Of a stretch of DNA of 64,000 nt, positions 1 through 64,000 are shown piece by piece. Numbering within the stretch: position 1 is the first letter of the stretch; each line of letters begins with the position of its first letter. A program made the translations under genes and the position numbers. The notes below the pieces were generated by a model that saw only the letters and a list, made by a program, of their open reading frames with translations, had not been told where the DNA came from and made no database searches. Source of the DNA: Mermis nigrescens (lineage: Eukaryota; Nematoda; Enoplea; Mermithida; Mermithidae); the NCBI GenBank assembly GCA_036768485.1, contig JAVLUZ010000157.1, positions 9,785,358 through 9,849,357 of the forward strand, given 5' to 3'.

Positions 1-677
1 TGCAAGACGAATTATTTTAGCTCTCTGAGTCAAGTTTTATGTGTAAATTCAACCAAAAAATCATAAAAATTTTGGTGCTTTGCGCCAATCTAATATAATC
101 CGTTGAATTTAAGACGAAGTAACATTTTTTAGGTGTGCGGGTTGCGCATAACAGACTGGTAGTATGTAAAACTGTGTATCTTTAAGAGTATATGTATATA
201 TTATATGTACAAAAAATTTTTCGCTCGTGCAAAGACTTCCCGGGATCGTCGTACATGTACAAAAAGGCTGGTACAAAAACAATGCATATAGATATGTATT
301 ACTCTTCATTTGCATACTTGTGTATCAAAAGCAAATAATCAGATACGCTAATTTCTCTGAAAATCAAAATACGACATATGTACATTTGTGATCTAAGTCT
401 TATTGTACAGTGCCATAGTGAGCAATAAAGTAAAACATGGGATAACACATATATCAATGTCCTACCTTTCTTGAAAATGTAGTAAGCGTAAATAACTATA
501 TAAATCTTCGACTTGGAGCCACTATTGTTTTATCATACAAGTTGCACGTTAATGCAAATTATTTGAAATAAGTGAGCGACAGTTGTAGGATGGTGTTTGT
601 ATACTAGTGCCGTAGTAAAAATAAGCAAGTCGTTGACTTCTTCAAGTATTCTCGCATAAAAAATTATGTTTGTTTAG
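1..677. other. Upstream intron or intergenic DNA of the tubulin acetyltransferase gene
   Basis: No convincing coding exon is seen here. The first exon of the downstream gene (its start codon and N-terminus) must lie in this stretch unrecognised or left of the window. A short hairpin-like GGTGCTTTGCGCC motif near 74-87 resembles the interspersed hairpin motif seen around 31.7 and 35.4-35.8 kb. Confidence 0.4.
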
Positions 678-827
678 CTTGGTTGATGTTCTGGGCCCAG
701 TCGTTGATCGAATGGGGATACTTTCAGCCAGAGCACAAGGTCTTGGTCACACGTTAACCTCGTACGATAAGCTGTTGAAGGCACCCGAACAAATATTGTA
801 TATTTTTTGGACTGAAGCTGACAATGG
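678..827 (+). CDS. mec-17/ATAT1: Alpha-tubulin N-acetyltransferase, N-terminal exon
   Basis: This exon encodes about 50 residues resembling the start of the MEC-17/ATAT1 acetyltransferase domain, which acetylates Lys40 of alpha-tubulin inside microtubules. It reads LVDVLGPVVDRMGILSARAQ and then a segment ending YIFWTEADNG. The family has an Asp/Glu-Leu-Gly helix followed by A-K-A-Q; the Gln here (ARAQ) matches the Gln important in the human active site. A pyrimidine-rich acceptor (TTTGTTTAG) precedes 678 and a donor (GG|GTAATT) follows 827. The exon ends with two bases of a codon, which the next exon completes as Gly. The start codon is further upstream. Assignment is by remembered family motifs, not by a search. 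Confidence 0.82.
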
Positions 828-851
828 GTAATTGGTAAACATGCATGTACA

Positions 852-1184
852 CAGGGCCGTATATAATGAGGGCGGGGGCGGCCGCTCCCCTCTTGGCCGG
901 AAAAAATTTTTTGGAAGGTAAGATAATGCACAGAAAGATGGAAAAATCGGATGACTTTGTCGTAAAAATCTTCAAATTTTCGACGCTTCACGCTGGATGT
1001 AAGCTGTTTTCCATCATGCTAGCCCAAGCGCGATCAAAAAATGACACTTTTTATAGCCCTTTTTGGATAGAGCATGTCAAAAAACGTCAAAAAATGCGGT
1101 TTTTGCGAGCTATCCCGACGAATTTCCCGAGTTATAACCAATTTATGCTGGGTCCCCCTTGGCCGGATCCTAGATACAGGTCTG
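852..1184. mobile_element. MITE, family B (CAGGCCCGTATCCAGG-type ends)
   Basis: This lies inside the first visible intron of the acetyltransferase gene. Its left end (CAGGGCCGTATATAA) and the reverse complement of its right end (CAGACCTGTATCTAGG) are imperfect inverted repeats related to the better-preserved copy at 4374-4991. Flanking 8-mers CATGTACA and TATGTATG match at 5 of 8 positions, a decayed hAT-type target duplication at best. A 126-residue open frame inside is spurious. Confidence 0.5.
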
Positions 1185-1556
1185 TATGTATGTACATAAA
1201 TATTTTAACTTTGATTATGTTATAGATAATCCGTCAAAGTGAGAATAATCATTCAATTAAATATGCCCTCTAATCAACTCGACCTTTTATAATTTTGTTC
1301 GTATCATTTATTTACTTTAATTTTAGTTATATTTAATTTTTGCTGCGCTAAAAAATAATTTTGTAAAAAATGTCAAATTTTTGTCCATTTTTGGTTCTAA
1401 TTTTGCCTTATTTTCCCTAGAAATTTCGCTTTTCTCCTTGTAGTCACCTACAAAATCTCGCGTTTATGTCTGATCGTATCCTACTTTTTGTTTAAAGCTC
1501 GTGTAATTAATTATATCTGGTTTACATCAAATTAGGCTAAATTTTAAAACTGTTAC

Positions 1557-1708
1557 CATAGGTGGGCGGCACCAAAGCTTTGTGAGGTGCAAGATTTTTT
1601 CAAAGGTAAAAAAATGGCCTTAAAAATGGTGGTATGGCGAAAAAAGACAAAAATTTCAAAAATTGAATTCTGGGGGATGCATACTTCCAAACCCCCTCAC
1701 GCCCAGGT
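1557..1708 (+). mobile_element. MITE, family A, internally deleted
   Basis: It begins CATAGGTGGGCGGCACC and has the family-A core (CAAAGGTAAAAAAATGGCC, GGTGGTATGGCG), then jumps to the C-rich right end with CACGCCCAGG. Most of the usual 230-280 bp is present only as fragments. It sits about 45 bp upstream of the next acetyltransferase exon. Confidence 0.75.
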
Positions 1709-1753
1709 TATTTATGTTTTACATTATCGTTATTTCTTGATGTTTTATCATAG

Positions 1754-1928
1754 GAGCGGAAGCCTCATAATCGGCTTTTTAAAATGTGTGCGGCGAGTGC
1801 TCTACTTGCACGACACAAAAAGCCAGATATTAGTTAAGCGCAATCCGATTTGCTTATTGGATTTTTACGTGTGCGATGGCTTGCAGCGAAAAGGGAACGG
1901 CAAAGTTTTATACGATGCCATGCTAAAG
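1754..1928 (+). CDS. mec-17/ATAT1: Alpha-tubulin N-acetyltransferase, catalytic-core exon
   Basis: This exon encodes 58 residues and carries the strongest family signature. It holds LIIGFLK and then CLLDFYVCDGLQRKGNGKVL, which corresponds to the ATAT1 block CxLDFYxxxxxQRxGxGxxL. The Q-R-x-G-x-G stretch is the acetyl-CoA pyrophosphate-binding loop of the GNAT-like fold, and the Cys before LDFY matches a conserved active-site Cys. The acceptor is TTTTATCATAG and the donor is AAG|GTTAAG. Phase is 2 in (one base completes Gly) and 0 out, which fits both neighbours. A family-A MITE remnant ends 45 bp upstream. Confidence 0.9.
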
Positions 1929-3415
1929 GTTAAGCAAATTTGTTGACTTTTTTTTGGCGTTTCTTATCGTGGAGCTGGATAAGTGTTGTTTAGGGGGTAA
2001 ACCATACACGTGGAAGGTAGAGATGGCTAGAGGGGTTGAAAATGATCATATAGTAAATAGTGATCATTTTTGTACAAGGTCACTTTTTATATGTACTACG
2101 GTCCCAAATGTCACTTTACATGCTGTTTATGAAATTTTTGTTTACTAGATACAGTAGTATGTACGTTATGTGCGATAACTGGATTTCTTGACCCTTATTG
2201 CTCAAGTAAGTCTAGCTAATTTATGGCTTCCTAGCGATAAAAAATACAATGTGTTATTTTATATGGTTCGAAATGTGGCCGAATTTTGACTGGCTCGAAC
2301 ATTGTTAGTAGACTTCGCTCGAACATTGTTAGTAGACTTCAGGTGCAGATTCAATCGGAAACTCGGCGGGATTAATGCAAGAATCTTGAGAAAGAAAAGG
2401 AAAAGCAGTTTCGGTAAATTGAAAAAAAAAGTTCCTCTTCATGATTTAAACTGGCTTTGATTTATATATATTCCGAGCAATACAGAGAAAATTAAAGAAA
2501 AATTGAAATGTTAAGTGGGTCAGTGATAGGTATTATTTGCACGTGTTACATATTTCATACGATTGGAAATCTGCTTAAATTACGACTGGCTCGTGCATTG
2601 GTAATATACTTCAGGGTCAGATTCGGTGGGTAACTGGGCGAGATAAAGAGCGGATATTTATTTTCTATAATGATTTTTACCTATCATTTGGCATAATTTT
2701 TTCGAATTTCGGGCACTCCGCACCGGATAGCTCTTTGATGGCATTTACCGAATTTCTTGGCTTGATGGCTCAAACATATGTACAGTTTTTAAAATATTGT
2801 TTTTTCACGCAATAAATACTGAGTGGGCTGTACAAAGAATTTTTTTAACAAAACGGAAATTTTAAAATTTTCATATTAAAATTTGTTCCATTTTTTAGCG
2901 AAAATTCTAAAAATTTCCGACACTTAGAGCCACGCTGAATGCTCGTGCATTTAGTGCATTCAATTTAATTTAGTGCTGAGCTGAGATAAATGCAAAAACA
3001 AAAATCATGATGAATGTTCAAAATCTCTAAAAATCAGGATGTTTTGCGAAATGAGAAATCAAATAGATTACTTGTTGTATTTAAATAAGATTCGTGGCAA
3101 ATAATTTTAAGAGTCGATCATTGATTCCCTAGATTTCTCATAGTCGAAATTTGCAGGGACGACATTCTACTTGAAAACTTGTCATATACTGTATTTATTC
3201 TTTGTATTTTTGTAACAATAATAAAGGTAGGTAAAAATACATGTAAGAGCTCGAAATTTTGGGGGTGTGGGGACGACCAGCTTTGTGTAAGGATCCCCAC
3301 ATCACCCCCATTACATGTCTGTTCAGGAATCCCAGTAATATATCGACATACATAATATGCGTGCCAATGACTGGTGCTGTAAGCATTCTATTATGTGTCG
3401 CATGACATTTTTTAG
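1929..3415. other. Intron of the acetyltransferase gene
   Basis: This is a 1.49-kb AT-rich intron. Besides the 24-bp direct duplication at 2293-2340 I see no transposon with clear ends and no credible exon. Confidence 0.7.
2293..2340. repeat. Exact 24-bp tandem duplication
   Basis: The 24-mer beginning GCTCGAACATTG and ending GTAGACTTC occurs twice head to tail without a mismatch. It is a recent local duplication within the intron. Confidence 0.9.
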
Positions 3416-3560
3416 GACGAAAATGTCTTGCCAGAGATGGTTGCTATTGATAAACCGAGTGAAAGCTTATTGCGCTTCCTGCTCAAACATTACAAATTGA
3501 GTGCCCCATTTTGGCAGTCAAATAATTACGTCATATATCCAGGATTTTTTGATCACAGTG
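3416..3560 (+). CDS. mec-17/ATAT1: Alpha-tubulin N-acetyltransferase, exon with catalytic Asp
   Basis: This exon encodes DENVLPEMVAIDKPSESLLR, then FLLKHYKLSAP, and ends with NNYVIYPGFF. It corresponds to the C-terminal part of the ATAT1 catalytic domain (AxDRPSxKxLxFLxKHYxL ... NNFVxFxGFF). The Asp of AIDKPS matches the catalytic Asp157 of human ATAT1. The acceptor is CATTTTTTAG and the donor is AGTG|GTAAGC. It begins in phase 0, matching the previous exon, and leaves one base G for the next. With the two exons upstream nearly the whole acetyltransferase fold is present and open, so the gene is probably functional. Confidence 0.9.
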
Positions 3561-5274
3561 GTAAGCTTTCTTTACGATTGCCAAATTTTTCTCACGATTT
3601 TTTTACCGAAATGAGATATACATATTTAGATATATTGTATTAAAAAAGATTTGTAACAGTAAAAAAACAGACTATGCTGCGGTAATTTCTGGAGGAAATT
3701 TTCTTATTTTTATTTCTTAAAATGCCTAAACTAATCCATAGTGTAAAGTGCATAAATGCAGGCTTGTGAAATTTTGATGTACAAACGTATGAGTGTAAAG
3801 TATCGTATATAGGTACCAGTTGTCCTTCTGGCACAGACAATGAAGTATTTTCTAAATTTAAAAAAATGCAACTTTGGCTGACGGTAGCACATGTATTATA
3901 GGTAGCATGTAAAATTATCGATTTCGTTCCTAGCGTAGAAAACTACCTTATATGGTGGATTCACATCGATAAACGAATTTCTTGGAAATCGCCCTCGTAA
4001 GTTTGGCAGAATTTGTTTCCTTCTACTTTTAAACGTGCATGATCTACAGGGGATGAGGGTGCTCAACCCACAGAAAAGTTTAACCCCATCGGAAAAGTTT
4101 TAGCCCACTAGAAATTTTTTCATCCCTCCGGAATTCGCAATTTTTAAAAGTTTCCAAAAAATTCGTAGAAAAATTGCTGTTTCGAACGTTTTTAGTTATG
4201 TTTTGCAAAAAGTGTCAAATTTTTGGCACATATCTTCTGATTATTCTGAATTTTTTTATTTTTCCTTTTTTCCTTTTCGCTGTAAAAAGATAGAGCATCA
4301 TCAGAATCGCCAAAAACAATGTTTTTTTGACGCGTATCCACCATTTTCGAGCCGAAAAACATGCAATTATATTCAGGCCCGCATCCAGGATTTTATTTCG
4401 GAGGGGAGCGCGACCAAAATTGTTTTAGAACATAAGGGGAACCAAAGGATAAATTTTAGTTTGCAAGTTTCTGGATACATTTAATACGTTGAGAATCCAA
4501 TAGAAATTATCTCTTTTAGGGCTGGGAGGCGCGTTCAAACCTCCCCTCTTCAGCGGGCTCCGGGGCGGAGCCTAAAAATTTCTTAAAAAGGGTCCTACAA
4601 TTTTGTGTCGTATTGTTAACATTTTTACAAAATTGAATGAACTTTCTTAATTCACCCTAAAAATGGTCAAAGTTCATCAGCAAATTCATAATTATCGTCG
4701 AGAAATCGCTGTCATTCTTGCTTCTCGAATAAATCTCATTTTCTGCATAAAACCAGTGAAGAAGAGAATAAATAGATGCAAAATATGCGTTAGGTTGTAT
4801 AAAGTCTAAGAAATGGAGTGCTTTATCGCGCGCTTGGGAGTAAATAGACCTGATTATAATTGTGAAATTCGGCGCAAAATTTTTTTGCGATTTTTGGCTA
4901 AAAAGCAAAAAGGGGCGTAAAGTAAAAAATCATTCTCCCATTCCTATTCGGGGGGGGGTCACTTGCCCCTATCCCCCTGGATACGGGCCTGGCTATATTA
5001 TGTATATGCTTTTTTGCGCATATTTTTCATGATGGTTCAAAAGCAAATGCTCGGTTAAATTTTTAAATGGAAACGCCATTTCAAGCATTTCATTTTTATG
5101 GAATATTTTTATCGGAAGAACAAGTAGAAAAAACGATTGACCGATTTTGTTTCTTCGTTCTAGCTGCAACATATTGCACTACAACTACATACATATTAGC
5201 TTACGTTTCATTAATCAATCAAATTGACAACTTACTGCCAGTTTTGCCATCGCCTACTTATATTTGTTTTCAAG
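3561..5274. other. Intron of the acetyltransferase gene, filled with repeats
   Basis: 3561-4030 shows no recognisable feature. From about 4040 to 4373 is a repeat (family C) that recurs at about 5800-6185; it shares AATTCGTAGAAAA, a GATAGAGCATC-like box and GACGCGTATCC. It is followed at 4374 by a family-B MITE. No exon is evident. Confidence 0.6.
4374..4991. mobile_element. MITE, family B, complete
   Basis: The termini are CAGGCCCGCATCCAGG on the left and CCTGGATACGGGCCTG on the right, inverted repeats of about 16 bp with one mismatch. Flanking 8-mers ATTATATT and GCTATATT agree at 6 of 8, as expected for an old hAT-superfamily insertion. There is no transposase frame. It was inserted into, or beside, the family-C repeat in the acetyltransferase intron. 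Confidence 0.75.
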
Positions 5275-5503
5275 ATTTTCTGGAGACGCGGGCGTTCAAT
5301 GGCGATTCACCATTAGTGGATCGATCACTTTTTACTTTGCATCTTAATTCACTTGCGCTAGATTCAAAAGATGATATGCAAACGGCCAAAAATTTGACTC
5401 AGCCGCAATTTCGTTCACCTGCTGCTTCACCAAGCTCCCATTCAATGGTTGAATGTGTACAACGAGCAGATTGTAGTAATCACACAGTTGTGTGGCTTGC
5501 TGG
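5275..5503 (+). CDS. mec-17/ATAT1: Alpha-tubulin N-acetyltransferase, post-catalytic exon (3' end uncertain)
   Basis: The acceptor TTGTTTTCAAG precedes AT, which completes Asp with the G left by the previous exon. The frame then reads FLETRAFNGDSPLVDRSLFT and a Ser/Pro/Gln-rich stretch (QPQFRSPAASPSSHSMVE). This is the low-complexity tail type that follows the ATAT1 domain. The frame is open to the point where a family-A MITE lands (5504). If the MITE and one target copy are ignored, a TAA follows within a few codons, so this could be an alternative terminal exon. Otherwise a donor inside the exon joins a later one. I could not choose a donor; T|GTAGTA near 5470 would create a stop with the 7836 exon. 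Confidence 0.65.
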
Positions 5504-5749
5504 CATAACTGGGCGTGGGGGGTTTGGGGGTATGCAATGCACCCCCCAGAAACCAAAATACCCCCAGAATTCATATTTTGAAAATTTGTTTTGTTTTTTC
5601 TCTCAAGTTTTTGATGCCAATGGATAGTGCTCGATGAGAAACGTTGAAAAATGGTGTTTTTTCCCCATACCACCATTTTTAAGGCAATTTTTTCCCCTTT
5701 GAAAAATCTTGCACCCCTTCCCCCAGAATTTTGCTGCCGCCCACCTATG
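5504..5749 (-). mobile_element. MITE, family A, at an exon edge
   Basis: It starts CATAACTGGGCGTGG and ends GCCCACCTATG. The core and C-rich box are present on the minus strand. Flanking 8-mers CTTGCTGG and CTTGGTGG match at 7 of 8, a hAT-type target duplication. It has landed in or immediately after the fourth visible acetyltransferase exon. Confidence 0.85.
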
Positions 5750-5789
5750 CTTGGTGGGATTTAACGGTTCGAATTCCTGCTAACCATAC

Positions 5790-6189
5790 ATGGGTATATA
5801 TGAGGTTCTGGAGGTTCGGACTATACGTGATTTGGGGTGGTTTCATCCCCCAGAAAATGTTTCATTCCTCCATCAGAAATTTTTTCAAATACTCCCCCAG
5901 AATTCGTCATTTTTCAAAAATTTTCAAAAAATTCGTAGAAAAGTTGCGTTTTTAAGGCATCTATTTATTCGCTCAAAAATGTCAGATTTCAGGCGCCATA
6001 TGCTCATATCTTGACCATAATTTGGTCATTTCAAAATTTTTCTTTGTTTTTATGCTCTGTTTTTGTGCTCCAGAAGGACAGAGCATCGTCAGAAACGCTG
6101 AAAAACGATGTTTCAGACGCGTATCCGCGATTTTTTAGCCCAAAAAAGGCACTTGAAAATTTCACCCCATCTCTCGCTGTGTATGGCTG
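5790..6189. repeat. Family C interspersed repeat
   Basis: It resembles 4040-4373. Both share a run of short clauses with CCCCCAGAA- or CCACAGAA-like boxes, then AATTCGTAGAAAA, a GCATCGTCAGAAACGC-type box and GACGCGTATCC. No coding potential is seen and the ends are not defined. Confidence 0.55.
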
Positions 6190-6197
6190 GTTTGGAC

Positions 6198-6429
6198 CAT
6201 AGGTGGGCAGCACCGAAATTGTGGGCAGGGATGAAAAAATTTTTAAGGGTCAAAAAATGGTCATAAAAGTGGTCGTATGGCGAAAAAACACCATTTTTCG
6301 ACGTTTCTCATCAAGCACTATCCAACGGCATCAAAAATCGCTAAAAAAACAAAAAGATTCAAAATTTGAATTCTGGGGGGTATTTCAACTTCTGGGGGTG
6401 CATACCCCCAACCCCCACGCCCACGTGTG
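6198..6429 (+). mobile_element. MITE, family A, with perfect target duplication
   Basis: It starts CATAGGTGGGCAGCACC and ends CGCCCACGTGTG. The exact 8-mer GTTTGGAC flanks both sides (6190-6197 and 6430-6437), which is diagnostic of hAT-superfamily transposition. The core contains GGTCAAAAAATGGTC, ACACCATTTTTCGACG and ATCCAACGGCATC, followed by TTCTGGGGGG tracts. Confidence 0.92.
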
Positions 6430-7451
6430 GTTTGGACCCGTCTTTTTGTGTTACGCCCCTTTGTACATGTGCAAAAACAGTTGCACCTTAGCCTACAGTC
6501 TCTGGGCAAAGATTTTTTGGATGGACAAAAACTTTTCGGAAGCGTGTTTGTACATAAATACGAAAAAAGATTTTTGCATGACAAAAACTGTAAAATTGCT
6601 GAAAATTTCCAAAAGTCAGTAATAGCATGATTTTTTCTGCATAAAACTTTATACCCTTTTCTTTGGCTTATTAAATTACAGAACGATTATTTTCATTTTA
6701 CCAAATAATATGCGTGTAAATGATTGATCATTTATAAAAAAGTAAATACATAAACATATTTGTATATTTTGTAAATTATTGCGTTATTGATTAAGGTACT
6801 TTTCATTTTGTTTATTTTGTATATCTATTTTGCATATGTACATAAACACTCTTCGATCCTTATTTTTAACAGACGTGAAGTGTTTCAAGTTTTATTCTGT
6901 AGCCTAATGAATTTCTCGTCTTGAAAGTCGCATTCACATGTTTTGCGGAAGTACGCTCATTGCGAATCATTTAACTGAATTGGATTTTGTTGTAGAAACT
7001 CAAAATTTTCTGTGGATTGCTTTACGTAATGTATAACTCCCTAATTTTCGCAATTCTTTCTTTATAGTCTTAATTTGTTATGTGATTTTAGTTTTCTAGA
7101 TTTTTTAAACTGCTGTATAGTTATAATATCGCATGTACTCTAAAATTTCTATGCAGTCGGTTCTTTATCTATCCTCAACGCATAAGAGTCTTTGATTTTC
7201 ACAATCCTCATCCTATATGCCCATGTTTCTGCTATAAAGTTGACCGATGAGCATCCATGTAACAAGGGAAAATTCCCCTCACTGAAAGTTGGTCGTCCCG
7301 CATCCTCCTAAAGTCTGAAATTTCTTGACTCCCCCTATTTTCGGAAGAGATCCATTCTTCGGTCATTTTTAGGTGTTTTATGGCCGTTTTTGGCTAAAAA
7401 CTTGAGGTCATTCACCACCCCCCCCCCTAAAAATGGCCGGGGACCATCAAC
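6430..7451. other. Repeat-poor AT-rich DNA, probable intron
   Basis: No transposon ends or coding exon are evident. If the 7836 exon belongs to the acetyltransferase gene, this is part of its last intron. Confidence 0.5.
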
Positions 7452-7702
7452 GATACGTGGGCAGCACCAAAATCCAAAATTCTGGGGAGAGGTTGCTAGA
7501 TTTTTCAAAGGTCAAAAAATGGCCTTAAAAATAATGATAGGGCGAAAAAACACCATTTTTCAACGTTTCTCATCGAGCACTATCCATTGGCATCAAAAAT
7601 TGCGAAAATAGCAAAAAATTCAAAAATAGAATTCTTGGGGGGGGAATATTTTGGGTTCTCTGGAGGGGGTGCATAGCCCCAAACCCCCCACGCCTAGGTG
7701 TG
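7452..7702 (+). mobile_element. MITE, family A
   Basis: It starts GATACGTGGGCAGCACC and ends CACGCCTAGGTGTG. The whole core is present. Flanks CCATCAAC and CTCCCAAC agree at 5 of 8, so this is an older insertion. It lies 133 bp upstream of the last predicted acetyltransferase exon. Confidence 0.8.
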
Positions 7703-7835
7703 CTCCCAACCAAAATTATGTAAGACCTTTTACACGTATGCCGATGAGGATTTAAAATTTTTTGGCGATTTCGGCAAGGTAAACAAGTAGGATTTTCTTT
7801 TGAAAGGGCTTTATTCTCCTTAGCTTGCTTTTCAG

Positions 7836-8032
7836 AATCTTTAAATGGGAGCCTTGCGGCGTTGTCCACTACGACCGATTTGCATCTCGATCATCCTGAC
7901 TCATTTTTCGCTATGGAGAAATCAATGCCACATGAAATAGCGGCGCATGTTGAATCTATCGCCTCGAGCCCAATCGGCAACTTGGCGAAAGAACGTAAAT
8001 TGCTGTCGATGGGGCATCACAAGTTATGGTAG
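7836..8032 (+). CDS. mec-17/ATAT1: Probable terminal exon of the tubulin acetyltransferase gene
   Basis: A good acceptor (TTAGCTTGCTTTTCAG) precedes a 64-codon open stretch ending in TAG. It contains SLAALSTTTDLHLDHPDSFF and ends ERKLLSMGHHKLW. The exon needs one base from the preceding exon (phase 1). The composition (Ser/Thr, His, Asp) and normal codon look suggest real coding sequence. Its membership in the acetyltransferase gene rests on position, strand and phase; I do not recognise the tail itself. An independent small gene is the alternative. Confidence 0.55.
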
Positions 8033-8215
8033 ATGATCGATCGGTTGTTTCAAATACATATCATTTTGTTAATTAATTTTGCTCCGCTGTACGAGTCGTC
8101 TTGATCTTCGTTTTACGAGATTCATTTTTATGTATCAATCTTTTTTAAGCGGATGATATTTTTACATCAGGTCGCTGATGACAGCTTTTTTACGTAAAAT
8201 AACACAGGTTACCAT

Positions 8216-8471
8216 CATAGGTGGGCGGCACCTAAATTCTGGGGGTGCAATATTTTCAAAGGTCAAGAAATAGCATTAAAAATGGTGCTATGGTGAAAAA
8301 ACACTATTTTTCAACGTTCCTCATCGAGCACTATCCATTGGCATCAAAAAATTGCGAAAAAATTAAAAAAATTTCAAAAATTAAATTGGGGGGGATATTT
8401 TAGTTTCTAAAGAGTATTTTGGTTTCTCGGGGGGGGGTAGCATACCCCGAAACCCTCCACGCCCAGGTGTG
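8216..8471 (+). mobile_element. MITE, family A
   Basis: It starts CATAGGTGGGCGGCACC and ends CGCCCAGGTGTG. Flanks GTTACCAT and GTGACCAT match 7 of 8. It inserted about 180 bp downstream of the predicted acetyltransferase stop codon. Confidence 0.88.
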
Positions 8472-9239
8472 GTGACCATAACAACCATAAACAGATATAA
8501 CGTTATTTTCTATTATATGTATTAATGTACATATCGGGTGGTGTGGTGTGGTGATCATATGCAGGTGCATAGCATGGTCGATCTGGGGGATCAGCTATTT
8601 AATCGAGGGAGGTCGAAAATTGAGCTCTCTTGAGCCAAAATGACCTCTTAAACTGGTATACATGCTAAAATAGCGTTAAAACGACGTTATTCCACAGGCT
8701 TCTAATCATTTTCCAGCATTTTAAAGAAAATTTATTTTAATCTTAATGTGTACATGCTCTGTCTGAGAGCCATTTTTCACGGATCAATGAATGGATAGTG
8801 AAATTCTGCGAGTTTAAATGGCTACCATCGAATTTTTTGAAACCTTATACTTAACATTTTATGGAGTATATTTGACATCCACCAAGATCTTATGATGCAA
8901 TGAAAAGTAACTCTTGGAACCAATTCACTTATAAAATGTTTAACACTAAAAGATTTATTGTTGTCCTGATGAACGAAAAAACAATTTATTCACTAAGCTT
9001 ACATTAGGCTAATATTGCCATTTTAACCAACCTCAATCAAATTACACGAGAGAGCAACCAAATTTCACACATACACTCCCAACATATGCCACAGTTGCCT
9101 ACCTTACTTGGATTTGCAAATCACTTCACTTGTTTGCAAAATAGAATTGGACAAACTTTGTTTCAAATTTTTGTCGTCATATTTGATTGAATTGTCCTTT
9201 TGTCCTCTCTGTATTTCTGATAGGCACATATCAAGTTCA
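8472..9239. other. Intergenic DNA without recognised features
   Basis: No exon, RNA gene or defined repeat end was found. It is AT-rich sequence with a short GGTGTGGTGTGGTG run near 8539. Confidence 0.5.
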
Positions 9240-9488
9240 CACGTGGGCATGGGGGAGTTATGCACCCATCCCAGAAGGCCGAATACCCCTCCCCCAAATC
9301 GAAATACCTCGCAGAATTCAATTTTTGATTTTTTGTTTTTTTCGCGATGTTTTGATGCCAATGAATTGTGCTCGATGAGGAACGATGAAAAATAGTGTTT
9401 TTTACCATACCACAATTTTTAAGACCATTTTTTACCTTTAAAAATCTCGCACCCCTACAGAATTTTGGTGCTGCGCTGCCCACCTATG
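9240..9488 (-). mobile_element. MITE, family A
   Basis: The left end CACACGTGGGCATGGGGG and right end GCCCACCTATG show it lies in minus orientation. Flanks ATCAAGTT and ATCAAGCA match 6 of 8. Confidence 0.85.
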
Positions 9489-9672
9489 ATCAAGCACCTT
9501 GACTTTATTATACATATGCCCAAAAAGTCATCTGTACTTACTATATGTATATTTACCTATTTTAACTCGCTTTATTGTTGCATAAAATCGGCGTCCTATA
9601 ATTGTTTCCGTCTTATTTGATACGAAGTAAAGAAGTGTCGTTTTATTTTAAGCAAAAACCAAGCATTGCTAT

Positions 9673-10385
9673 CACACATAGGGTTGGGGGTATGCACCCC
9701 CGCCAGAAATCAAGATACCCTCTAGAATTCAATTCTTGAATTTTTTTGTTTTTTTTTCTCGCAATTTTTTGATACCAATGGATAGTGCTGGACGAGAAAC
9801 GTTGGAAAATGGTGTTTTCCTCGCCATACCACCACACATGGGCGTCGGGGGATATGCACCCCCTCAGAAGTTGAAATACCCCCCCCAGAAATCAAAATAC
9901 CCCCCAGAAAAAAATTTTTTTGCTTTTCTAGCAATTTTTTGATGCCATTGGATAGAGCTTGATGAGAAACGTCGAAAAATGGTGTTTTTTCGCCATACCA
10001 CCATTTTTAAGGCCATTTTTGACCTTTAAAAATTTTTTCACCCCCCCCCCCCCAGAAATTTTTTCACCCCCCCCCCCCCTCCCTTGGTGCTGCCCACCTA
10101 TGCATACCACCATTTTTAAGGCCATTTTTTGACTTGAAAAATCTTCCATCCCCCCTACAGAATTTTGGTGCTGCCCACGTATGGTATGCACCCCCCCCCG
10201 AGAAATCAAAATACCCCCCCCCAGAATTCAATTTTTGCAAATTTTTTTTGTTTTCTTTCGCAATTTTTTGATGCGCTCGATGAGAAACGTTATAAAATTG
10301 TGTTTTCGCCATCCTACCATTTTAAGGCCATTTTTTACCTTTAAAAAATCAACACCCCCCGGAATTTCGGTGGCGCCCACCTATG
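9673..10385 (-). mobile_element. Composite family-A MITE: tandem pair with a third copy inside
   Basis: The whole block is bounded by the exact 8-mer ATTGCTAT (9665-9672 and 10386-10393). Its left unit begins CACACATAGGG, is interrupted at 9832 by another complete copy, and ends GCCCACGTATG at 10183. A second unit lacking its first bases then runs on to GCCCACCTATG at 10385. The outer target duplication shows the pair either transposed as one unit or arose by tandem duplication after insertion. Confidence 0.85.
9833..10102 (-). mobile_element. MITE, family A, inserted into another family-A MITE
   Basis: It starts CACACATGGGCG and ends GCCCACCTATG. The exact 8-mer CATACCAC, itself part of the host MITE core, flanks both sides (9825-9832, 10103-10110). 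It contains C-runs of up to about 15 bases. Confidence 0.93.
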
Positions 10386-10469
10386 ATTGCTATTGCTATT
10401 CACTGCATAGATTGTAGTGCGTACAGATTTTTGGATCGCAAGATAATTTCAGGGATATGGGTCCACCAG

Positions 10470-10718
10470 CATACGTGGGCAGCAAGAAAATTCTCGGGAG
10501 GGGTGCATGATTTTTCAAAGGTCAAAAAAATTGCCTTAAAAACGGTGATATGGCGAAAAAACACCATTTTTCGACGTTTCTCATCGAGCACTATCCATTG
10601 GCATCAAAAAAATTGTGAAAAAAACAAAAATTTGAAATTGAATTCTGGGGGTATTTTGGTTTCTCGGGGGGGGGGTGCATACCCCCTCTCCAACCCCCAT
10701 CTCCCACGCCCAGATGTG
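10470..10718 (+). mobile_element. MITE, family A
   Basis: It starts CATACGTGGGCAGCA and ends CACGCCCAGATGTG. Flanks TCCACCAG and GTCACCAG agree at 6 of 8. The core and G-run box are complete. Confidence 0.85.
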
Positions 10719-10780
10719 GTCACCAGGGTTGACAAAAATCCAAAATCAAAACTTTAAATTTAGGTTTTTGATACTTACAC

Positions 10781-10960
10781 TAAAGGCCCTGTTATACATA
10801 CTTCCCGCCGCGCCGCGTTGACAAAATGTGCTGCTATACTTCCAAACGCGGTGCGCGGCGCGGAAGTATAGCAGCACATCGCCACGCGGCGCCGCGTGGC
10901 AGATAAATTGCAGTTTGAACACTGTTCAAACTTTTGCCACGCGGTGGGACGCGGCGGCCT
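10781..10960. repeat. GC-rich inverted-repeat terminus, left
   Basis: It begins TAAAGGCCCTGTTATAC and continues into CGCCGCG/CACGCGG clusters with internal foldbacks around AAGTATAGCAGCACA. The same module in inverted orientation lies at about 36300-36480, ending GTATAGCAGGGCATTAA. The pairing suggests the two halves were the ends of one element split by later insertions. Confidence 0.6.
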
Positions 10961-11627
10961 ATATTTATCATGTATTTATGAGGGAAAGCTTGATTTTAGC
11001 ATTTTTTATGATGTACCTACTGATGTTTACGCATACGTGAAAGCGTGAAAATTGAATATATAATCCATTTTTAAGATGTCTGTGTGCGAAAATGTGTGTC
11101 TCTATGCCTTTCAAAACTTGTTTTCATGATGCTGAAACCATAGGCGTAGCCAGGGGGCATTGGGGCACATGCCTCCCCCCGAAAATTTTTCAGAAATATT
11201 GTTGATTTTTCTGTTGCAATAATATGTGTACAGAAGACTGAGTTCAAAAAGGCAAAAACGTCAAAATTTTCCGGTGCTTCGGGCCGAGTCATTATTAATT
11301 ATTGTTATATAGATCTAGTGAATTAAAATGCTTGAATCAGTTGAAATACTCCAGCACTTTACATCACTTTAGTAATTTAATGCACTATTTGTTCGTTGAT
11401 TGAAACTTCGCATGCTTGTTGAGCATAATAATAGTAAAAATACAAAAATGATTAAGTACCTACCAGTTTGTCTATTCTCTGCTTTGTTTGTCTTTTGTGT
11501 ACCAGTTTGTCTATTCTTTGATTTGTTTGTCTTTTTTTACAAGGACACATAATCCTATTTTAAATGAAAGGAATGGCCAAATTTTCTTATGTTTACGCGC
11601 ATTTCCTGTTTTCTGAACTGCATCTTG

Positions 11628-13720
11628 TTAATCTTAGGTAGCGCGTTAGCGCTGTACCTATAATATACTTGGGTACCCCCAACACCTGTGCACCCCCCTA
11701 CAGCTATAACGGGACACTTCTGGAAGGTGCGGTTTTTTTAAAAGAAAGATAATAAAAAAATTCGCTGCCCGTGTTTATTTGTTTTTCTTGAAACTCAAAA
11801 TTGACTGTGTAAAGAAGGTGTAAAGTTTTTGTGTAACGTTATAACATAGGACAAATTTTGGGACCTTTTTACTGCGGCATGTGGACAACTGAGTATTGAT
11901 GACTCGAAGGATTGAACAGGATAGGATAATAGAGGGATGAATTCTTCAGATGATATTTTTTTTTGTTTTTTGAAATTCGCATTAGTTATCGAATGGCAGT
12001 GTAAAGAGTGCGAAAATCTGGGGGTGAAAAAGCACTTTTTGGTCGAGTTTTCAACCTGCCTATGTCCGATACTAACTCCGGTTATGAGTTTTTTAAAATG
12101 TTTTCCGACAGAAATGTAGAGCGGATCATAGGGCTAATTCTGCATATAAGCAAAGTCTTCTATGCTCTATGGTGAGTTAGATCCTGGGGTTTAAAGTTTA
12201 CACTCTGGTGGATGGTGTAAAAAAACGGATTTTAACTAAGATTTCTCTGCCAAATTTTTCCGCTTATGAGTCAGTGTAAATCGAAGACAGCACTAATAAA
12301 GTGCCTCTCAGGGGCTAAACATCGCAGCAAACCGCATTTAAAAAACGCAATATTGAGTTATTTATGGGGGTGTAAAGTTCGAAATCAGAGGTAAAAAATG
12401 GGCGAAAAAACACGTTTTTTACGAAGTTTGATTGATAAATCATACCAAATAATTTTTGCAACAGAATTTTGGCACACAGGAATGTACTACGATTTAAAAG
12501 CTACAAATTGTACCAAACCGAATTTCTTTAAACTCAATGGGGAGTTCGGTACGGAATTTTAAAGTTTACAGTGTTCTAAATGATGGAAAATACGTTTTTG
12601 TTGCGTTTTTTGTTCGCCACTTTCTCCGTCCAGAAGTCGGGATAAGTCTAATAGAATAAAAATAAAGTGCTTTATATCGGATGCATGTCAAAGCAAATTG
12701 TCTATACATTAATATTTAGCGAGTGTAAAGTCAAAAATTTGGAGTTAAAAATGCGTTTCTGTCTAGTTTTTCTGCCTGCTTCTCCGGTTACGAGTCAGGG
12801 ACACGTTTAACAAGTCTAGAAATGGACCAGGAACCAAATTTGATATGCCAGTCTGGCACATATGTTTACACTCTACGGTGTTTTAAAGTAGTTTACACCA
12901 ATTGTTAGTTTGCCCATAGAACATTATGTAGACTTAATTTTTTCATAAATATTAATCGTAATATCGGAACAATATCAAAATTACGAATCTGACTAAAATC
13001 TTCTTTACACTAGGTGTTTACATGAAGTTTACACTACATATGTATTTATCTTCGTTTTTGAGCATTCCAGAAACCTAATTTTTTCCTGGAGTCTAGAAGT
13101 TTTCAAAGGATCAAATGTGAGACGTCACGTAGGTGCGTTTGTTTACATCCAACAGTGATGTAATGTAGTTTACACTCATTGTTTATATGTCCTCAGACCA
13201 TTGTAGAGACATAATTTTTTCATGAATGTTGATCATAATATCCGAGTAACTTTTTACACTGCATGTTAGCTAGCCTTTGTTCTAGAGCATTGCAAAAACC
13301 GAAATTTTTTCCTGATATAAAAATTTACAGGGAATAAAATATATACGTCAGTTGGGCGCGCTTGCTTACACTCAGCAGTATTGCAAAGTGGTTTAAACCT
13401 AATGTTTATTGTCTTTAAAACATTATGGACTAATTTTTAAATAAATGTTGAAAGTAATATGGGAGCAATATCAAAATTACGAATCCGACTAAAATATTCT
13501 TTACGCTATGTGTTTGTGTAAAGTTTACATTACGTGTTAACCTTAATTCGATAGACTTGCAGAGACTTTGTAACTGAAGTCAAGAAATTTTCAAGGATTC
13601 ATATGTGAGACATCAATTAAGTGAGTTTGTTTACCCTCAAAAGTAATCTGAAGTGATTTAAAAATTATGTTCAAGTGTCCTTAGATCATTGAACAGATGT
13701 AATTTTGTCTTAAATGGGTT
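11628..13720 (+). repeat. Left arm of the giant inverted repeat, with internal tandem units
   Basis: The outer 1.2 kb is a unique sequence rich in GTGTAAAG. The inner part, about 12.8-13.6 kb, is a degenerate tandem array of roughly 240-bp units. Each unit carries GTTTACACT, a GTTTACA..CA box, TCATAATATC/CGTAATAT and ACTAAAATATTCTTTAC. The reverse complement is at about 32.93-35.27 kb. Confidence 0.8.
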
Positions 13721-13884
13721 GCATTAAAGTTAAATCTTTCTTAGCCGTGTTTATAATATGTTTCACAAAATCTTGCACATGGAGAGCTATCGTTTAATTG
13801 ATGTAAATTGCCTGCAAAAGTGGTTTAAAATGAACCAGCAATCACACTACTGTGCACAGAAATCGACAAAGATATGCAGCTTTA

Positions 13885-14040
13885 TTCTAATTTACCAACA
13901 TCCCGCCTTTTCCATTTTCTTAAAGTTTAAAATCTTTTATAAGTCTCTTAATAATTTAATGGTAGGTTTTAACTTTAAGTTTCTTTTGTTTTACAACTCT
14001 CGCTTAGCAAGCTCATTTTTCAAAACTTTTTCATAGTGAT
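13885..14040 (+). mobile_element. Penelope-like 3' end fragment
   Basis: This stretch (TTTCTTAAAG..AAAATCTTTTATAAG, TTTAATGGTAGGTTT, ACTCTCGCTTAGCAAGCTC) matches the 3' non-coding tail of the Penelope-like insertion at 17605-17730. It is a short, 5'-truncated copy. Confidence 0.7.
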
Positions 14041-14153
14041 CAGATTAGTCGCGTTTAGTTTGGAATTGGTGGACGGTCGTCATTTTATTACTCGGCTTAA
14101 ATAAACCAAGTGACTATCTTTTTGATTATTTTCTTTATCGCAAATTCAAACAA

Positions 14154-14280
14154 CCAATTTTCAATTTGAAAATTGACCCAATTTTCAATTTGAAAATTGA
14201 CCCAATTTTCAATTTGAAAATTGACCCAATTTTTCAATTTGAAAATTGATCCAATTTTCAATTTGAAAATTGAAAATTGG
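14154..14280. repeat. Tandem array of a self-complementary 24-bp unit
   Basis: Five copies of CCAATTTTCAATTTGAAAATTGA with small changes lie in tandem. Each unit is itself a palindrome (CAATTTTCAAAT / ATTTGAAAATTG), so the array can fold into several alternative hairpins. Confidence 0.9.
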
Positions 14281-14594
14281 GTGTTTTCAATTTCAAAAGT
14301 CACAACACATTGTGCTTGTGTATTGATTGAGTGAGGATTTGCAATGTGAATTCGTTGGTTAAATATTTGTGCTTGATTATAAGTTAACTGCACATTAAGA
14401 AGAAATAACTTAATGGAGTTTTAATTTGAAAATGGATGGTGTCGTCAATAAGGTTGTCTTGTTTAAAAAGGATAATGCTGATGTTAAGAACAATATTGTT
14501 TTCCGCGTTCTTGGACTGTTGTCATTATTGTGGCATATTACTGATTGTGTTTACTGACTGATGTACTGAAATCACGCTAATTAAAAGTAGTGTA
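14281..14594. other. Unassigned interior sequence of the TTAA-bounded element
   Basis: I see nothing coding or structured in this stretch between the palindromic array and the next MITE. Confidence 0.5.
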
Positions 14595-15360
14595 CTAGCA
14601 AAGAAAAATGCTCCGATAGAACAAAAAAGATGAATATACTTGGAATTGTGGATTATTATGGATGTAAAAGGAGGGGACTAGGAAAAATCTATCTAAAGTC
14701 GGAAAATCTGCTAAAAATCACACTTTCTCTAAGCAACGCAAAAAAATCGATGTATATTCTGCGGCCTCTAAAAAAGTGTCTTTTTTAAATAATGTTCGAA
14801 GTTTCAGATAAGAGTGTATAAACGTAATCTATCAAGGTTACTTTTTTAAATTGCTGGCACCTGATTGATAGAAAACTAAGAGGTATTGTATTTAAAGTTG
14901 TTTTATTCTGTTATGAGCATTATAGCAAGCAAAGCAGGAGCCGATTGATTAGTGCACACAATCGTTTCGGGCATGCTAGTGTATCTACATTTAGTCTGTT
15001 TCAAGTCAACTTACGCGTTTCCTACTGTTTTAAACCAACCATGTCTTCAATTGTCTTCGATGTTTGCTATTTCATTCAATTGGCTTGGAAGACTGTTAGT
15101 TTACTTAATATCATTTCCCATAGCTACTGCATAGCTAAGGTGCTGCTGTTTCAATCATTGTTATGGTTGAATATTTATTTTAATCTGTTGGCCGCAGAAT
15201 ATACATCGATTTTTTGCGTTGCTTAGAGAAAGTGTGATTTTTAGCAGATTTTCCGACTTTATGTAGATTTTTCCTAGTCCCCTCCTTTTACATCCATAAT
15301 AATCCACAATTCCAAGTATATTCATCTTTTTTGTTCCATCGGAGCATTTTTCTTTGCTAG
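14595..15360. mobile_element. Foldback MITE, family D (CTAGCAAAG ends, TA flanks)
   Basis: The left end CTAGCAAAGAAAAATGC and the right end GCATTTTTCTTTGCTAG are perfect inverted repeats, and the arms remain complementary for about 170 bp. TA dinucleotides flank both sides (14593-14594, 15361-15362), fitting a Tc1/mariner-like target. A related copy is at 31889-32740. Open frames inside the loop look fortuitous. Gypsy element 1 begins 3 bp after its right end. Confidence 0.8.
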
Positions 15361-16285
15361 TAATGTAAATACATGAGTGCCCTATGTATACGGGATCAAC
15401 ATAGGACACGGATGTATTTGCCTTCGAGAGTTACTTACGTACGTAGGTACTTAAGTCTACGCTTAGCGCTGGTCCAGATCGCGCAGCCTGGGATCGCTTT
15501 CGATCTTTGGACCCTTACAGACCCTACGGCTTCGATCCCCTCAGCCCTAATATTGCTGGCTGCTTCTGGTCGGGTGATCTCAGCAGCTACGCCCTAGGAC
15601 CTAAGGCTACTTACCTAGTCTCGAATTTGCCGCGGAGGTCAGTTGACCTATCTCAAAGCTCAAGTTGAATATTTAACTTCTTTTCAAGGTTCGATTCTAA
15701 CATAAATGTTTTTGGTTCCTAATACGTGTAGCACAATAAACTTTGGAAACAACAACATTGAGCTCTACACTGATCAATCATCCCTAAGATTAAATAATAT
15801 TTTTGATTAATTTTAGGTTTGAGGAAAGAATTAAGACTTTCAAATAAAAATAGCAATCATACGGAAATTACCTATCCTTCCACTCTGATGAGCTGAAATC
15901 CTCGACATGGGCAATTACCGACCTCGGTATATCCAAAGACTCCTGGGTAGGTTTTTCTCTAATTTATTTCGAACGAAGAATCCACGGCCTGTAGCCGGAC
16001 AACCAAATAAAGCAAAAGAAAAACGAAAACGTACGGACTATACACACGTACGGGTGGCCAACAAGACTGCCAACAACACTAACTACATTGGCCTCAAGAG
16101 ACCATTACAGTGAAATAAACAAAGATCAAATTAACGTAATACTGATCATGAAGGAATAGTTTTGAAAAATGAGCTTGCTAAGCGAGAGTTGTAAACTAAG
16201 AGGAACTTAAAGTTTAAACCTACCATTAAATTATAAAGATAATAATGAAAGATTTAAAGCTTTAAGAAAAGAAAAATGTGGTAAA

Positions 16286-16690
16286 TCAAAACAAATTTAA
16301 AGGATATGATGAAACATTATTGTTGAGAATAGGACGATCACATGCTATATATAATGACTCCTTGATTAAAAGATCAAAAGAGTTGGATGCTAGACTGATA
16401 ACCTTTAAGCAATCTGATGTAATTGGATGATTGCTATTTGAGATATGTTTGTGAATAGCAGATAAACTATCACCCTGAATTGGCTTTCCTGTAGCAAATG
16501 AGATGCCAGTATGCTCTGCCATTCCACTCCCAAAATGTCGGCGAGTTTCACCGATGTAACTAGCCATACAGCTAGAACACGTATACTTATATACTAAATT
16601 TGAGAGTAGCTTAGCAGGTACAGCATCCTGGTTCTTGAAAAACCGGCTGATACACATAACAGGTTTGTAAACAAACCTTACTCTAATCTG
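16286..16690 (-). pseudogene. Penelope-like GIY-YIG endonuclease fragment, left arm
   Basis: The fragment encodes the C-terminal nuclease of a Penelope-like retroelement. Visible are IRVRFVYKPV, CxxC in YTCSSCMASYIGE, the YIG of the GIY-YIG core, TRRHFGSGMAEH with the catalytic-type Arg/His/Glu surroundings, a second half with LLIKES and DRPILNN, and a stop after NLF. The nuclease nicks target DNA during retrotransposition. The frame is open here but its 5' continuation is cut by a MITE at 16712, and the RT half is missing, so it cannot act alone. Confidence 0.85.
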
Positions 16691-16711
16691 AGGGTAAAAT
16701 GCAGATATAAC

Positions 16712-16990
16712 CATAGGTGGGCAGCACCGAAATTCTGGGGGGGGGTGAAAAAATTTCTGGGGGGGGGGTGAAAAATTTTTAAAGGTCAAAAAATGGTCTT
16801 AAAAGTGGTCGTATGTCAAAAAACACCATTTTTCGACGTTTCTCATCAAGCTCTATCCAATGGCATCAAAAAATTGCTGAAAAAGCAAAAAAAAAATTTT
16901 TCTGGGGGGGGGGGGTATTTTGATTTCTGGGGGGGTATTTCAACTTCTGGGGGGTGTATACCCCCCAAACCCCCCCCACGCCCATGTGTG
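16712..16990 (+). mobile_element. MITE, family A, inside the Penelope-like arm
   Basis: It starts CATAGGTGGGCAGCACC and ends CGCCCATGTGTG. The exact 8-mer GATATAAC flanks it (16704-16711, 16991-16998). The right-hand Penelope arm has a single uninterrupted GATATAAC equivalent (GTTATATC at 17180-17187), so the empty site is preserved next door. It carries four G-runs of 6-13. Confidence 0.95.
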
Positions 16991-17129
16991 GATATAACCT
17001 TTAGAATTCTGCTGCGTACATTGTAGCCATGCACACCAGTGTAAGGCAAAACAAGAGAATAGCATAGTTTATCACACACAAATTTTATGTCAAATTTGGG
17101 TGTGATAAACTATGCTATTCTCTTTGTTT

Positions 17130-17605
17130 TGCCTTACACTGGTGTGCATGGCTACAATGTACGCAGCAGAATTCTAAAGGTTATATCTGCATTTTACCCT
17201 CAGATTAGAGTAAGGTTTGTTTACAAACCTGTTATGTGTATCAGCCGGTTTTTCAAGAACAAGGATGCTGTACCTGCTAAGCTACTCTCAAATTTAGTAT
17301 ATAAGTATACGTGTTCTAGCTGTATGGCTAGTTACATCGGTGAAACTCGCCGACATTTTGGGAGTAGAATGGCAGAGCATACTGGCATCTCATTTGCTAC
17401 AGGAAAGCCAATTCAGGGTGATAGTTTATCTGCTATTCACAAACATATCTGAAATAGCAATCATCCAATTACATCAGATTGCTTCAAGGTTATCAGTCGA
17501 GCATCCAACTCTTTTGATCTTTTAATCAAGGAGTCATTATACATAGCATGTGATCGTCCTATTCTCAACAATAATGTTTCATCATATCCTTTAAATTTGT
17601 TTTAA
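17130..17605 (+). pseudogene. Penelope-like GIY-YIG endonuclease fragment, right arm
   Basis: This is the mirror copy of the left arm with the same YTCSSCMASYIGETRRHF core and the same C-terminus ending NLF. It is broken by an in-frame TGA at 17451-17453, where the left arm reads Ser. A few other substitutions (for example SRMAEH against SGMAEH) separate the arms. There is no RT domain upstream; the frame begins near the palindrome centre. Confidence 0.85.
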
Positions 17606-18001
17606 TTTACCACATTTTTCTTTTTCTTAAAGCTTAAAATCTTTTATTATTATCTTTATAATTTAATGGTAGGTTTAAACTTTAAGTTCCTCTTAGTTTA
17701 CAACTCTCGCTTAGCAAGCTCATTTTTCATAACGTAATACTGATACACTTTTATCTCAGATCGAATATTCTCGATTACTACAAGCGGTATGCATTAAACA
17801 ATTACTATTATCATACACTTGACTCTATGTTACCGGACAAGTATCTTATTGTTTTTTATTATTGAAAATTGGGGAAAAGTGGGAAGACCGAAGGCATAGC
17901 CCACAGTACAATATCGTAGATAGCTACTAGTATTGGCTATGTGATGGCTACCGCGAACTGCTAAGGCAAGTTCGCCTATATGTGTAACTCTCGCAGTTAC
18001 A

Positions 18002-18012
18002 CTCCCCCACGT
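18002..18012 (-). promoter_or_regulatory. Polypurine tract of element 1
   Basis: On the minus strand ACGTGGGGGAG directly abuts the 3' LTR start (TGTAACTG). This is the expected plus-strand DNA priming site. Confidence 0.8.
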
Positions 18013-18681
18013 ATGAAAAAAATTAGAAACGAAGTGAAGAATTTTTCGGGGTTAAACCGACGCCAATAGCGTCTGCCACGCTTCTACAACTCGGCACTCC
18101 GGCGTTCGCAAGGCCTCTACTCTGGCGTTCGCAATGCCTCATCCTGAGCGAACGTGAAAAACAAAAAAATAACAAATAGCAATAACAAATAACGGTCAAC
18201 GCATGACCTCGTTCGCACTCAGGAAACTCTCGAGCAACACTCTCAATGGCGCTAGGTATAACTATATTGTTGCCCGAGTAATGATGGGCTCCAGTCTTGG
18301 ACAGCATTGCATAATATTCGATCTCACTGACCAAATTAGCCTCCTTCAGTCCCCGGGTAATGAGAAAAATTTTGAATTGAAAAAGTTTTAAGATTGGGTA
18401 TGAATTAACCCCTTGTCCATTAAAGAGTTAAGATACCATAATAGTAACACCGCTATTTGAGCAAAAATTTAAGACACGGAATGATAAGGTAAAATTATGC
18501 TGAGCAAAATTAAAGACACTGACGAATTAAAACAAGAGGTAACGATAAAACGAAAAATGGCAAATTATGCAAGATAACTGGGAAAAATAAGAGCACCGTC
18601 AAAGATAAATTTACAGCAAGAAAAAATGACAAGAGAAAAATACACAGAAAATAAATGATACATGATGTCCTGGAATCCACA
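18013..18681 (-). other. 3' untranslated region of element 1
   Basis: This lies between the ORF4 tail and the polypurine tract. I see no conserved coding frame, only AT-rich sequence and a short repeat of GGCGTTCGCAA/GGCGTTCGCAATGCC near 18110-18145. Confidence 0.5.
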
Positions 18682-20490
18682 TCAGGACGAAAAACGAAAA
18701 ATGGTGAAAAAGCTGCTGGTCGAATTTGACGCCGTTCGCGGAGTTCCAAAAAAGTTCTGTACATTGAACTTGTGAATTAATATTGATCCTGATAATAGGC
18801 CTTTGAGCCACGCTGGTTTTCCGCGACGTCGTTGACATTGAAAATAATCACGATCCGATTCAGGTTCGCGACGCGTATTCGAACGCTCGCGATACTGGTA
18901 TGGCAATTGCCTACGCCCGTACATATGTTGGCGTAAGCGTTGATGTGGATCAACTGGACGATTGTCGTCCTCAAAGTCATCGTTGTCCTCGTAGTTGTCC
19001 ACGTAACGACGCGGTATAGATTGCGCTGGAGTGAATAATTGCTCCGGAGTAAAACCAAAAGTTTGTTCACGTGAAGTTTTGCGTGGACGCTGTTGTGATT
19101 GCGTAACAGGCCACAGTTTTGGCAATACTGGACCTGGTCAAGGTTGTGGTTGGTAGACCCGGTGGTGATTGATCTTGTTCCAATGTGAACAATACGATTG
19201 ATCCCATTGTTGTTGTTGGCGGGATTGTGACCGGTCCTGATGAGTTCCGCGGTTCAAGTGTGGCAGTCGGCAATATTCATAAGGCTGCTGCTGTCGCGGG
19301 CGCAACAGATGACCAGCATTGGCCTGTGAATATGCCTCGGAACGCTGACGCGATTCTGTAAATTGCTATTGCGGCGGTTGGGTCTGCGGTCGTGTATGTT
19401 GCTGTATATGTGGTTTTACTGGTGCCTGTGATTGTACTTGTGATTGTGAGCGATGATGCATTTGAGCATAATGTTGCCGGTATGATTGTGGTTCTTGCCG
19501 CTTAGATCCTCTTTGGCTTAAACGTGCTCGTAATTTAGCTGTGACTTCAGCTTGAACAAGTCTTCTGACTCGTTGCTTTTCTAAATTCTTTAACCGACGC
19601 AAGGTATGCTCGGATTTTGTATCATAAAATCGATTCAATTTAGCCTTATGTTCATCTTCCGACATATGATGAACTTCTGAGCTTTCAGCAAGAGAACCGG
19701 TGGCGCGTAATTTTGTCGCACGCCTTGGCATCTCTGAAGCCAGATTTTCACAATCGCGTTGTTCAATTGTCATGCGTGCTCTGCGCATTTCGATTTGTGC
19801 CTCCAGAGATAGATCGACTTTGGGCATATCAAGGCTTGCTAAGGATCCACTTGGGTCCTGCAAGGATGCCTGCCGTCTCTCTTTTTGAACTTTCTCTAAC
19901 TCGCCTTGAATTCGGTGTTTAAGGTAAAACACAGATTTTTGGCGACCTCGGAAGTCAAATTGAACCGGAACTTCAAGTGGCGGATTGGTTGCTAACCAAA
20001 TTTGACGAATCATGTTAAGTAAAACGTTTGGACTTTTGATTCGCCTCGTTAACTCCGGGAATCCCGGGAAGGCCTCTCTTGGCAAAGGTGTGTAAGATTT
20101 GCCAAGGAAAACTACGCGCAACATACGACGTAGCTGCTCCACCATGCGCCAGCCTATCGCGGCATTGCCGTAGGCATACGCATAAAAGTGGAACTTTCTG
20201 TCCAAAAATTCCAATAGCACTCTAGCGTGCATGACGTCTATTGTGGAGAAGATTGTCATGAGTTGATACTCCGAATCATATAACGATTGAAACTCTCGGA
20301 AGGTATCAAAAATATCAACCATTTGACGCGTCGATATTAAGACTGGCGCTAATTGATCTGGCGCTGGTGACATTCTGTGCGGTAAAAATTCTGGAAGAAT
20401 CTGGTGCGCAACGCCATCAGTCACCACACTCGGTGCGTCGAGGTGTGGATGGACTACCAGGTACTGTAAAGGAACTTCGTACAGCATCAT
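18682..20490 (-). pseudogene. ORF4 of element 1: novel conserved domain plus basic tail
   Basis: ORF4 starts at the ATG that overlaps the ORF3 stop (ATGA, 20487-20490) and is open to 19366, about 375 codons. The first 210 residues are conserved with element 2: an MxYEVPxQY-like start, MVDIFDTFREF, an aromatic stretch FHFYAYAYG, GWRMVEQLRRMLR, YTPLPREAFPGFPEL and a WLATNPPLEVPVQF end. A Lys/Arg/Glu-rich coiled region and Gln/His/Pro tail follow. Further basic coding sequence in other frames (18682-19273; for example RERSNTRREPESDRDY) suggests frameshifts near 19370 and 19100. I do not recognise the family. Arg/Gln-rich tails suggest nucleic-acid binding; that is inference. Confidence 0.7.
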
Positions 20491-22927
20491 TCCGGTTGTA
20501 ATGAAAAACCGGGTGTGCACAAAAATTGGTCAGGGTAAAATAATCGGTTAAAAACGCTCATTTTGCTGATAAATTGAGGTGCCGGCGCACGATCGACATC
20601 AGCTAAAGGTTGTGCGATTGTAGACCAAACTAAAGGACGCAAGGGTGTGTCAGTCGTAGCCGCGTAATGCAGATGTGCTGCGTACACCCGGTCAAAGTGC
20701 ACTTGGGCGCACTCGACCAACTGGTCGTACAGACGCGTTCCTGCGACTTCACCCAGATAAGAGCGTAACTCGTGCAATACGTCAGGCGCAATATAGCACG
20801 GTGCTTCACGCGTCATTTTCTACATCATGTTGAAAAAATGTTGCACATAACGCGAGCAATTTTGAACTCTCGCGTTCTCTTCTGCGGATACGCGTTCGCA
20901 TATGGCTTGAATATGCGCAGGTACTGCGACTTCTAAATTCGACGGTGGATTTTGAATAACCTGTGGTTGAATATTCGCCACGGTATTTGACACTCCCGTC
21001 ATGGCCATAGGAGCCGTAAAATGAGTAGTAGGTGCCACTGAAGTCGACACGCCTTGTGGCGCGGAGTGGGACGCGATTTGCGTGGACAACGCTGCTTGCT
21101 GTACTTCCTGTGCAGGTAGAGAGCGTTGAGGTGGCGGTGGGAAGCCTATAATTTCTGTCATGATAACGTCGGGTTCAGGTTGACGCTCTACCCAATCCAA
21201 CTGAGAAGTCGGTAAAAGTAGGAGCGAACTGAAGCCCAAGGGTGCCTGCTGGTCTGCCACAAGCGATTGTGAAACAATCGGTTGCGAAACGGTAGTAGCC
21301 CCTTTTCGAGCCATTGCCGCGCGTGTGGTACGCGGTGGCAACAAGTTTGCTTGCCTTTTGGCCTCAGCGTCGGATAACACCATGACTAAATGTTTAGGAG
21401 ACAAATCGTCGTGTTCTGCGGACACAGATTGTTCAATTCCAACCATAGGAGAATTGTAAGGAATATCAGTTTGTGAAGAAATCACAGAAGCTGGGGTACT
21501 TGAGCTGGTTGGTTTGGACTTAGGTTCGGTATCAGGCGCATGAACCGGGCCCAAAACTGAGTCGGCAACGGCCTGCAATCCCTGAACTTTTAGATCAGGA
21601 TTATCAAAAACATTAGTATGAGCCAACACTTCCATTACAGAGGCAATGGTGGTGGCTGCAGCTATGGCCGCTGGTGGTTGCGGAGCTGGTCCGTAAAAGT
21701 CCTCTACTGTGACTAACGCTCCGCCATCAGAATCAATGGAGACATCAGTCGCCGTACTGGTTGACTGGCCCCGTGATGGCTTGCGAGATGACAATGGTAT
21801 ACGCTGTCTGGTTTTCGGTTCGCTAGCTTTAACGTGTGATTCGTTGCCTTTAAATGAAATTGGCATAGGTTTTCTATCCTCGGTAATGCGATTATTTTGC
21901 GAGCAGCCTTCTATCAATATGAAAACATTGATAATTATCAGGGCATTCATCGCTAAATAATGTTGCATATCCCGAGTTAGTGGTAAACTCCACGCCTGTC
22001 CAAAATTATCAGGCGCGTTGGGATCAATAGCCATGTCAAAGAAAAATTCAGCCAAGCGCTTTAAAGTATGTGAATGCGCTGTAATATGGAGATGGCGAGT
22101 GAACAATCTCGCCAAAGGCTGAATATTGATAAAATTTGCACTAAACGGATCTTTCCAATGCCGTTGATTTCGAATCTCGGCATCAGGAATTGCCGAAATT
22201 TCTTCAAAAGTTGAGCCGTAAACATGAAAATACGCAAGTTTGTCTTGCGTAGGGTCGTAACAGACCATATATACGTTTGGTAGACGCGTTTCAAGCAGCT
22301 GATGAAGCCCAAACGGAGGTTTTGGGAACTTAGCAATGTCCCAGCAGAACACATGACTGTTCGCGCTAGCAATTTGGACATAGCGAACAAATGGGCCATG
22401 GAGGTCCTCATAGGTGGGACATAGCTGCTTAAAACGCAAATCCCAGGTCTTATAAGTTCTGCCTTTTCTGTCATTCACAAATTCCGAATCGTAGCCTAAG
22501 AATAAGGTGCCATTTGTCATGTTTGATGGCTGGATCAAAGCCAAAACAGCCTCAAAAGACTCCTGGTCATTGGTGATTAAAACAGTGGATAGATAGTCTC
22601 TTCTTTGGCACACGTAGGGCAGCCAAAGGGAATCTATCAAACCTGTTCTCCCACCAGAGCTCTTGGTCATTTATACGTTTACTGTGATTTGTGGCTACAT
22701 GTGATGTTTTATGCTCTATCATTTTTGCAGTAAGTGCTTCTAGACCGCCAACACGACTGTCATCATTTTGTGGCAGCGGGTCTGGAAGAACCAACCCCCG
22801 CTCCAAAGCCATATTAGTCAAAGCCGAACAAAACTCATCTAGGGACGCGGGATCACGCCCTCAAATTTGAATCGGCGACCAGCTGCTTCCAGCAATGCCT
22901 CCTCGTTGGGGTACCTTCAGCAGCCAT
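20487..22927 (-). pseudogene. ORF3 of element 1: DEDDy 3'-5' exonuclease-like protein in env position
   Basis: The probable ATG at 22927 overlaps the pol end in another frame. Exo I is LFLGYDSEFVND (Asp and Glu). Exo II is the Asp in DPTQDKLAYFHVYG. A SHTLKRLAEFFFD helix leads to exo III AWSLPLTRDMQHYLAMNA, where the usual YxxxD ends in Asn. This is the order and spacing of the RNase D/WRN/MUT-7 class. A Pro/Ser/Thr-rich linker follows, then a C-terminal segment conserved with element 2. Frameshifts lie near 22860 and 22600. An in-frame TAG at 20820-20822 interrupts a region that aligns without a break to element 2, so the original was probably one protein of about 800 residues. Confidence 0.75.
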
Positions 22928-23345
22928 GGGTCTGCAAAAGGGAAAACATTAGATAATGGTACGGCATGTGCTGTTTTAGAGCCATTTAATAAACGTATAG
23001 GCGCGCAGTCCTTAGCTTTTTGTTCCCTGCCCGGTAAATCCTCAAAACTTATGACTACTGCCGGGGCGAGAGGGCGATGTGGTAATTTTACCAAAACAAA
23101 ATCGCCAGGGACATACACATGCTTTTCTACAATTAAATCTGAGTACGGTAATTTGGGCTCAGGCAGAAGTCTATTCCGGTGAACGAGATGAGTGATCAGA
23201 GGATTATAGACATATGCGATTTTCGCAGTTTCAGGAGTAGGTAAATCAATAATTCTATATGGACCAACACGTTTGGGTGATAGTTTACCGATTTCAGGTT
23301 GAATTACTGAGGTATTATTAAGGTAAACTATATCCGAGAGAGAAA
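22861..23345 (-). pseudogene. Pol C-terminus of element 1: GPY/F module and PWWP/Tudor-like domain
   Basis: This continues integrase after a frameshift near 23340. It has PEIGKLSPK, the GPYRI hallmark of the GPY/F module, and a HLVHRNRLLP segment. A second module follows: YVPGDFVLVKLPHRPLAPAV, then VISFEDL, then a variable loop and VPLSNVFPF. GDxVxxKxxxxPxxPAxV followed by a late VPLxxxxPF matches the layout of PWWP/Tudor-type chromatin-reader folds. Such modules steer integration in chromoviruses. Element 2 carries the same module. The frame ends soon after the hidden ORF3 ATG. Confidence 0.6.
22932..22960 (-). promoter_or_regulatory. Splice-acceptor-like site before the ORF3 ATG, element 1
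   Basis: The minus strand reads CTAATG, a pyrimidine run TTTTCCCTTTTGCAG, then ACCC and the ORF3 ATG. Element 2 has the same layout with the same 4-nt spacing. It would let ORF3 be made from a spliced subgenomic RNA as env is. The stretch also encodes the conserved PF(A)(D/E)PW of the pol tail, which could explain the conservation. Confidence 0.4.
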
Positions 23346-25514
23346 AATTTGTTTGATTACTGACTTATTATATTGAGATTTTTGCTGCTTACGCGCTTGA
23401 GCTAAGTTTTGAGACGCGATTTCGTGTAGATCTTGTAAAGTCAGCTTTAAGTCAATGACATATTTTTCCGCAACAGATGGTAAATTTGGATTCATCACAA
23501 AGTCATTTATGAGTAGAGTGTCAAGGGGAAATGCTGGTTCGCGACCATAAAGCATTTCAAAAGGAGATATATTAATTGATGATTGTGGAGTCGCGCGGTA
23601 TGCAAATAAAGCAAAAGGTAGAAATTGCTCCCAATCATACTTAGATCGCGCACTCAGCTTAGACAAACCATCAATCAAAGTGCGATTATAACGTTCCACC
23701 AACCCATCACACTGGGGGTGAAATGGGGTTGTAAATATTTTTTGAACGTTTAATAGTTTACAAACTTCAGAAATAAGGGTAGATGTAAAGTTTGACCCCT
23801 GATCTGTCAAAATTTTCTTGGGAACTCCATAACATGGTATAATTTCTCTTAGTAATAAATTTGCGATTGTTGTTGCTTTTATGTCAGAAACAGCGAAAGC
23901 TTCCACGTATTTGGTAAAATAATCCATAAAAACTAGAATTTGGTCATTTCCGGAGGGAGATCGCGGCATATGCAAACAATCACACGCAATAAGTTCAATG
24001 GGCGTGGATACTTCAATTGGTTGCAGTGGAACGGATGTGGAATTTAATGCGACCTTACGTTGTAAGCACACATCACAATTCCTACACCACGCGATCACAT
24101 CATTTTCCATGCGCGGCCACCAATAACGCATTTGTATGGCGGGCAAGATTTTGCGCGATGAAAAATGAGCTCCGAAAATAGAGTCATGAAATTCGGTTAA
24201 TATAAAGCGACGCAAAGATTTGGGTATGACTATTTGATGTACGACAGTTGGTGAACGTTTAGGTTGGAATCTACAAAAAAGAACATCGTTTACGAGAAAA
24301 AATTCGTCACAATATTTTTTCGTTGTTAAATCATTTAATGCGATGCGAATTTTATGTAATTTGTCATCTGCACGTTGCTCAGTGAGTAAACGCGCAGGTG
24401 TTAGCATTTCAGCTTTTTCAGCATCGGTAAGTAATAGGCGTTCACAAAATGTAGGTGGTTTTGTATTGGTAGGATCGATTTGCGCAGTAGGATTATTATT
24501 TTGCGCATTTGGATGATTAATTGGTGCAGTAGGCGCATTATCGCGCAATCGGTCAGGTGGAACCGATTCATCATCTGACTCAGAATCTTCCGATTCTAAA
24601 TTTGCGATGTTAACGACATTTTTGCGTTCAAGTTTATATTTTCGTTCTGCATGATTGTATTTAGGGTGTCGTGAAAGAAGATCAGCTGCGCAGTTATATG
24701 CACCAGGAACATAAACGATATCATATTCATATTCTTGTAATTTGAGACCCCAACGGCGTAAACGACTCGATGGGTCTTTAACGTTTACAAGCCACGTTAA
24801 TGCTTGATGATCAGTTTTGACGATGAATTTTTTACCGTAAAGATAATGTCGATAATGCTTGATGGCCCACACTACCGCTAACGCTTCTTTTTCCGAAGTA
24901 GCATAGTTACATTTGGCAGAATTTAGCACGCGACTAGCGTAGCTAAGAATAAAACGATTTTTGGATGGTAAATGTTTTTGTGTCAAAATAGCACCTAACG
25001 CGTAATTACTCGCGTCAGTTGTTAAAATAAATTGGTGCTCATCGTCAAATTTTGGTAATTGCAAAATAGGTGGGGATGTAAATGCTTTCTTCAGAAGCTC
25101 AAAGGCGGTTTGGTGTTCAGCCTTCCAGCAAAATTCGACATCTTTACAAAGAAGATGGAATAACGTTTTAGCGATTTTAGCAAGATCTTTAACTAATTTT
25201 TTAAACCATTGGACTAAGCCAAGGAATTTTTGCAAAGATTTAACGGTTTTTGGTACGGGAAACGAGATTAAATCTGCGACTTTGGACATATCAGGAGCGA
25301 TGCCCATTGCACTTATGTTGTGGCCAAGAAATTTTACCTCTGCATGCGCAAGATGGCATTTATCAGGCTTTACACGTAAGTTTGCTTTTTTAAGAGCAAG
25401 AAAGACATTCTCAAGATCTTTTAAATGTTCTTTGAAAGTGCGTGAAAAAATAATTATGTCATCGATGTAAACGAGACAAGATTTCCAATTTAGACCTGCG
25501 AGCACGAGCTCCAT
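23328..25514 (-). pseudogene. Pol of element 1: RT thumb/palm end, RNase H, integrase
   Basis: This is a 728-codon open stretch. The RT catalytic box is LVYIDDIIIFSR (YIDD). RNase H shows LTTDASNYALGAIL, the Glu of SEKEALAVVWAI and TDHQALTWL. Integrase has the zinc motif (HDSIFGAH, then CRNCDVC) and the DDE core: Asp in IACDCLHM, Asp in LTDQGSNF, Glu in GLVERYNRTL. The domain order is Ty3/Gypsy. At its 5' end a single extra base near 25512 separates it from the N-terminal RT frame; at its 3' end a frameshift near 23340 separates it from the GPY/F module. All catalytic residues are present. Confidence 0.92.
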
Positions 25515-27345
25515 TTAGTCTTTGAAAATCTGCGGGCGCATTTTTTAAACCAAAAGGTAAAACTTCAAATTCGTAATGACCAACAGGACATATGAATGCA
25601 GTTTTTTCGCGAGATTTATTATCGAGTGGAATTTGCCAGTATCCAGATTTTAAATCTAGTGTGCTAAAATATGCGGCATTGCCTAAGGTATCAAAATAAT
25701 TGTCTAATTGTGGAAGAGGATAAACTTGCGTTTTAGTAACGTCATTTAACCGTCGATAATCGACGACCGGCCTAAGGGAACCGTCCTTTTTTCCAATGAG
25801 AAATAATGGACTTGCCCATGGGCTGGTTGTAGGTCGAATAATTTTATCCGCTAGCATTTCATTTATAATTTTCTGCATAGATTCTCTTCTAGAATGTTCA
25901 ACACGATAAGTTTTTCCAACAATGGGCGGATTATCCCCTGTGTCAATATGATGTTTCATCAAGGGGGTACGTCCGAGAGGTTCGTTTTTTAATGCAAAAA
26001 TTGAGTCGTATTTTAAACATAGTTCACGAATTTGTTGCTGTTGTCTAGAATCAACGGCGGAGCCGTTTAAAGCTTTATTTATTGATGCAAAAAGTTCTGG
26101 TGTCCTATCATCAAAAGATGAAACATGTGACACAACTTCGGCATCAGAGGTTAAAGAACCTATTATTTCACCAGAGTCAATGCGAATTGGCGCTTTAGAG
26201 ATGTTACAAACGCGAACAGGTATTAAAGGTTGTGAAGCATCGACTATAGACAGAGCAACAAAAAGTGAAGTTCTTTCCATAAAATCGGGATTTGGTTCAA
26301 ATAATGCGAAATCAAAATTGCAAGAACCGTGACTTATATAGCCAGGTGTAATTAATTCATGCCTAGGTTGTATAATAACAGGCTCAGGTAACGAAACATG
26401 CACACACACAACACCAGAGGTAGTTGTGTTGGGTTTTGTGCGAAATTGCAATTTTTCATGAGATGAGAGTAAATTAACCTTTATGCCGTTTATAAAAGCA
26501 CAGCGCTCAATAGGATTAACCCACATGAGTGCGGATTCGCAAAAATCATATCCTAAGAGCATGTCTTCCGGCAAATGATCAATTATAGCTACTGAGGTAG
26601 AAATAGATTGTTCCGCGATAGTTAAAGTCATATTTACTTTATAACGAACTACAGCGGTGATTTCGCCTACACCATGTACGACTTGTGAGACTTGTTTAGG
26701 TGGTAAATTAAAACCAAGACGTAAGAATGCAGACGTGGTCATCATGGTGACCTGTGAACCCGTATCTATGAGAGCAGGTACATCAACGCCGTGAACTTTA
26801 ACAAGAATGGTGGGTAAATTTGTCCCAGCATGGCTTACAATAGGAATATTAGGATCTAAAGTCTTAGATGGAGGTAGATTGATTTTTTCATAAGTTGCGA
26901 GACGACGTTGTAAACGTTCGTACTCTTCGAGAAATTCTTGCGACGCGAATAGATTGGGACGCACGCTAGATTCTGGCCCTTTCGCAGTAACCGTGTTTAC
27001 ATCATGAGGAGATGTAAGGGTTGGCTGCGGTGGGGGCACATTCATGGTGGGTTGGTTATCCGCAGTGTATGTGACATAAGGGCGATTAAAATTGTTGTCG
27101 CTGCGGTAATTTGAATTATAGTATGTACCACGCTGTTCATTTGGGAATTGCACAAAAGGTGTATTTTGTCGCAATTGATTATTATAACGATTATTGTAAC
27201 GCGAATTTTGATAATTAGCACGCGAATTTTGGTAATAATCATTACGATTTTGCCTAAAATTTGATCGTGTTTGCTTAGAATCAAAACGATTATCATTATT
27301 TGCATAGTTAGATGAACGATGTTGACTAGAGTTACGATATCGTGA
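25459..27345 (-). pseudogene. Pol of element 1: protease and N-terminal reverse transcriptase
   Basis: The retropepsin-type protease has ALIDTGSQVTMM (DTG active site) and a later PEDMLLGYDFC second-strand motif. RT begins at SPWASPLFLIGKKDGSLRPV with FSTLDLKSGYWQIPL (first catalytic Asp) and GHYEFEVLPFGLKNAPADFQ. The upstream Asn/Arg/Tyr-rich stretch continues from gag. The frame upstream of 27174 runs back to an in-frame TGA near 27350. Gag and pol are in the same frame here, separated by the gag TGA (27448-27450) and that second TGA, whereas in element 2 they are in different frames. Confidence 0.9.
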
Positions 27346-27447
27346 GTGAGATCAATGTCTACTTTGCGAATTCGAACGCGATGGCGAACGATTTTGACAC
27401 GAAAAAGAACGCAACTGGCTGCAATTGCGAGCCATAGAATTATTACT

Positions 27448-29656
27448 TCAATCAGGTTGGGTATTATGATTAGCATTATTAGACGCTTCTTGTCTCTGAT
27501 GCATGAAACATTCCTCATAGATATGACCTATGCGCTTGCAAAAGGTACAATATTTACGAGAGGAACTTTCTGGTTTCTCAGCACGCGACGAGCGATGAAA
27601 CGTTCTATGACGCGAACGATTTGAATCATTTTGGTTAGATGCGTGAGGAGTATCTTTAGGTACTGCGCTGCCTACGGGAGCAGCTGTTACCGATACATAA
27701 GGTGTTACTGCCTTTTTATCCTCAAATTCTTTATTAGCAAATTCAGCGCTTAGCGCATTGTCCAAAAATTCAGCCAATGATGCTCTAGGCTTTTTATGAT
27801 ATGCCTCTTTCGAAATGTGTGGTAATAAACCTTCTTTTAATTGATGTCGCATCAAATTATTGAAATGATGCGAGTCAACTTCTAGATAAGGATCAGATTT
27901 AATTAGCTCTTCGCGAAGCGAGAGATAATAAGCTTTAACCGATTTGTTAGGCTGCTGTTTATGATTCAAAAAACGATTAAAGAGCGCACCGGTGTCCATT
28001 GGACAAAATTCGGTTATTAGCGCTTGTTTCATTTTCGAATAAGATTGTTGTATATCAGCAGGTAACGAACGGTATAAACGCATAGCATAGGGATCAAGAA
28101 ATCCAGTTGCGAATTTTAAACGATCAGCTTTGTCGATATCATAGGTATCGGCAAGCGATTCAAATTCTGCAAAATATGCTTTTATATCCGTTTTATCTCC
28201 ATCAAAAAATTTTTTGTTAGCAATTGCAATTTGCATTTGTGTTAAAAATGGTCCGCAATTCAAGGAATCAGCGAGACGCGATCCACCACGCGAGCCTTCA
28301 GATGAAGAATCTGAACTATAGCGGTGACGTCGTCTGCGCGATCTACTTTTGCGACGCGAGCGACGACTGCGCGGGCGATCATAGCTATTAGATGAGCTTT
28401 CATCAGAAAATTTAACATGTCTTCTCCTACTAGATGATTCAGGTAGAGGTGCAGATTCATTTTGCAAATTTGCAGATTCATTGTTAATACCAGATAGATT
28501 TATCTCAACAGGTTGCATCTCGATATTAGAAGAATGCAAAATAGGATTATTAGGTGGTATTTCCACATTCACAGGATTAGGTACATAATTATTTGGAAAA
28601 ATTTCGCCTTGAGGTGGAAAATATTGCAGCGGTGGTGGATTTAACTGCTGCTGCGAGTTCGCATTCAAAGAATTAGGTACGAAGGAAGGCGCATTACGAT
28701 TTAAAGACAGCGGCGGCTGAGATCGCGACGTCTGCAAAATCGGTACCGACGGCTGCGAAATCGTAGGTATATTTTCCGAAAAACCCGAGTTTTGCACTGG
28801 TTGCAAACCCGTGTTTAAAGGATTCTGTGACAAATTAGATATCTCAGGCGCGCGATTTGTACAATTTTGAGACGATATTTTCAGGAATAGTTTCCGAAGG
28901 TGAGCGTGAATTTGATACGCTGTTGCCAGTGGACAACAGTGAAGATGCACGATGCGTACTTTGCGCACGATTCACACTTTGCGCATTAAATTCAGAAAAA
29001 TTTGCGCTATCGATTGAGTGGTTAACACGCTCAGATGGATTACTCTCTATGCGATTCGAAACTGGTTGGGGTTTAAGCATAGTGCTTAGCTCCAAACGCA
29101 GTTTACGCATTTCATCCGCATTTTCCTTTTTATCTTGATCAACGCGCGTAGAAAGGTCCAAAAATTGCAAATGAATAGCTTGTAGCGCTTTTAAAATAAG
29201 ATCATTAGTCACATTAGCATTAGCACGCTCTTCGTCGGCATTTATGCTATGACTATGATTACTTTCTACATCAGAATCGGGATTTTCGCGCTCCGAACTG
29301 GTTTCAGGATTATTTGCCGTGTTAAGAGTAGTCGTATTATCAATCATTGTATGATTAGATGAATTGTCAATGTTAGGGTCCGATCTAGTTATCGAAGTTT
29401 GATTAATGCGCGATCACATGGTACTCAATAACAGTTCATCTTCAGACTGTGTATTGCTCGCGGCATTTAGTGACGCGGGTAATTTATCATTACTCGCCTT
29501 ACTAGTTACGTCTTTCGTATTTGTGTCATTACTCGCAGAATTACTCGCGCTATTAGAGTCAACAGGCGCGGTGGGTAATTGGCGAGATGAAGTAGGTGGC
29601 ATAGAAGGTTTTTTCAATTTAGCGGGCGGTGTCCGCAAAACCTTTTTTCCTGCCAT
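27448..29656 (-). pseudogene. Gag polyprotein of element 1
   Basis: It begins MAGKKVLRTPPAK, like element 2 (MGGKKILRTPPAK). A long Asn/Ser/Gln/Pro-rich N-terminal region, a Ser/Arg tract (RSRRSRRKSRSRRRRHR) and a capsid-like region follow. The capsid-like region has FFDGDKTDIKAYFAEFESLA and a HKQQPNKSVKAYYLSLREEL major-homology-like stretch. A CCHC zinc knuckle (CTFCKRIGHIYEEC) precedes the stop. A TGA at about 29414-29416 and a frameshift near 28850 break the frame. Gag packages the element RNA into cytoplasmic particles. Confidence 0.88.
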
Positions 29657-30224
29657 TTTTAGGTATCAAAAATGTCAAAAAATATGACCTTGGGTAAAAT
29701 AAATTTCAGTGCGTCGAAATTTTGCCCAAAATAAATGTTTCGAATTTGGCCTTTGTCGATCCGAAAAACAGGTTTTTTCACGTGAATAGTATTTGCTTAC
29801 GTGAAGTAAGATATACGTGACGTGAAATGATCAAAAACAGGTAGGACTAAGCCTAAAGCGCAAGAAAGTGTACGTGGTTAGAAAAACAGGTAGGTAAAGA
29901 CTTTTGTCACCTAGGTCTTTACCAAGAGAGAAAAATGATAAATCGTTGCCTGCGGGTCGACGTTTATAGAAAAATGCAAGCGTGAGAGCTGCCTTCGTTG
30001 ATAAAGATTCGACGGAAATAGAAAAATAACGATGACTTTACCACGATACACAAAATCTTTACCACGGACGCTTACTTAAATTGCGCACTGCCACAATCGC
30101 GGTCGATACAACAACAAAGGTGAACGAAATGTTACACATTCTTAGATGGCCAAAATGATAATTTTTGGATCGAAAAATAATTTTACGATGATTGATCAGT
30201 TTGGCTGTAGCTAGCAGCCTAGAA

Positions 30225-30238
30225 GAGGGAACTATCCA
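30225..30238 (-). promoter_or_regulatory. Candidate primer-binding site of element 1
   Basis: One base after the 5' LTR the minus strand reads TGGATAGTTCCCTC. A TGG start is expected for pairing with a tRNA 3'-CCA end. Element 2 has TGGAGTTTCCCCCC at the same offset. I cannot name the tRNA. The remaining leader to the gag ATG (29657-30224) is non-coding. Confidence 0.5.
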
Positions 30239-30239
30239 G

Positions 30240-31295
30240 TGTAAATACATGGGCTGCCCTATGTATACAGGAATCAACATAGGACAGGGATGTATTTGCC
30301 TTCGAGAGTTACTTAGGTACGTAGGTACTTAAGTCTACGCTTAGCGCTGGTCCCGATCGCGCAGCCTGGGATCGCTTTCGATCTTTGGACCCTTACAGAC
30401 CCTACGGCTTTGATCCCCTCAGCCCTAATATTGCTGGCTGCTTCTGGTCGGGTGATCTCAGCAGCTATGCCCTAAGACCTAAGGCTACTTACCTAATCTC
30501 GGAATTTGCCGCAGAGGTCAGTTGACCTATCTCAAAGCTCAAGTTGAATATTTAACTTCTTTTCTAAGGTTCGATGTCTGATCATGAAATGTTTTTGGTT
30601 CCTAATACGTGTAGCACAATAAACTTTGAAAACAACAACATTGAGCTCTACACTGATCAATCATCCCTAAAGATTAAATAATATTTTTGATCAATTTTAG
30701 GTTTGAGGAAAGAATTAAGACTTTCAAATAAAACTAAGCAATCATACGGAAATTACCTATCCTTCCACTCTGATGAGTTGAAATCCTCGACGTGGGCAAT
30801 TACCGACCTAACCCTCGGTATATCCAAAAACCCCTGGGTAGGTTTTTCTCTAATTTATTTCGAACGAAGAATCCACGGCCTGTAGCCGGACAACCAAATA
30901 AAGCAAAAAGAAAAACGAAAACGTACGGACTATACACACGTACGGTGGCCAACAAGACTGCCAACAACACTAACTACACTGGCCTCAAGAGACCATTACA
31001 GTAAAATAAACAAAGATCAAATTAACGTAATACTGATACACTTTTATCTCAGATCGAATATTCTCGATTACTACAAGCGGTATGCATTAAACAATTACTA
31101 TTATCATACACTTAACTCTATGTTACCGGACAAGTATCTTATTGTTTTTTATTATTGAAAATTGGGGAAAAAGTGGGAAGACCGAAGGCATAGCCCACAG
31201 TACACTATCGTAGATAGCTACGAGTATTGGCTATGTGATGGCTACCGCGAACTGCTAAGGCAAGTTCGCCTATACGTGTAACTCTCGCAGTTACA
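30240..31295 (-). repeat. 5' LTR of element 1
   Basis: It is 1056 bp with TGTA...TACA ends. It is nearly identical to the two pieces of the 3' LTR and clearly related to the solo LTR at 53302-54346. It should carry the promoter and polyadenylation signals; an AATAAA-type site is present on the minus strand near 31147. Confidence 0.93.
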
Positions 31296-31888
31296 ATAAG
31301 AAGGCCACGAATGGGCCTGAAAACGGTAAGAATAAAATTTTCATTCATATATTTTTCTATATCTTATTGGCAGCGAAGCGACCCGTTGCTGCGCTATGTA
31401 ATTAGCAGAGGTCAAAAAAGGCATTTAGTTCAGAAGTTTTGTGCAATGTAGAAGTTCATCAATTTCAAGTGTTTTTGGGCTTGCTTAATTCAGGACCAAG
31501 ATTTGGCCGATTTTGCGAAAATTTTAACGTTACTATTTAACATTAAAATGCTTTTTTACAAAATTTTCCGGGACTCTGCCCCGGACCCCGTTGGAAACGC
31601 GTGAGCGCGCCATCCCAGACCCAAGAACCGTAAAATCTCGTTTTACATGTGCAACGAGATTTCAGGGAGAACAAGCCAGATAAAAGAGTTAGGAATTTCT
31701 AAAAATTTCCGCCGTTTCGCGCCGGCATTAATTTGTCTTTTTTGTATAATTTACGCGGTGTAAATTGAGTTTAAAGTGCAAAAACGTCAAAATTTTGCGG
31801 CGCATAGCGCCGCCAGTTACTGTTCTTTCTTTTTTGTAAAGCTCCAGCATTGAGTTTAAAAGCCTGAATCACTCAAAATATCTTCAGA
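31296..31888. other. Unassigned interior of the TTAA-bounded element
   Basis: It contains two GGCGC-loop-GCGCC type hairpin motifs (about 31711-31726 and 31798-31815) and a CGGGACTCTGCCCCGGACCCC box near 31570 that resembles 39430-39455. No coding sequence is seen. Confidence 0.5.
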
Positions 31889-32740
31889 CTAGCAAAGAAA
31901 AATGCTCCGATGGAACAAAAAGGGGAATATACTTGGGATTGTGAATTATCGAGGATGTAAAAGGAGGGGACTAGGAATCTCCTATGTTATATGCCAAAAA
32001 TCGCAAAATATGTTAAAAATCAGACTTTTTCTAAACAATGCAAAAAATCGTAGTATATTCTGCAGTCTCTGAAAAAACGTATTATTTAAAAAAAAATTAT
32101 CGAGGATGTAAAAAAAACGTATTATTATTATTATTATTATTACTCTGATTGACATAATATCTTAAAAGCATATTACGTAATGCAACTTTTTGCAGACTTC
32201 ATTCAATTTTGAGTTGCTTAATAATGTGACTGAAAGTGAAATGCTGTTGACAAATCATAATTAAGTTGTCGTATTTCATTATTACTAAGCATGTCACTTA
32301 GCAGATACAGCCATTTTAAGTGTCAAAGTGCAAGCAATATTCAAATTACCAAAAAATTGATTGAAAAAAGCAGCGAATTACCAATGCAGTAGCTAAGCGA
32401 ATTGAATGAAATAGTACATATCGATGCATTCAAGACAATCGATGATATTGTTGGTTCAAAGCAGTAGGAAACACGGAAGCTGACGTGCAACAGACCTTAT
32501 GTAGATACTCTTTTACACATGTCTACAACCATTGTTTACTAAACTTTCACATTTTTCAAAGGCCGCCGAATATACTTCGATTTTTTGCATTGTTTGGAGA
32601 AAGTCTGATTTTTAACATATTTTGCGATTTTTGGCATATAACATAGGGAGATTCCTAGTTCCCTCCTTTTACATCCTCGATAATTCACAATCCCAAGTAT
32701 ATTCCCCTTTTTGTTCCATCGGAGCATTTTTCTTTGCTAG
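31889..32740. mobile_element. Foldback MITE, family D, second copy
   Basis: Its ends are CTAGCAAAGAAAAATGC and the exact inverse, with arms complementary for about 200 bp. A (ATT)n run sits at 32122-32145. TA follows the right end; the left flank is GA, so the target duplication is not clean. It is related to 14595-15360 mainly in the arms. Confidence 0.78.
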
Positions 32741-32929
32741 TACCCTACTTTTAATTAGCAAGATTTGGAAATACAATACTAGATTCCATTTACTGTGCGG
32801 TTCTTCTAATAATTGAATGGTTTAAACTTTGCAAAGCTACTAGTTGTAGAAGAAACAAACATTCTGATTAGTAATTCTTATGTTACGTAGAACATCCTGT
32901 AAAGGAATATGCTTCCAAAACTTTCTAGA

Positions 32930-35269
32930 GCTAAACTTAATTTACATTTTAAACTTTACACAAGAGTGCTGAAGAATTTTAGTGGGATTAATAATTTCGA
33001 TATTGCTCTGATATAACGATCAGCATTTATTAAGAAATGAAACCTCTATAATGTTCTAAGAACAAATTAACATTAGGTGTTAATCACTTTACACTACTCT
33101 TCATGCGCCCTAGCAGACGTATCACATCTGTTTCCATATATATTTTACGACTTTAGGGAAAAAATAAGTTACCGTGAGGCTCTAGAATGAAGCTTATTAT
33201 ATAGTGATAAACTTTACACTAGCAACGAGTGTAAAGAAGATTTTAGTCGGATTTGTAAATTCGATATTACTCGGATATTACGATCAACATTCATGAAAAA
33301 ATTATGTCTCCATAACGATTTATTGACAAATAGACACAGATGTTAACCACTTTACATCACTGTTGAGTGTAAACAAACGCGCCCAGCTGACGTCCACTTA
33401 TTTGATTCCATGTAAATTTTCAGATTTCGGCAAAAAATTTAGGTTTTTGCAAAGCTCTAGAACGAAGATTAACCACTTTACATCACTGTTCAGTGTAAAC
33501 AAACGAGACCCAGCTGACGTCCCTTATTTGATTCCATGTAAATTTTCAGATTTCGGCAAAAAATTCAACGAAGATTAATCAGCAGTGTAAACTTTACACA
33601 ACCGCCTAGTGTAAAGAGGACTTTGTTCCGATTTGTAAATCTGATATTACTCGGATATTATTATCAACATTTATGAAAAAATTGCATGTCTACAATGGTC
33701 TGAGGACAAATAAACAATGAGTGTAAACTACTTTACATCACTGTCGGATGTAAACAAACGCGCCTACGTGACGTCTCACATTTGATTCTTTGAAAATTTC
33801 TAGACTCCAGGAAAAAATTAGGTTTCTGGAATGCTCAAAACGAAGATAAATACATTTGTAGTGTAAACTTCATGTAAATACCTAGTGTAAAGACGATTTT
33901 GGTCAGATTCGTAATTTTGATATTGTTCCGATATTACGATTAATATTTATGAAAAAAATTAAGTCTCCATAATGTTCTATGGGCAAACTAACAATAGGTG
34001 TAAACCACTGTACAACACTGTAGAGTGTAAACATACGCGCCAGACTGGCATATCAAATTTGGTTCCTGGTCCATTTCTAGACTTGATAATCGTGTCCCTG
34101 ACTCATAACCGGAGAAGCAGGCAGAAAAAAACAAGACAAAAACGCATTTTAAACACCAAAGTTTTGACTTTACACTCGCCAAATATTAATGTATACACAA
34201 TTTGCTTTGACATGCACCCGATATAAAGCACTTTATTTTTATTCTATTGGACTTATCCCGACTTCTGGACGGAGAAAGTGGCGAACAAAAAAGCAACAAA
34301 AACGTATTTTCCATCATTTAGAACACTGTAAACTTTAAAATTCCGTACCGAACTCCCCATTGAGTTTAAAGAAATTCGGTTTGGTACAATTTGTAGCTTT
34401 TAAATCGTAGTACATTCCTGTGTGCCAAAATTCTCTTGCAAAAATTATTTGGTATGATTTATTGATCAAAATTCGAAAAAAACGTGTTTTTTCGCCCATT
34501 TTTTACCTCTGATTTCGAACTTTACACCCCCATAAATAACTCAATATTGCGTTTTTAAATGCGGTTTGCTGCGATGTGTAGCCCCTGAGAGGCACTTTAT
34601 TACTGCTGTATTCAATTCACCCTGACTCATAAGCGCGAAAATTTGGCAGAGAAATCTTAGTTAAAATCCGTTTTTTTACACCATCCACTAGAGTGTAAAC
34701 TTTAAACCCCAGGATCTAACTCACCATAGAGCATATAAGACTTTGCTTATATGCAGAATGTAACTCCTATGATCCGCTCTACATTTCTGTCAGAAAACAT
34801 TTTAAAAAACTAAAATCCGGGGTTAGTATCGGACATAAGCAGGTTGAAAACTCGACCGAAAAGTGCTTTTTCACCCCCAGATTTTCGCACTCTTTACACT
34901 GCCATTCGATAACTAATGCGAATTTCAAAAAACAAAAAAAGTGCCATCTGTACAATTCATCCCTCTATTATCCTATGCTGTTCAATTCTTCAAGTCATCA
35001 ATACTCAGTTGTCCACATGCCGCAGTAAAAAGGTCCCAAAATTTGTCCTATGTTATAACGTTACACAAAAACTTTACACCTTCTTTACACAGTCAGTTTT
35101 GAGTTTCAAGAAAAACAAAAAAACACATGCAGCGAATTTTTTTATTATCTTTCTTTAAAAAAAAACCGCACCTTCCAGACATGTCCCGTTATAGCTGTAG
35201 GGGGGTGCACAGGTGTTAGGGGTACCCAAGTATATTATAGGTACGCGCTAACGCGCTACCTAAGATTAA
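32930..35269 (-). repeat. Right arm of the giant inverted repeat
   Basis: This is the reverse complement of 11628-13720 with the same outer unique part and inner array of about 240-bp units. In this arm a segment of about 115 bp (GTGTAAACAAACG...CGGCAAAAAATT) is duplicated in tandem around 33366-33580, a change not evident in the left arm. Confidence 0.8.
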
Positions 35270-35399
35270 GTTAGTAATTCGTAGTTTTCTTGTTAAAAGC
35301 TTGAAGTGTCAAAATTGTTTTGTACAAATTTGATAATTTTCTGCTCTGTCAGACTATTAATATTCACAGAGCTACAAAATGTTAAGGGCGGTGAAAAAT

Positions 35400-35815
35400 G
35401 ACTAAATTTCTTGGCACTTTGCGCCAGCTATAATTTCCGAAATGTTTGTCAATAGAAAGGCCGTAAATTCTTCATGAAAACGGTAGGAATTCCAAAAATT
35501 TTCGGCACTTCGAGTCGCTTTACACTTTTTTGTATTTTTGATCGTCAGAAACCCATAAATTAGCTAGGATACATCAGTGTTTTTTTGTATTCAGCAAAGA
35601 TTTTTCCCGATGTACACAGACTTTTCGGGACCGTCTTTGTACAGGTACAAAGATTTTTGGGAAGACAAAAATTGCAAAAAAAGCTCTAAAATTCGCAAAA
35701 ATTTTCGGCGCTTCGCGCCGAAATGAGTAATTGTGTATTCTATATATCTTTATACTGGCAGAAATTGCATTTCAAAAGGAAAATTGTCAAATTTTTCGGC
35801 GCTTCGCGCCGTTTT
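35400..35815. repeat. Series of GGCGC-TTCG-GCGCC hairpin motifs
   Basis: AATTTTCGGCGCTTCGCGCC occurs near 35704 and 35795, and diverged forms occur near 35411 and 35503. Each is a short GC hairpin in AT-rich sequence. They lie in the outer hAT-like shell, and single relatives occur near 74, 11265, 31715 and 31800. Confidence 0.7.
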
Positions 35816-36299
35816 AAGACGATTATTAGTGATTTTTGCCCTTAAAGACCCAAATATTAGCTAAAATATACTACCAAAAGTCGAACAGCTGTTTTTATCA
35901 CCCTAAGATCGCTACCGTACCATATTATAGTACTCAAAAATTTGTATCTACAAAATGTACAAAGACTTTTGGGGACCATCTACGTACATGTACAAACGAA
36001 CTTTGTGCAAAAAAAACACTGGGCTACACTACTAAAGGTCAAAAAACTCAGTTTTACTATACATAACATTACTGGCATTCAATGCAAAAGTAAACTTAAA
36101 AAATTTTTGTTTATGCCCCCCGAACCAAAATCCTGGCAACGCCTCTGCCTGAAATCGAAAATGAGTGCAGTTTTTAATGTGCACAATCGTTGACCTATAC
36201 CCTTTTCACTTGTTTTCTTGACACAAAATACAGTATACAATTTATACATGTTTTGCTTTTTTGCTGTTTTACTGCAGTTACAGCATCAATAAATTTTTT

Positions 36300-36480
36300 C
36301 TGCCGCGCGGCGCCGCATGGGAGTATAGCAGCACAACCCATGTCACGCGGCGCCACGCGGCACCATGCGGCGCCACGCGGCACCATGCGGCGCCACGCGG
36401 CACCATGCGGCACCGCGTGGCGCCGCGTTGGAAAGTATAGCAGCTACTTCGCCACGCGGCGAAGTATAGCAGGGCATTAA
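36300..36480. repeat. GC-rich inverted-repeat terminus, right, with tandem 20-mer
   Basis: It contains several copies of CACCATGCGGCGCCACGCGG in tandem and ends GAAGTATAGCAGGGCATTAA, the inverse of the left module at 10781. The open frames on both strands of this tract are by-products of the repeat. Confidence 0.75.
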
Positions 36481-36794
36481 GCAGCATGAGACAACATAAA
36501 AAAATTTAGCAGTGACTTATTGGGCAAGATATGCCTCAATTTCATTGACAAAAAGCAGTAAACCCTTAGAAGTCAAAGAAATCAACAGGGAAAAGTAGTG
36601 CCATGTTAAGCATTATATCCCGAACTTCGAGGCCCAAATATGAATAAAACTGAAGGACTCGTCTCAGAAAAAGTCGGCTATTCTCGAAATATTGATAAGA
36701 TGAACATTCTGTACCCAAAGACACCCTGATGGAACATTGAAAATTTTTCCTAAGATACTTTAAAAACGGACCCAGAAAAATTTAAAGACTTGAC
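36481..36794. other. Spacer without recognised features
   Basis: Nothing coding or repetitive was identified between the GC-rich terminus and the next MITE. Confidence 0.5.
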
Positions 36795-37025
36795 CACACT
36801 GGGCGTGGGGGGTATGCACCCCCGAGAAACCAAAATACCCCCCCCCCAGAATTCAATTTTTGGAAATTTTTTTCGTTTTTCCGCAATTTTTTGATGCCAA
36901 TGGATAGTGCTCGATGAGAAACGTCGAAAACTGGTGTTTTTTCGTCATACCACCATTTTTAATGCCATTTTTGACCTTAAAAAAATCTTGCACCCACCCC
37001 AGAATTTTCTTGCTGCCCACGTATG
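36795..37025 (-). mobile_element. MITE, family A, with perfect target duplication
   Basis: It starts CACACTGGGCGTGGGG and ends GCCCACGTATG. The exact 8-mer GACTTGAC flanks it (36787-36794, 37026-37033). Confidence 0.95.
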
Positions 37026-37124
37026 GACTTGACTCAGAAAAATTACTTGCAGACCCTATAAAATAGTAATTTAACGAACATTCTGAATCGAAAAGCCTGA
37101 CTACTAGTGATGTAAAAGATCATC

Positions 37125-37265
37125 TGGATCTGATCTTTTATCCAGATTCAGATCCAGATCCAGATCATCTGGATCTGGATCTGGTTATTTTATGATCTGG
37201 TTATCTGATCTGGATCTGGATCTGCCAGAAAATCAGAACCCGATCTTTATCTGGATCTGGATCTG
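37125..37265. repeat. GATCTG/CCAGAT hexamer array, left end
   Basis: Degenerate repeats of GGATCT with flips in orientation (CCAGATCC to GGATCTGG) form a subterminal palindromic array. The partner is at about 39568-39715. Confidence 0.85.
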
Positions 37266-37389
37266 TTTAGTCAACTTATATCTGGTTAAACAGATCAGAA
37301 AGTTATTTTTGCACGATGGTATTCTTTCTGTTTTACGATTTACTCTAGGTAGGTTATCTAATTAGTTGTAGCCTTACATTCACGGATTG

Positions 37390-37760
37390 TGTGACAACAG
37401 CCCCACTAGTCCCAACAGCCACACCATCCCAACAGCCCCACCATCCTATGAGCCCCACCAAAATCCCAACAGTCCCACCCGTCCCAACAGTCCCAGCCAG
37501 TCCCAACAGCCCCACCGTCCCACCAGCCCCACCAATAATCCCAATAGCCACACCAATCCCAACAGCTTCACCAATCCCAACAGCCCTACCAATCCCAACA
37601 GCCCTACCCATCCCAACAGTCCCACCGTTCCAACAGCCCAACCGTCTTAACAACCCCAACAATAATCATAACAGCCCCACCAGTCCCAAGAGCCCCACCA
37701 ATTCCCAGCAGTTCCACCGTTCCAGCAGTCCTACCTTTCCAACAGTCGAACTGTTCTAAG
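37390..37760 (+). repeat. C-rich minisatellite arm
   Basis: About 20 copies of a 15-18-bp unit, CCCCACCA(G/A)TCCCAACAG. The same unit in inverse orientation lies at 38370-38590. Open frames rich in Pro/Thr/Ser are by-products. Confidence 0.9.
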
Positions 37761-38369
37761 CACACGAGTTTAACCCCCAACCCGAAATTCTGGAAATCCC
37801 CCTAATTATGTTAGACCCCAGAATTCTATTTTTAGCACATTTCTCGGTCACTTCAATCCACCAGACCCACAGAATTTGTTCGCTGTTATAATCATAGATG
37901 CACAGAACGACCGGTCTGGAGAACAAGTTTTAAGACAAAAATTGACCTCAAAACTGGTATGAATGTTAAAATAGCATAAAAACTGCGCTAATCAACATTT
38001 CCGGGCTATTTTAAAGCAGATTAGCGTGAAAGTTTTGATTTTCATTCAATTTTAACACTTGTCTTTCCATTTTTTTCACTAGAACATTTTTCATTTTTTT
38101 CTGGCATTGTAGAGTAGACCATAATGAGCAGGGATCCAATCTTTCGAGATGACTCGAATGAGGCAAAATCCTGGATTGTGCACAAATGCTGAAGCTTCAA
38201 TTCTGACAGGTCTACCAGTTTCATAGGTAGACTTATTCTGAAAATTTAAACCTGCACACTCGTTTATGGTCTTCATGAAATATACGAATTCGGAAAATAG
38301 TCAAAAAATATATTTCATAAAAAATTAATATTGCCCGATTTTATTATATCGTATAACAGCGATTGCAGT

Positions 38370-38590
38370 AATGGTGAGGCTGCTGGGATTACTGGTGGGG
38401 CTGCTGGGACGGTGGGGCTATTGGAACGATTGGGCTGTTGGGATTGGTGGGTCTGTTGGGATTCATGGGGCTGTTGGGATTATTGGTGGGGCTGTTGGAA
38501 CGGTGGGGCTGTTGGGATGGTGGGGCTGTTGAAACGGTGGGGCTGTTGGGACGGTGGGGCTGTTGGGACTGGTGGGGCTGTTGAGACATT
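38370..38590 (-). repeat. G-rich minisatellite arm, inverse of 37390-37760
   Basis: GGTGGGGCTGTTGGGACGGT-type units on the plus strand pair with the C-rich arm 600 bp upstream. Four closely spaced G-runs recur all along it. Confidence 0.9.
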
Positions 38591-39567
38591 ACCCATGCAC
38601 ATGGGGCTGAGGGAGGGGTCTGCTGGGAGTTTTGACCCCCCAGATCTGTGCTGACCCCCCAGAATGGCCAAAAAGTGCCGCTGACCCCCCATAAATTTCT
38701 TTGTTTCAAAAAATTTTTTGAAGCTCTGCAGAAAAGTAACTTAAATGATAAAAATGTATTGAAGGTTGTTTTTTTCACATAAATCATCATCAGAATTGAC
38801 CTTTGAGAGACTTTTTGCCTAGAAGTGGGAAAATTTTGAATTTATTCGAAAAATTTTTGTTGAAAAAGTGTTTCAATGGATGCGCGACATCGAGAAACGT
38901 CTAAAATTAATGTTTTCAGTGCCCATGGGCCATTTTTATCGCTTTTTTGATGTTTGAGAGAAAAATTTGATTTTGACCCCCCCAGAATTTCTACGCTGTA
39001 CATGTATAGTTTTAATTGGTGCACCTGTCATTTTTCATGAATTTTAATAGCGTTTTTCTTTGTTGAATTGAAATTAAGCAGGTTTCTTCATAGTGTTGCA
39101 TTTTGTGTTGTTAGGTAATGTATCGTTTGTGTTTTTGACAGAGATATCCCTCTGAAATAATACACATTTTTCTTTCTTACAAGCGATCAAAAGAAGCATT
39201 TGTTTCTCCTGTTTAACCACAATGTTGCCAAATTCCAGACATCTCACGTTCCTGTGAATATTTAATGCCCTCTTGTTTACAAAGTTGTCAATTAAATCTG
39301 TTGTAATAATTTGTACATTTTCATGCCTCAATTTCAAGCCGATTGGTAAAAATCTAAACTTGTGAGTTTTTCCTTTTTAGACAATTTTTACTGATATCAT
39401 TTTTATGTAAAAGCTCTAAAATGCAAATTTTCCTCGGCTCTGCCCCAGACCCCTCTGGGGGGCTGTTATATTAGTCCTGCCATCAAAGACCCCCCAATCC
39501 ATGTGGGCTTGGGCGCTTTACGCCCTCCTTTTTAGCAATACAAATTGCTGCACAGAAAATATTTTTA

Positions 39568-39715
39568 TATCGATCTGGATCTGTATCTGGATCTTTTTAA
39601 ATTTTGATCTGGCAAAACAATCTGGATCTGGATCTGGTTATTTTCTGATCTGGATCTGCCAGAAAATCTGAACCCGATCTTGATCTGGATCTGGGTAAAA
39701 ATCTGGATCTTTTAC
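39568..39715. repeat. GATCTG hexamer array, right end
   Basis: This is the subterminal partner of 37125-37265, directly inside the right hAT-like terminus. Confidence 0.85.
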
Positions 39716-39951
39716 ATCACTACTGACTACTAAAGGAAAACAGGCAAAGATAACGACTGTGATGTTTTATAACAACTCGAGCATGTTAGCATTATAGGAC
39801 TCGGCAAACAACAATAAATTCAGTCAAAGCGCCGTTAGGTTGTAGATAAAAGAACGATAAATTTGTGCGTCAAAAACCCAAAGTTTCGGTTATTTTGCAC
39901 CCACAAAAGCCCCGAAAACTCAGCACTTGCCAACACTGTAGGTAACCTACT

Positions 39952-40116
39952 TATAGTCTGTTTCACGTAACTTCGTGCATAAATTTCGAGAATTTTCATC
40001 GACAGTAAGCCGAGTGTTACGATAATTATATATCAGATCAAGCTATAATCGCTATCTGTCAGCTTATGGTCGAAGATAGTTTTAAAATTTATGAACGACG
40101 TTCTGTGAAATAGTGT
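39952..40116. mobile_element. Small foldback MITE, family E (TATAGTCTGTTTCAC ends)
   Basis: It starts TATAGTCTGTTTCACG and closes with the decayed inverse TTCTGTGAAATAGTGTA. A better-preserved 170-bp relative is at 61295-61464. Confidence 0.65.
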
Positions 40117-40379
40117 AGTATTTGAATTATTAAAACATGCAGGGAAACAAATAGAGCGCACGCTGGCCGTGAAGGTTTGGACCCACAGATGGTTTCGCTC
40201 TTGAGAATATCTAACTTTCATGATTGCTACTAATTCGCAGAATGATATAGTCTATATTTTTGCACAGTGAAACTTCATATGCTTATCAATCGCTACGCAC
40301 AGTATCGTGATTGTTGCTTCAGTTTAAACCGCATTTGTAATCGATACCATGAGGTTCCATGAAACAGACTAAAAGAGCA

Positions 40380-40885
40380 ACTGCCGTTAAGATTCGCACG
40401 GTTTGTACACACAGACGGTCCCGATGACATGTCGCAAAAACAAATGAAATTTTGCCCATCGGTAGGCCTTGGCATCAGATGAAAACATGTAAAGTAAAAC
40501 TTTACAAAAATGCTCCTGGGCTTTTATAGCAAGCATCAAAGTTCCGGGTTTTGAATTTTTGCGAAAAATGTCTGTTTCCGAATATTTCTAATAACTCCGT
40601 CAATACTTGTTCGTTTTTCATGAAGTTTCGACTACTTTATAGAAGAATGGACGTTCTACTTTCTGATGGGAGTTATTTTGTAGTAGTCTCCATTTCAACA
40701 CGTGATATTGAGGCTTATTTAAAAAATTTTGTTGTCAAACTTCAGTCGCATTTTTAGACATGTAAACGGGTCGTTACAACAACGAGAATGAATTTTTAGA
40801 TAGAGAAAATCCTACTGATTTTAAAACATGTTTCAAATTTTATGCCCGGTTCACGGTTCTTTTTTAATGCTAATTTTTTCAAAGT
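40380..40885 (+). repeat. Left arm of an old inverted repeat
   Basis: It is the approximate reverse complement of 43218-43745. Shared blocks include CCGATGACATGTCGC, AATGCTCCTGGGCTTTTATA, AATGTCTGTTTCCGAATATT and AAACATGTTTCAAATTTTATG. About 2.3 kb of mixed repeats separate the arms. The element type is unknown. Confidence 0.75.
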
Positions 40886-41361
40886 GTCATGGACAACAGG
40901 CTTGGTACCTACGTACTCATATGTGCAGATCGAGTAATGAACTGCATAATAATTTTATTCAAAGTGGCAGTGTATTTTAGTTTAAGCTGATCGCAAAATT
41001 TTTATGTAAACCAACTTTAAAACTTTGCTGGGCCAATTTTTTGATCAACACCAAAAACTGGCTAGGATTTGGATCGACCTAGTTTTAGTCAAGCAGGACT
41101 AAGAAAAGCTACACATGCACATATAATTTTAATTGCAAATTACTTTTCACGAATTATTATCGTCTACGAGTATTTCGCAAAATCCTGAGCGTGGAAAATA
41201 ATTTCCAGTGCTTAATCGAGCAGCCACAAAAAGCTGTTCTAGTCAGTTTACTGTAATAAGGTTTTGCGTAATAAAACTTCACGTGACATAATTATCAATT
41301 GTTATGATTGTTTTGTGATTGTTGCTTCAACTCTGTAATTGAATGAAAAAATGGTAGCTAC

Positions 41362-41628
41362 CATAGCTGGGCAGACCGAAATTCTGGGCGGGAATGCAAA
41401 ATTTTTCAAAGTCCGAAAAATGGTCCTAAAAATGGTGGTATGGCGATGAGAACACCATTTTCAACGTTGTTCATCGAGTACTATCCATTGGGATCAAAAA
41501 TTTCGAAAAAAGCGGAAAAAAATTTTAAAAAATTTAATTCTGGGGGTACATATTTTGGTTTCTGGGGGGAAGGGGTATTCGAACTTTTAGGGGATGCTGC
41601 ATACCCCAACTCCCCACTCCCACATGTG
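41362..41628 (+). mobile_element. MITE, family A
   Basis: It starts CATAGCTGGGCAGACC and ends CTCCCACATGTG. Flanks GTAGCTAC and AAAGGTAC match 5 of 8. It sits in the spacer of the old inverted repeat. Confidence 0.8.
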
Positions 41629-42906
41629 AAAGGTACCTATGTATGTATTTATGCATAAGGCTTTCTAAAAAAGACCAGCATTTCTAAATAAAGACGAACA
41701 CAAGAAATAGGCAGTATAATAGATAACAGAATCAAGTTATCGTAATTAAATAATCAGTCTTCATTAGTTGTAGTTCGGTTCGTTCATTTTTCGCTTCGAT
41801 CCTTAGAAGAGATGAAAAAATACTTAAGCCAGTGACGCGTACCTATGTATATACATATACCACAATAAATATCGCCAAAGTGGACAAAAAATCAAATAGT
41901 ATAACTACAATGTCATGTAACGGGAGGTTTGAAGAAAACCCAAAGTTGGCTGTCCCTTCCATCCCCCCAAAAGCCCAGATAATTTTTGCCCCGTCCCCGG
42001 ATTTCAGGAAAAAATCGAATTATTGGCCCTTTTTATCTGTTTTTTGGCTGTTTTTGGCCAAAAATCGGAAAATCTATATCAGCCACGCCTATATACAGTG
42101 GCGGATCCAGGATTATCTGACACGAGCGGAATCTTAAAAGTTTTTATAAAACACCTTTTTTGGGCTAAAAAAATTTCTGATTCATTACCTTTCTGACAAT
42201 GCCAGTTCTTTCTGGAACATAAACGTAAAAAAATTTAAAAGGTTGAATAAATTTTAGCAAATTAAACCAAATACTCAGAAAACGTATGAACGTGAATACG
42301 AACGTGAACGTCGCAGACGTTTTTCAGTCACAAATCAGCTAAAAATCTCAAAACAACATAGTTTTATGATTTTTAACAAATTGACAATCCTGGGGGATCA
42401 GCGCCATTCTGCACGGAGTTAAGACAAACAATGGGCGTGAGGGGCTATGGACCCCGAAATTCGGATCCCTTAAAATCAATAGACCCCAAGAATTAAATTG
42501 TTCGGTGCTATTTTTAGCAATTTTGCCTTATCGGACCCTCCAGAATTCGGACGCTGCCCACTGCCCATGTATGGGTCAATCCCTCCCCAATATCGCACGT
42601 TGTATGATTTCAAAGCGTACAGGCAGTCATCAAACATTGCAATTAAAGTCATCAAACGCAATTATTAAAGTCTGCTTAAAATTGTTTAGCCCCTTGCAAA
42701 AAAATCTTTGTAAATCGGCCCGAGTTGATCCATTCGACAAGAAAGAAAATGTTTTTTAATTGTCCGGAAAAATACACGAAATTTGATAAAACACAAATAC
42801 ATGATAAACAGCGACTGAACAAAAGGACATACAGATCACGGCAGTGATACGACTAGGTAATACATTCAATCTTCACCCATAAACTTTTTTACGCACCGTA
42901 ACACAG
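41629..42906. other. Mixed repeat debris without genes
   Basis: It contains a CAGTGGCGGATCCAGG motif at 42099-42114, typical of a MITE terminus, but I cannot place its partner. No exon is seen. Confidence 0.45.
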
Positions 42907-43217
42907 CTATGTCAATTTTCGTGCCAGCTGGTGGTCAGTTATGCCATAATAGCACTAATCTTGTTCTCCTATGTCACTGACTTTCAGGAAAACATCGTAG
43001 ATAAGCTATTTTCTGTCCAACTTTATTTATTAGTTTATGACACGGTCTTACTGACTGCGCATCTGCTAAAAAATTTTATATTAGCGTGTGGTTTTTATTC
43101 ACAGAAGGAATTATCACAAATATGGATGCCAATCTTTGCTCAAATAAGAGACGAACAGTCCTTGAAGTACCTCCTAATGTTTATGTGCAACGCATTCTCG
43201 ACATATTCAAAAATTAA

Positions 43218-43745
43218 CATAAAAAAGAACGGTAAACCGGGCATAAAATTTGAAACATGTTTTAAAATCAGTAAGATTTTCTCTATCTAAAAAATCTATT
43301 CTCGTTGTTGTAACGACCCGTTAACAGGTCTAAAAATGCGACTGAAGTTGGACAACAAAATTTTTTATATGAGCCTGAATATCATGTGTTAAAATGGAGA
43401 CTACTACAAAATAACTTCCATCAGTAAGTAGATTGTCCATTTTTCTATTAAGTAATTATAATTTCATGAAAAACGAAGAAGTATTGATGGAGTTATTAAA
43501 AATATTCGAAAACAGACATTTTTCGCAAAAATTCAAAACCCGGAACTTTGATGCTTGGTATAAAAGCCCAGGAGCATTTTTGTAAAGTTTTACTTTACAC
43601 GTTTTCATCTGGTACCAAGACCTACCGATGGACGAAATTTCATTTGTTTCTGCGACAGGTCATCGGGACCGAATGTGCGAATCTTACCGGCAGTTGCTCA
43701 TAATCTATTTCACGAAACCTTGTGCATGAAAATCAATTTTCAGCG
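43218..43745 (-). repeat. Right arm of the old inverted repeat
   Basis: Inverse partner of 40380-40885. It is copied again within 58696-59913 as part of the segmental duplication. Confidence 0.75.
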
Positions 43746-44132
43746 TTCAAACAAGTAGCTACAAAATGGCTTCTAAGCAGGTTACTGTAACACAATTCGG
43801 CATAATTGAACTTAATGTGCTCATCAGTTGCTGTGCACAGTATTGTGATTGTTACATCAGTTTAAACTATTATTATAATCGATTTAGATCAATTCAAAAA
43901 TTGTAATCCATGCACTCATTGCAAAAGGTTACGTGAAATAGACTAGTCTATTTCATATAAGTTTCGGCGAAAATTTTGTTCTAAGCTGAAAGTACAAGTT
44001 AATGTGAAATGGACTATATGCAACTTATTCCATGAAAATCAAACAAATGCCTACACAATCCCAACTAACACATGTAAAATAACTTCACGGAACCTCGTGC
44101 ATGGGTCACAAGAGTACAATTTCGCTTCATTA

Positions 44133-45362
44133 TGTAACTCAGGTGGGTTCCGTCCGCCTTCGAGTTATTGGAGTATCTTAGCGCGCGCAAACGAGTTGGC
44201 TGATTCAGCACTTGAAGTATGTACGGATAAATAAACTGACAGCACGCCGTCAGAGAAGATACCCAACACACAACAACTACGAAAGCAGCGAACCCTCGTA
44301 AGTACCTTCGGGATTTACCTAAGTACCTATGCTACACCTAGCGCTGGTCAAGAAGCTGCGGTAAAAACCTGCACTCTTCCAAGCTGACCCTGAATACAAA
44401 CTACCTAAAATCTCCACGGACGTAATTGGTCCGGTACCTATGGAGAAAAAGGGAAGGAGATGCCGACCGCAGATCTTAACCAGGGGTAATTAGATAATCC
44501 CGGTATTCGCCCTAGGTCCTTAGACCTTTTTAGACCAAAAGAGTAATTTTTCGCGAAAAGAATTGAAAGGGTTTCGCACTAGATTACCTATGGCGAAACT
44601 ACTTACGATTTCTGGTTCCAACAGCACTCTGTACTTAAAACACAACAACAAAGAGCTCTATTCCGGGCTGTCATCTACTATAAAAATTATGTAATAATTT
44701 TTATAGATTTTTGGATTGAAAAAGGAATTATGAATTTTGCACAAAACGATAAATAAAAACTTTACCCAACGAAATCCGGCAAGAAATAAAGCTATGGCCG
44801 GCCTGATCCCAATTCCTGACTGCTTGCGATATAATGCACCCCTAAGCAGTGGATTTTTGTGCTTTTACCGAATTAAAACAATGAACAACAAATGGCGCTA
44901 ATATAGTCGAAGATGACACGCCGCAAAAGCAAAAGCCAAACTGGCACCAACTAACTAATAATCCTAAGGGGGATTGGCCCACAGTAATAGAAGAAGAAAT
45001 TATTGTAAAATGTGTTTATGACAAAAATTGTGTGCTACTTGCACATAGATTTTCCAGGTCTCCGCACAGGCTCAACGTGAATAGCGGTCATGTCGCCTAT
45101 GTTTTAAATGTGAAAAGTGATAGGGGACTTGTGGGGTGTTCCACAGTAAAAAGGTCGCATCATAGTATCCCTCGCGACACCTAGCGACAAGAGTCCAACC
45201 AATTGACACTGCGTGGTCGGAATGCCTCCGCATGTCATATCGTCGATCTGAAAATATGGCTGGGTCGCCAAAGTGGAAACACACGACCGGATGGTCTGAA
45301 TTGGCGCACTAAGGTGCGCAAAGGCCGTACATGTAACGGCTCGTGTAGATACACTATCTACA
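44133..45362 (-). repeat. 3' LTR of element 2
   Basis: It is 1230 bp and almost identical to 59914-61143; about half a dozen substitutions are visible. It is preceded by the 4-bp target duplication ATTA. Confidence 0.93.
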
Positions 45363-45376
45363 CTCCTCCCCTCACC
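45363..45376 (-). promoter_or_regulatory. Polypurine tract of element 2
   Basis: The minus-strand GGTGAGGGGAGGAG abuts the 3' LTR. It fixes both the element orientation and the LTR boundary. Confidence 0.85.
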
Positions 45377-45897
45377 GGGAAAAAATTCGGAACACGGGCC
45401 AAATTTTTGTTTTAATTGGAATGAAAATTATTGAAATATAAGAAAAATTTGTTGGGGATCCAACAAATGGAAAAGTTTGAGTAATTTATCGAAATTTTGG
45501 TTGGGCCCCCTGTGGATGGGGAAAAAAATTTGAGTTAAAAAGTATGGCGGCTGAATCCATGACCGAGCCTCTATCAAGTAGTGCGGAAACCTGAAAAATA
45601 AATTTGGATAAAAGGAAATTAAGTAGATTTTAGATAAAGTTAAGATAAAATAAGGCCACACTTGCTCTGAGCAAGTTCAGGAATCAACAAGCTTAAAATG
45701 ACGAGATTATGCAAAAGTTAAAGACAAAAATTTTAAAGATACAGGCAATAACGGACCGCGAACTAGTAGTTTTATAATAAAGACGCTTTACACAAGACGC
45801 GAAAAAGACAACGTTGATCCAAACAAATAAAATGCTGCTGGCCATCGGCACGATTGCAGAGTCCAAATAAATGTGGTAAGCGAGCCAAACGTGGCTA
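45377..45897 (-). other. 3' untranslated region of element 2
   Basis: AT-rich sequence between the ORF4 tail and the polypurine tract. No conserved frame is seen. Confidence 0.5.
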
Positions 45898-47703
45898 TCA
45901 ACGGCGTTTATGGTCGGGTTTCGACGTCGGAAAGAAACCAGACGATCGAATCGAGCAACGCAACGAGTCACTCGAGTCCGTAGAGCGACGATTTGACGGG
46001 CGATCCTCATCCAATAAATTTATGCACGGTTGCATGCGTTCGCGCAAGCTACGATGTTCGTCGTACGAAACGGCATCGGGCGATGGTGCTTCGAATCCAT
46101 AATAAACTCGTGGTTGACTAGACGGAGTAGCCGGACGGCGGAACTCCTCGAACCTTTGATCACGGCGCGGTGGAGAAGGAAAGCGCCCAAAACTGCCGGA
46201 TTCATGCGAAGGAGAGCGCGAATGGTATGGTTGTGGTTGTGGTTGACCCCAAAACTCATTTGACCGGGAGATTGAACGGCGTTCGTGTTGCGGCCGATCG
46301 AGACTAACGGTTGACTGCGGCGACCAACGCGTTGGTGATGGGCGACGCCCAACGCCTTCGCGTTGACGCTGTGGCGAACGCTGCTGCGACGATTCAAATT
46401 GCCGCTGTTGATAACCGCCAACGTTGTCAGCCGACCGCTGCAACCAATGCGTCGGTAATGAGCCACGCCCAAAACCTTCGTGTTGATGCAACAGCGACCT
46501 TTGGCGCTGCACTGCTCGCGGCGGCGGGGTTGAACGCGGCCGGTGTTGCTGCGTTGGCCGCTGCTGCAATTGCTCACGCGGCGTTGACGCTGCCGGTAAC
46601 TGGGGCAAATTCTGTCTGAAACGAGACAAAGAAGAGGGTCCGGGTTCGTTTTCAGATGGCTTCGATAATAACGCCACTTGGCGATAGATCATCACTTGCC
46701 TTTCGCGTCGCTCTCGTCGTTTTTGATTGGCACGCATAGCTCGTTGAGTATGTTCATATTTATTCCGGATGTATCAGCTGGCCTTTAATAAAGGAATGGC
46801 TTCGTGATAGGATCGTAAGCGTTCCATGTACGCGTTCTCATCCTCACGTCTTATTTCAGAGGCCACGGCTAAAGAGCCTGGCTTACGTGCAACAGTAACG
46901 CGTGGCAATGGCGGCATCGGTTGAGTTTCACGATCGGCTTTCTCAATTATCATTCGGGCCTGGCGTAAGTCGATCTGAGCCTGTAAGGAAAGATCTGAAA
47001 CGTTTTGTCGTTTCTTCGCTTGGGGGCCACTTGGGTCCTCCGCATCAGCGAGTCATTTGTGCGATTGGTGTCTCTGCTGGTTTTGACAAATATTGTTCAA
47101 TTCGTCAGGCAGTTTTTTCAGAAGATAATGCGTAGAGTGTTGGCGCGATTTGTGACGACCAAATTGAGCAGGCACCGTTAAGTCAGGATCTGTGGCTTTG
47201 CGAATTAGCTGAATATCGCAATGTAGCACAACCGGATCCTCAATTTCTTCCGCTAACTCAGGAAATTCTACAAAGGCTTCCCTCGGAAATTGAGTATACG
47301 TCGGACCAAAGAAGGCGGCACGAAGCATCCGTTGAATCTGTTCACACATTCGCCAGGCAATTCCAGGATCGCCATACAACGTCGCGAAAATGAAGAAACG
47401 TTGATCTAAATAGTGCAACAGTGATGTAGCTTGCAACACGTGCGCAGTAGCGAACACCGGTTCGCGGCTGAAAGTGGTTTCGTATCCTCTCTCGAATTCA
47501 CGGAACGCTTTGAAAATATCAACCATTAGCCGCATCGTCAAACACAACGGCGCCATATGATCAGGCTGAGGCTGGATACGATGGGGAAAGAACTCAGGCC
47601 GAATTGTGACACCGAGTCAAATGTTCATTTGCGGCAGCGTCGGCTGAAAAGAATGGTTTGCGACGTATTGGATGTTTACTTCGTAGACCATATAACCAGT
47701 CAT
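45898..47703 (-). pseudogene. ORF4 of element 2: novel conserved domain plus Arg/Gln/Ser tail
   Basis: The start is the ATG at 47701-47703, overlapping the ORF3 stop as ATGA. The N-terminal part (MVYEVNIQYV) aligns with element 1 and is followed by an in-frame TGA near 47618. The conserved domain then reads LMVDIFKAFREFERGYE, YGDPGIAWRMCEQIQRMLR, FFGPTYTQFPREAFVEFPEL and DPDLTVPAQFG. Frameshifts lie near 47050 and 46750. The tail to 45898 is rich in Arg, Gln, Ser and Pro with RSPS/RSPQ motifs. I know no family with this signature. A nucleic-acid-binding or particle role is only a guess from composition. Confidence 0.7.
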
Positions 47704-50060
47704 GATAAAATGCGATTTTGCGTAAACAACGGATCTAGATAGAACTGGCAGTGAAAGACAGAGGGCTGCATAATAAAACGCGGCGCAACCCAATTCCTAA
47801 ATGCCTCTTCTGGATCCGGATCCGTGGGCAAGCATAGCGGAATGATTGGCCTCTCCGGCGGATTAGAGATTCGACAATACTGCAAATAACGGGCGTACAT
47901 CGAGTTGTAACACAGTTGAATGTCAGTACGCAAATCTGTGTACAGTTCCAAACCTGCTTCTGGTCCAAGCCAATCGCCAAAATTGAGAAAATTATGGATA
48001 GACAGGCAAGGTTGACCTGTTTCCTGCAATTCTTGCATGGTTTCCTGAAAATAATTCTGCGTAAGCGGTTGTTTGCCGTTGTTCCTCGTTATCCTGCACC
48101 TGAATTGGCTGTTCAGCCGGAGTTAGGACAACTGGTTCCGTCGGTTGTGGCTGCGTAATTCAAGGAATACGCGTCAACGGCAAAGGCTCGGCGGCAAAAG
48201 GCAACGTCATTGAGGCCATGATATTTTGGATATCCGTCGGCGCCGAGTAAGCAGGCGGAGGAGGAGCCACTGAAGCTGGAACAGCTTGTAAGGGCTCAAA
48301 ACGCGATTTTCGAGTACGTGCCGGTTGAGAGACCAAAGGCAAATTTTCGACATCCAGGGGCCGACCTAACGGGGCGCTGGTTGCGGCCACAACTGGAACC
48401 CTATCTAAAACGTTTGTATCCATTGGTTCAGGCACATTACGCGATGTGGAAGGCAAATTAGCAATAATACCATTGAGAACTTGTTGCTGCATCGGCGATG
48501 GCGAACGCTGCGACGGCGGCGGAAATGGCGGCCTACCCTGGTCATCTAACTCATAGCCATCTAAAATAATCATCGTCGGATCCTCGCCGTCCGAATCAGC
48601 TGTCAATGATCTGCGGAAATGTCATCGTATGGCTTTTCGCCTTTGTTTCATATTGGGCGGTAATTTCGACAGCTTGATGTATAACAGCTCCGGCGGCGGC
48701 GCCGCCTGGACGGAACGTTCGTCACCCTCAAAAGTAAAACCTGGCGGAACACGATGAGGAGAAATTCGACTCATGTTTGGCGAATACATATCGATAAGAA
48801 TGTAGACATCGAGTGAGAAAATCGGGTCTAAAACGAGATACCGTAACATAGGACCCGTCAAAGGCATGTTCCATGCCTGGCCAATCCACGTGACCACACC
48901 TGGGCGTGGGGGGGGGTTTGGGGGTATGCACCCCCAGAAACCAAAATACCCCCCAGAAATCAAAATACCCCCCAGAATTCAATTTTTGAAAATTTTTTTC
49001 GTTTTTTTCGCAATTTTTTGATGCCAATGGATAGTGCTTGACGAGAAACGTCGAAAAATGGTGTTTTTATCGCCATACCACCATTTTTAAGGCCATTTTT
49101 CGACCTTCAAAAAAATCTTGCACCTCCCCCCAGAATTTTCTTGCTGCCCACGTATGCACGTGACTGCCGAAGAATCCGGCTGCATATCGAAGAAGAAAGC
49201 TGCCAACGTTTTTAGGCGATGATTTCTGGCATCGATACGATGTTTGACCATGAAAAAGCGGCTCATCACCAGCGTATCTAAAATATTGGCCCTGAAAACC
49301 AAACGCGGTGGAGGAAAGCTATCACGATTTTGTAAATAGGCCACTACATCTGCGCAATGTGGGCCGTAGACGTGAAAATAGGCAATCTTATCATTACTAG
49401 GATTGTGGCAGGCTAGAAAAACATCTCGCAGCTGTGTCTCAAGCAACTCCGCCAGCCCAAACGGGGGCTGTGGAAACCTAGAAATATCCCAAACAAAAAC
49501 ATGGCCACGAACATCGGCGATCTGAATGTATCAAACAAAAGGACCGTTGGCCTGCATGTAGTTGGGATCGAGTTGTTGCCAATATCGTTCCCAAACGCGG
49601 TAGGGCATGAACAAACGGTCGTTAACATTCTCGGAGTCAAAGCCAAAAAAGTACTGGCTGTTCAGACGATTAGACGACCTGAAAAGTGTTCGTATCGCGT
49701 TATAAGACTGTTCGTGTGTTTTGACCATTACGGTATGTCGAATGGCGTTTTTGGGCACATATGGCGCTGACAACGGGATACGGTCCATTGTTGCCAGCCA
49801 CCACTTATGTTGGGCATAGATACAATCGTAGTGGTGTGGCGTTTTGTGGTGTGATGGTTTGCAAAGATTGGGAGTCACGTGTTCGTCGTTTTGCAGTAAA
49901 GCATCTGTAAAGGGACTACGTCTGCGCGATACTGCTTTGCAGCAGCCGCAGCTTCGAGCGCTATGAGGAAATGGGCGGCATCGTTGTCGTTCCCGAGGCT
50001 AAACGTCGGACAAACTCGGTCCACGACGTCCTCTTCTGTTGGGGCACGCTGCTCAGCCAT
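47700..50060 (-). pseudogene. ORF3 of element 2: DEDDy 3'-5' exonuclease-like protein, split by a MITE
   Basis: The ATG at 50060 (GCCATGGCTG context) lies inside the pol tail in a different frame. Exo I is FFGFDSENVNDR; exo II is the Asp of NPSNDKIAYFHVYG; a DTLVMSRFF helix and HRLKTLAAFFFDM follow. Exo III is AWNMPLTGPMLRYLVLD, keeping the Tyr and the last Asp that element 1 has lost. So all four acidic residues plus Tyr of the DEDDy class are present. Damage: TGA near 49877, an in-frame stop near 49531, a 262-bp MITE at 48895, a stop near 48161 and a frameshift near 48045. A Pro/Ser linker and a conserved C-terminal segment (NFGDWLGPEAGLELY) follow. It ends at TGA 47700-47702. Confidence 0.78.
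48895..49156 (-). mobile_element. MITE, family A, inside the exonuclease-like ORF3
   Basis: It starts CACACCTGGGCGTGGG and ends GCCCACGTATG. The exact 8-mer CACGTGAC flanks it (48887-48894, 49157-49164). It falls between the exo II helix region and exo III. Element plus one target copy is 270 bp, a multiple of three, but stops within the MITE close the frame. Confidence 0.96.
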
Positions 50061-50560
50061 GGCTCTGCAAAAGGTGTAACGTTAGTTAAGGGCACGGCAT
50101 GTGCCGATTTAGCACCAATTAACAAACGAACAGGCGCACACTCCCTCCTATTCCTTTCCCGGCCCGCTAATTCCTCAAAAGTTATAACTAGTGCCGGACA
50201 CACAGGTCGACGCGGTAGCTTAACTAAAACAAAATCACCGGGTACATATGCGTACTTTTCGGCAATGAGATCGGAATAGGGCTACTTTGGGGCAGGTAAG
50301 AGGCGATTACGGTGCACTACATGTTTGATTAAAGGATTATGCAAATAGATGATGCGCGCAGTTTCAGGCGTTGGCAAGGCTTTGATGCGATATGGACCTA
50401 ATTGTTTAGGTGAAAGTTTTCCAATTTCAGGCTGAATTACTGCTTTATAGTTGAGATATACAATATTGTCAACTGCAAATTTACTTTCAGCGCGTTGTTT
50501 CGTCATACTGCTTTTTCTGATGGTTACGCGCTTTAGCAAGATTTTTGCTAGTGATGTCAT
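49961..50560 (-). pseudogene. Pol C-terminus of element 2: GPY/F module and PWWP/Tudor-like domain
   Basis: After a frameshift near 50490 the frame carries PEIGKLSPKQLGPYRI and HVVHRNRLLP (GPY/F). A TAG near 50282 interrupts it. The second module has AYVPGDFVLVKLPRRPVCPA, then LVITFEEL, and VPLTNVTPFAEPWL. It parallels element 1 throughout, which argues that the second module is a real, maintained part of Pol. PWWP/Tudor likeness is inferred from pattern only. Confidence 0.6.
50065..50090 (-). promoter_or_regulatory. Splice-acceptor-like site before the ORF3 ATG, element 2
   Basis: The minus strand reads AACTAACG (branch-point-like), ACACCTTTTGCAG, then AGCC and the ORF3 ATG. It is the same arrangement and 4-nt spacing as element 1, although the surrounding bases differ. 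Confidence 0.45.
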
Positions 50561-52886
50561 GTAGGTTAAGAAGCGTAAGTTTCAGATCAGCAAGATATTT
50601 TTCAGCGATGTTAGGCAGATTAGGATTCAACGCGAGATCGCTTAAAAGCTGTATATCGAGTGGAAAAGAAGGTTCACGACCGTACAGCATCTCAAATGGC
50701 GAAATATTTGTAGATGACTGCGGCGTTGCGCGATACGCGAATAAAGCAAAAGGCAAAAATTGTTCCCAATCGTATTGATTTCTCGCGCTTAGTTTATAAA
50801 GTCCATCGATGAGTGTTCGATTATACCGTTCAACTAACCCATCACACTGAGGATGATAAGGGGTTGTGAAAACTTTTTGAACGCTTAGTAATTTGCAAAC
50901 TTCGGAAATTAGCGCTGATGTGAAATTTGAGCCTTGATCAGTTAAAAATTGCTTTGGAACGCCGTGTCTAGGAATTACTTCGCGCAATAATAGGTTTGCT
51001 ATGGTGACCGCTTTTATATCAGACACTGCAAACGCTTCAACATACTTAGTAAAATAATCCATGAAGACAACGATTTGATCATTCCCGGACGTCGAGCGAG
51101 GCATATGGAGACAATCACACGCGATTAACTCAAAGGGTGCTGAAACTTCGATGGGCTGCAGAGGTATGGTGGTGGGATTATTTGCTACCTTACGCTGCAA
51201 ACACACCTCACAATTCTTACACCATGCAAGCACATCATTCTCCATTCTAGGCCACCAGTAACGAAGCTGAATGGCGGGTAAGATTTTTCGCGCGGAAAAA
51301 TGGGCTCCAAAGATGGAATCATGAAATTCGGTTAAGATGAAACTACGAAGCGACTTGGGAATGACAAGCTGATGAATGGTGTTAGCTGCGCGCTTAGGCT
51401 GAAATCTGCGATAGAGAATTTTATTTAGCAAGAAAAATTCGTCGCGATATTTACGTGTTGTTAAGTCGCTGAGCGATTCACGAATTTTGTTTAACTCTTC
51501 ATCTTGACGTTGTTCGGCAAGGAGTTTAGCAGGCGACAGAATTTCTGCTTTTTCAGCTTCAGATAAAGTGATGCGTTCATAAAAAACTGGCGGATGATCT
51601 TTTTGCGCAGCTTGCTGTTTTGGCGCGATGGTTTGTTGTCTTATATCAGGTGGTTTGTTGTCGTCGTCAGACTCAGACGCTTCAGATTCGAGGTTAGCGA
51701 CGTTAGCAACGGGTTTACGTTCGAGTTTATAGCATTGTTCGTCGCGATCGTACTTAGGATGACGTGATAATAAGTCCGCAGCACAGTTATATGCGCCTGG
51801 TACATAAACAACCTCATACTCGTATTCCTGTAATTTTAAACCCCAGCGTCTTAAACGACTGGAAGGATCTTTTACATTTACGAGCCAAGTAAGCGCCTGA
51901 TGATCTGTTTCCACGATGAATTTTTTGCCATAAAGATAATGCCTATAATGCTTAATTGCCCAGACAACCGCTAAAGCCTCCTTCTCAGAAGTGGCATAGT
52001 TACATTCGGCCGATTTTAAAACACGACTAGCATAACCAAGGATAAAACGATTTTTAGATGGAAGATGTTTCTGCGTAAGAATGGCACCTAGCGCGTAATT
52101 GCTTGCGTCGGTTGTCAGGATGAATTGATGGTCATTATCGAACTTAGGCAACTGCAAAATCGGTGGTGAAGTAAAGGCATCTTTTAACGTTTGAAAAGCT
52201 TTTTGATGTTCTTCAATCCAAAGAAATTCCGTGTCTTTCCTTAATAAACGAAAAAGAGGTTTCGCAATTTTCGTGAGATCTTTTACAAATTTTTTGAACC
52301 ATTGAACGAGACCAAGCAATTTCTGTAAAGCTTTCACCGTTTTTGGCACTGGAAAATTGATCAAATCTGCAATTTTAGTCAAGTCAGGAGCAATACCTAG
52401 CGAACTTTTGCGATGACCCAAAAATTGGACTTCTGCATGAGCTAGATGACACTTTTCTGGTTTAACCCTTAAGTTTGCGTTTTGAAGTGCGCGAAAGACA
52501 TTTTCTAGATCTTTAAGATGCTCTGAAAACGTGCGCGAAAACTTAATTATATCGTCAATATATACGAGACAGGTTTTCCAATTTAAACCAGCAAGAAGAA
52601 GCTCCATAAGGCGCTGAAAATCGGCAGGGGCGTTTTTTAAACCGAAAGGTAACACTTTGAATTCGTAGTGACCTACAGGACAGATAAAAGCGGTTTTTTC
52701 ACGCGATTTTTCGTCAAGGGGGATCTGCCAATACCCAGATTTTAAGTCTAGCGTACTAAAGTAAGCTGCAGACCCTAGGACATCAAAATAATTGTCAATT
52801 TGAGGTAGGGGATAAATCTGAGTTTTTGTCACATCATTTAATCGTCGATAATCCACAACTGGGCGGAGGAACCATCTTTTTCCCAA
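50487..52886 (-). pseudogene. Pol of element 2: reverse transcriptase, RNase H, integrase
   Basis: This is an almost 800-codon open stretch. RT runs from RPVVDYRRLND through FSTLDLKSGYWQIPL and LPFGLKNAPADFQ to LVYIDDIIKFSR (YIDD). RNase H has LTTDASNYALGAIL, SEKEALAVVWAI and TDHQALTWL. Integrase has HDSIFGAHF with CKNCEVC and the DDE core (IACDCLHM, LTDQGSNF, GLVERYNRTL). All catalytic residues are present. A small frameshift near 52870 separates it from the protease frame. Protein similarity to element 1 is high, roughly 80% by eye over RT-integrase. Confidence 0.93.
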
Positions 52887-53301
52887 TTAAAAACAAAGGA
52901 CTGGCCCAGGGACTTGTTGTTGGTCTGATGACTTTTTCCGCGATCATTTCGTTTATTATTCGTTGCATGACTTGTCGGCGCGCGTGTTCGACATGATAAG
53001 TTTTACCTACAACAGGGGGATTATTCCCTGTGTCGATGTGATGTTTAATGAGCGGAGTGCGACCGAGTGGTTCGCCTTTTAAAGCGAATATCGAATTATA
53101 TTTATGACAAAGATCACGAATTTGCTGCTGTTCCTTAGAATTAGCGATGGAACCCTGTAAAGCCTTATTTATTGAGGAAAAAAGTTCGGGCGAGCGATTG
53201 TCTGAGACAGAAACATGAGATACGACCTCGACATCAGACGTTAGCGATCCAATTAGCTCTCCAGTGTCGACCTGAACGGGCGATTTCGAGATGTTACATA
53301 A
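52834..53301 (-). pseudogene. Pol of element 2: segment between protease and RT
   Basis: It encodes LCNISKSPVQVDTGELIGSL to SPWASPLFLIGKK and joins RT after a frameshift near 52870. Its upstream continuation was cut off by the solo LTR at 53302; the coding frame resumes beyond 54346. Confidence 0.85.
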
Positions 53302-54346
53302 TGTAACTGCGAGAGTTACACGCTTAGGCGAACCTGCCTTAGCAGTTTGCAATAGCCATAACATAGCCAATACTAGTAGCTATCTATGATAGTGCACTGT
53401 GGGCTATGCCTTCGGTCTTCCCATTAATTTCCCAAATTTTCAATAATAAAAAACATTTAGATACTTGTCCGGTATCGTAGACCTAAGTGTATGATAATAG
53501 TAATTGTTTCATCCATACCGCTTGTGTAATCGATCTGAGATAAAAGTCAATTCAGTATTATGTTAAGTTGATCGTTGTTTTTAATTTACTGTAATGGTCA
53601 TTGAGGCCAACGTATGGAAGGTCGAGTTTAGTTTTTGGCTTGTTCTGTTTTTTGTTGGTCGGTTATTCTCGACTGTACATAGTCATTTTTCTTTTGCGTA
53701 TTTGTTTTCCGGCTATAGGCCGTGTGTTATTCGTTGAATAAAATCTTAGAAAACCAACCCAGTGGTTTCGGATATACCGAGGGTTTGGTCGGCTATCATC
53801 CCTTCGTCGAGGACTTCCACCCATCTAGTGGACTGATAGGTAAATTCCGTATGATAGTCTTTTCCATTCGAAAATCATAATTTATATCTCAAGCCTAAAA
53901 ATTGATCAAAATTATTATTTAATCTTTAGAGATGATTGATCAGCATAGAGCTCGTTGTTGTTGCTTTCATAGTTCAGCGTGCTACACAAATTAGGAACCA
54001 AAACATTTCGAATCAGGCACTGATTGAAAATAAGTTAAATTACAACTTGGGCTTGAGATAGGTCAACTGACCTCCGCGGCAAATACCGAGACTAGGTAGG
54101 TAGCCTTAGGTCTTAGGGCGTAGCTGCTAAGATCACCCGACATAAAAGCAGCCAGCAATATTAGGGTCTGAGGGGATCAAAGCCGTAAGGTCTGTAAGGG
54201 TCCAAAGATCGAAAGCCTCAGAGCCGCGCGATCGGGGCCAGCACTAAGCGTAGACTTAAGTACCTACGTACCTAGGTAAATCTCGAAGGTAATGTATCCG
54301 TCCTATGTCGATTCTTTGTAGACATAAGGCGGCTCCTACATTTACA
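53302..54346 (+). mobile_element. Solo LTR of the element-1 family inserted in element 2 pol
   Basis: It reads TGTAACTGCGAGAGTTACA at the start and ends ATTTACA, matching the element-1 LTR in plus orientation with many substitutions and indels. ATAA precedes it and TAAC follows, consistent with an ATAA target whose first base merges with the LTR end. No internal sequence remains, so an entire element inserted here and was later removed by LTR recombination. Confidence 0.9.
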
Positions 54347-55612
54347 TAACCTCAAAGGAAAAACTGAAACTGAAGTGTTGACGATAGCAGGGGCGACAAA
54401 AAGTGAACTTTTGCGCATAAAATCTGGATCGGGCTCGAAAAGTGCAATATCCGCATCATAGGAACCATGACTTATATAAGCAGGTGTTATTAATTCGTGG
54501 CGTGGCAAAATCGTGATGGGCTCTGAAATTGAAACATGCACGCAGATAGGACATGCGATCTTAGCATTTGGATTGGTACGAAACTGCAATTTTTCACTCG
54601 GTGATAAGAGATTTAATTTTATACCGTTTATAAACGCGCAATCTTCGATGGGATTTACCCAGAGTAACGCGGAACGGCAAAAATCAAAACCGAGAAGCAT
54701 GTCTTCTGGCAATTTATCGATGATAGACACCAACGTGGGAATAGAATGATCCGCGATAGTTATAGTCATATTAAAATTAAAGCGAACAACTACTGTTGTG
54801 TCACCTACACCGTGCACGACTTTAGACGTTTGTTTCGGAGGTAACCTGAAACCTAGTCTTAAAAATGCTGCAGTAGTCATCATTGTGACTTGCGAGCCAG
54901 TGTCAATTAGTGCCGGGATTTTTACACCATGAATTTCAGCCAAAATGGTGGGTAGATTTGTACCTGCATGACTAACTATCGGAATTTCAGAATCCTGATT
55001 TAAGGTGGGGGATGAAGTCATTTTTTCTAAAACCGCTAATCTTCGCTGCAATCTATCATATTCTTCCAAAAATGCTTGGGATGCAAAATTTTCTTCCCGC
55101 TTAGTTTCTTCAGATTGATGAGAAGTAACCATGTTTGCATTTTTCTTAGGCGAGTAGGGCGGTTGCGGCGGGGGATAATCTAAGGCGGGCTGGAAATCCG
55201 CTACATATGTGACGTTAGGGGGATAATTTCGCGGCGCAGAACGATAATTGGAATTATAATACGTATTACGCTGTTCTGCCGGATGAGTCACATAAGGATT
55301 ATTTTGGCGATAGTCATACGATTGCATGCGATTATCATAGGGCTGATTTTGATAGTTTTGGCGATAATTTGGCGCGTAATCGTTATAGTTTTGCCTAAAA
55401 ATTGGACGCGAGCGCCTAGAATCAAAACGTGCGTCAGAACTTTGAGGGATAGGTTGACGATTTTGGCTTTGATCGCGATACCTAGGCTTAGACTGAGGTC
55501 GATTATTATTATTTGAGCGCGACGATGAGCGATTACGACTATTCCAAGAACGCGACTGACTACGTTGACGCGCAGGCGGGTTCGAATTTCGCTTGCTGTG
55601 CATTTTCGTCAA
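54347..55612 (-). pseudogene. Pol of element 2: protease region
   Basis: The Arg/Ser/Asn/Gln-rich start overlaps the end of gag by about 53 bp in the +1 frame. The protease then shows ALIDTGSQVTMM (DTG) and PEDMLLGFDFC. It is cut at 54347 by the solo LTR within the stretch reading VFPLRLC. In element 1 gag and pol share one frame across a TGA, so the expression mode of the ancestor is not certain. Confidence 0.88.
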
Positions 55613-57669
55613 GTTTGCGCTGTCTCATCTTTTTAAAACATTGTTCTTCAACATGACCCGTGCGCTTACAAAAATCGCAAAATTTACGCGCTGAAGATTG
55701 CTCATTTTTGGGGCGTTTTGATCGAGAAAACGTCTTATTGCGCGAACGATCAGAATCAGCATTATTAGAAAAACGCACAGATTCCTTAGGAATTGCACCG
55801 GTGGCAGGATTGGCAATGGTCGAGACATAGGGCGTTGGCGCTTTTTTCGCTACAAGTTGGCGCGCTGCATACTCTGCGCATTTAGCATTATGCAAAAATT
55901 CATGTAACTCAGCTTCAGGCGCGCGTTGATAGGCTGCAGTTGAAATTTCAGGTAGCATACCGCGCTTTAATTGATGGCGAAGCATTTCGTTAAATTGCTC
56001 AGAGTCGGTTTCAATATGAGGTCTAGCGCGTCTTAATTGTTTGTGAAGCGCGAGATAGTAAGCTTGAACAGACTCATTGGGCTGTTGCTTACGGTCAAGA
56101 AAGTGGTCATATAACGTATCGTGATCGAGAGGACAAAATTCCGCGATCATAGCGTACTTAGTCTTAGTGTAAGAATTACGCACTTCTTGAGGTAACGCTT
56201 CATACAAATTTAACGCATAGTCGTCGAAAAATGATGAAACAAATTCAGCTCTATCTTTTTTGTCGATTTTATATATTTTTGCCAGTCTTTCAAATTCACT
56301 GAAAAATTTCCGAATATCAGTTTTTTCACCCTGAAAAGATTTCCTAGCAGCTACAGCTATATGCATTTGCTGTATGAAAGGGCCGCGATTAATAGCTTCA
56401 GCAACAGATGATTTATCGAGCGAAGAAGACGAAGAATCTGAATTATGGCGCGAGCAACGAGAACTGCGACGCTGAACTTTCGCTGCAGCGCGAGCGATGC
56501 GAATCTTCCTGCTGCGAAGAGCTAGAGTCCTCATCTGAAAATCTGACATGGCGCTGGCTGGCTGGCGGCGCGACTATATTGTCCCTGATTGGCATGGATT
56601 CGTCGTTAGGATTGGCTAAATTATCGTGCGCTGAAAAATTATCGCTCCTGAAATGCGACGCGTGCTGCATGGGCGCGCTTTCCGCGTTAGAAGGAAAATA
56701 CTGCAAGGGCGGCGGATTTAAAGAATGATGTTGCGTATTATTTACAGTATTAGGCACAAATTCAGGCGCTAGCTGATTTAAAGGGCGCTGCAAAAATTCT
56801 GAAAAAGTAGGCGCGTTTTCAACACTTTGCTGATTAGACGCGTGTTGTGAAGAATGCGCAAAATTAGATAAATTATCCACAGAAAGAGGGTTTTGCACAC
56901 GCTGCTCACGCATACACGACGATCTAAAATCAACAGGCATACGATCACTCATAGGTAAAATAGGCACAGATGTTCTTTCAGACGCGAGTGTAACCTTAGG
57001 CTTAGGATTATTAATCGGAGGCCGAATGACAGGTGATGAATTATCAAACTCGGTTTCGTTATTTACCGTCTGTTCGACACGCCGTTTCGGTAACTCGATA
57101 GGCACGTCATTAATCACGTTTTCGTCGTTATGTACTCGCAAAGACTGACTAGCCTCAGGGCGAGCAGAAAACGTAGCCGTAGACCGGTTATTAAGTTCCT
57201 CACGAATTTGGCGCAATTCTTGCGCATGCTGAAACTGCATTTTCTGAATAGTCTCAAGAATAGTCGAAAGAATTCGGTCAGAATTTGCCGAATTAGGACG
57301 AGTTTCATCCTCATTTTGCTTTTCAGATGCATTACTTTCCACATCAAAAGTTCGACTAGGTAAAACGGCTTCGTTTTCCGTCTGATTATCATCGTTACTC
57401 GCGCGCAAGTTAAGATCATTATTAACGATCGTTGCGTCAGAATTTACTTCAATTTGCGTATCAGCAGAATTACCGGTTCCGGAATGCACGCTGCCAGTAG
57501 TAGACTCGTTATCAGAAGGGATAACAGAGGTATTATTTACCGAAGGGGGTAAAATAGTGTTATCGCTCGCCAAAGAACTGGTTTGATCAGGCTGTACTGG
57601 GCGCGCAGGATGGGCTAGGGGCGGCACCTTTTTAGCTGGAGGGGTACGTAAAATTTTCTTACCACCCAT
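55560..57669 (-). pseudogene. Gag polyprotein of element 2
   Basis: It starts MGGKKILRTPPAKKVPP and has a long Asn/Ser/Thr-rich N-terminal half, a region with RHVRFSDEDSSSSQ, and a frameshift in the Arg/Ser tract between about 56445 and 56549. The capsid-like part has FQGEKTDIRKFFSEFERLA and RKQQPNESVQAYYLALHKQL. A CCHC zinc knuckle (CDFCKRTGHVEEQC) ends the protein. It aligns with element 1 gag along its length. Confidence 0.88.
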
Positions 57670-58124
57670 TATAAAAATGGAACGTTTGAAATATGAACGT
57701 TAGGTAAAAGAAAATTTTTCTCCCAAAAAATCCACTATCTGAAAATCTGAAAAAATTTTTTCGAATTGGACCCCTCTAGGTATGGGTTTTTCCTGAAAAC
57801 GTACCTCTATATGCCAAAATAGCAACGAGTACGAAAGAGAGGCACAAAAGAATTTATGAGCGTGGCGAAAGGCGAAAATATTTCGCTTAGTCGAATAGGT
57901 ATATAGAGAAAAAATACCAGCGACTTTACCACAAATACAGAATTTCTTTGCCGCGAACGCTTAACTTATCTGCGCACTGCCGCGACGCGGACGATACGAT
58001 AAAAATATACGAGCGAAACAATACACATTTTTAGAATGCCGAAATAAATATTTTTGGGTAAAGAAAATATTATGTATTAATTTAAATGATGACAGACACC
58101 GGATCGGTTGTCGCGAGCAACCTT

Positions 58125-58140
58125 AAGGGGGGAAACTCCA
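58125..58140 (-). promoter_or_regulatory. Candidate primer-binding site of element 2
   Basis: One base after the LTR the minus strand reads TGGAGTTTCCCCCC, matching the position of the TGGATAGTTCCC of element 1. The leader 57670-58124 has no frame of note. Confidence 0.5.
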
Positions 58141-58141
58141 C

Positions 58142-58694
58142 TGTAACTTAGGTGGGTTCCGTCCGCCTTCGAGTTATTGGAGTATCTTAGCGCGCGCAAA
58201 CGAGTTGGCTGATTCAGCACTTGAAGTATGTACGGATAAATAAACTGACAGCACGCCGTCAGAGAAGATACCCAACACACAACAACTACGAAAGCAGCGA
58301 ACCCCCGTAAGTACCTTCGGGATTTACCTAAGTACCTATGCTACACCTAGCGCTGGTCAAGAAGCTGCGGTAAAAACCTGCACTCTTCCAAGCTGACCCT
58401 GAATACAAACTACCTAAAATCTCCACGGACGTAATTGGTCCGGTACCTATGGAGAAAAAGGGAAGGAGATGCCGACCGCAGATCTTAACCAGGGGTAATT
58501 AGATAATCCCGGTATTCGCCCTAGGTCCTTAGACCTTTTTAGACCAAAAGAGTAATTTTTCGCGAAAAGAATTGAAAGGGTTTCGCACTAGATTACCTAT
58601 GGCGAAACTACTTACGATTTCTGGTTCCAACAGCACTCTGTACTTAAAACACAACAACAAAGAGCTCTATTCCGGGCTGTCATCTACTATAAAA
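58142..58694 (-). repeat. Truncated 5' LTR of element 2
   Basis: It is identical in kind to the first 553 bp (plus-strand order) of 44133-45362, then switches to the 42907 flank at a shared TATGT. The promoter-proximal part of the LTR in element orientation is missing. Confidence 0.9.
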
Positions 58695-58695
58695 A

Positions 58696-61143
58696 CTATG
58701 TCAATTTTCGTGCCAGCTGGTGGTCAGTTATGCCATAATAGCACTAATCTTGTTCTCCTATGTCACTGACTTTCAGGAAAACATCGTAGATAAGCTATTT
58801 TCTGTCCAACTTTATTAGTTTATGACACGGTCTTACTGACTGCGCATCTGCTAAAAAATTTTATATTAGCGTGTGGTTTTTATTCACAGAAGGAATTATC
58901 ACAAATATGGATGCCAATCTTTTGCTCAAATAAGAGACGAACAGTCCTTGAAGTACCTCCTAATGTTTATGAGCAACGCATTTTCTACATATTCAGAAAT
59001 TAACATAAAAAAAGAACGGTAAACCGGGCATAAAATTTGAAACATGTTTTAAAATCAGTAAGATTTTCTCTATCTAAAAAATCTATTCTCGTTGTTGTAA
59101 CGACCCGTTAACAGGTCCAAAAATGCGACTGAAGTTGGACAACAAATTTTTTATATGAGCCTGAATATCATGTTAAAATGGAGACTACTACAAAATAACT
59201 TCCATCAGTAAGTAGATTGTCCATTTTTCTATTAAGTAATTATAATTTCATGAAAAACGAAGAAGTATTGATGGAGTTATTAAAAATATTCGAAAACAGA
59301 CATTTTTCGCAAAAATTCAAAACCCGAAACTTTGATGCTTGGTATAAAAGCCCAGGAGCATTTTTGTAAAGTTTTACTTCACACGTTTTCATCTGGTACC
59401 AAGACCTACCGATGGACGAAATTTCATTTGTTTCTGCGACAGGTCATCGGGACCGAATGTGCGAATCTTACTGGCAGGTGCTCATAATCTATTTCACGAA
59501 ACCTTGTGCATGAAAATCAATTTTCAGCGTTCAAACAAGTAGCTACAAAATGGCTTCTAAGCAGGTTACTGTAACACAATTCTGCATAATTAAACTTCAT
59601 GTGCTCATCAGTTGCTGTGCACAGTATTGTGATTGTTACATCAGTTTAAACTATTATAATCGATTTAGATCAATTCAAAAATTGTAATCCATGCACTCAT
59701 TGCAAAAGGTTACGTGAAATAGACTAGTCTGTTTCATATAAGTTTCGGCAAAAATTTTGTTCTAAGCTGAAAGTACAAGTTAATGTGAAATGGACTATAT
59801 GCAACTTATTCCATGAAAATCAAACGAATGCCTACACAATCCCAACTAACACATGTAAAATAACTTCACGGAACCTCGTGCATGGGTCACAAGAGTACAA
59901 TTTCGCTTCATTATGTAACTCAGGTGGGTTCTGTCCGCCTTCGAGTTATTGGAGTATCTTAGCGCGCGCAAACGAGTTGGCTGATTCAGCACTTGAAGTA
60001 TGTACGGATAAATAAACTGACAGCACGCCGTCAGAGAAGATACCCAACACACAACAACTACGAAAGCAGCAAACCCTCGTAAGTACCTTCGGGATTTACC
60101 TAAGTACCTATGCTACACCTAGCGCTGGTCAAGAAGCTGCGGTAAAAACCTGCACTCTTCCAAGCTGACCCTGAATACAAACTACCTAAAATCTCCACGG
60201 ACGTAATTGGTCCGGTACCTATGGAGAAAATGGGAAGGAGATGCCGACCGCAGATCTTAACCAGGGGTAATTAGATAATCCCGGTATTCGCCCTAGGTCC
60301 TTAGACCTTTTTAGACCAAAAGAGTAATTTTTCGCGAAAAGAATTGAAAGGGTTTCGCACTAGATTACCTATGGCGAAACTACTTACGATTTCTGGTTCC
60401 AACAGCACTCTGTACTTAAAACACAACAACAAAGAGCTCTATTCCGGGCTGTCATCTACTATAAAAATTATGTAATAATTTTTATAGATTTTTGGATTGA
60501 AAAAGGAATTATGAATTTTGCACAAAACGATAAATAAAGACTTTACCCAACGAAATCCGGCAAGAAATAAAGCTATGGCCGGCCTGATCCCAATTCCTGA
60601 CTGCTTGCGATATAATGCACCCCTAAGCAGTGGATTTTTGTGCTTTTACCGAATTAAAACAATGAACAACAAATGGCGCTAATATAGTCGAAGATGACAC
60701 GCCACAAAAACAAAAGCCAAACTGGCACCAACTAACTAATAATCCTAAGGGGGATTGGCCCACAGTAATAGAAGAAGAAATTATTGTAAAATGTGTTTAT
60801 GACAAAAATTGTGTGCTACTTGCACATAGATTTTCCAGGTCTCCGCACAGGCTCAACGTGAATAGCGGTCATGTCGCCTATGTTTTAAATGTGAAAAGTG
60901 ATAGGGGACTTGTGGGGTGTTCCACAGTAAAAAGGTCGCATCATAGTATCCCTCGCGACACCTAGCGACAAGAGTCCAACCAATTGACACTGCGTGGTCG
61001 GAATGCCTCCGCATGTCATATCGTCGATCTGAAAATATGGCTGGGTCGCCAAAGTGGAAACACACGACCGGATGGTCTGAATTGGCGCACTAAGGTGCGC
61101 AAAGGCCGTACATGTAACGGCTCGTGTAGATACACTATCTACA
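58696..61143. repeat. Second copy of the 2.45-kb duplication (flank plus LTR)
   Basis: 58696-59913 copies 42907-44132 with small indels, and 59914-61143 copies the full LTR. The LTR is flanked by ATTA on both sides (59910-59913, 61144-61147), like a solo LTR at the original target. Confidence 0.92.
59914..61143 (-). mobile_element. Full-length solo-type LTR of element 2 family
   Basis: It is 1230 bp with intact TG...CA ends and the ATTA target duplication on both sides. No internal sequence follows on the right; host DNA starts at 61144. Confidence 0.9.
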
Positions 61144-61294
61144 ATTAACGCAACTTTGCGCAATAAAACTGGCCTTTCTTTGCAATATTCATGGTCGCTG
61201 CATAAGTTTAAACCACTTCTATAGTCGATTTACGCTAATTGAAAAATCGCACTATAAGTTCCGTGAAATTTTTATCTGTACAAAACCTTTCATT

Positions 61295-61464
61295 TATAGT
61301 CTGTTTCGTACAAGTTTGGGCATAAATTTTAAAAACTACGCTCGGCAATAAGCTGACAGATTGCGATTATAGCATTGATTTGATACATAATTATCGTAAT
61401 CCGTCGGCTTACTTTCGAAAAAATTCTCAAAAGTTATGCCCAAACTTTTGTGAAACAGACTATA
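61295..61464. mobile_element. Small foldback MITE, family E
   Basis: It begins TATAGTCTGTTTCGTACAAG and ends with the near-perfect inverse CTTTTGTGAAACAGACTATA. The two halves pair over about 70 bp, including GGGCATAA/TTATGCCC. A Tc1/mariner-type TA target is possible because both ends include TATA. Confidence 0.85.
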
Positions 61465-62560
61465 ACTGCTGTTTTCTTTTAAATTTATCAGAAAGAACTA
61501 GGCTAAAAAGAAGATTTAAGATTTTGATACGGTAACGAGGTTCAGCAAATGCATACGTATCCGTATAACTCGACATACTGTACGTAGAATACCAAAGTTA
61601 CCGTTATAATTTAAACCACTTTTGTAGTTTCTCCAAATTTTTTAAAAAACTCAAGGTTAAATGAAACGGACTGTGTACTACCTACAAACGCACACGCGTG
61701 CCAGTCAGCTTAATTTCAGTTCGCCGAACATAAGTGAAATTCTGACTTCACCCAAAGGTTTCACAAACATTGCATTTTCTCGTTGAATTCGATTCATGGT
61801 CATCAAAAAATATCTGGAAAACTAAAATTTTCGAAATGAAATTGGCGATTTTTATAGTCTAAGTCTATTTCAATATTAATCGACTCAAAAACGGTTCAAA
61901 GCAACAACGACCATATTATAAACAACAAAGGGGCGCAGAAGGTTCTGTCACGTTAACATTATCATCGCAGCTTAACTCTAAGCCGATTTTGTAGCCACGA
62001 TCTTATACTACGGCAAAAATTGATTTCTGTGATCATGCGTATGCAAACACTACTGCTTGAGCTTTTGGCAATTTACAATTACTGATTATACGTTGTTGCA
62101 TAAACGTAAAATTAATACGAATCACAACAAATCAATACACCGTCAAAGTAAACACCTGCATAAAGTACAGACGACTAAAACACAAAAGCATTTCATAAAT
62201 TTCGATCACAAAAATCAACTTCAAACTCCAATAGTTCACAAGTAAGTACATATTTTCTATTCCCGATTATCTTATTCGTTAGGTTTTTCTTCAAAAATCA
62301 GAGCTGTGTTAAATAGGTACTGCAATTATTTTAAGCGTTCCGCGCAAGTTCACTGATATCATTCAAAAGACATTAGTTTTTATATTATACATCTTTTATC
62401 AAACTTCCTTATTGCAGAAGAATTGAGCAATGATGACTTAGAACAGTCCGGCTGAACGTAAAAGGAATGTAAACGAAGAAGTGTTCAAAAAATCATACCC
62501 CTAAAACAAAAAAATCGAACAATAAAACTTTAAAGATGAACGTACTGACAAACAAATTCT
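61465..62560. other. Non-coding DNA downstream of a minus-strand gene
   Basis: No convincing exon was identified. A 62-codon plus-strand frame near 62057 has no protein-like features I can support. Confidence 0.5.
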
Positions 62561-62811
62561 TTATTTGCCAAATCTCTGCTGCCGTTGAGCAAATGTTGTC
62601 AAAAATCCAGCAAAAACATTTTCACTAAGTCGACGATGTGTAGGCGTAAAAATTAATTCGGCCAAATGCAATGCCGTTGGAGGATATGCCATTATACACG
62701 GCGTTTCCCCGCATACCACAGCCAAATCTATGTCAAACACGTTAAAGTGGTTTTCCAAATAATGACCGATTTCGTCACCATCCACGAAGGCAGGCTGCTG
62801 CTTATAAGTTC
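62561..62811 (-). CDS. Terminal exon of an unrecognised host gene
   Basis: An acceptor (CGAATTTTCAG) at 62812-62814 opens a frame of about 83 codons that ends in TAA overlapping an AATAAA polyadenylation signal. Residues include QQPAFVDGDEIGHYLENHF, DIDLAVVCGETPCIMAYPPT, HLAELIFTPTHRR and a final QRQQRFGK. Amino-acid composition looks like a folded globular protein, and no repeat copy of it occurs in the window. I do not recognise the family. Upstream exons should lie to the right, but 62935-63142 and 63754-64000 are MITEs and I see none in between. Confidence 0.6.
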
Positions 62812-62934
62812 CTGAAAATTCGAGTCCATTGCTTTCGGGAAATTTGAAAAACTGTATAAATATATATCACCGACAATAAGATGACAGATTGCGATTATTG
62901 CATCTGATCTGATATCATCGTGCTAAGTCGGACT

Positions 62935-63142
62935 CATACCTGGGCGTGGGTGTTCCGGGGTATGCAACCCCAGGAATTAAAATACCCCCAGAATTCGATG
63001 TTTGAAATTTTTGATAAATTTTTTATGCAATTTTGATGCCAATGGATAGTGCTCGATGAAAAACATTGGAAAATGATGTTTTTCGCCATCCCACCATTTT
63101 TAAGCCCATTTTTTTACCTATGAAAAAATCTTACACCCCCAG
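62935..63142 (-). mobile_element. MITE, family A, right end lost
   Basis: It starts CATACCTGGGCGTGGG and carries the core in minus orientation, but breaks off after ACACCCCCAGAG. The GCCCACCTATG end is missing. Confidence 0.8.
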
Positions 63143-63753
63143 AGCTTCACATGAACGAATGTTGTTTTTCACGTGCTATTGTATTCAAAATTACAATTTA
63201 TGTATGATTAAGTGTCTTAATAAGGCTGCAGCTACTTAATTTCGTGAGCGAAGTGACGTAAACATTTCTACATATCGCTGAATATACATATGTATACCTC
63301 GATTTTTGCTACTTTAAGAGAGAATTTGCCTGCACATTTTCTCGATTTTTGCCTGCAGATGTGATTTTTTCTAGCACCCTCCTTTAATATCTCCAATAAC
63401 ACATCTTTCCATTACCTGCCTATAATCTTCTTTTTTCTATTTGAGCTTCATAGGTTATGTGTAGTCTTCAGAATTATATATTATCAATACTACCTATCTC
63501 CTTTTCATTTTCATTTTATCTTATCTTATTTGCTGATATATCTTACCTTCTGTCGAAGAGAAAGAAGAAGTAAGAAGAGCCAGCAGATCTGACTCTAACA
63601 GAAGAACATATTAAAATGTCAATAATGTGATGCTCTTAAATCCATGAGGCACCAGTACCTACTGAAAAGACAACGACTAAGATTTTTGTAGGAAGTAAAT
63701 ATATATGGGGTGTCCGGAAAAAACCTGCTTTCCAGAGCATATTGCATTCGTAC
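63143..63753. other. Intron or intergenic DNA without recognised features
   Basis: AT-rich sequence with a TTTTCATTTTCATTTTATC-like pyrimidine stretch near 63502 and GAAGAGAAAGAAGAAG near 63556. No coding frame could be supported. Confidence 0.45.
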
Positions 63754-64000
63754 CATACATGGGCATGGGGGTGGGGGGTATGCACCCCCAGAAGTTCGGA
63801 TACCCCCAAGAAACCAAAATAACCCCAGAATTCAATTTTTGAATATTTTTTTCGCAATTTTTTGATGCCAATGGATAGTACCACACGTGAGCGTGAGGAG
63901 GGGGTTATAGGGGTATGCACACACCCCTGAGAAGGCCGAATACCCCCCAAAAATTCAAGATACCCCCAGAATTCAATTTTTGATTTTTTTTGTTTTTTTC
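63754..64000 (-). mobile_element. Two family-A MITEs, one nested in the other, running off the window
   Basis: The first starts CATACATGGGCATGGG at 63754 and is interrupted at 63881 in its conserved GGATAGT box. A second copy starting CACACGTGAGCGTGAGG occupies 63882 to the window end. The 8-mer GATAGTAC precedes the second copy; the far side lies outside. Confidence 0.85.

Follow-up and report, generated by a model that had tools for sequence, protein, structure and literature searches.

A divergent DEDDy exonuclease-type domain in the ORF3 of Ty3/Gypsy-type retrotransposons of the nematode Mermis nigrescens

Two LTR elements and the frame behind their integrase

The mermithid nematode Mermis nigrescens (524-Mb genome) is host to a large group of ORF3-bearing LTR retrotransposons of the Ty3/Gypsy type, with an element length of about 14 kb. 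Two of these lie in the window (the whole stretch of 64,000 nucleotides analysed here), both with the minus strand as coding strand and with ORF3 directly 3' of the integrase. Their features are:

Element 1
30240..31295, minus: 5' LTR (TG...CA), 95-98% identical to 15364-16146 and 17730-18001
27451..28971, minus: gag (PF03732, E 5e-6)
23331..27351, minus: pol with protease, RT, RNase H and integrase (Pfam, E up to 1)
22864..23364, minus: C-terminal part of the integrase, 70% identical to element 2 over 142 codons
22932..22939, minus: acceptor-like TTTTGCAG, just upstream of the ORF3 ATG
18796..22927, minus: ORF3 remains, from tblastn with the open frame of copy L160 (1,390 codons; 22946-20505 and 20523-18796)
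21885..22589, minus: DEDDy-like domain, by motif positions and profile homology
22490-22482 and 22244-22242, minus: exo I DSE and exo II Asp
21959-21957 and 21947-21945, minus: exo III Tyr and the Asn replacing the exo III Asp
15364..18001, minus: 3' LTR, split at about 16147-17729 by an insertion with inverted repeats

Element 2
58696..61143, minus: 5' LTR, 98.7% identical to 42907-45362
55563..56573, minus: gag (PF03732, E 3.2e-7)
50490..52886, minus: RT-RNase H-integrase, 79% identical to element 1 over 704 codons
50065..50072, minus: acceptor-like TTTTGCAG, upstream of the ORF3 ATG
46093..50060, minus: ORF3 remains, from tblastn of open genome copies
48790..49812, minus: DEDDy-like domain (pieces 49812-49534, 49530-49152 and 48888-48790)
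49638-49630 and 49392-49390, minus: exo I DSE and exo II Asp
48840-48838 and 48828-48826, minus: exo III Tyr and Asp
42907..45362, minus: 3' LTR, 98.7% identical to the 5' LTR

Element 1 has the LTRs, the gag and the protease-RT-RNase H-integrase order of Ty3/Gypsy elements; element 2 has them in part. The pol of element 1 consists of two overlapping frame pieces, in which no Pfam match to a dUTPase was found at E up to 1, and the C-terminal part of its integrase overlaps the beginning of ORF3. A PWWP-like integrase tail was considered and rejected, the match being weak in element 1 (E 0.016) and falling to E 0.22 in another copy. Nested inside element 2 sits an LTR of an element-1-like family (53299..54346, plus strand), 81% identical to the element 1 LTR and opposite to it in orientation. 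From the letters alone, the two elements had been taken for separate lineages with unrelated LTRs. Their LTRs indeed show no mutual match at E 1e-10, in a comparison that covered the element 2 5' LTR minus its outer 643 bases; the 79% protein identity of their RT-RNase H-integrase parts nevertheless marks them as sister families, not as distant lineages.

The ORF3 ATG, whose first base is 22927 in element 1 and 50060 in element 2, overlaps the end of pol immediately 3' of TTTTGCAG. The sequence-only reading had given the extents as 20487-22927 and 47700-50060: the upper ends are the ATGs, but these intervals hold only the front of the protein, homology continuing to about 18796 and 46093. In element 1 the order is an N-terminal part, the DEDDy-like domain, a Pro/Ser-rich middle, a conserved C-terminal region and a basic tail. 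Both window copies are decayed. In element 1 the reading frame shifts between 22927 and 22670 and again near 20510, with a stop at 20820; in element 2 it is broken by a TGA at 49531-49533, by more stops and frame changes, and by the insertion of a dispersed repeat around 49140-48890.

The putative splice boundary at the ORF3 start is TTTTGCAG/ACCCATGG. Across 78 loci examined from three families, TTTTGCAG precedes the ATG in 58 of the 59 with a recognisable start, and this placement suggests that the ORF3 message is a spliced mRNA. The conservation is no proof of splicing, because the same site also encodes pol (PFA-D/E-PW). A similar acceptor has been reported for one exon of the Cer1 env-position protein CERV (PMC10309623), and the ORF3s of LTR retrotransposons are described as typically expressed via spliced messages (PMC5408684).

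A location 3' of the integrase and an acceptor-like start also resemble env genes, and one 19-residue segment of ORF3 reaches a hydropathy of 1.68, slightly over the usual limit of 1.6. That ORF3 is an envelope-like membrane-fusion protein, its exonuclease resemblance incidental, is nonetheless very improbable: the hydrophobic segment falls within the exo III helix and reaches only 1.49 in a third family, no env family is matched in Pfam, and the DEDDy homology set out below is strongly supported. Neither hydropathy nor Pfam, each applied to three full ORF3 frames, gave a transmembrane fusion glycoprotein.

A divergent DEDDy-type domain

In both elements, the protein after the integrase carries exo motifs I to III, ordered as in DEDDy enzymes, at the places given by the sequence-only reading and on the minus strand: exo I DSE, exo II YDPTQDKLAYFHVYG and exo III PLTRDMQHYLAMN in element 1; exo I DSE, exo II HNPSNDKIAYFHVYG and exo III PLTGPMLRYLVLD in element 2. 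Element 1 has the exo III Tyr but Asn in place of the exo III Asp. Among 28 readable copies of the element-1 family (30 fetched), this Asn is restricted to the window copy and an identical twin on another contig, C48. In the 29,259 aa of the window's stop-free frames, the pattern PL[ST]x5Yx3[D/N] is found at two sites, one in each ORF3, against an expected 0.045, a post hoc estimate given that the pattern was derived from the finding itself.

Profile-profile comparison with DEDDy exonucleases, the kind of check that the sequence-only reading had called for, came out in its favour. With hhalign, ORF3 scores 30.2 against a DEDDy profile, a value reached by none of 300 column shuffles (maximum 21.3); when a consensus sequence is left out of that profile the score is 28.0, again reached by 0/300. 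A 12-member family profile, whose rows are 8 of 54 full-domain pieces, the full-frame copy L112 and three partial pieces, scores 30.9 against a profile of cellular DEDDy proteins (P 8.5e-4; shuffles 0/300). PF01612 is the top Pfam family for five of the 12 members (best E 0.0026, under the cut-off) and the sole match at E up to 1 for the full ORF3 frames L160 and L143. A second Gypsy-type family in the same genome provides a bridge: its ORF3 aligns to the element ORF3 profile with P 3.6e-10 (shuffles 0/200) and to the DEDDy profile with P 9.4e-9, and its ORFs L161 (41 bits) and L162 (36.4 bits) pass the curated PF01612 cut-off of 23.6 bits. The D, E, D, Y and D are invariant in all 7 sequences of an alignment that includes E. 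coli RNase D; aligning ORF3 directly to RNase D alone by MAFFT misplaced the middle part, and that alignment was set aside.

Several results count against this reading. E. coli RNase D (15.8) and EXOSC10 (12.5) score at noise level singly against the ORF3 profile, and a PDB search with two ORF3 profiles, one of them the 12-member profile, retrieved no DEDD structure. The window copies gave nothing usable in Pfam, PDB, PHROGs, phages or viral contigs, the Pfam and PDB scans being empty because the domain is very divergent; in NCBIfam, element 2 has one weak DEDD match (E 0.0047, far under the cut-off) and element 1 none. The L112 frame has no PF01612 match when scanned whole and none in NCBIfam, while its domain cut out alone matches PF01612 at E 0.049. 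Pattern searches of viral contigs turned up nothing related to E. coli RNase D or to L161. AlphaFold2 on a shallow alignment of four rows gave the domain a pLDDT of 35.6, too low to show the acidic residues as a cluster. The top PF01612 score reported for the element ORF3 family, the bits of the E 0.0026 member excluded, is 16.5, and none of the 22 genome places above the cut-off is among the listed places of the element ORF3 families. We therefore file the domain as a divergent DEDDy relative rather than a PF01612 member.

Could the motifs be a chance resemblance? The lack of plain Pfam or PDB matches for the window copies would allow it, but the shuffle controls and the conservation of the catalytic residues across copies make it hardly credible, and the match to a PF01612-positive ORF3 family refutes it, provided that the alignment to this bridge family is not itself artefactual. 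Homology well supports the front of ORF3 as a divergent 3'-5' exonuclease-type domain of the RNase D/WRN DEDDy kind, in env position as first read. The proposal of a recent capture from a host gene is not supported: in a non-exhaustive search for host genes, the other Gypsy-type ORF3s are the nearest relatives and are much nearer than the cellular DEDDy profile by the P values above. A common module carried by the elements accounts for the data better than a single acquisition from the host.

Copies, selection and possible roles

The proposed search for further intact copies scored at least 150 matches to a single family; an open frame of at least 1,388 codons is present in 32 of 150 (counted by eye). 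In the open copies, compared after setting aside the 7 of 30 loci that lacked an open full domain, ORF3 is one protein of about 1,250-1,390 codons; after the DEDDy domain (residues ~120-350) come a linker rich in Pro and Ser, a conserved C-terminal region (AlphaFold2 pLDDT 39.4) and a basic, Q/R/S-rich tail. A separate ORF4 for the C-terminal region, begun at an ATGA overlap, was ruled out by the single continuous frame of these copies.

ORF3 is under clear purifying selection: the median dN/dS is 0.069 in the element-1 family (161 pairs, 19 copies) and 0.136 in the element-2 family (165 pairs, 20 copies), the pairs being non-independent and those with dS up to 0.05 excluded. All five catalytic residues are present in 25 of 28 readable copies of the element-1 family (30 fetched), 5 of 6 from other families (14 fetched) and 15 of 28 of the element-2 family, copies with an unreadable site being excluded from these denominators. 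In 12 of 30 copies of the element-2 family, some with long open frames, the exo II Asp is changed to Asn; hence, catalysis may be dispensable in this subfamily. The two haplotypes of a single site may have been counted as separate copies.

We lean slightly towards a Gypsy ORF3 whose DEDDy domain, expressed by splicing, mostly trims the 3' ends of element RNA or cDNA. A spliced subgenomic mRNA would give rise to the ORF3 protein, its basic tail would bind the element's nucleic acid, and in most families the exonuclease domain would trim the 3' ends of element RNA or of the cDNA intermediate; RNAs that trigger silencing would be an alternative target. The exo II Asn subfamily would probably retain nucleic-acid binding alone.

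This last point, generalised, gives a somewhat unlikely alternative, in which the domain is a pseudo-nuclease: its DEDDy fold would be retained to bind RNA, like those described for Maelstrom and EXD1, and ORF3 would serve export, packaging or assembly of element RNA much like CERV in Cer1. The open Asn copies and the basic tail are consistent with it; export of Cer1 genomic RNA needs CERV (PMC10309623), and RNA-binding inactive DEDD derivatives are mentioned in PMC5408684. The low dN/dS and the five residues kept by most readable copies of the element-1 and other families argue against it. It is quite unlikely that ORF3 counters silencing of the MUT-7 type by breaking down or trimming the host's small RNAs or the templates for them. 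DEDDy relatives of the MUT-7 family do function in germline small-RNA production (PMC11347159), and the element is abundant with numerous open frames, but simple weak silencing is also compatible with a high copy number, and three full ORF3 frames scanned with Pfam showed neither the MUT7-C that follows the exonuclease domain in MUT-7 nor another silencing domain.

One host thus offers sister subfamilies that differ in having or lacking the exo II Asp, many open frames and purifying selection; therefore, whether ORF3 is an enzyme, an RNA-binder or an anti-silencing factor is directly testable.

Known exonucleases and retroelements

With the PF01612 proteins (RNase D, WRN, Rrp6/EXOSC10, MUT-7) ORF3 shares the five catalytic residues in the same order, and its PLTx5Yx3D spacing is identical to that of E. 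coli RNase D. It differs in being very divergent and in a long insert between exo I and the following strand, which, among the sequences compared, recurs in the second Gypsy-type family of the Mermis genome alone. By description, CERV of the C. elegans Ty3/Gypsy element Cer1 is likewise an env-position accessory protein, with a spliced mRNA as is putative for ORF3; however, it has 517 aa, and the main text of PMC10309623 does not use the word 'exonuclease'. DEDDy ORFs are also found in Terminons and the bdelloid Athena elements (PMC6431247; PMC5408684), which are Penelope-like and hence of another retroelement class than Gypsy LTR elements.

The closest parallel, the bdelloid Juno and Vesta LTR elements, whose DEDDy ORF3s follow pol (Rodriguez, Kenefick and Arkhipova 2017; PMC5408684), precedes the present one, contrary to the initial supposition that no Ty3/Gypsy lineage of such a layout had been described; a limited literature search found no DEDDy ORF3 reported in nematode elements. 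Compared by description, an RNase D-like DEDDy ORF3 lies 3' of the integrase in more than one lineage, and the transposon ORFs are nearer to each other than to cellular exonucleases, there as here. The roles put forward in the sequence-only reading, in RNA/cDNA 3'-end processing and in silencing, come near to ones that the study had raised. It left the benefit of the ORF3s to the elements undecided; the variation that it measured, in ORF3s of the env and GDSL types, looked neutral. It is a tentative and fairly improbable proposal that the bdelloid and mermithid Gypsy-type elements share an old DEDDy module, instead of having captured host genes repeatedly, and that the giant ORF3 aids multiplication of the unusually long, ~14 kb element. 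ORF3 would then act by editing RNA/cDNA 3' ends or by blunting small-RNA silencing, and one subfamily would currently be converting the module to a non-catalytic binder. A catalytic position is altered in both groups, DEDD to DEED in Juno/Vesta and exo II Asp to Asn in one subfamily here; by our own reading both changes concern exo II. Juno and Vesta all have a dUTPase between protease and RT (PMC5408684), whereas none was found in the element 1 pol. By description, the Mermis ORF3 is much longer and adds the conserved C-terminal region and the basic tail, in a nematode host and at high copy number. New relative to the bdelloid elements are the pol with no dUTPase found, the nematode host, the long fused ORF3 and the abundance.

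The two window elements

Two Ty3/Gypsy-type LTR retrotransposons lie in the window, together with the following features:

~15364 to 31295, minus strand: element 1; LTRs 95-98% alike; gag, protease, RT, RNase H and integrase found
Between repeats 42907-45362 and 58696-61143, minus strand: element 2; repeats 98.7% alike
53299-54346: nested LTR of an element-1-like family, within element 2
20487-22927 and 47700-50060, minus strand: ORF3 regions of the two Gypsy-type elements, downstream of integrase

The sequence-only reading, which had named these ORF3 regions, saw in them two lineages with unrelated LTRs. The LTRs indeed have no mutual match at E 1e-10, but the RT-RNase H-integrase proteins are 79% identical; hence the elements are sister families. 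An extra partial element 2 LTR copy (58142-58701, 99.5% to 44133-44692) adjoins the 5' LTR. The element 1 LTR carries an insertion (16147-17729) with inverted arms, 97% complementary, whose frames read like a Penelope-type GIY-YIG endonuclease. The C-terminal part of the element 1 integrase (22864-23364) weakly resembles PWWP (E 0.016; E 0.22 in genome copy L104) and is possibly a targeting module analogous to the chromodomain of chromoviruses. Minisatellite-like Pro/Thr/Ser-rich repetitive frames occupy both strands at 37349-38841.

ORF3 is broken in both elements. That of element 1 has Asn at the exo III Asp position, frame changes and one stop; that of element 2 is interrupted by a TGA at 49531-49533, by more breaks and by a dispersed repeat inserted within the domain. 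This short repeat, with GGGGG-rich ends (~48890-49140), recurs at 41402-41461 and near 1548, 5344, 6203 and 10326, one further copy being found by repeat search and the others by likeness of translated frames. On contig C48 of this genome, near 2.15-2.18 Mb, both window ORF3s have identical matches that lie 27,151 bp apart, as they do in the window; the probable source is a haplotype left uncollapsed or else a recent duplication. High heterozygosity may explain this twin: for Mermis nigrescens, probably the host, the published assembly has 524,220,005 bp, 867 scaffolds, 84% repeats and 6.6% heterozygosity (PMC10989877).

Homology of the ORF3 domain to DEDDy exonucleases

The exo I, II and III motifs described from sequence alone are present in both window ORF3s. 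The pattern PL[ST]x5Yx3[D/N], chosen post hoc, is found two times in the 29,259 aa that make up the window's stop-free frames, once in each ORF3, where shuffling gives 0.045 on average. Pfam and PDB searches of the window ORF3 copies returned no match. The two-element alignment was compared by hhalign with a small profile of DEDDy proteins, made up of E. coli RNase D, its enterobacterial relatives, EXOSC10, NrnC-type proteins and a consensus sequence; the score of 30.2 was reached by 0/300 column shuffles (maximum 21.3), the reversed query giving 16.6. Without that consensus the score was 28.0 (0/300, maximum 23.0; at most 20.8 among 17 fragments taken from nine unrelated E. coli proteins), and a profile of 12 genome copies from several families scored 30.9 (0/300, maximum 26.3). 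When 52 single stop-free window pieces were ranked, the element 2 domain came first (24.8) and that of element 1 second (20.8), with the next close at 20.4; single profile members were not outstanding alone (E. coli RNase D 15.8, EXOSC10 12.5). Scanned singly, 5 of the 12 genome copies matched PF01612 (best E 0.0026). For the full open ORF3 frames L160 and L143 it was the sole Pfam match at E up to 1, and a third, L112, matched only with the domain cut out (E 0.049); among those with bits reported, all PF01612 matches of the ORF3 family fall below the curated cut-off.

Over that cut-off PF01612 has 22 matches in the genome, none coinciding with the matches listed for the element 1 domain or element 2 piece. 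One locus, L163 (E 1.8e-15), looks like a host Rrp6/EXOSC10 exon. Two more of the 22, the ORFs L161 and L162, reach 41 and 36.4 bits. Since an integrase with a GPY motif lies ~450 bases upstream of L161 (rve E 1.9e-5, below the rve cut-off; 38% identity over 282 residues to the integrase of an element-1-family copy), L161 is placed as the ORF3 of a further element of Gypsy type. The ORF3 profile scored 73.6 against the L161/L162 pair (P 3.6e-10; maximum of 200 shuffles 26.6), and the pair's own match to the profile of cellular DEDDy proteins has P 9.4e-9. ORF3 and L161/L162 share a long insert after exo I, ending G-x-FVR-x-x-Q, and all seven sequences of the joint alignment, E. coli RNase D included, carry the five DEDDy residues unchanged. 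On these sequence comparisons we regard homology of the ORF3 domain to DEDDy exonucleases as established; AlphaFold2 modelled the domain with low confidence (pLDDT 35.6). In a second Gypsy-type family of this genome, represented by L161, L162 and L164, integrase precedes an ORF3 whose DEDDy domain scores above the PF01612 cut-off; among solved structures, the nearest to it by sequence is the WRN exonuclease (E 0.001).

Genome copies, selection and catalytic residues

Across the genome (523,963,438 bases, 860 contigs) the element 1 domain has at least 150 scored matches (1,695 first-look candidates) and the element 2 piece likewise at least 150. Those listed for the latter begin with its own family, pass through families whose identity is ~69, 60, 56 and 54%, and reach the element-1 family at ~50%. 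Further copies with intact ORF3, for which a search had been suggested, do exist elsewhere: 32 of the 150 listed element 1 domain matches (counted by eye) have open frames of at least 1,388 codons. The domain is under purifying selection, with median dN/dS of 0.069 (161 pairs of 19 copies) and 0.136 (165 pairs of 20 copies), the pairs not being independent.

All five catalytic residues are retained in 25/28 readable element-1-family copies (30 fetched), 5/6 of other families (14 fetched) and 15/28 of the element-2 family (30 fetched). In the last, most of the shortfall comes from a single substitution, Asn for the exo II Asp, seen in 12/30 copies (L120, L123, L124, L132, L134, L135, L137-L142). 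Four of these, L139-L142, have one identical score, which suggests recent multiplication, a pattern that haplotypes could also give. These Asn copies, with the score shared by four, speak against an absolute need for catalysis in the element-2 family. A non-catalytic pseudo-nuclease is a possible, less likely reading of the domain.

ORF3 architecture, expression and known counterparts

Open copies carry ORF3 as a single frame whose ATG overlaps the end of pol; ORF3 comprises an N-terminal part, the DEDDy domain, a Pro/Ser-rich stretch and a conserved C-terminal region (AlphaFold2 pLDDT 39.4), with Lys/Arg up to 25% in 150-residue segments towards the end. The conserved C-terminal half (18796-20850 and 46093-48062) is 46% identical over 179 codons between elements 1 and 2, and is followed in both by a basic Q/R/S-rich tail. 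Of 78 loci examined, 59 had a recognisable ORF3 start, and in 58 of these, spanning three families, TTTTGCAG stands immediately 5' of the ATG. This is no more than suggestive of a spliced ORF3 message, because TTTTGCAG also codes for pol. Spliced messages are said to be the typical source of ORF3s in LTR retrotransposons (PMC5408684). CERV, the env-position protein of the nematode Gypsy element Cer1, comes from a spliced mRNA with the exon 5 acceptor TTTCAG (TTGCAG in one species), and genomic RNA export depends on it (PMC10309623). ORF3 is probably expressed via spliced mRNA, would bind nucleic acid through its tail and, in families with all five residues, would trim 3' ends of element RNA or cDNA.

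The sequence-only reading knew of no described Ty3/Gypsy lineage with this layout. RNase D-like DEDDy ORF3s are in fact known from the bdelloid LTR retrotransposons Juno and Vesta, and DEDDy ORFs from Athena (Rodriguez et al. 2017, PMC5408684). The bdelloid ORFs have DEED for DEDD and are nearer to each other than to cellular homologues; 3'-end processing was proposed and a silencing role mentioned for them, both as hypotheses (PMC5408684). For the present ORF3, a counter-defence role is a less likely possibility. The present elements repeat the Juno and Vesta arrangement, a DEDDy ORF3 in an LTR element, probably in another phylum, and differ in that ORF3 is much longer and no dUTPase was detected in element 1 pol. 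Because the bdelloid ORF3s were described in 2017 the layout is not new; the variant and the host are.
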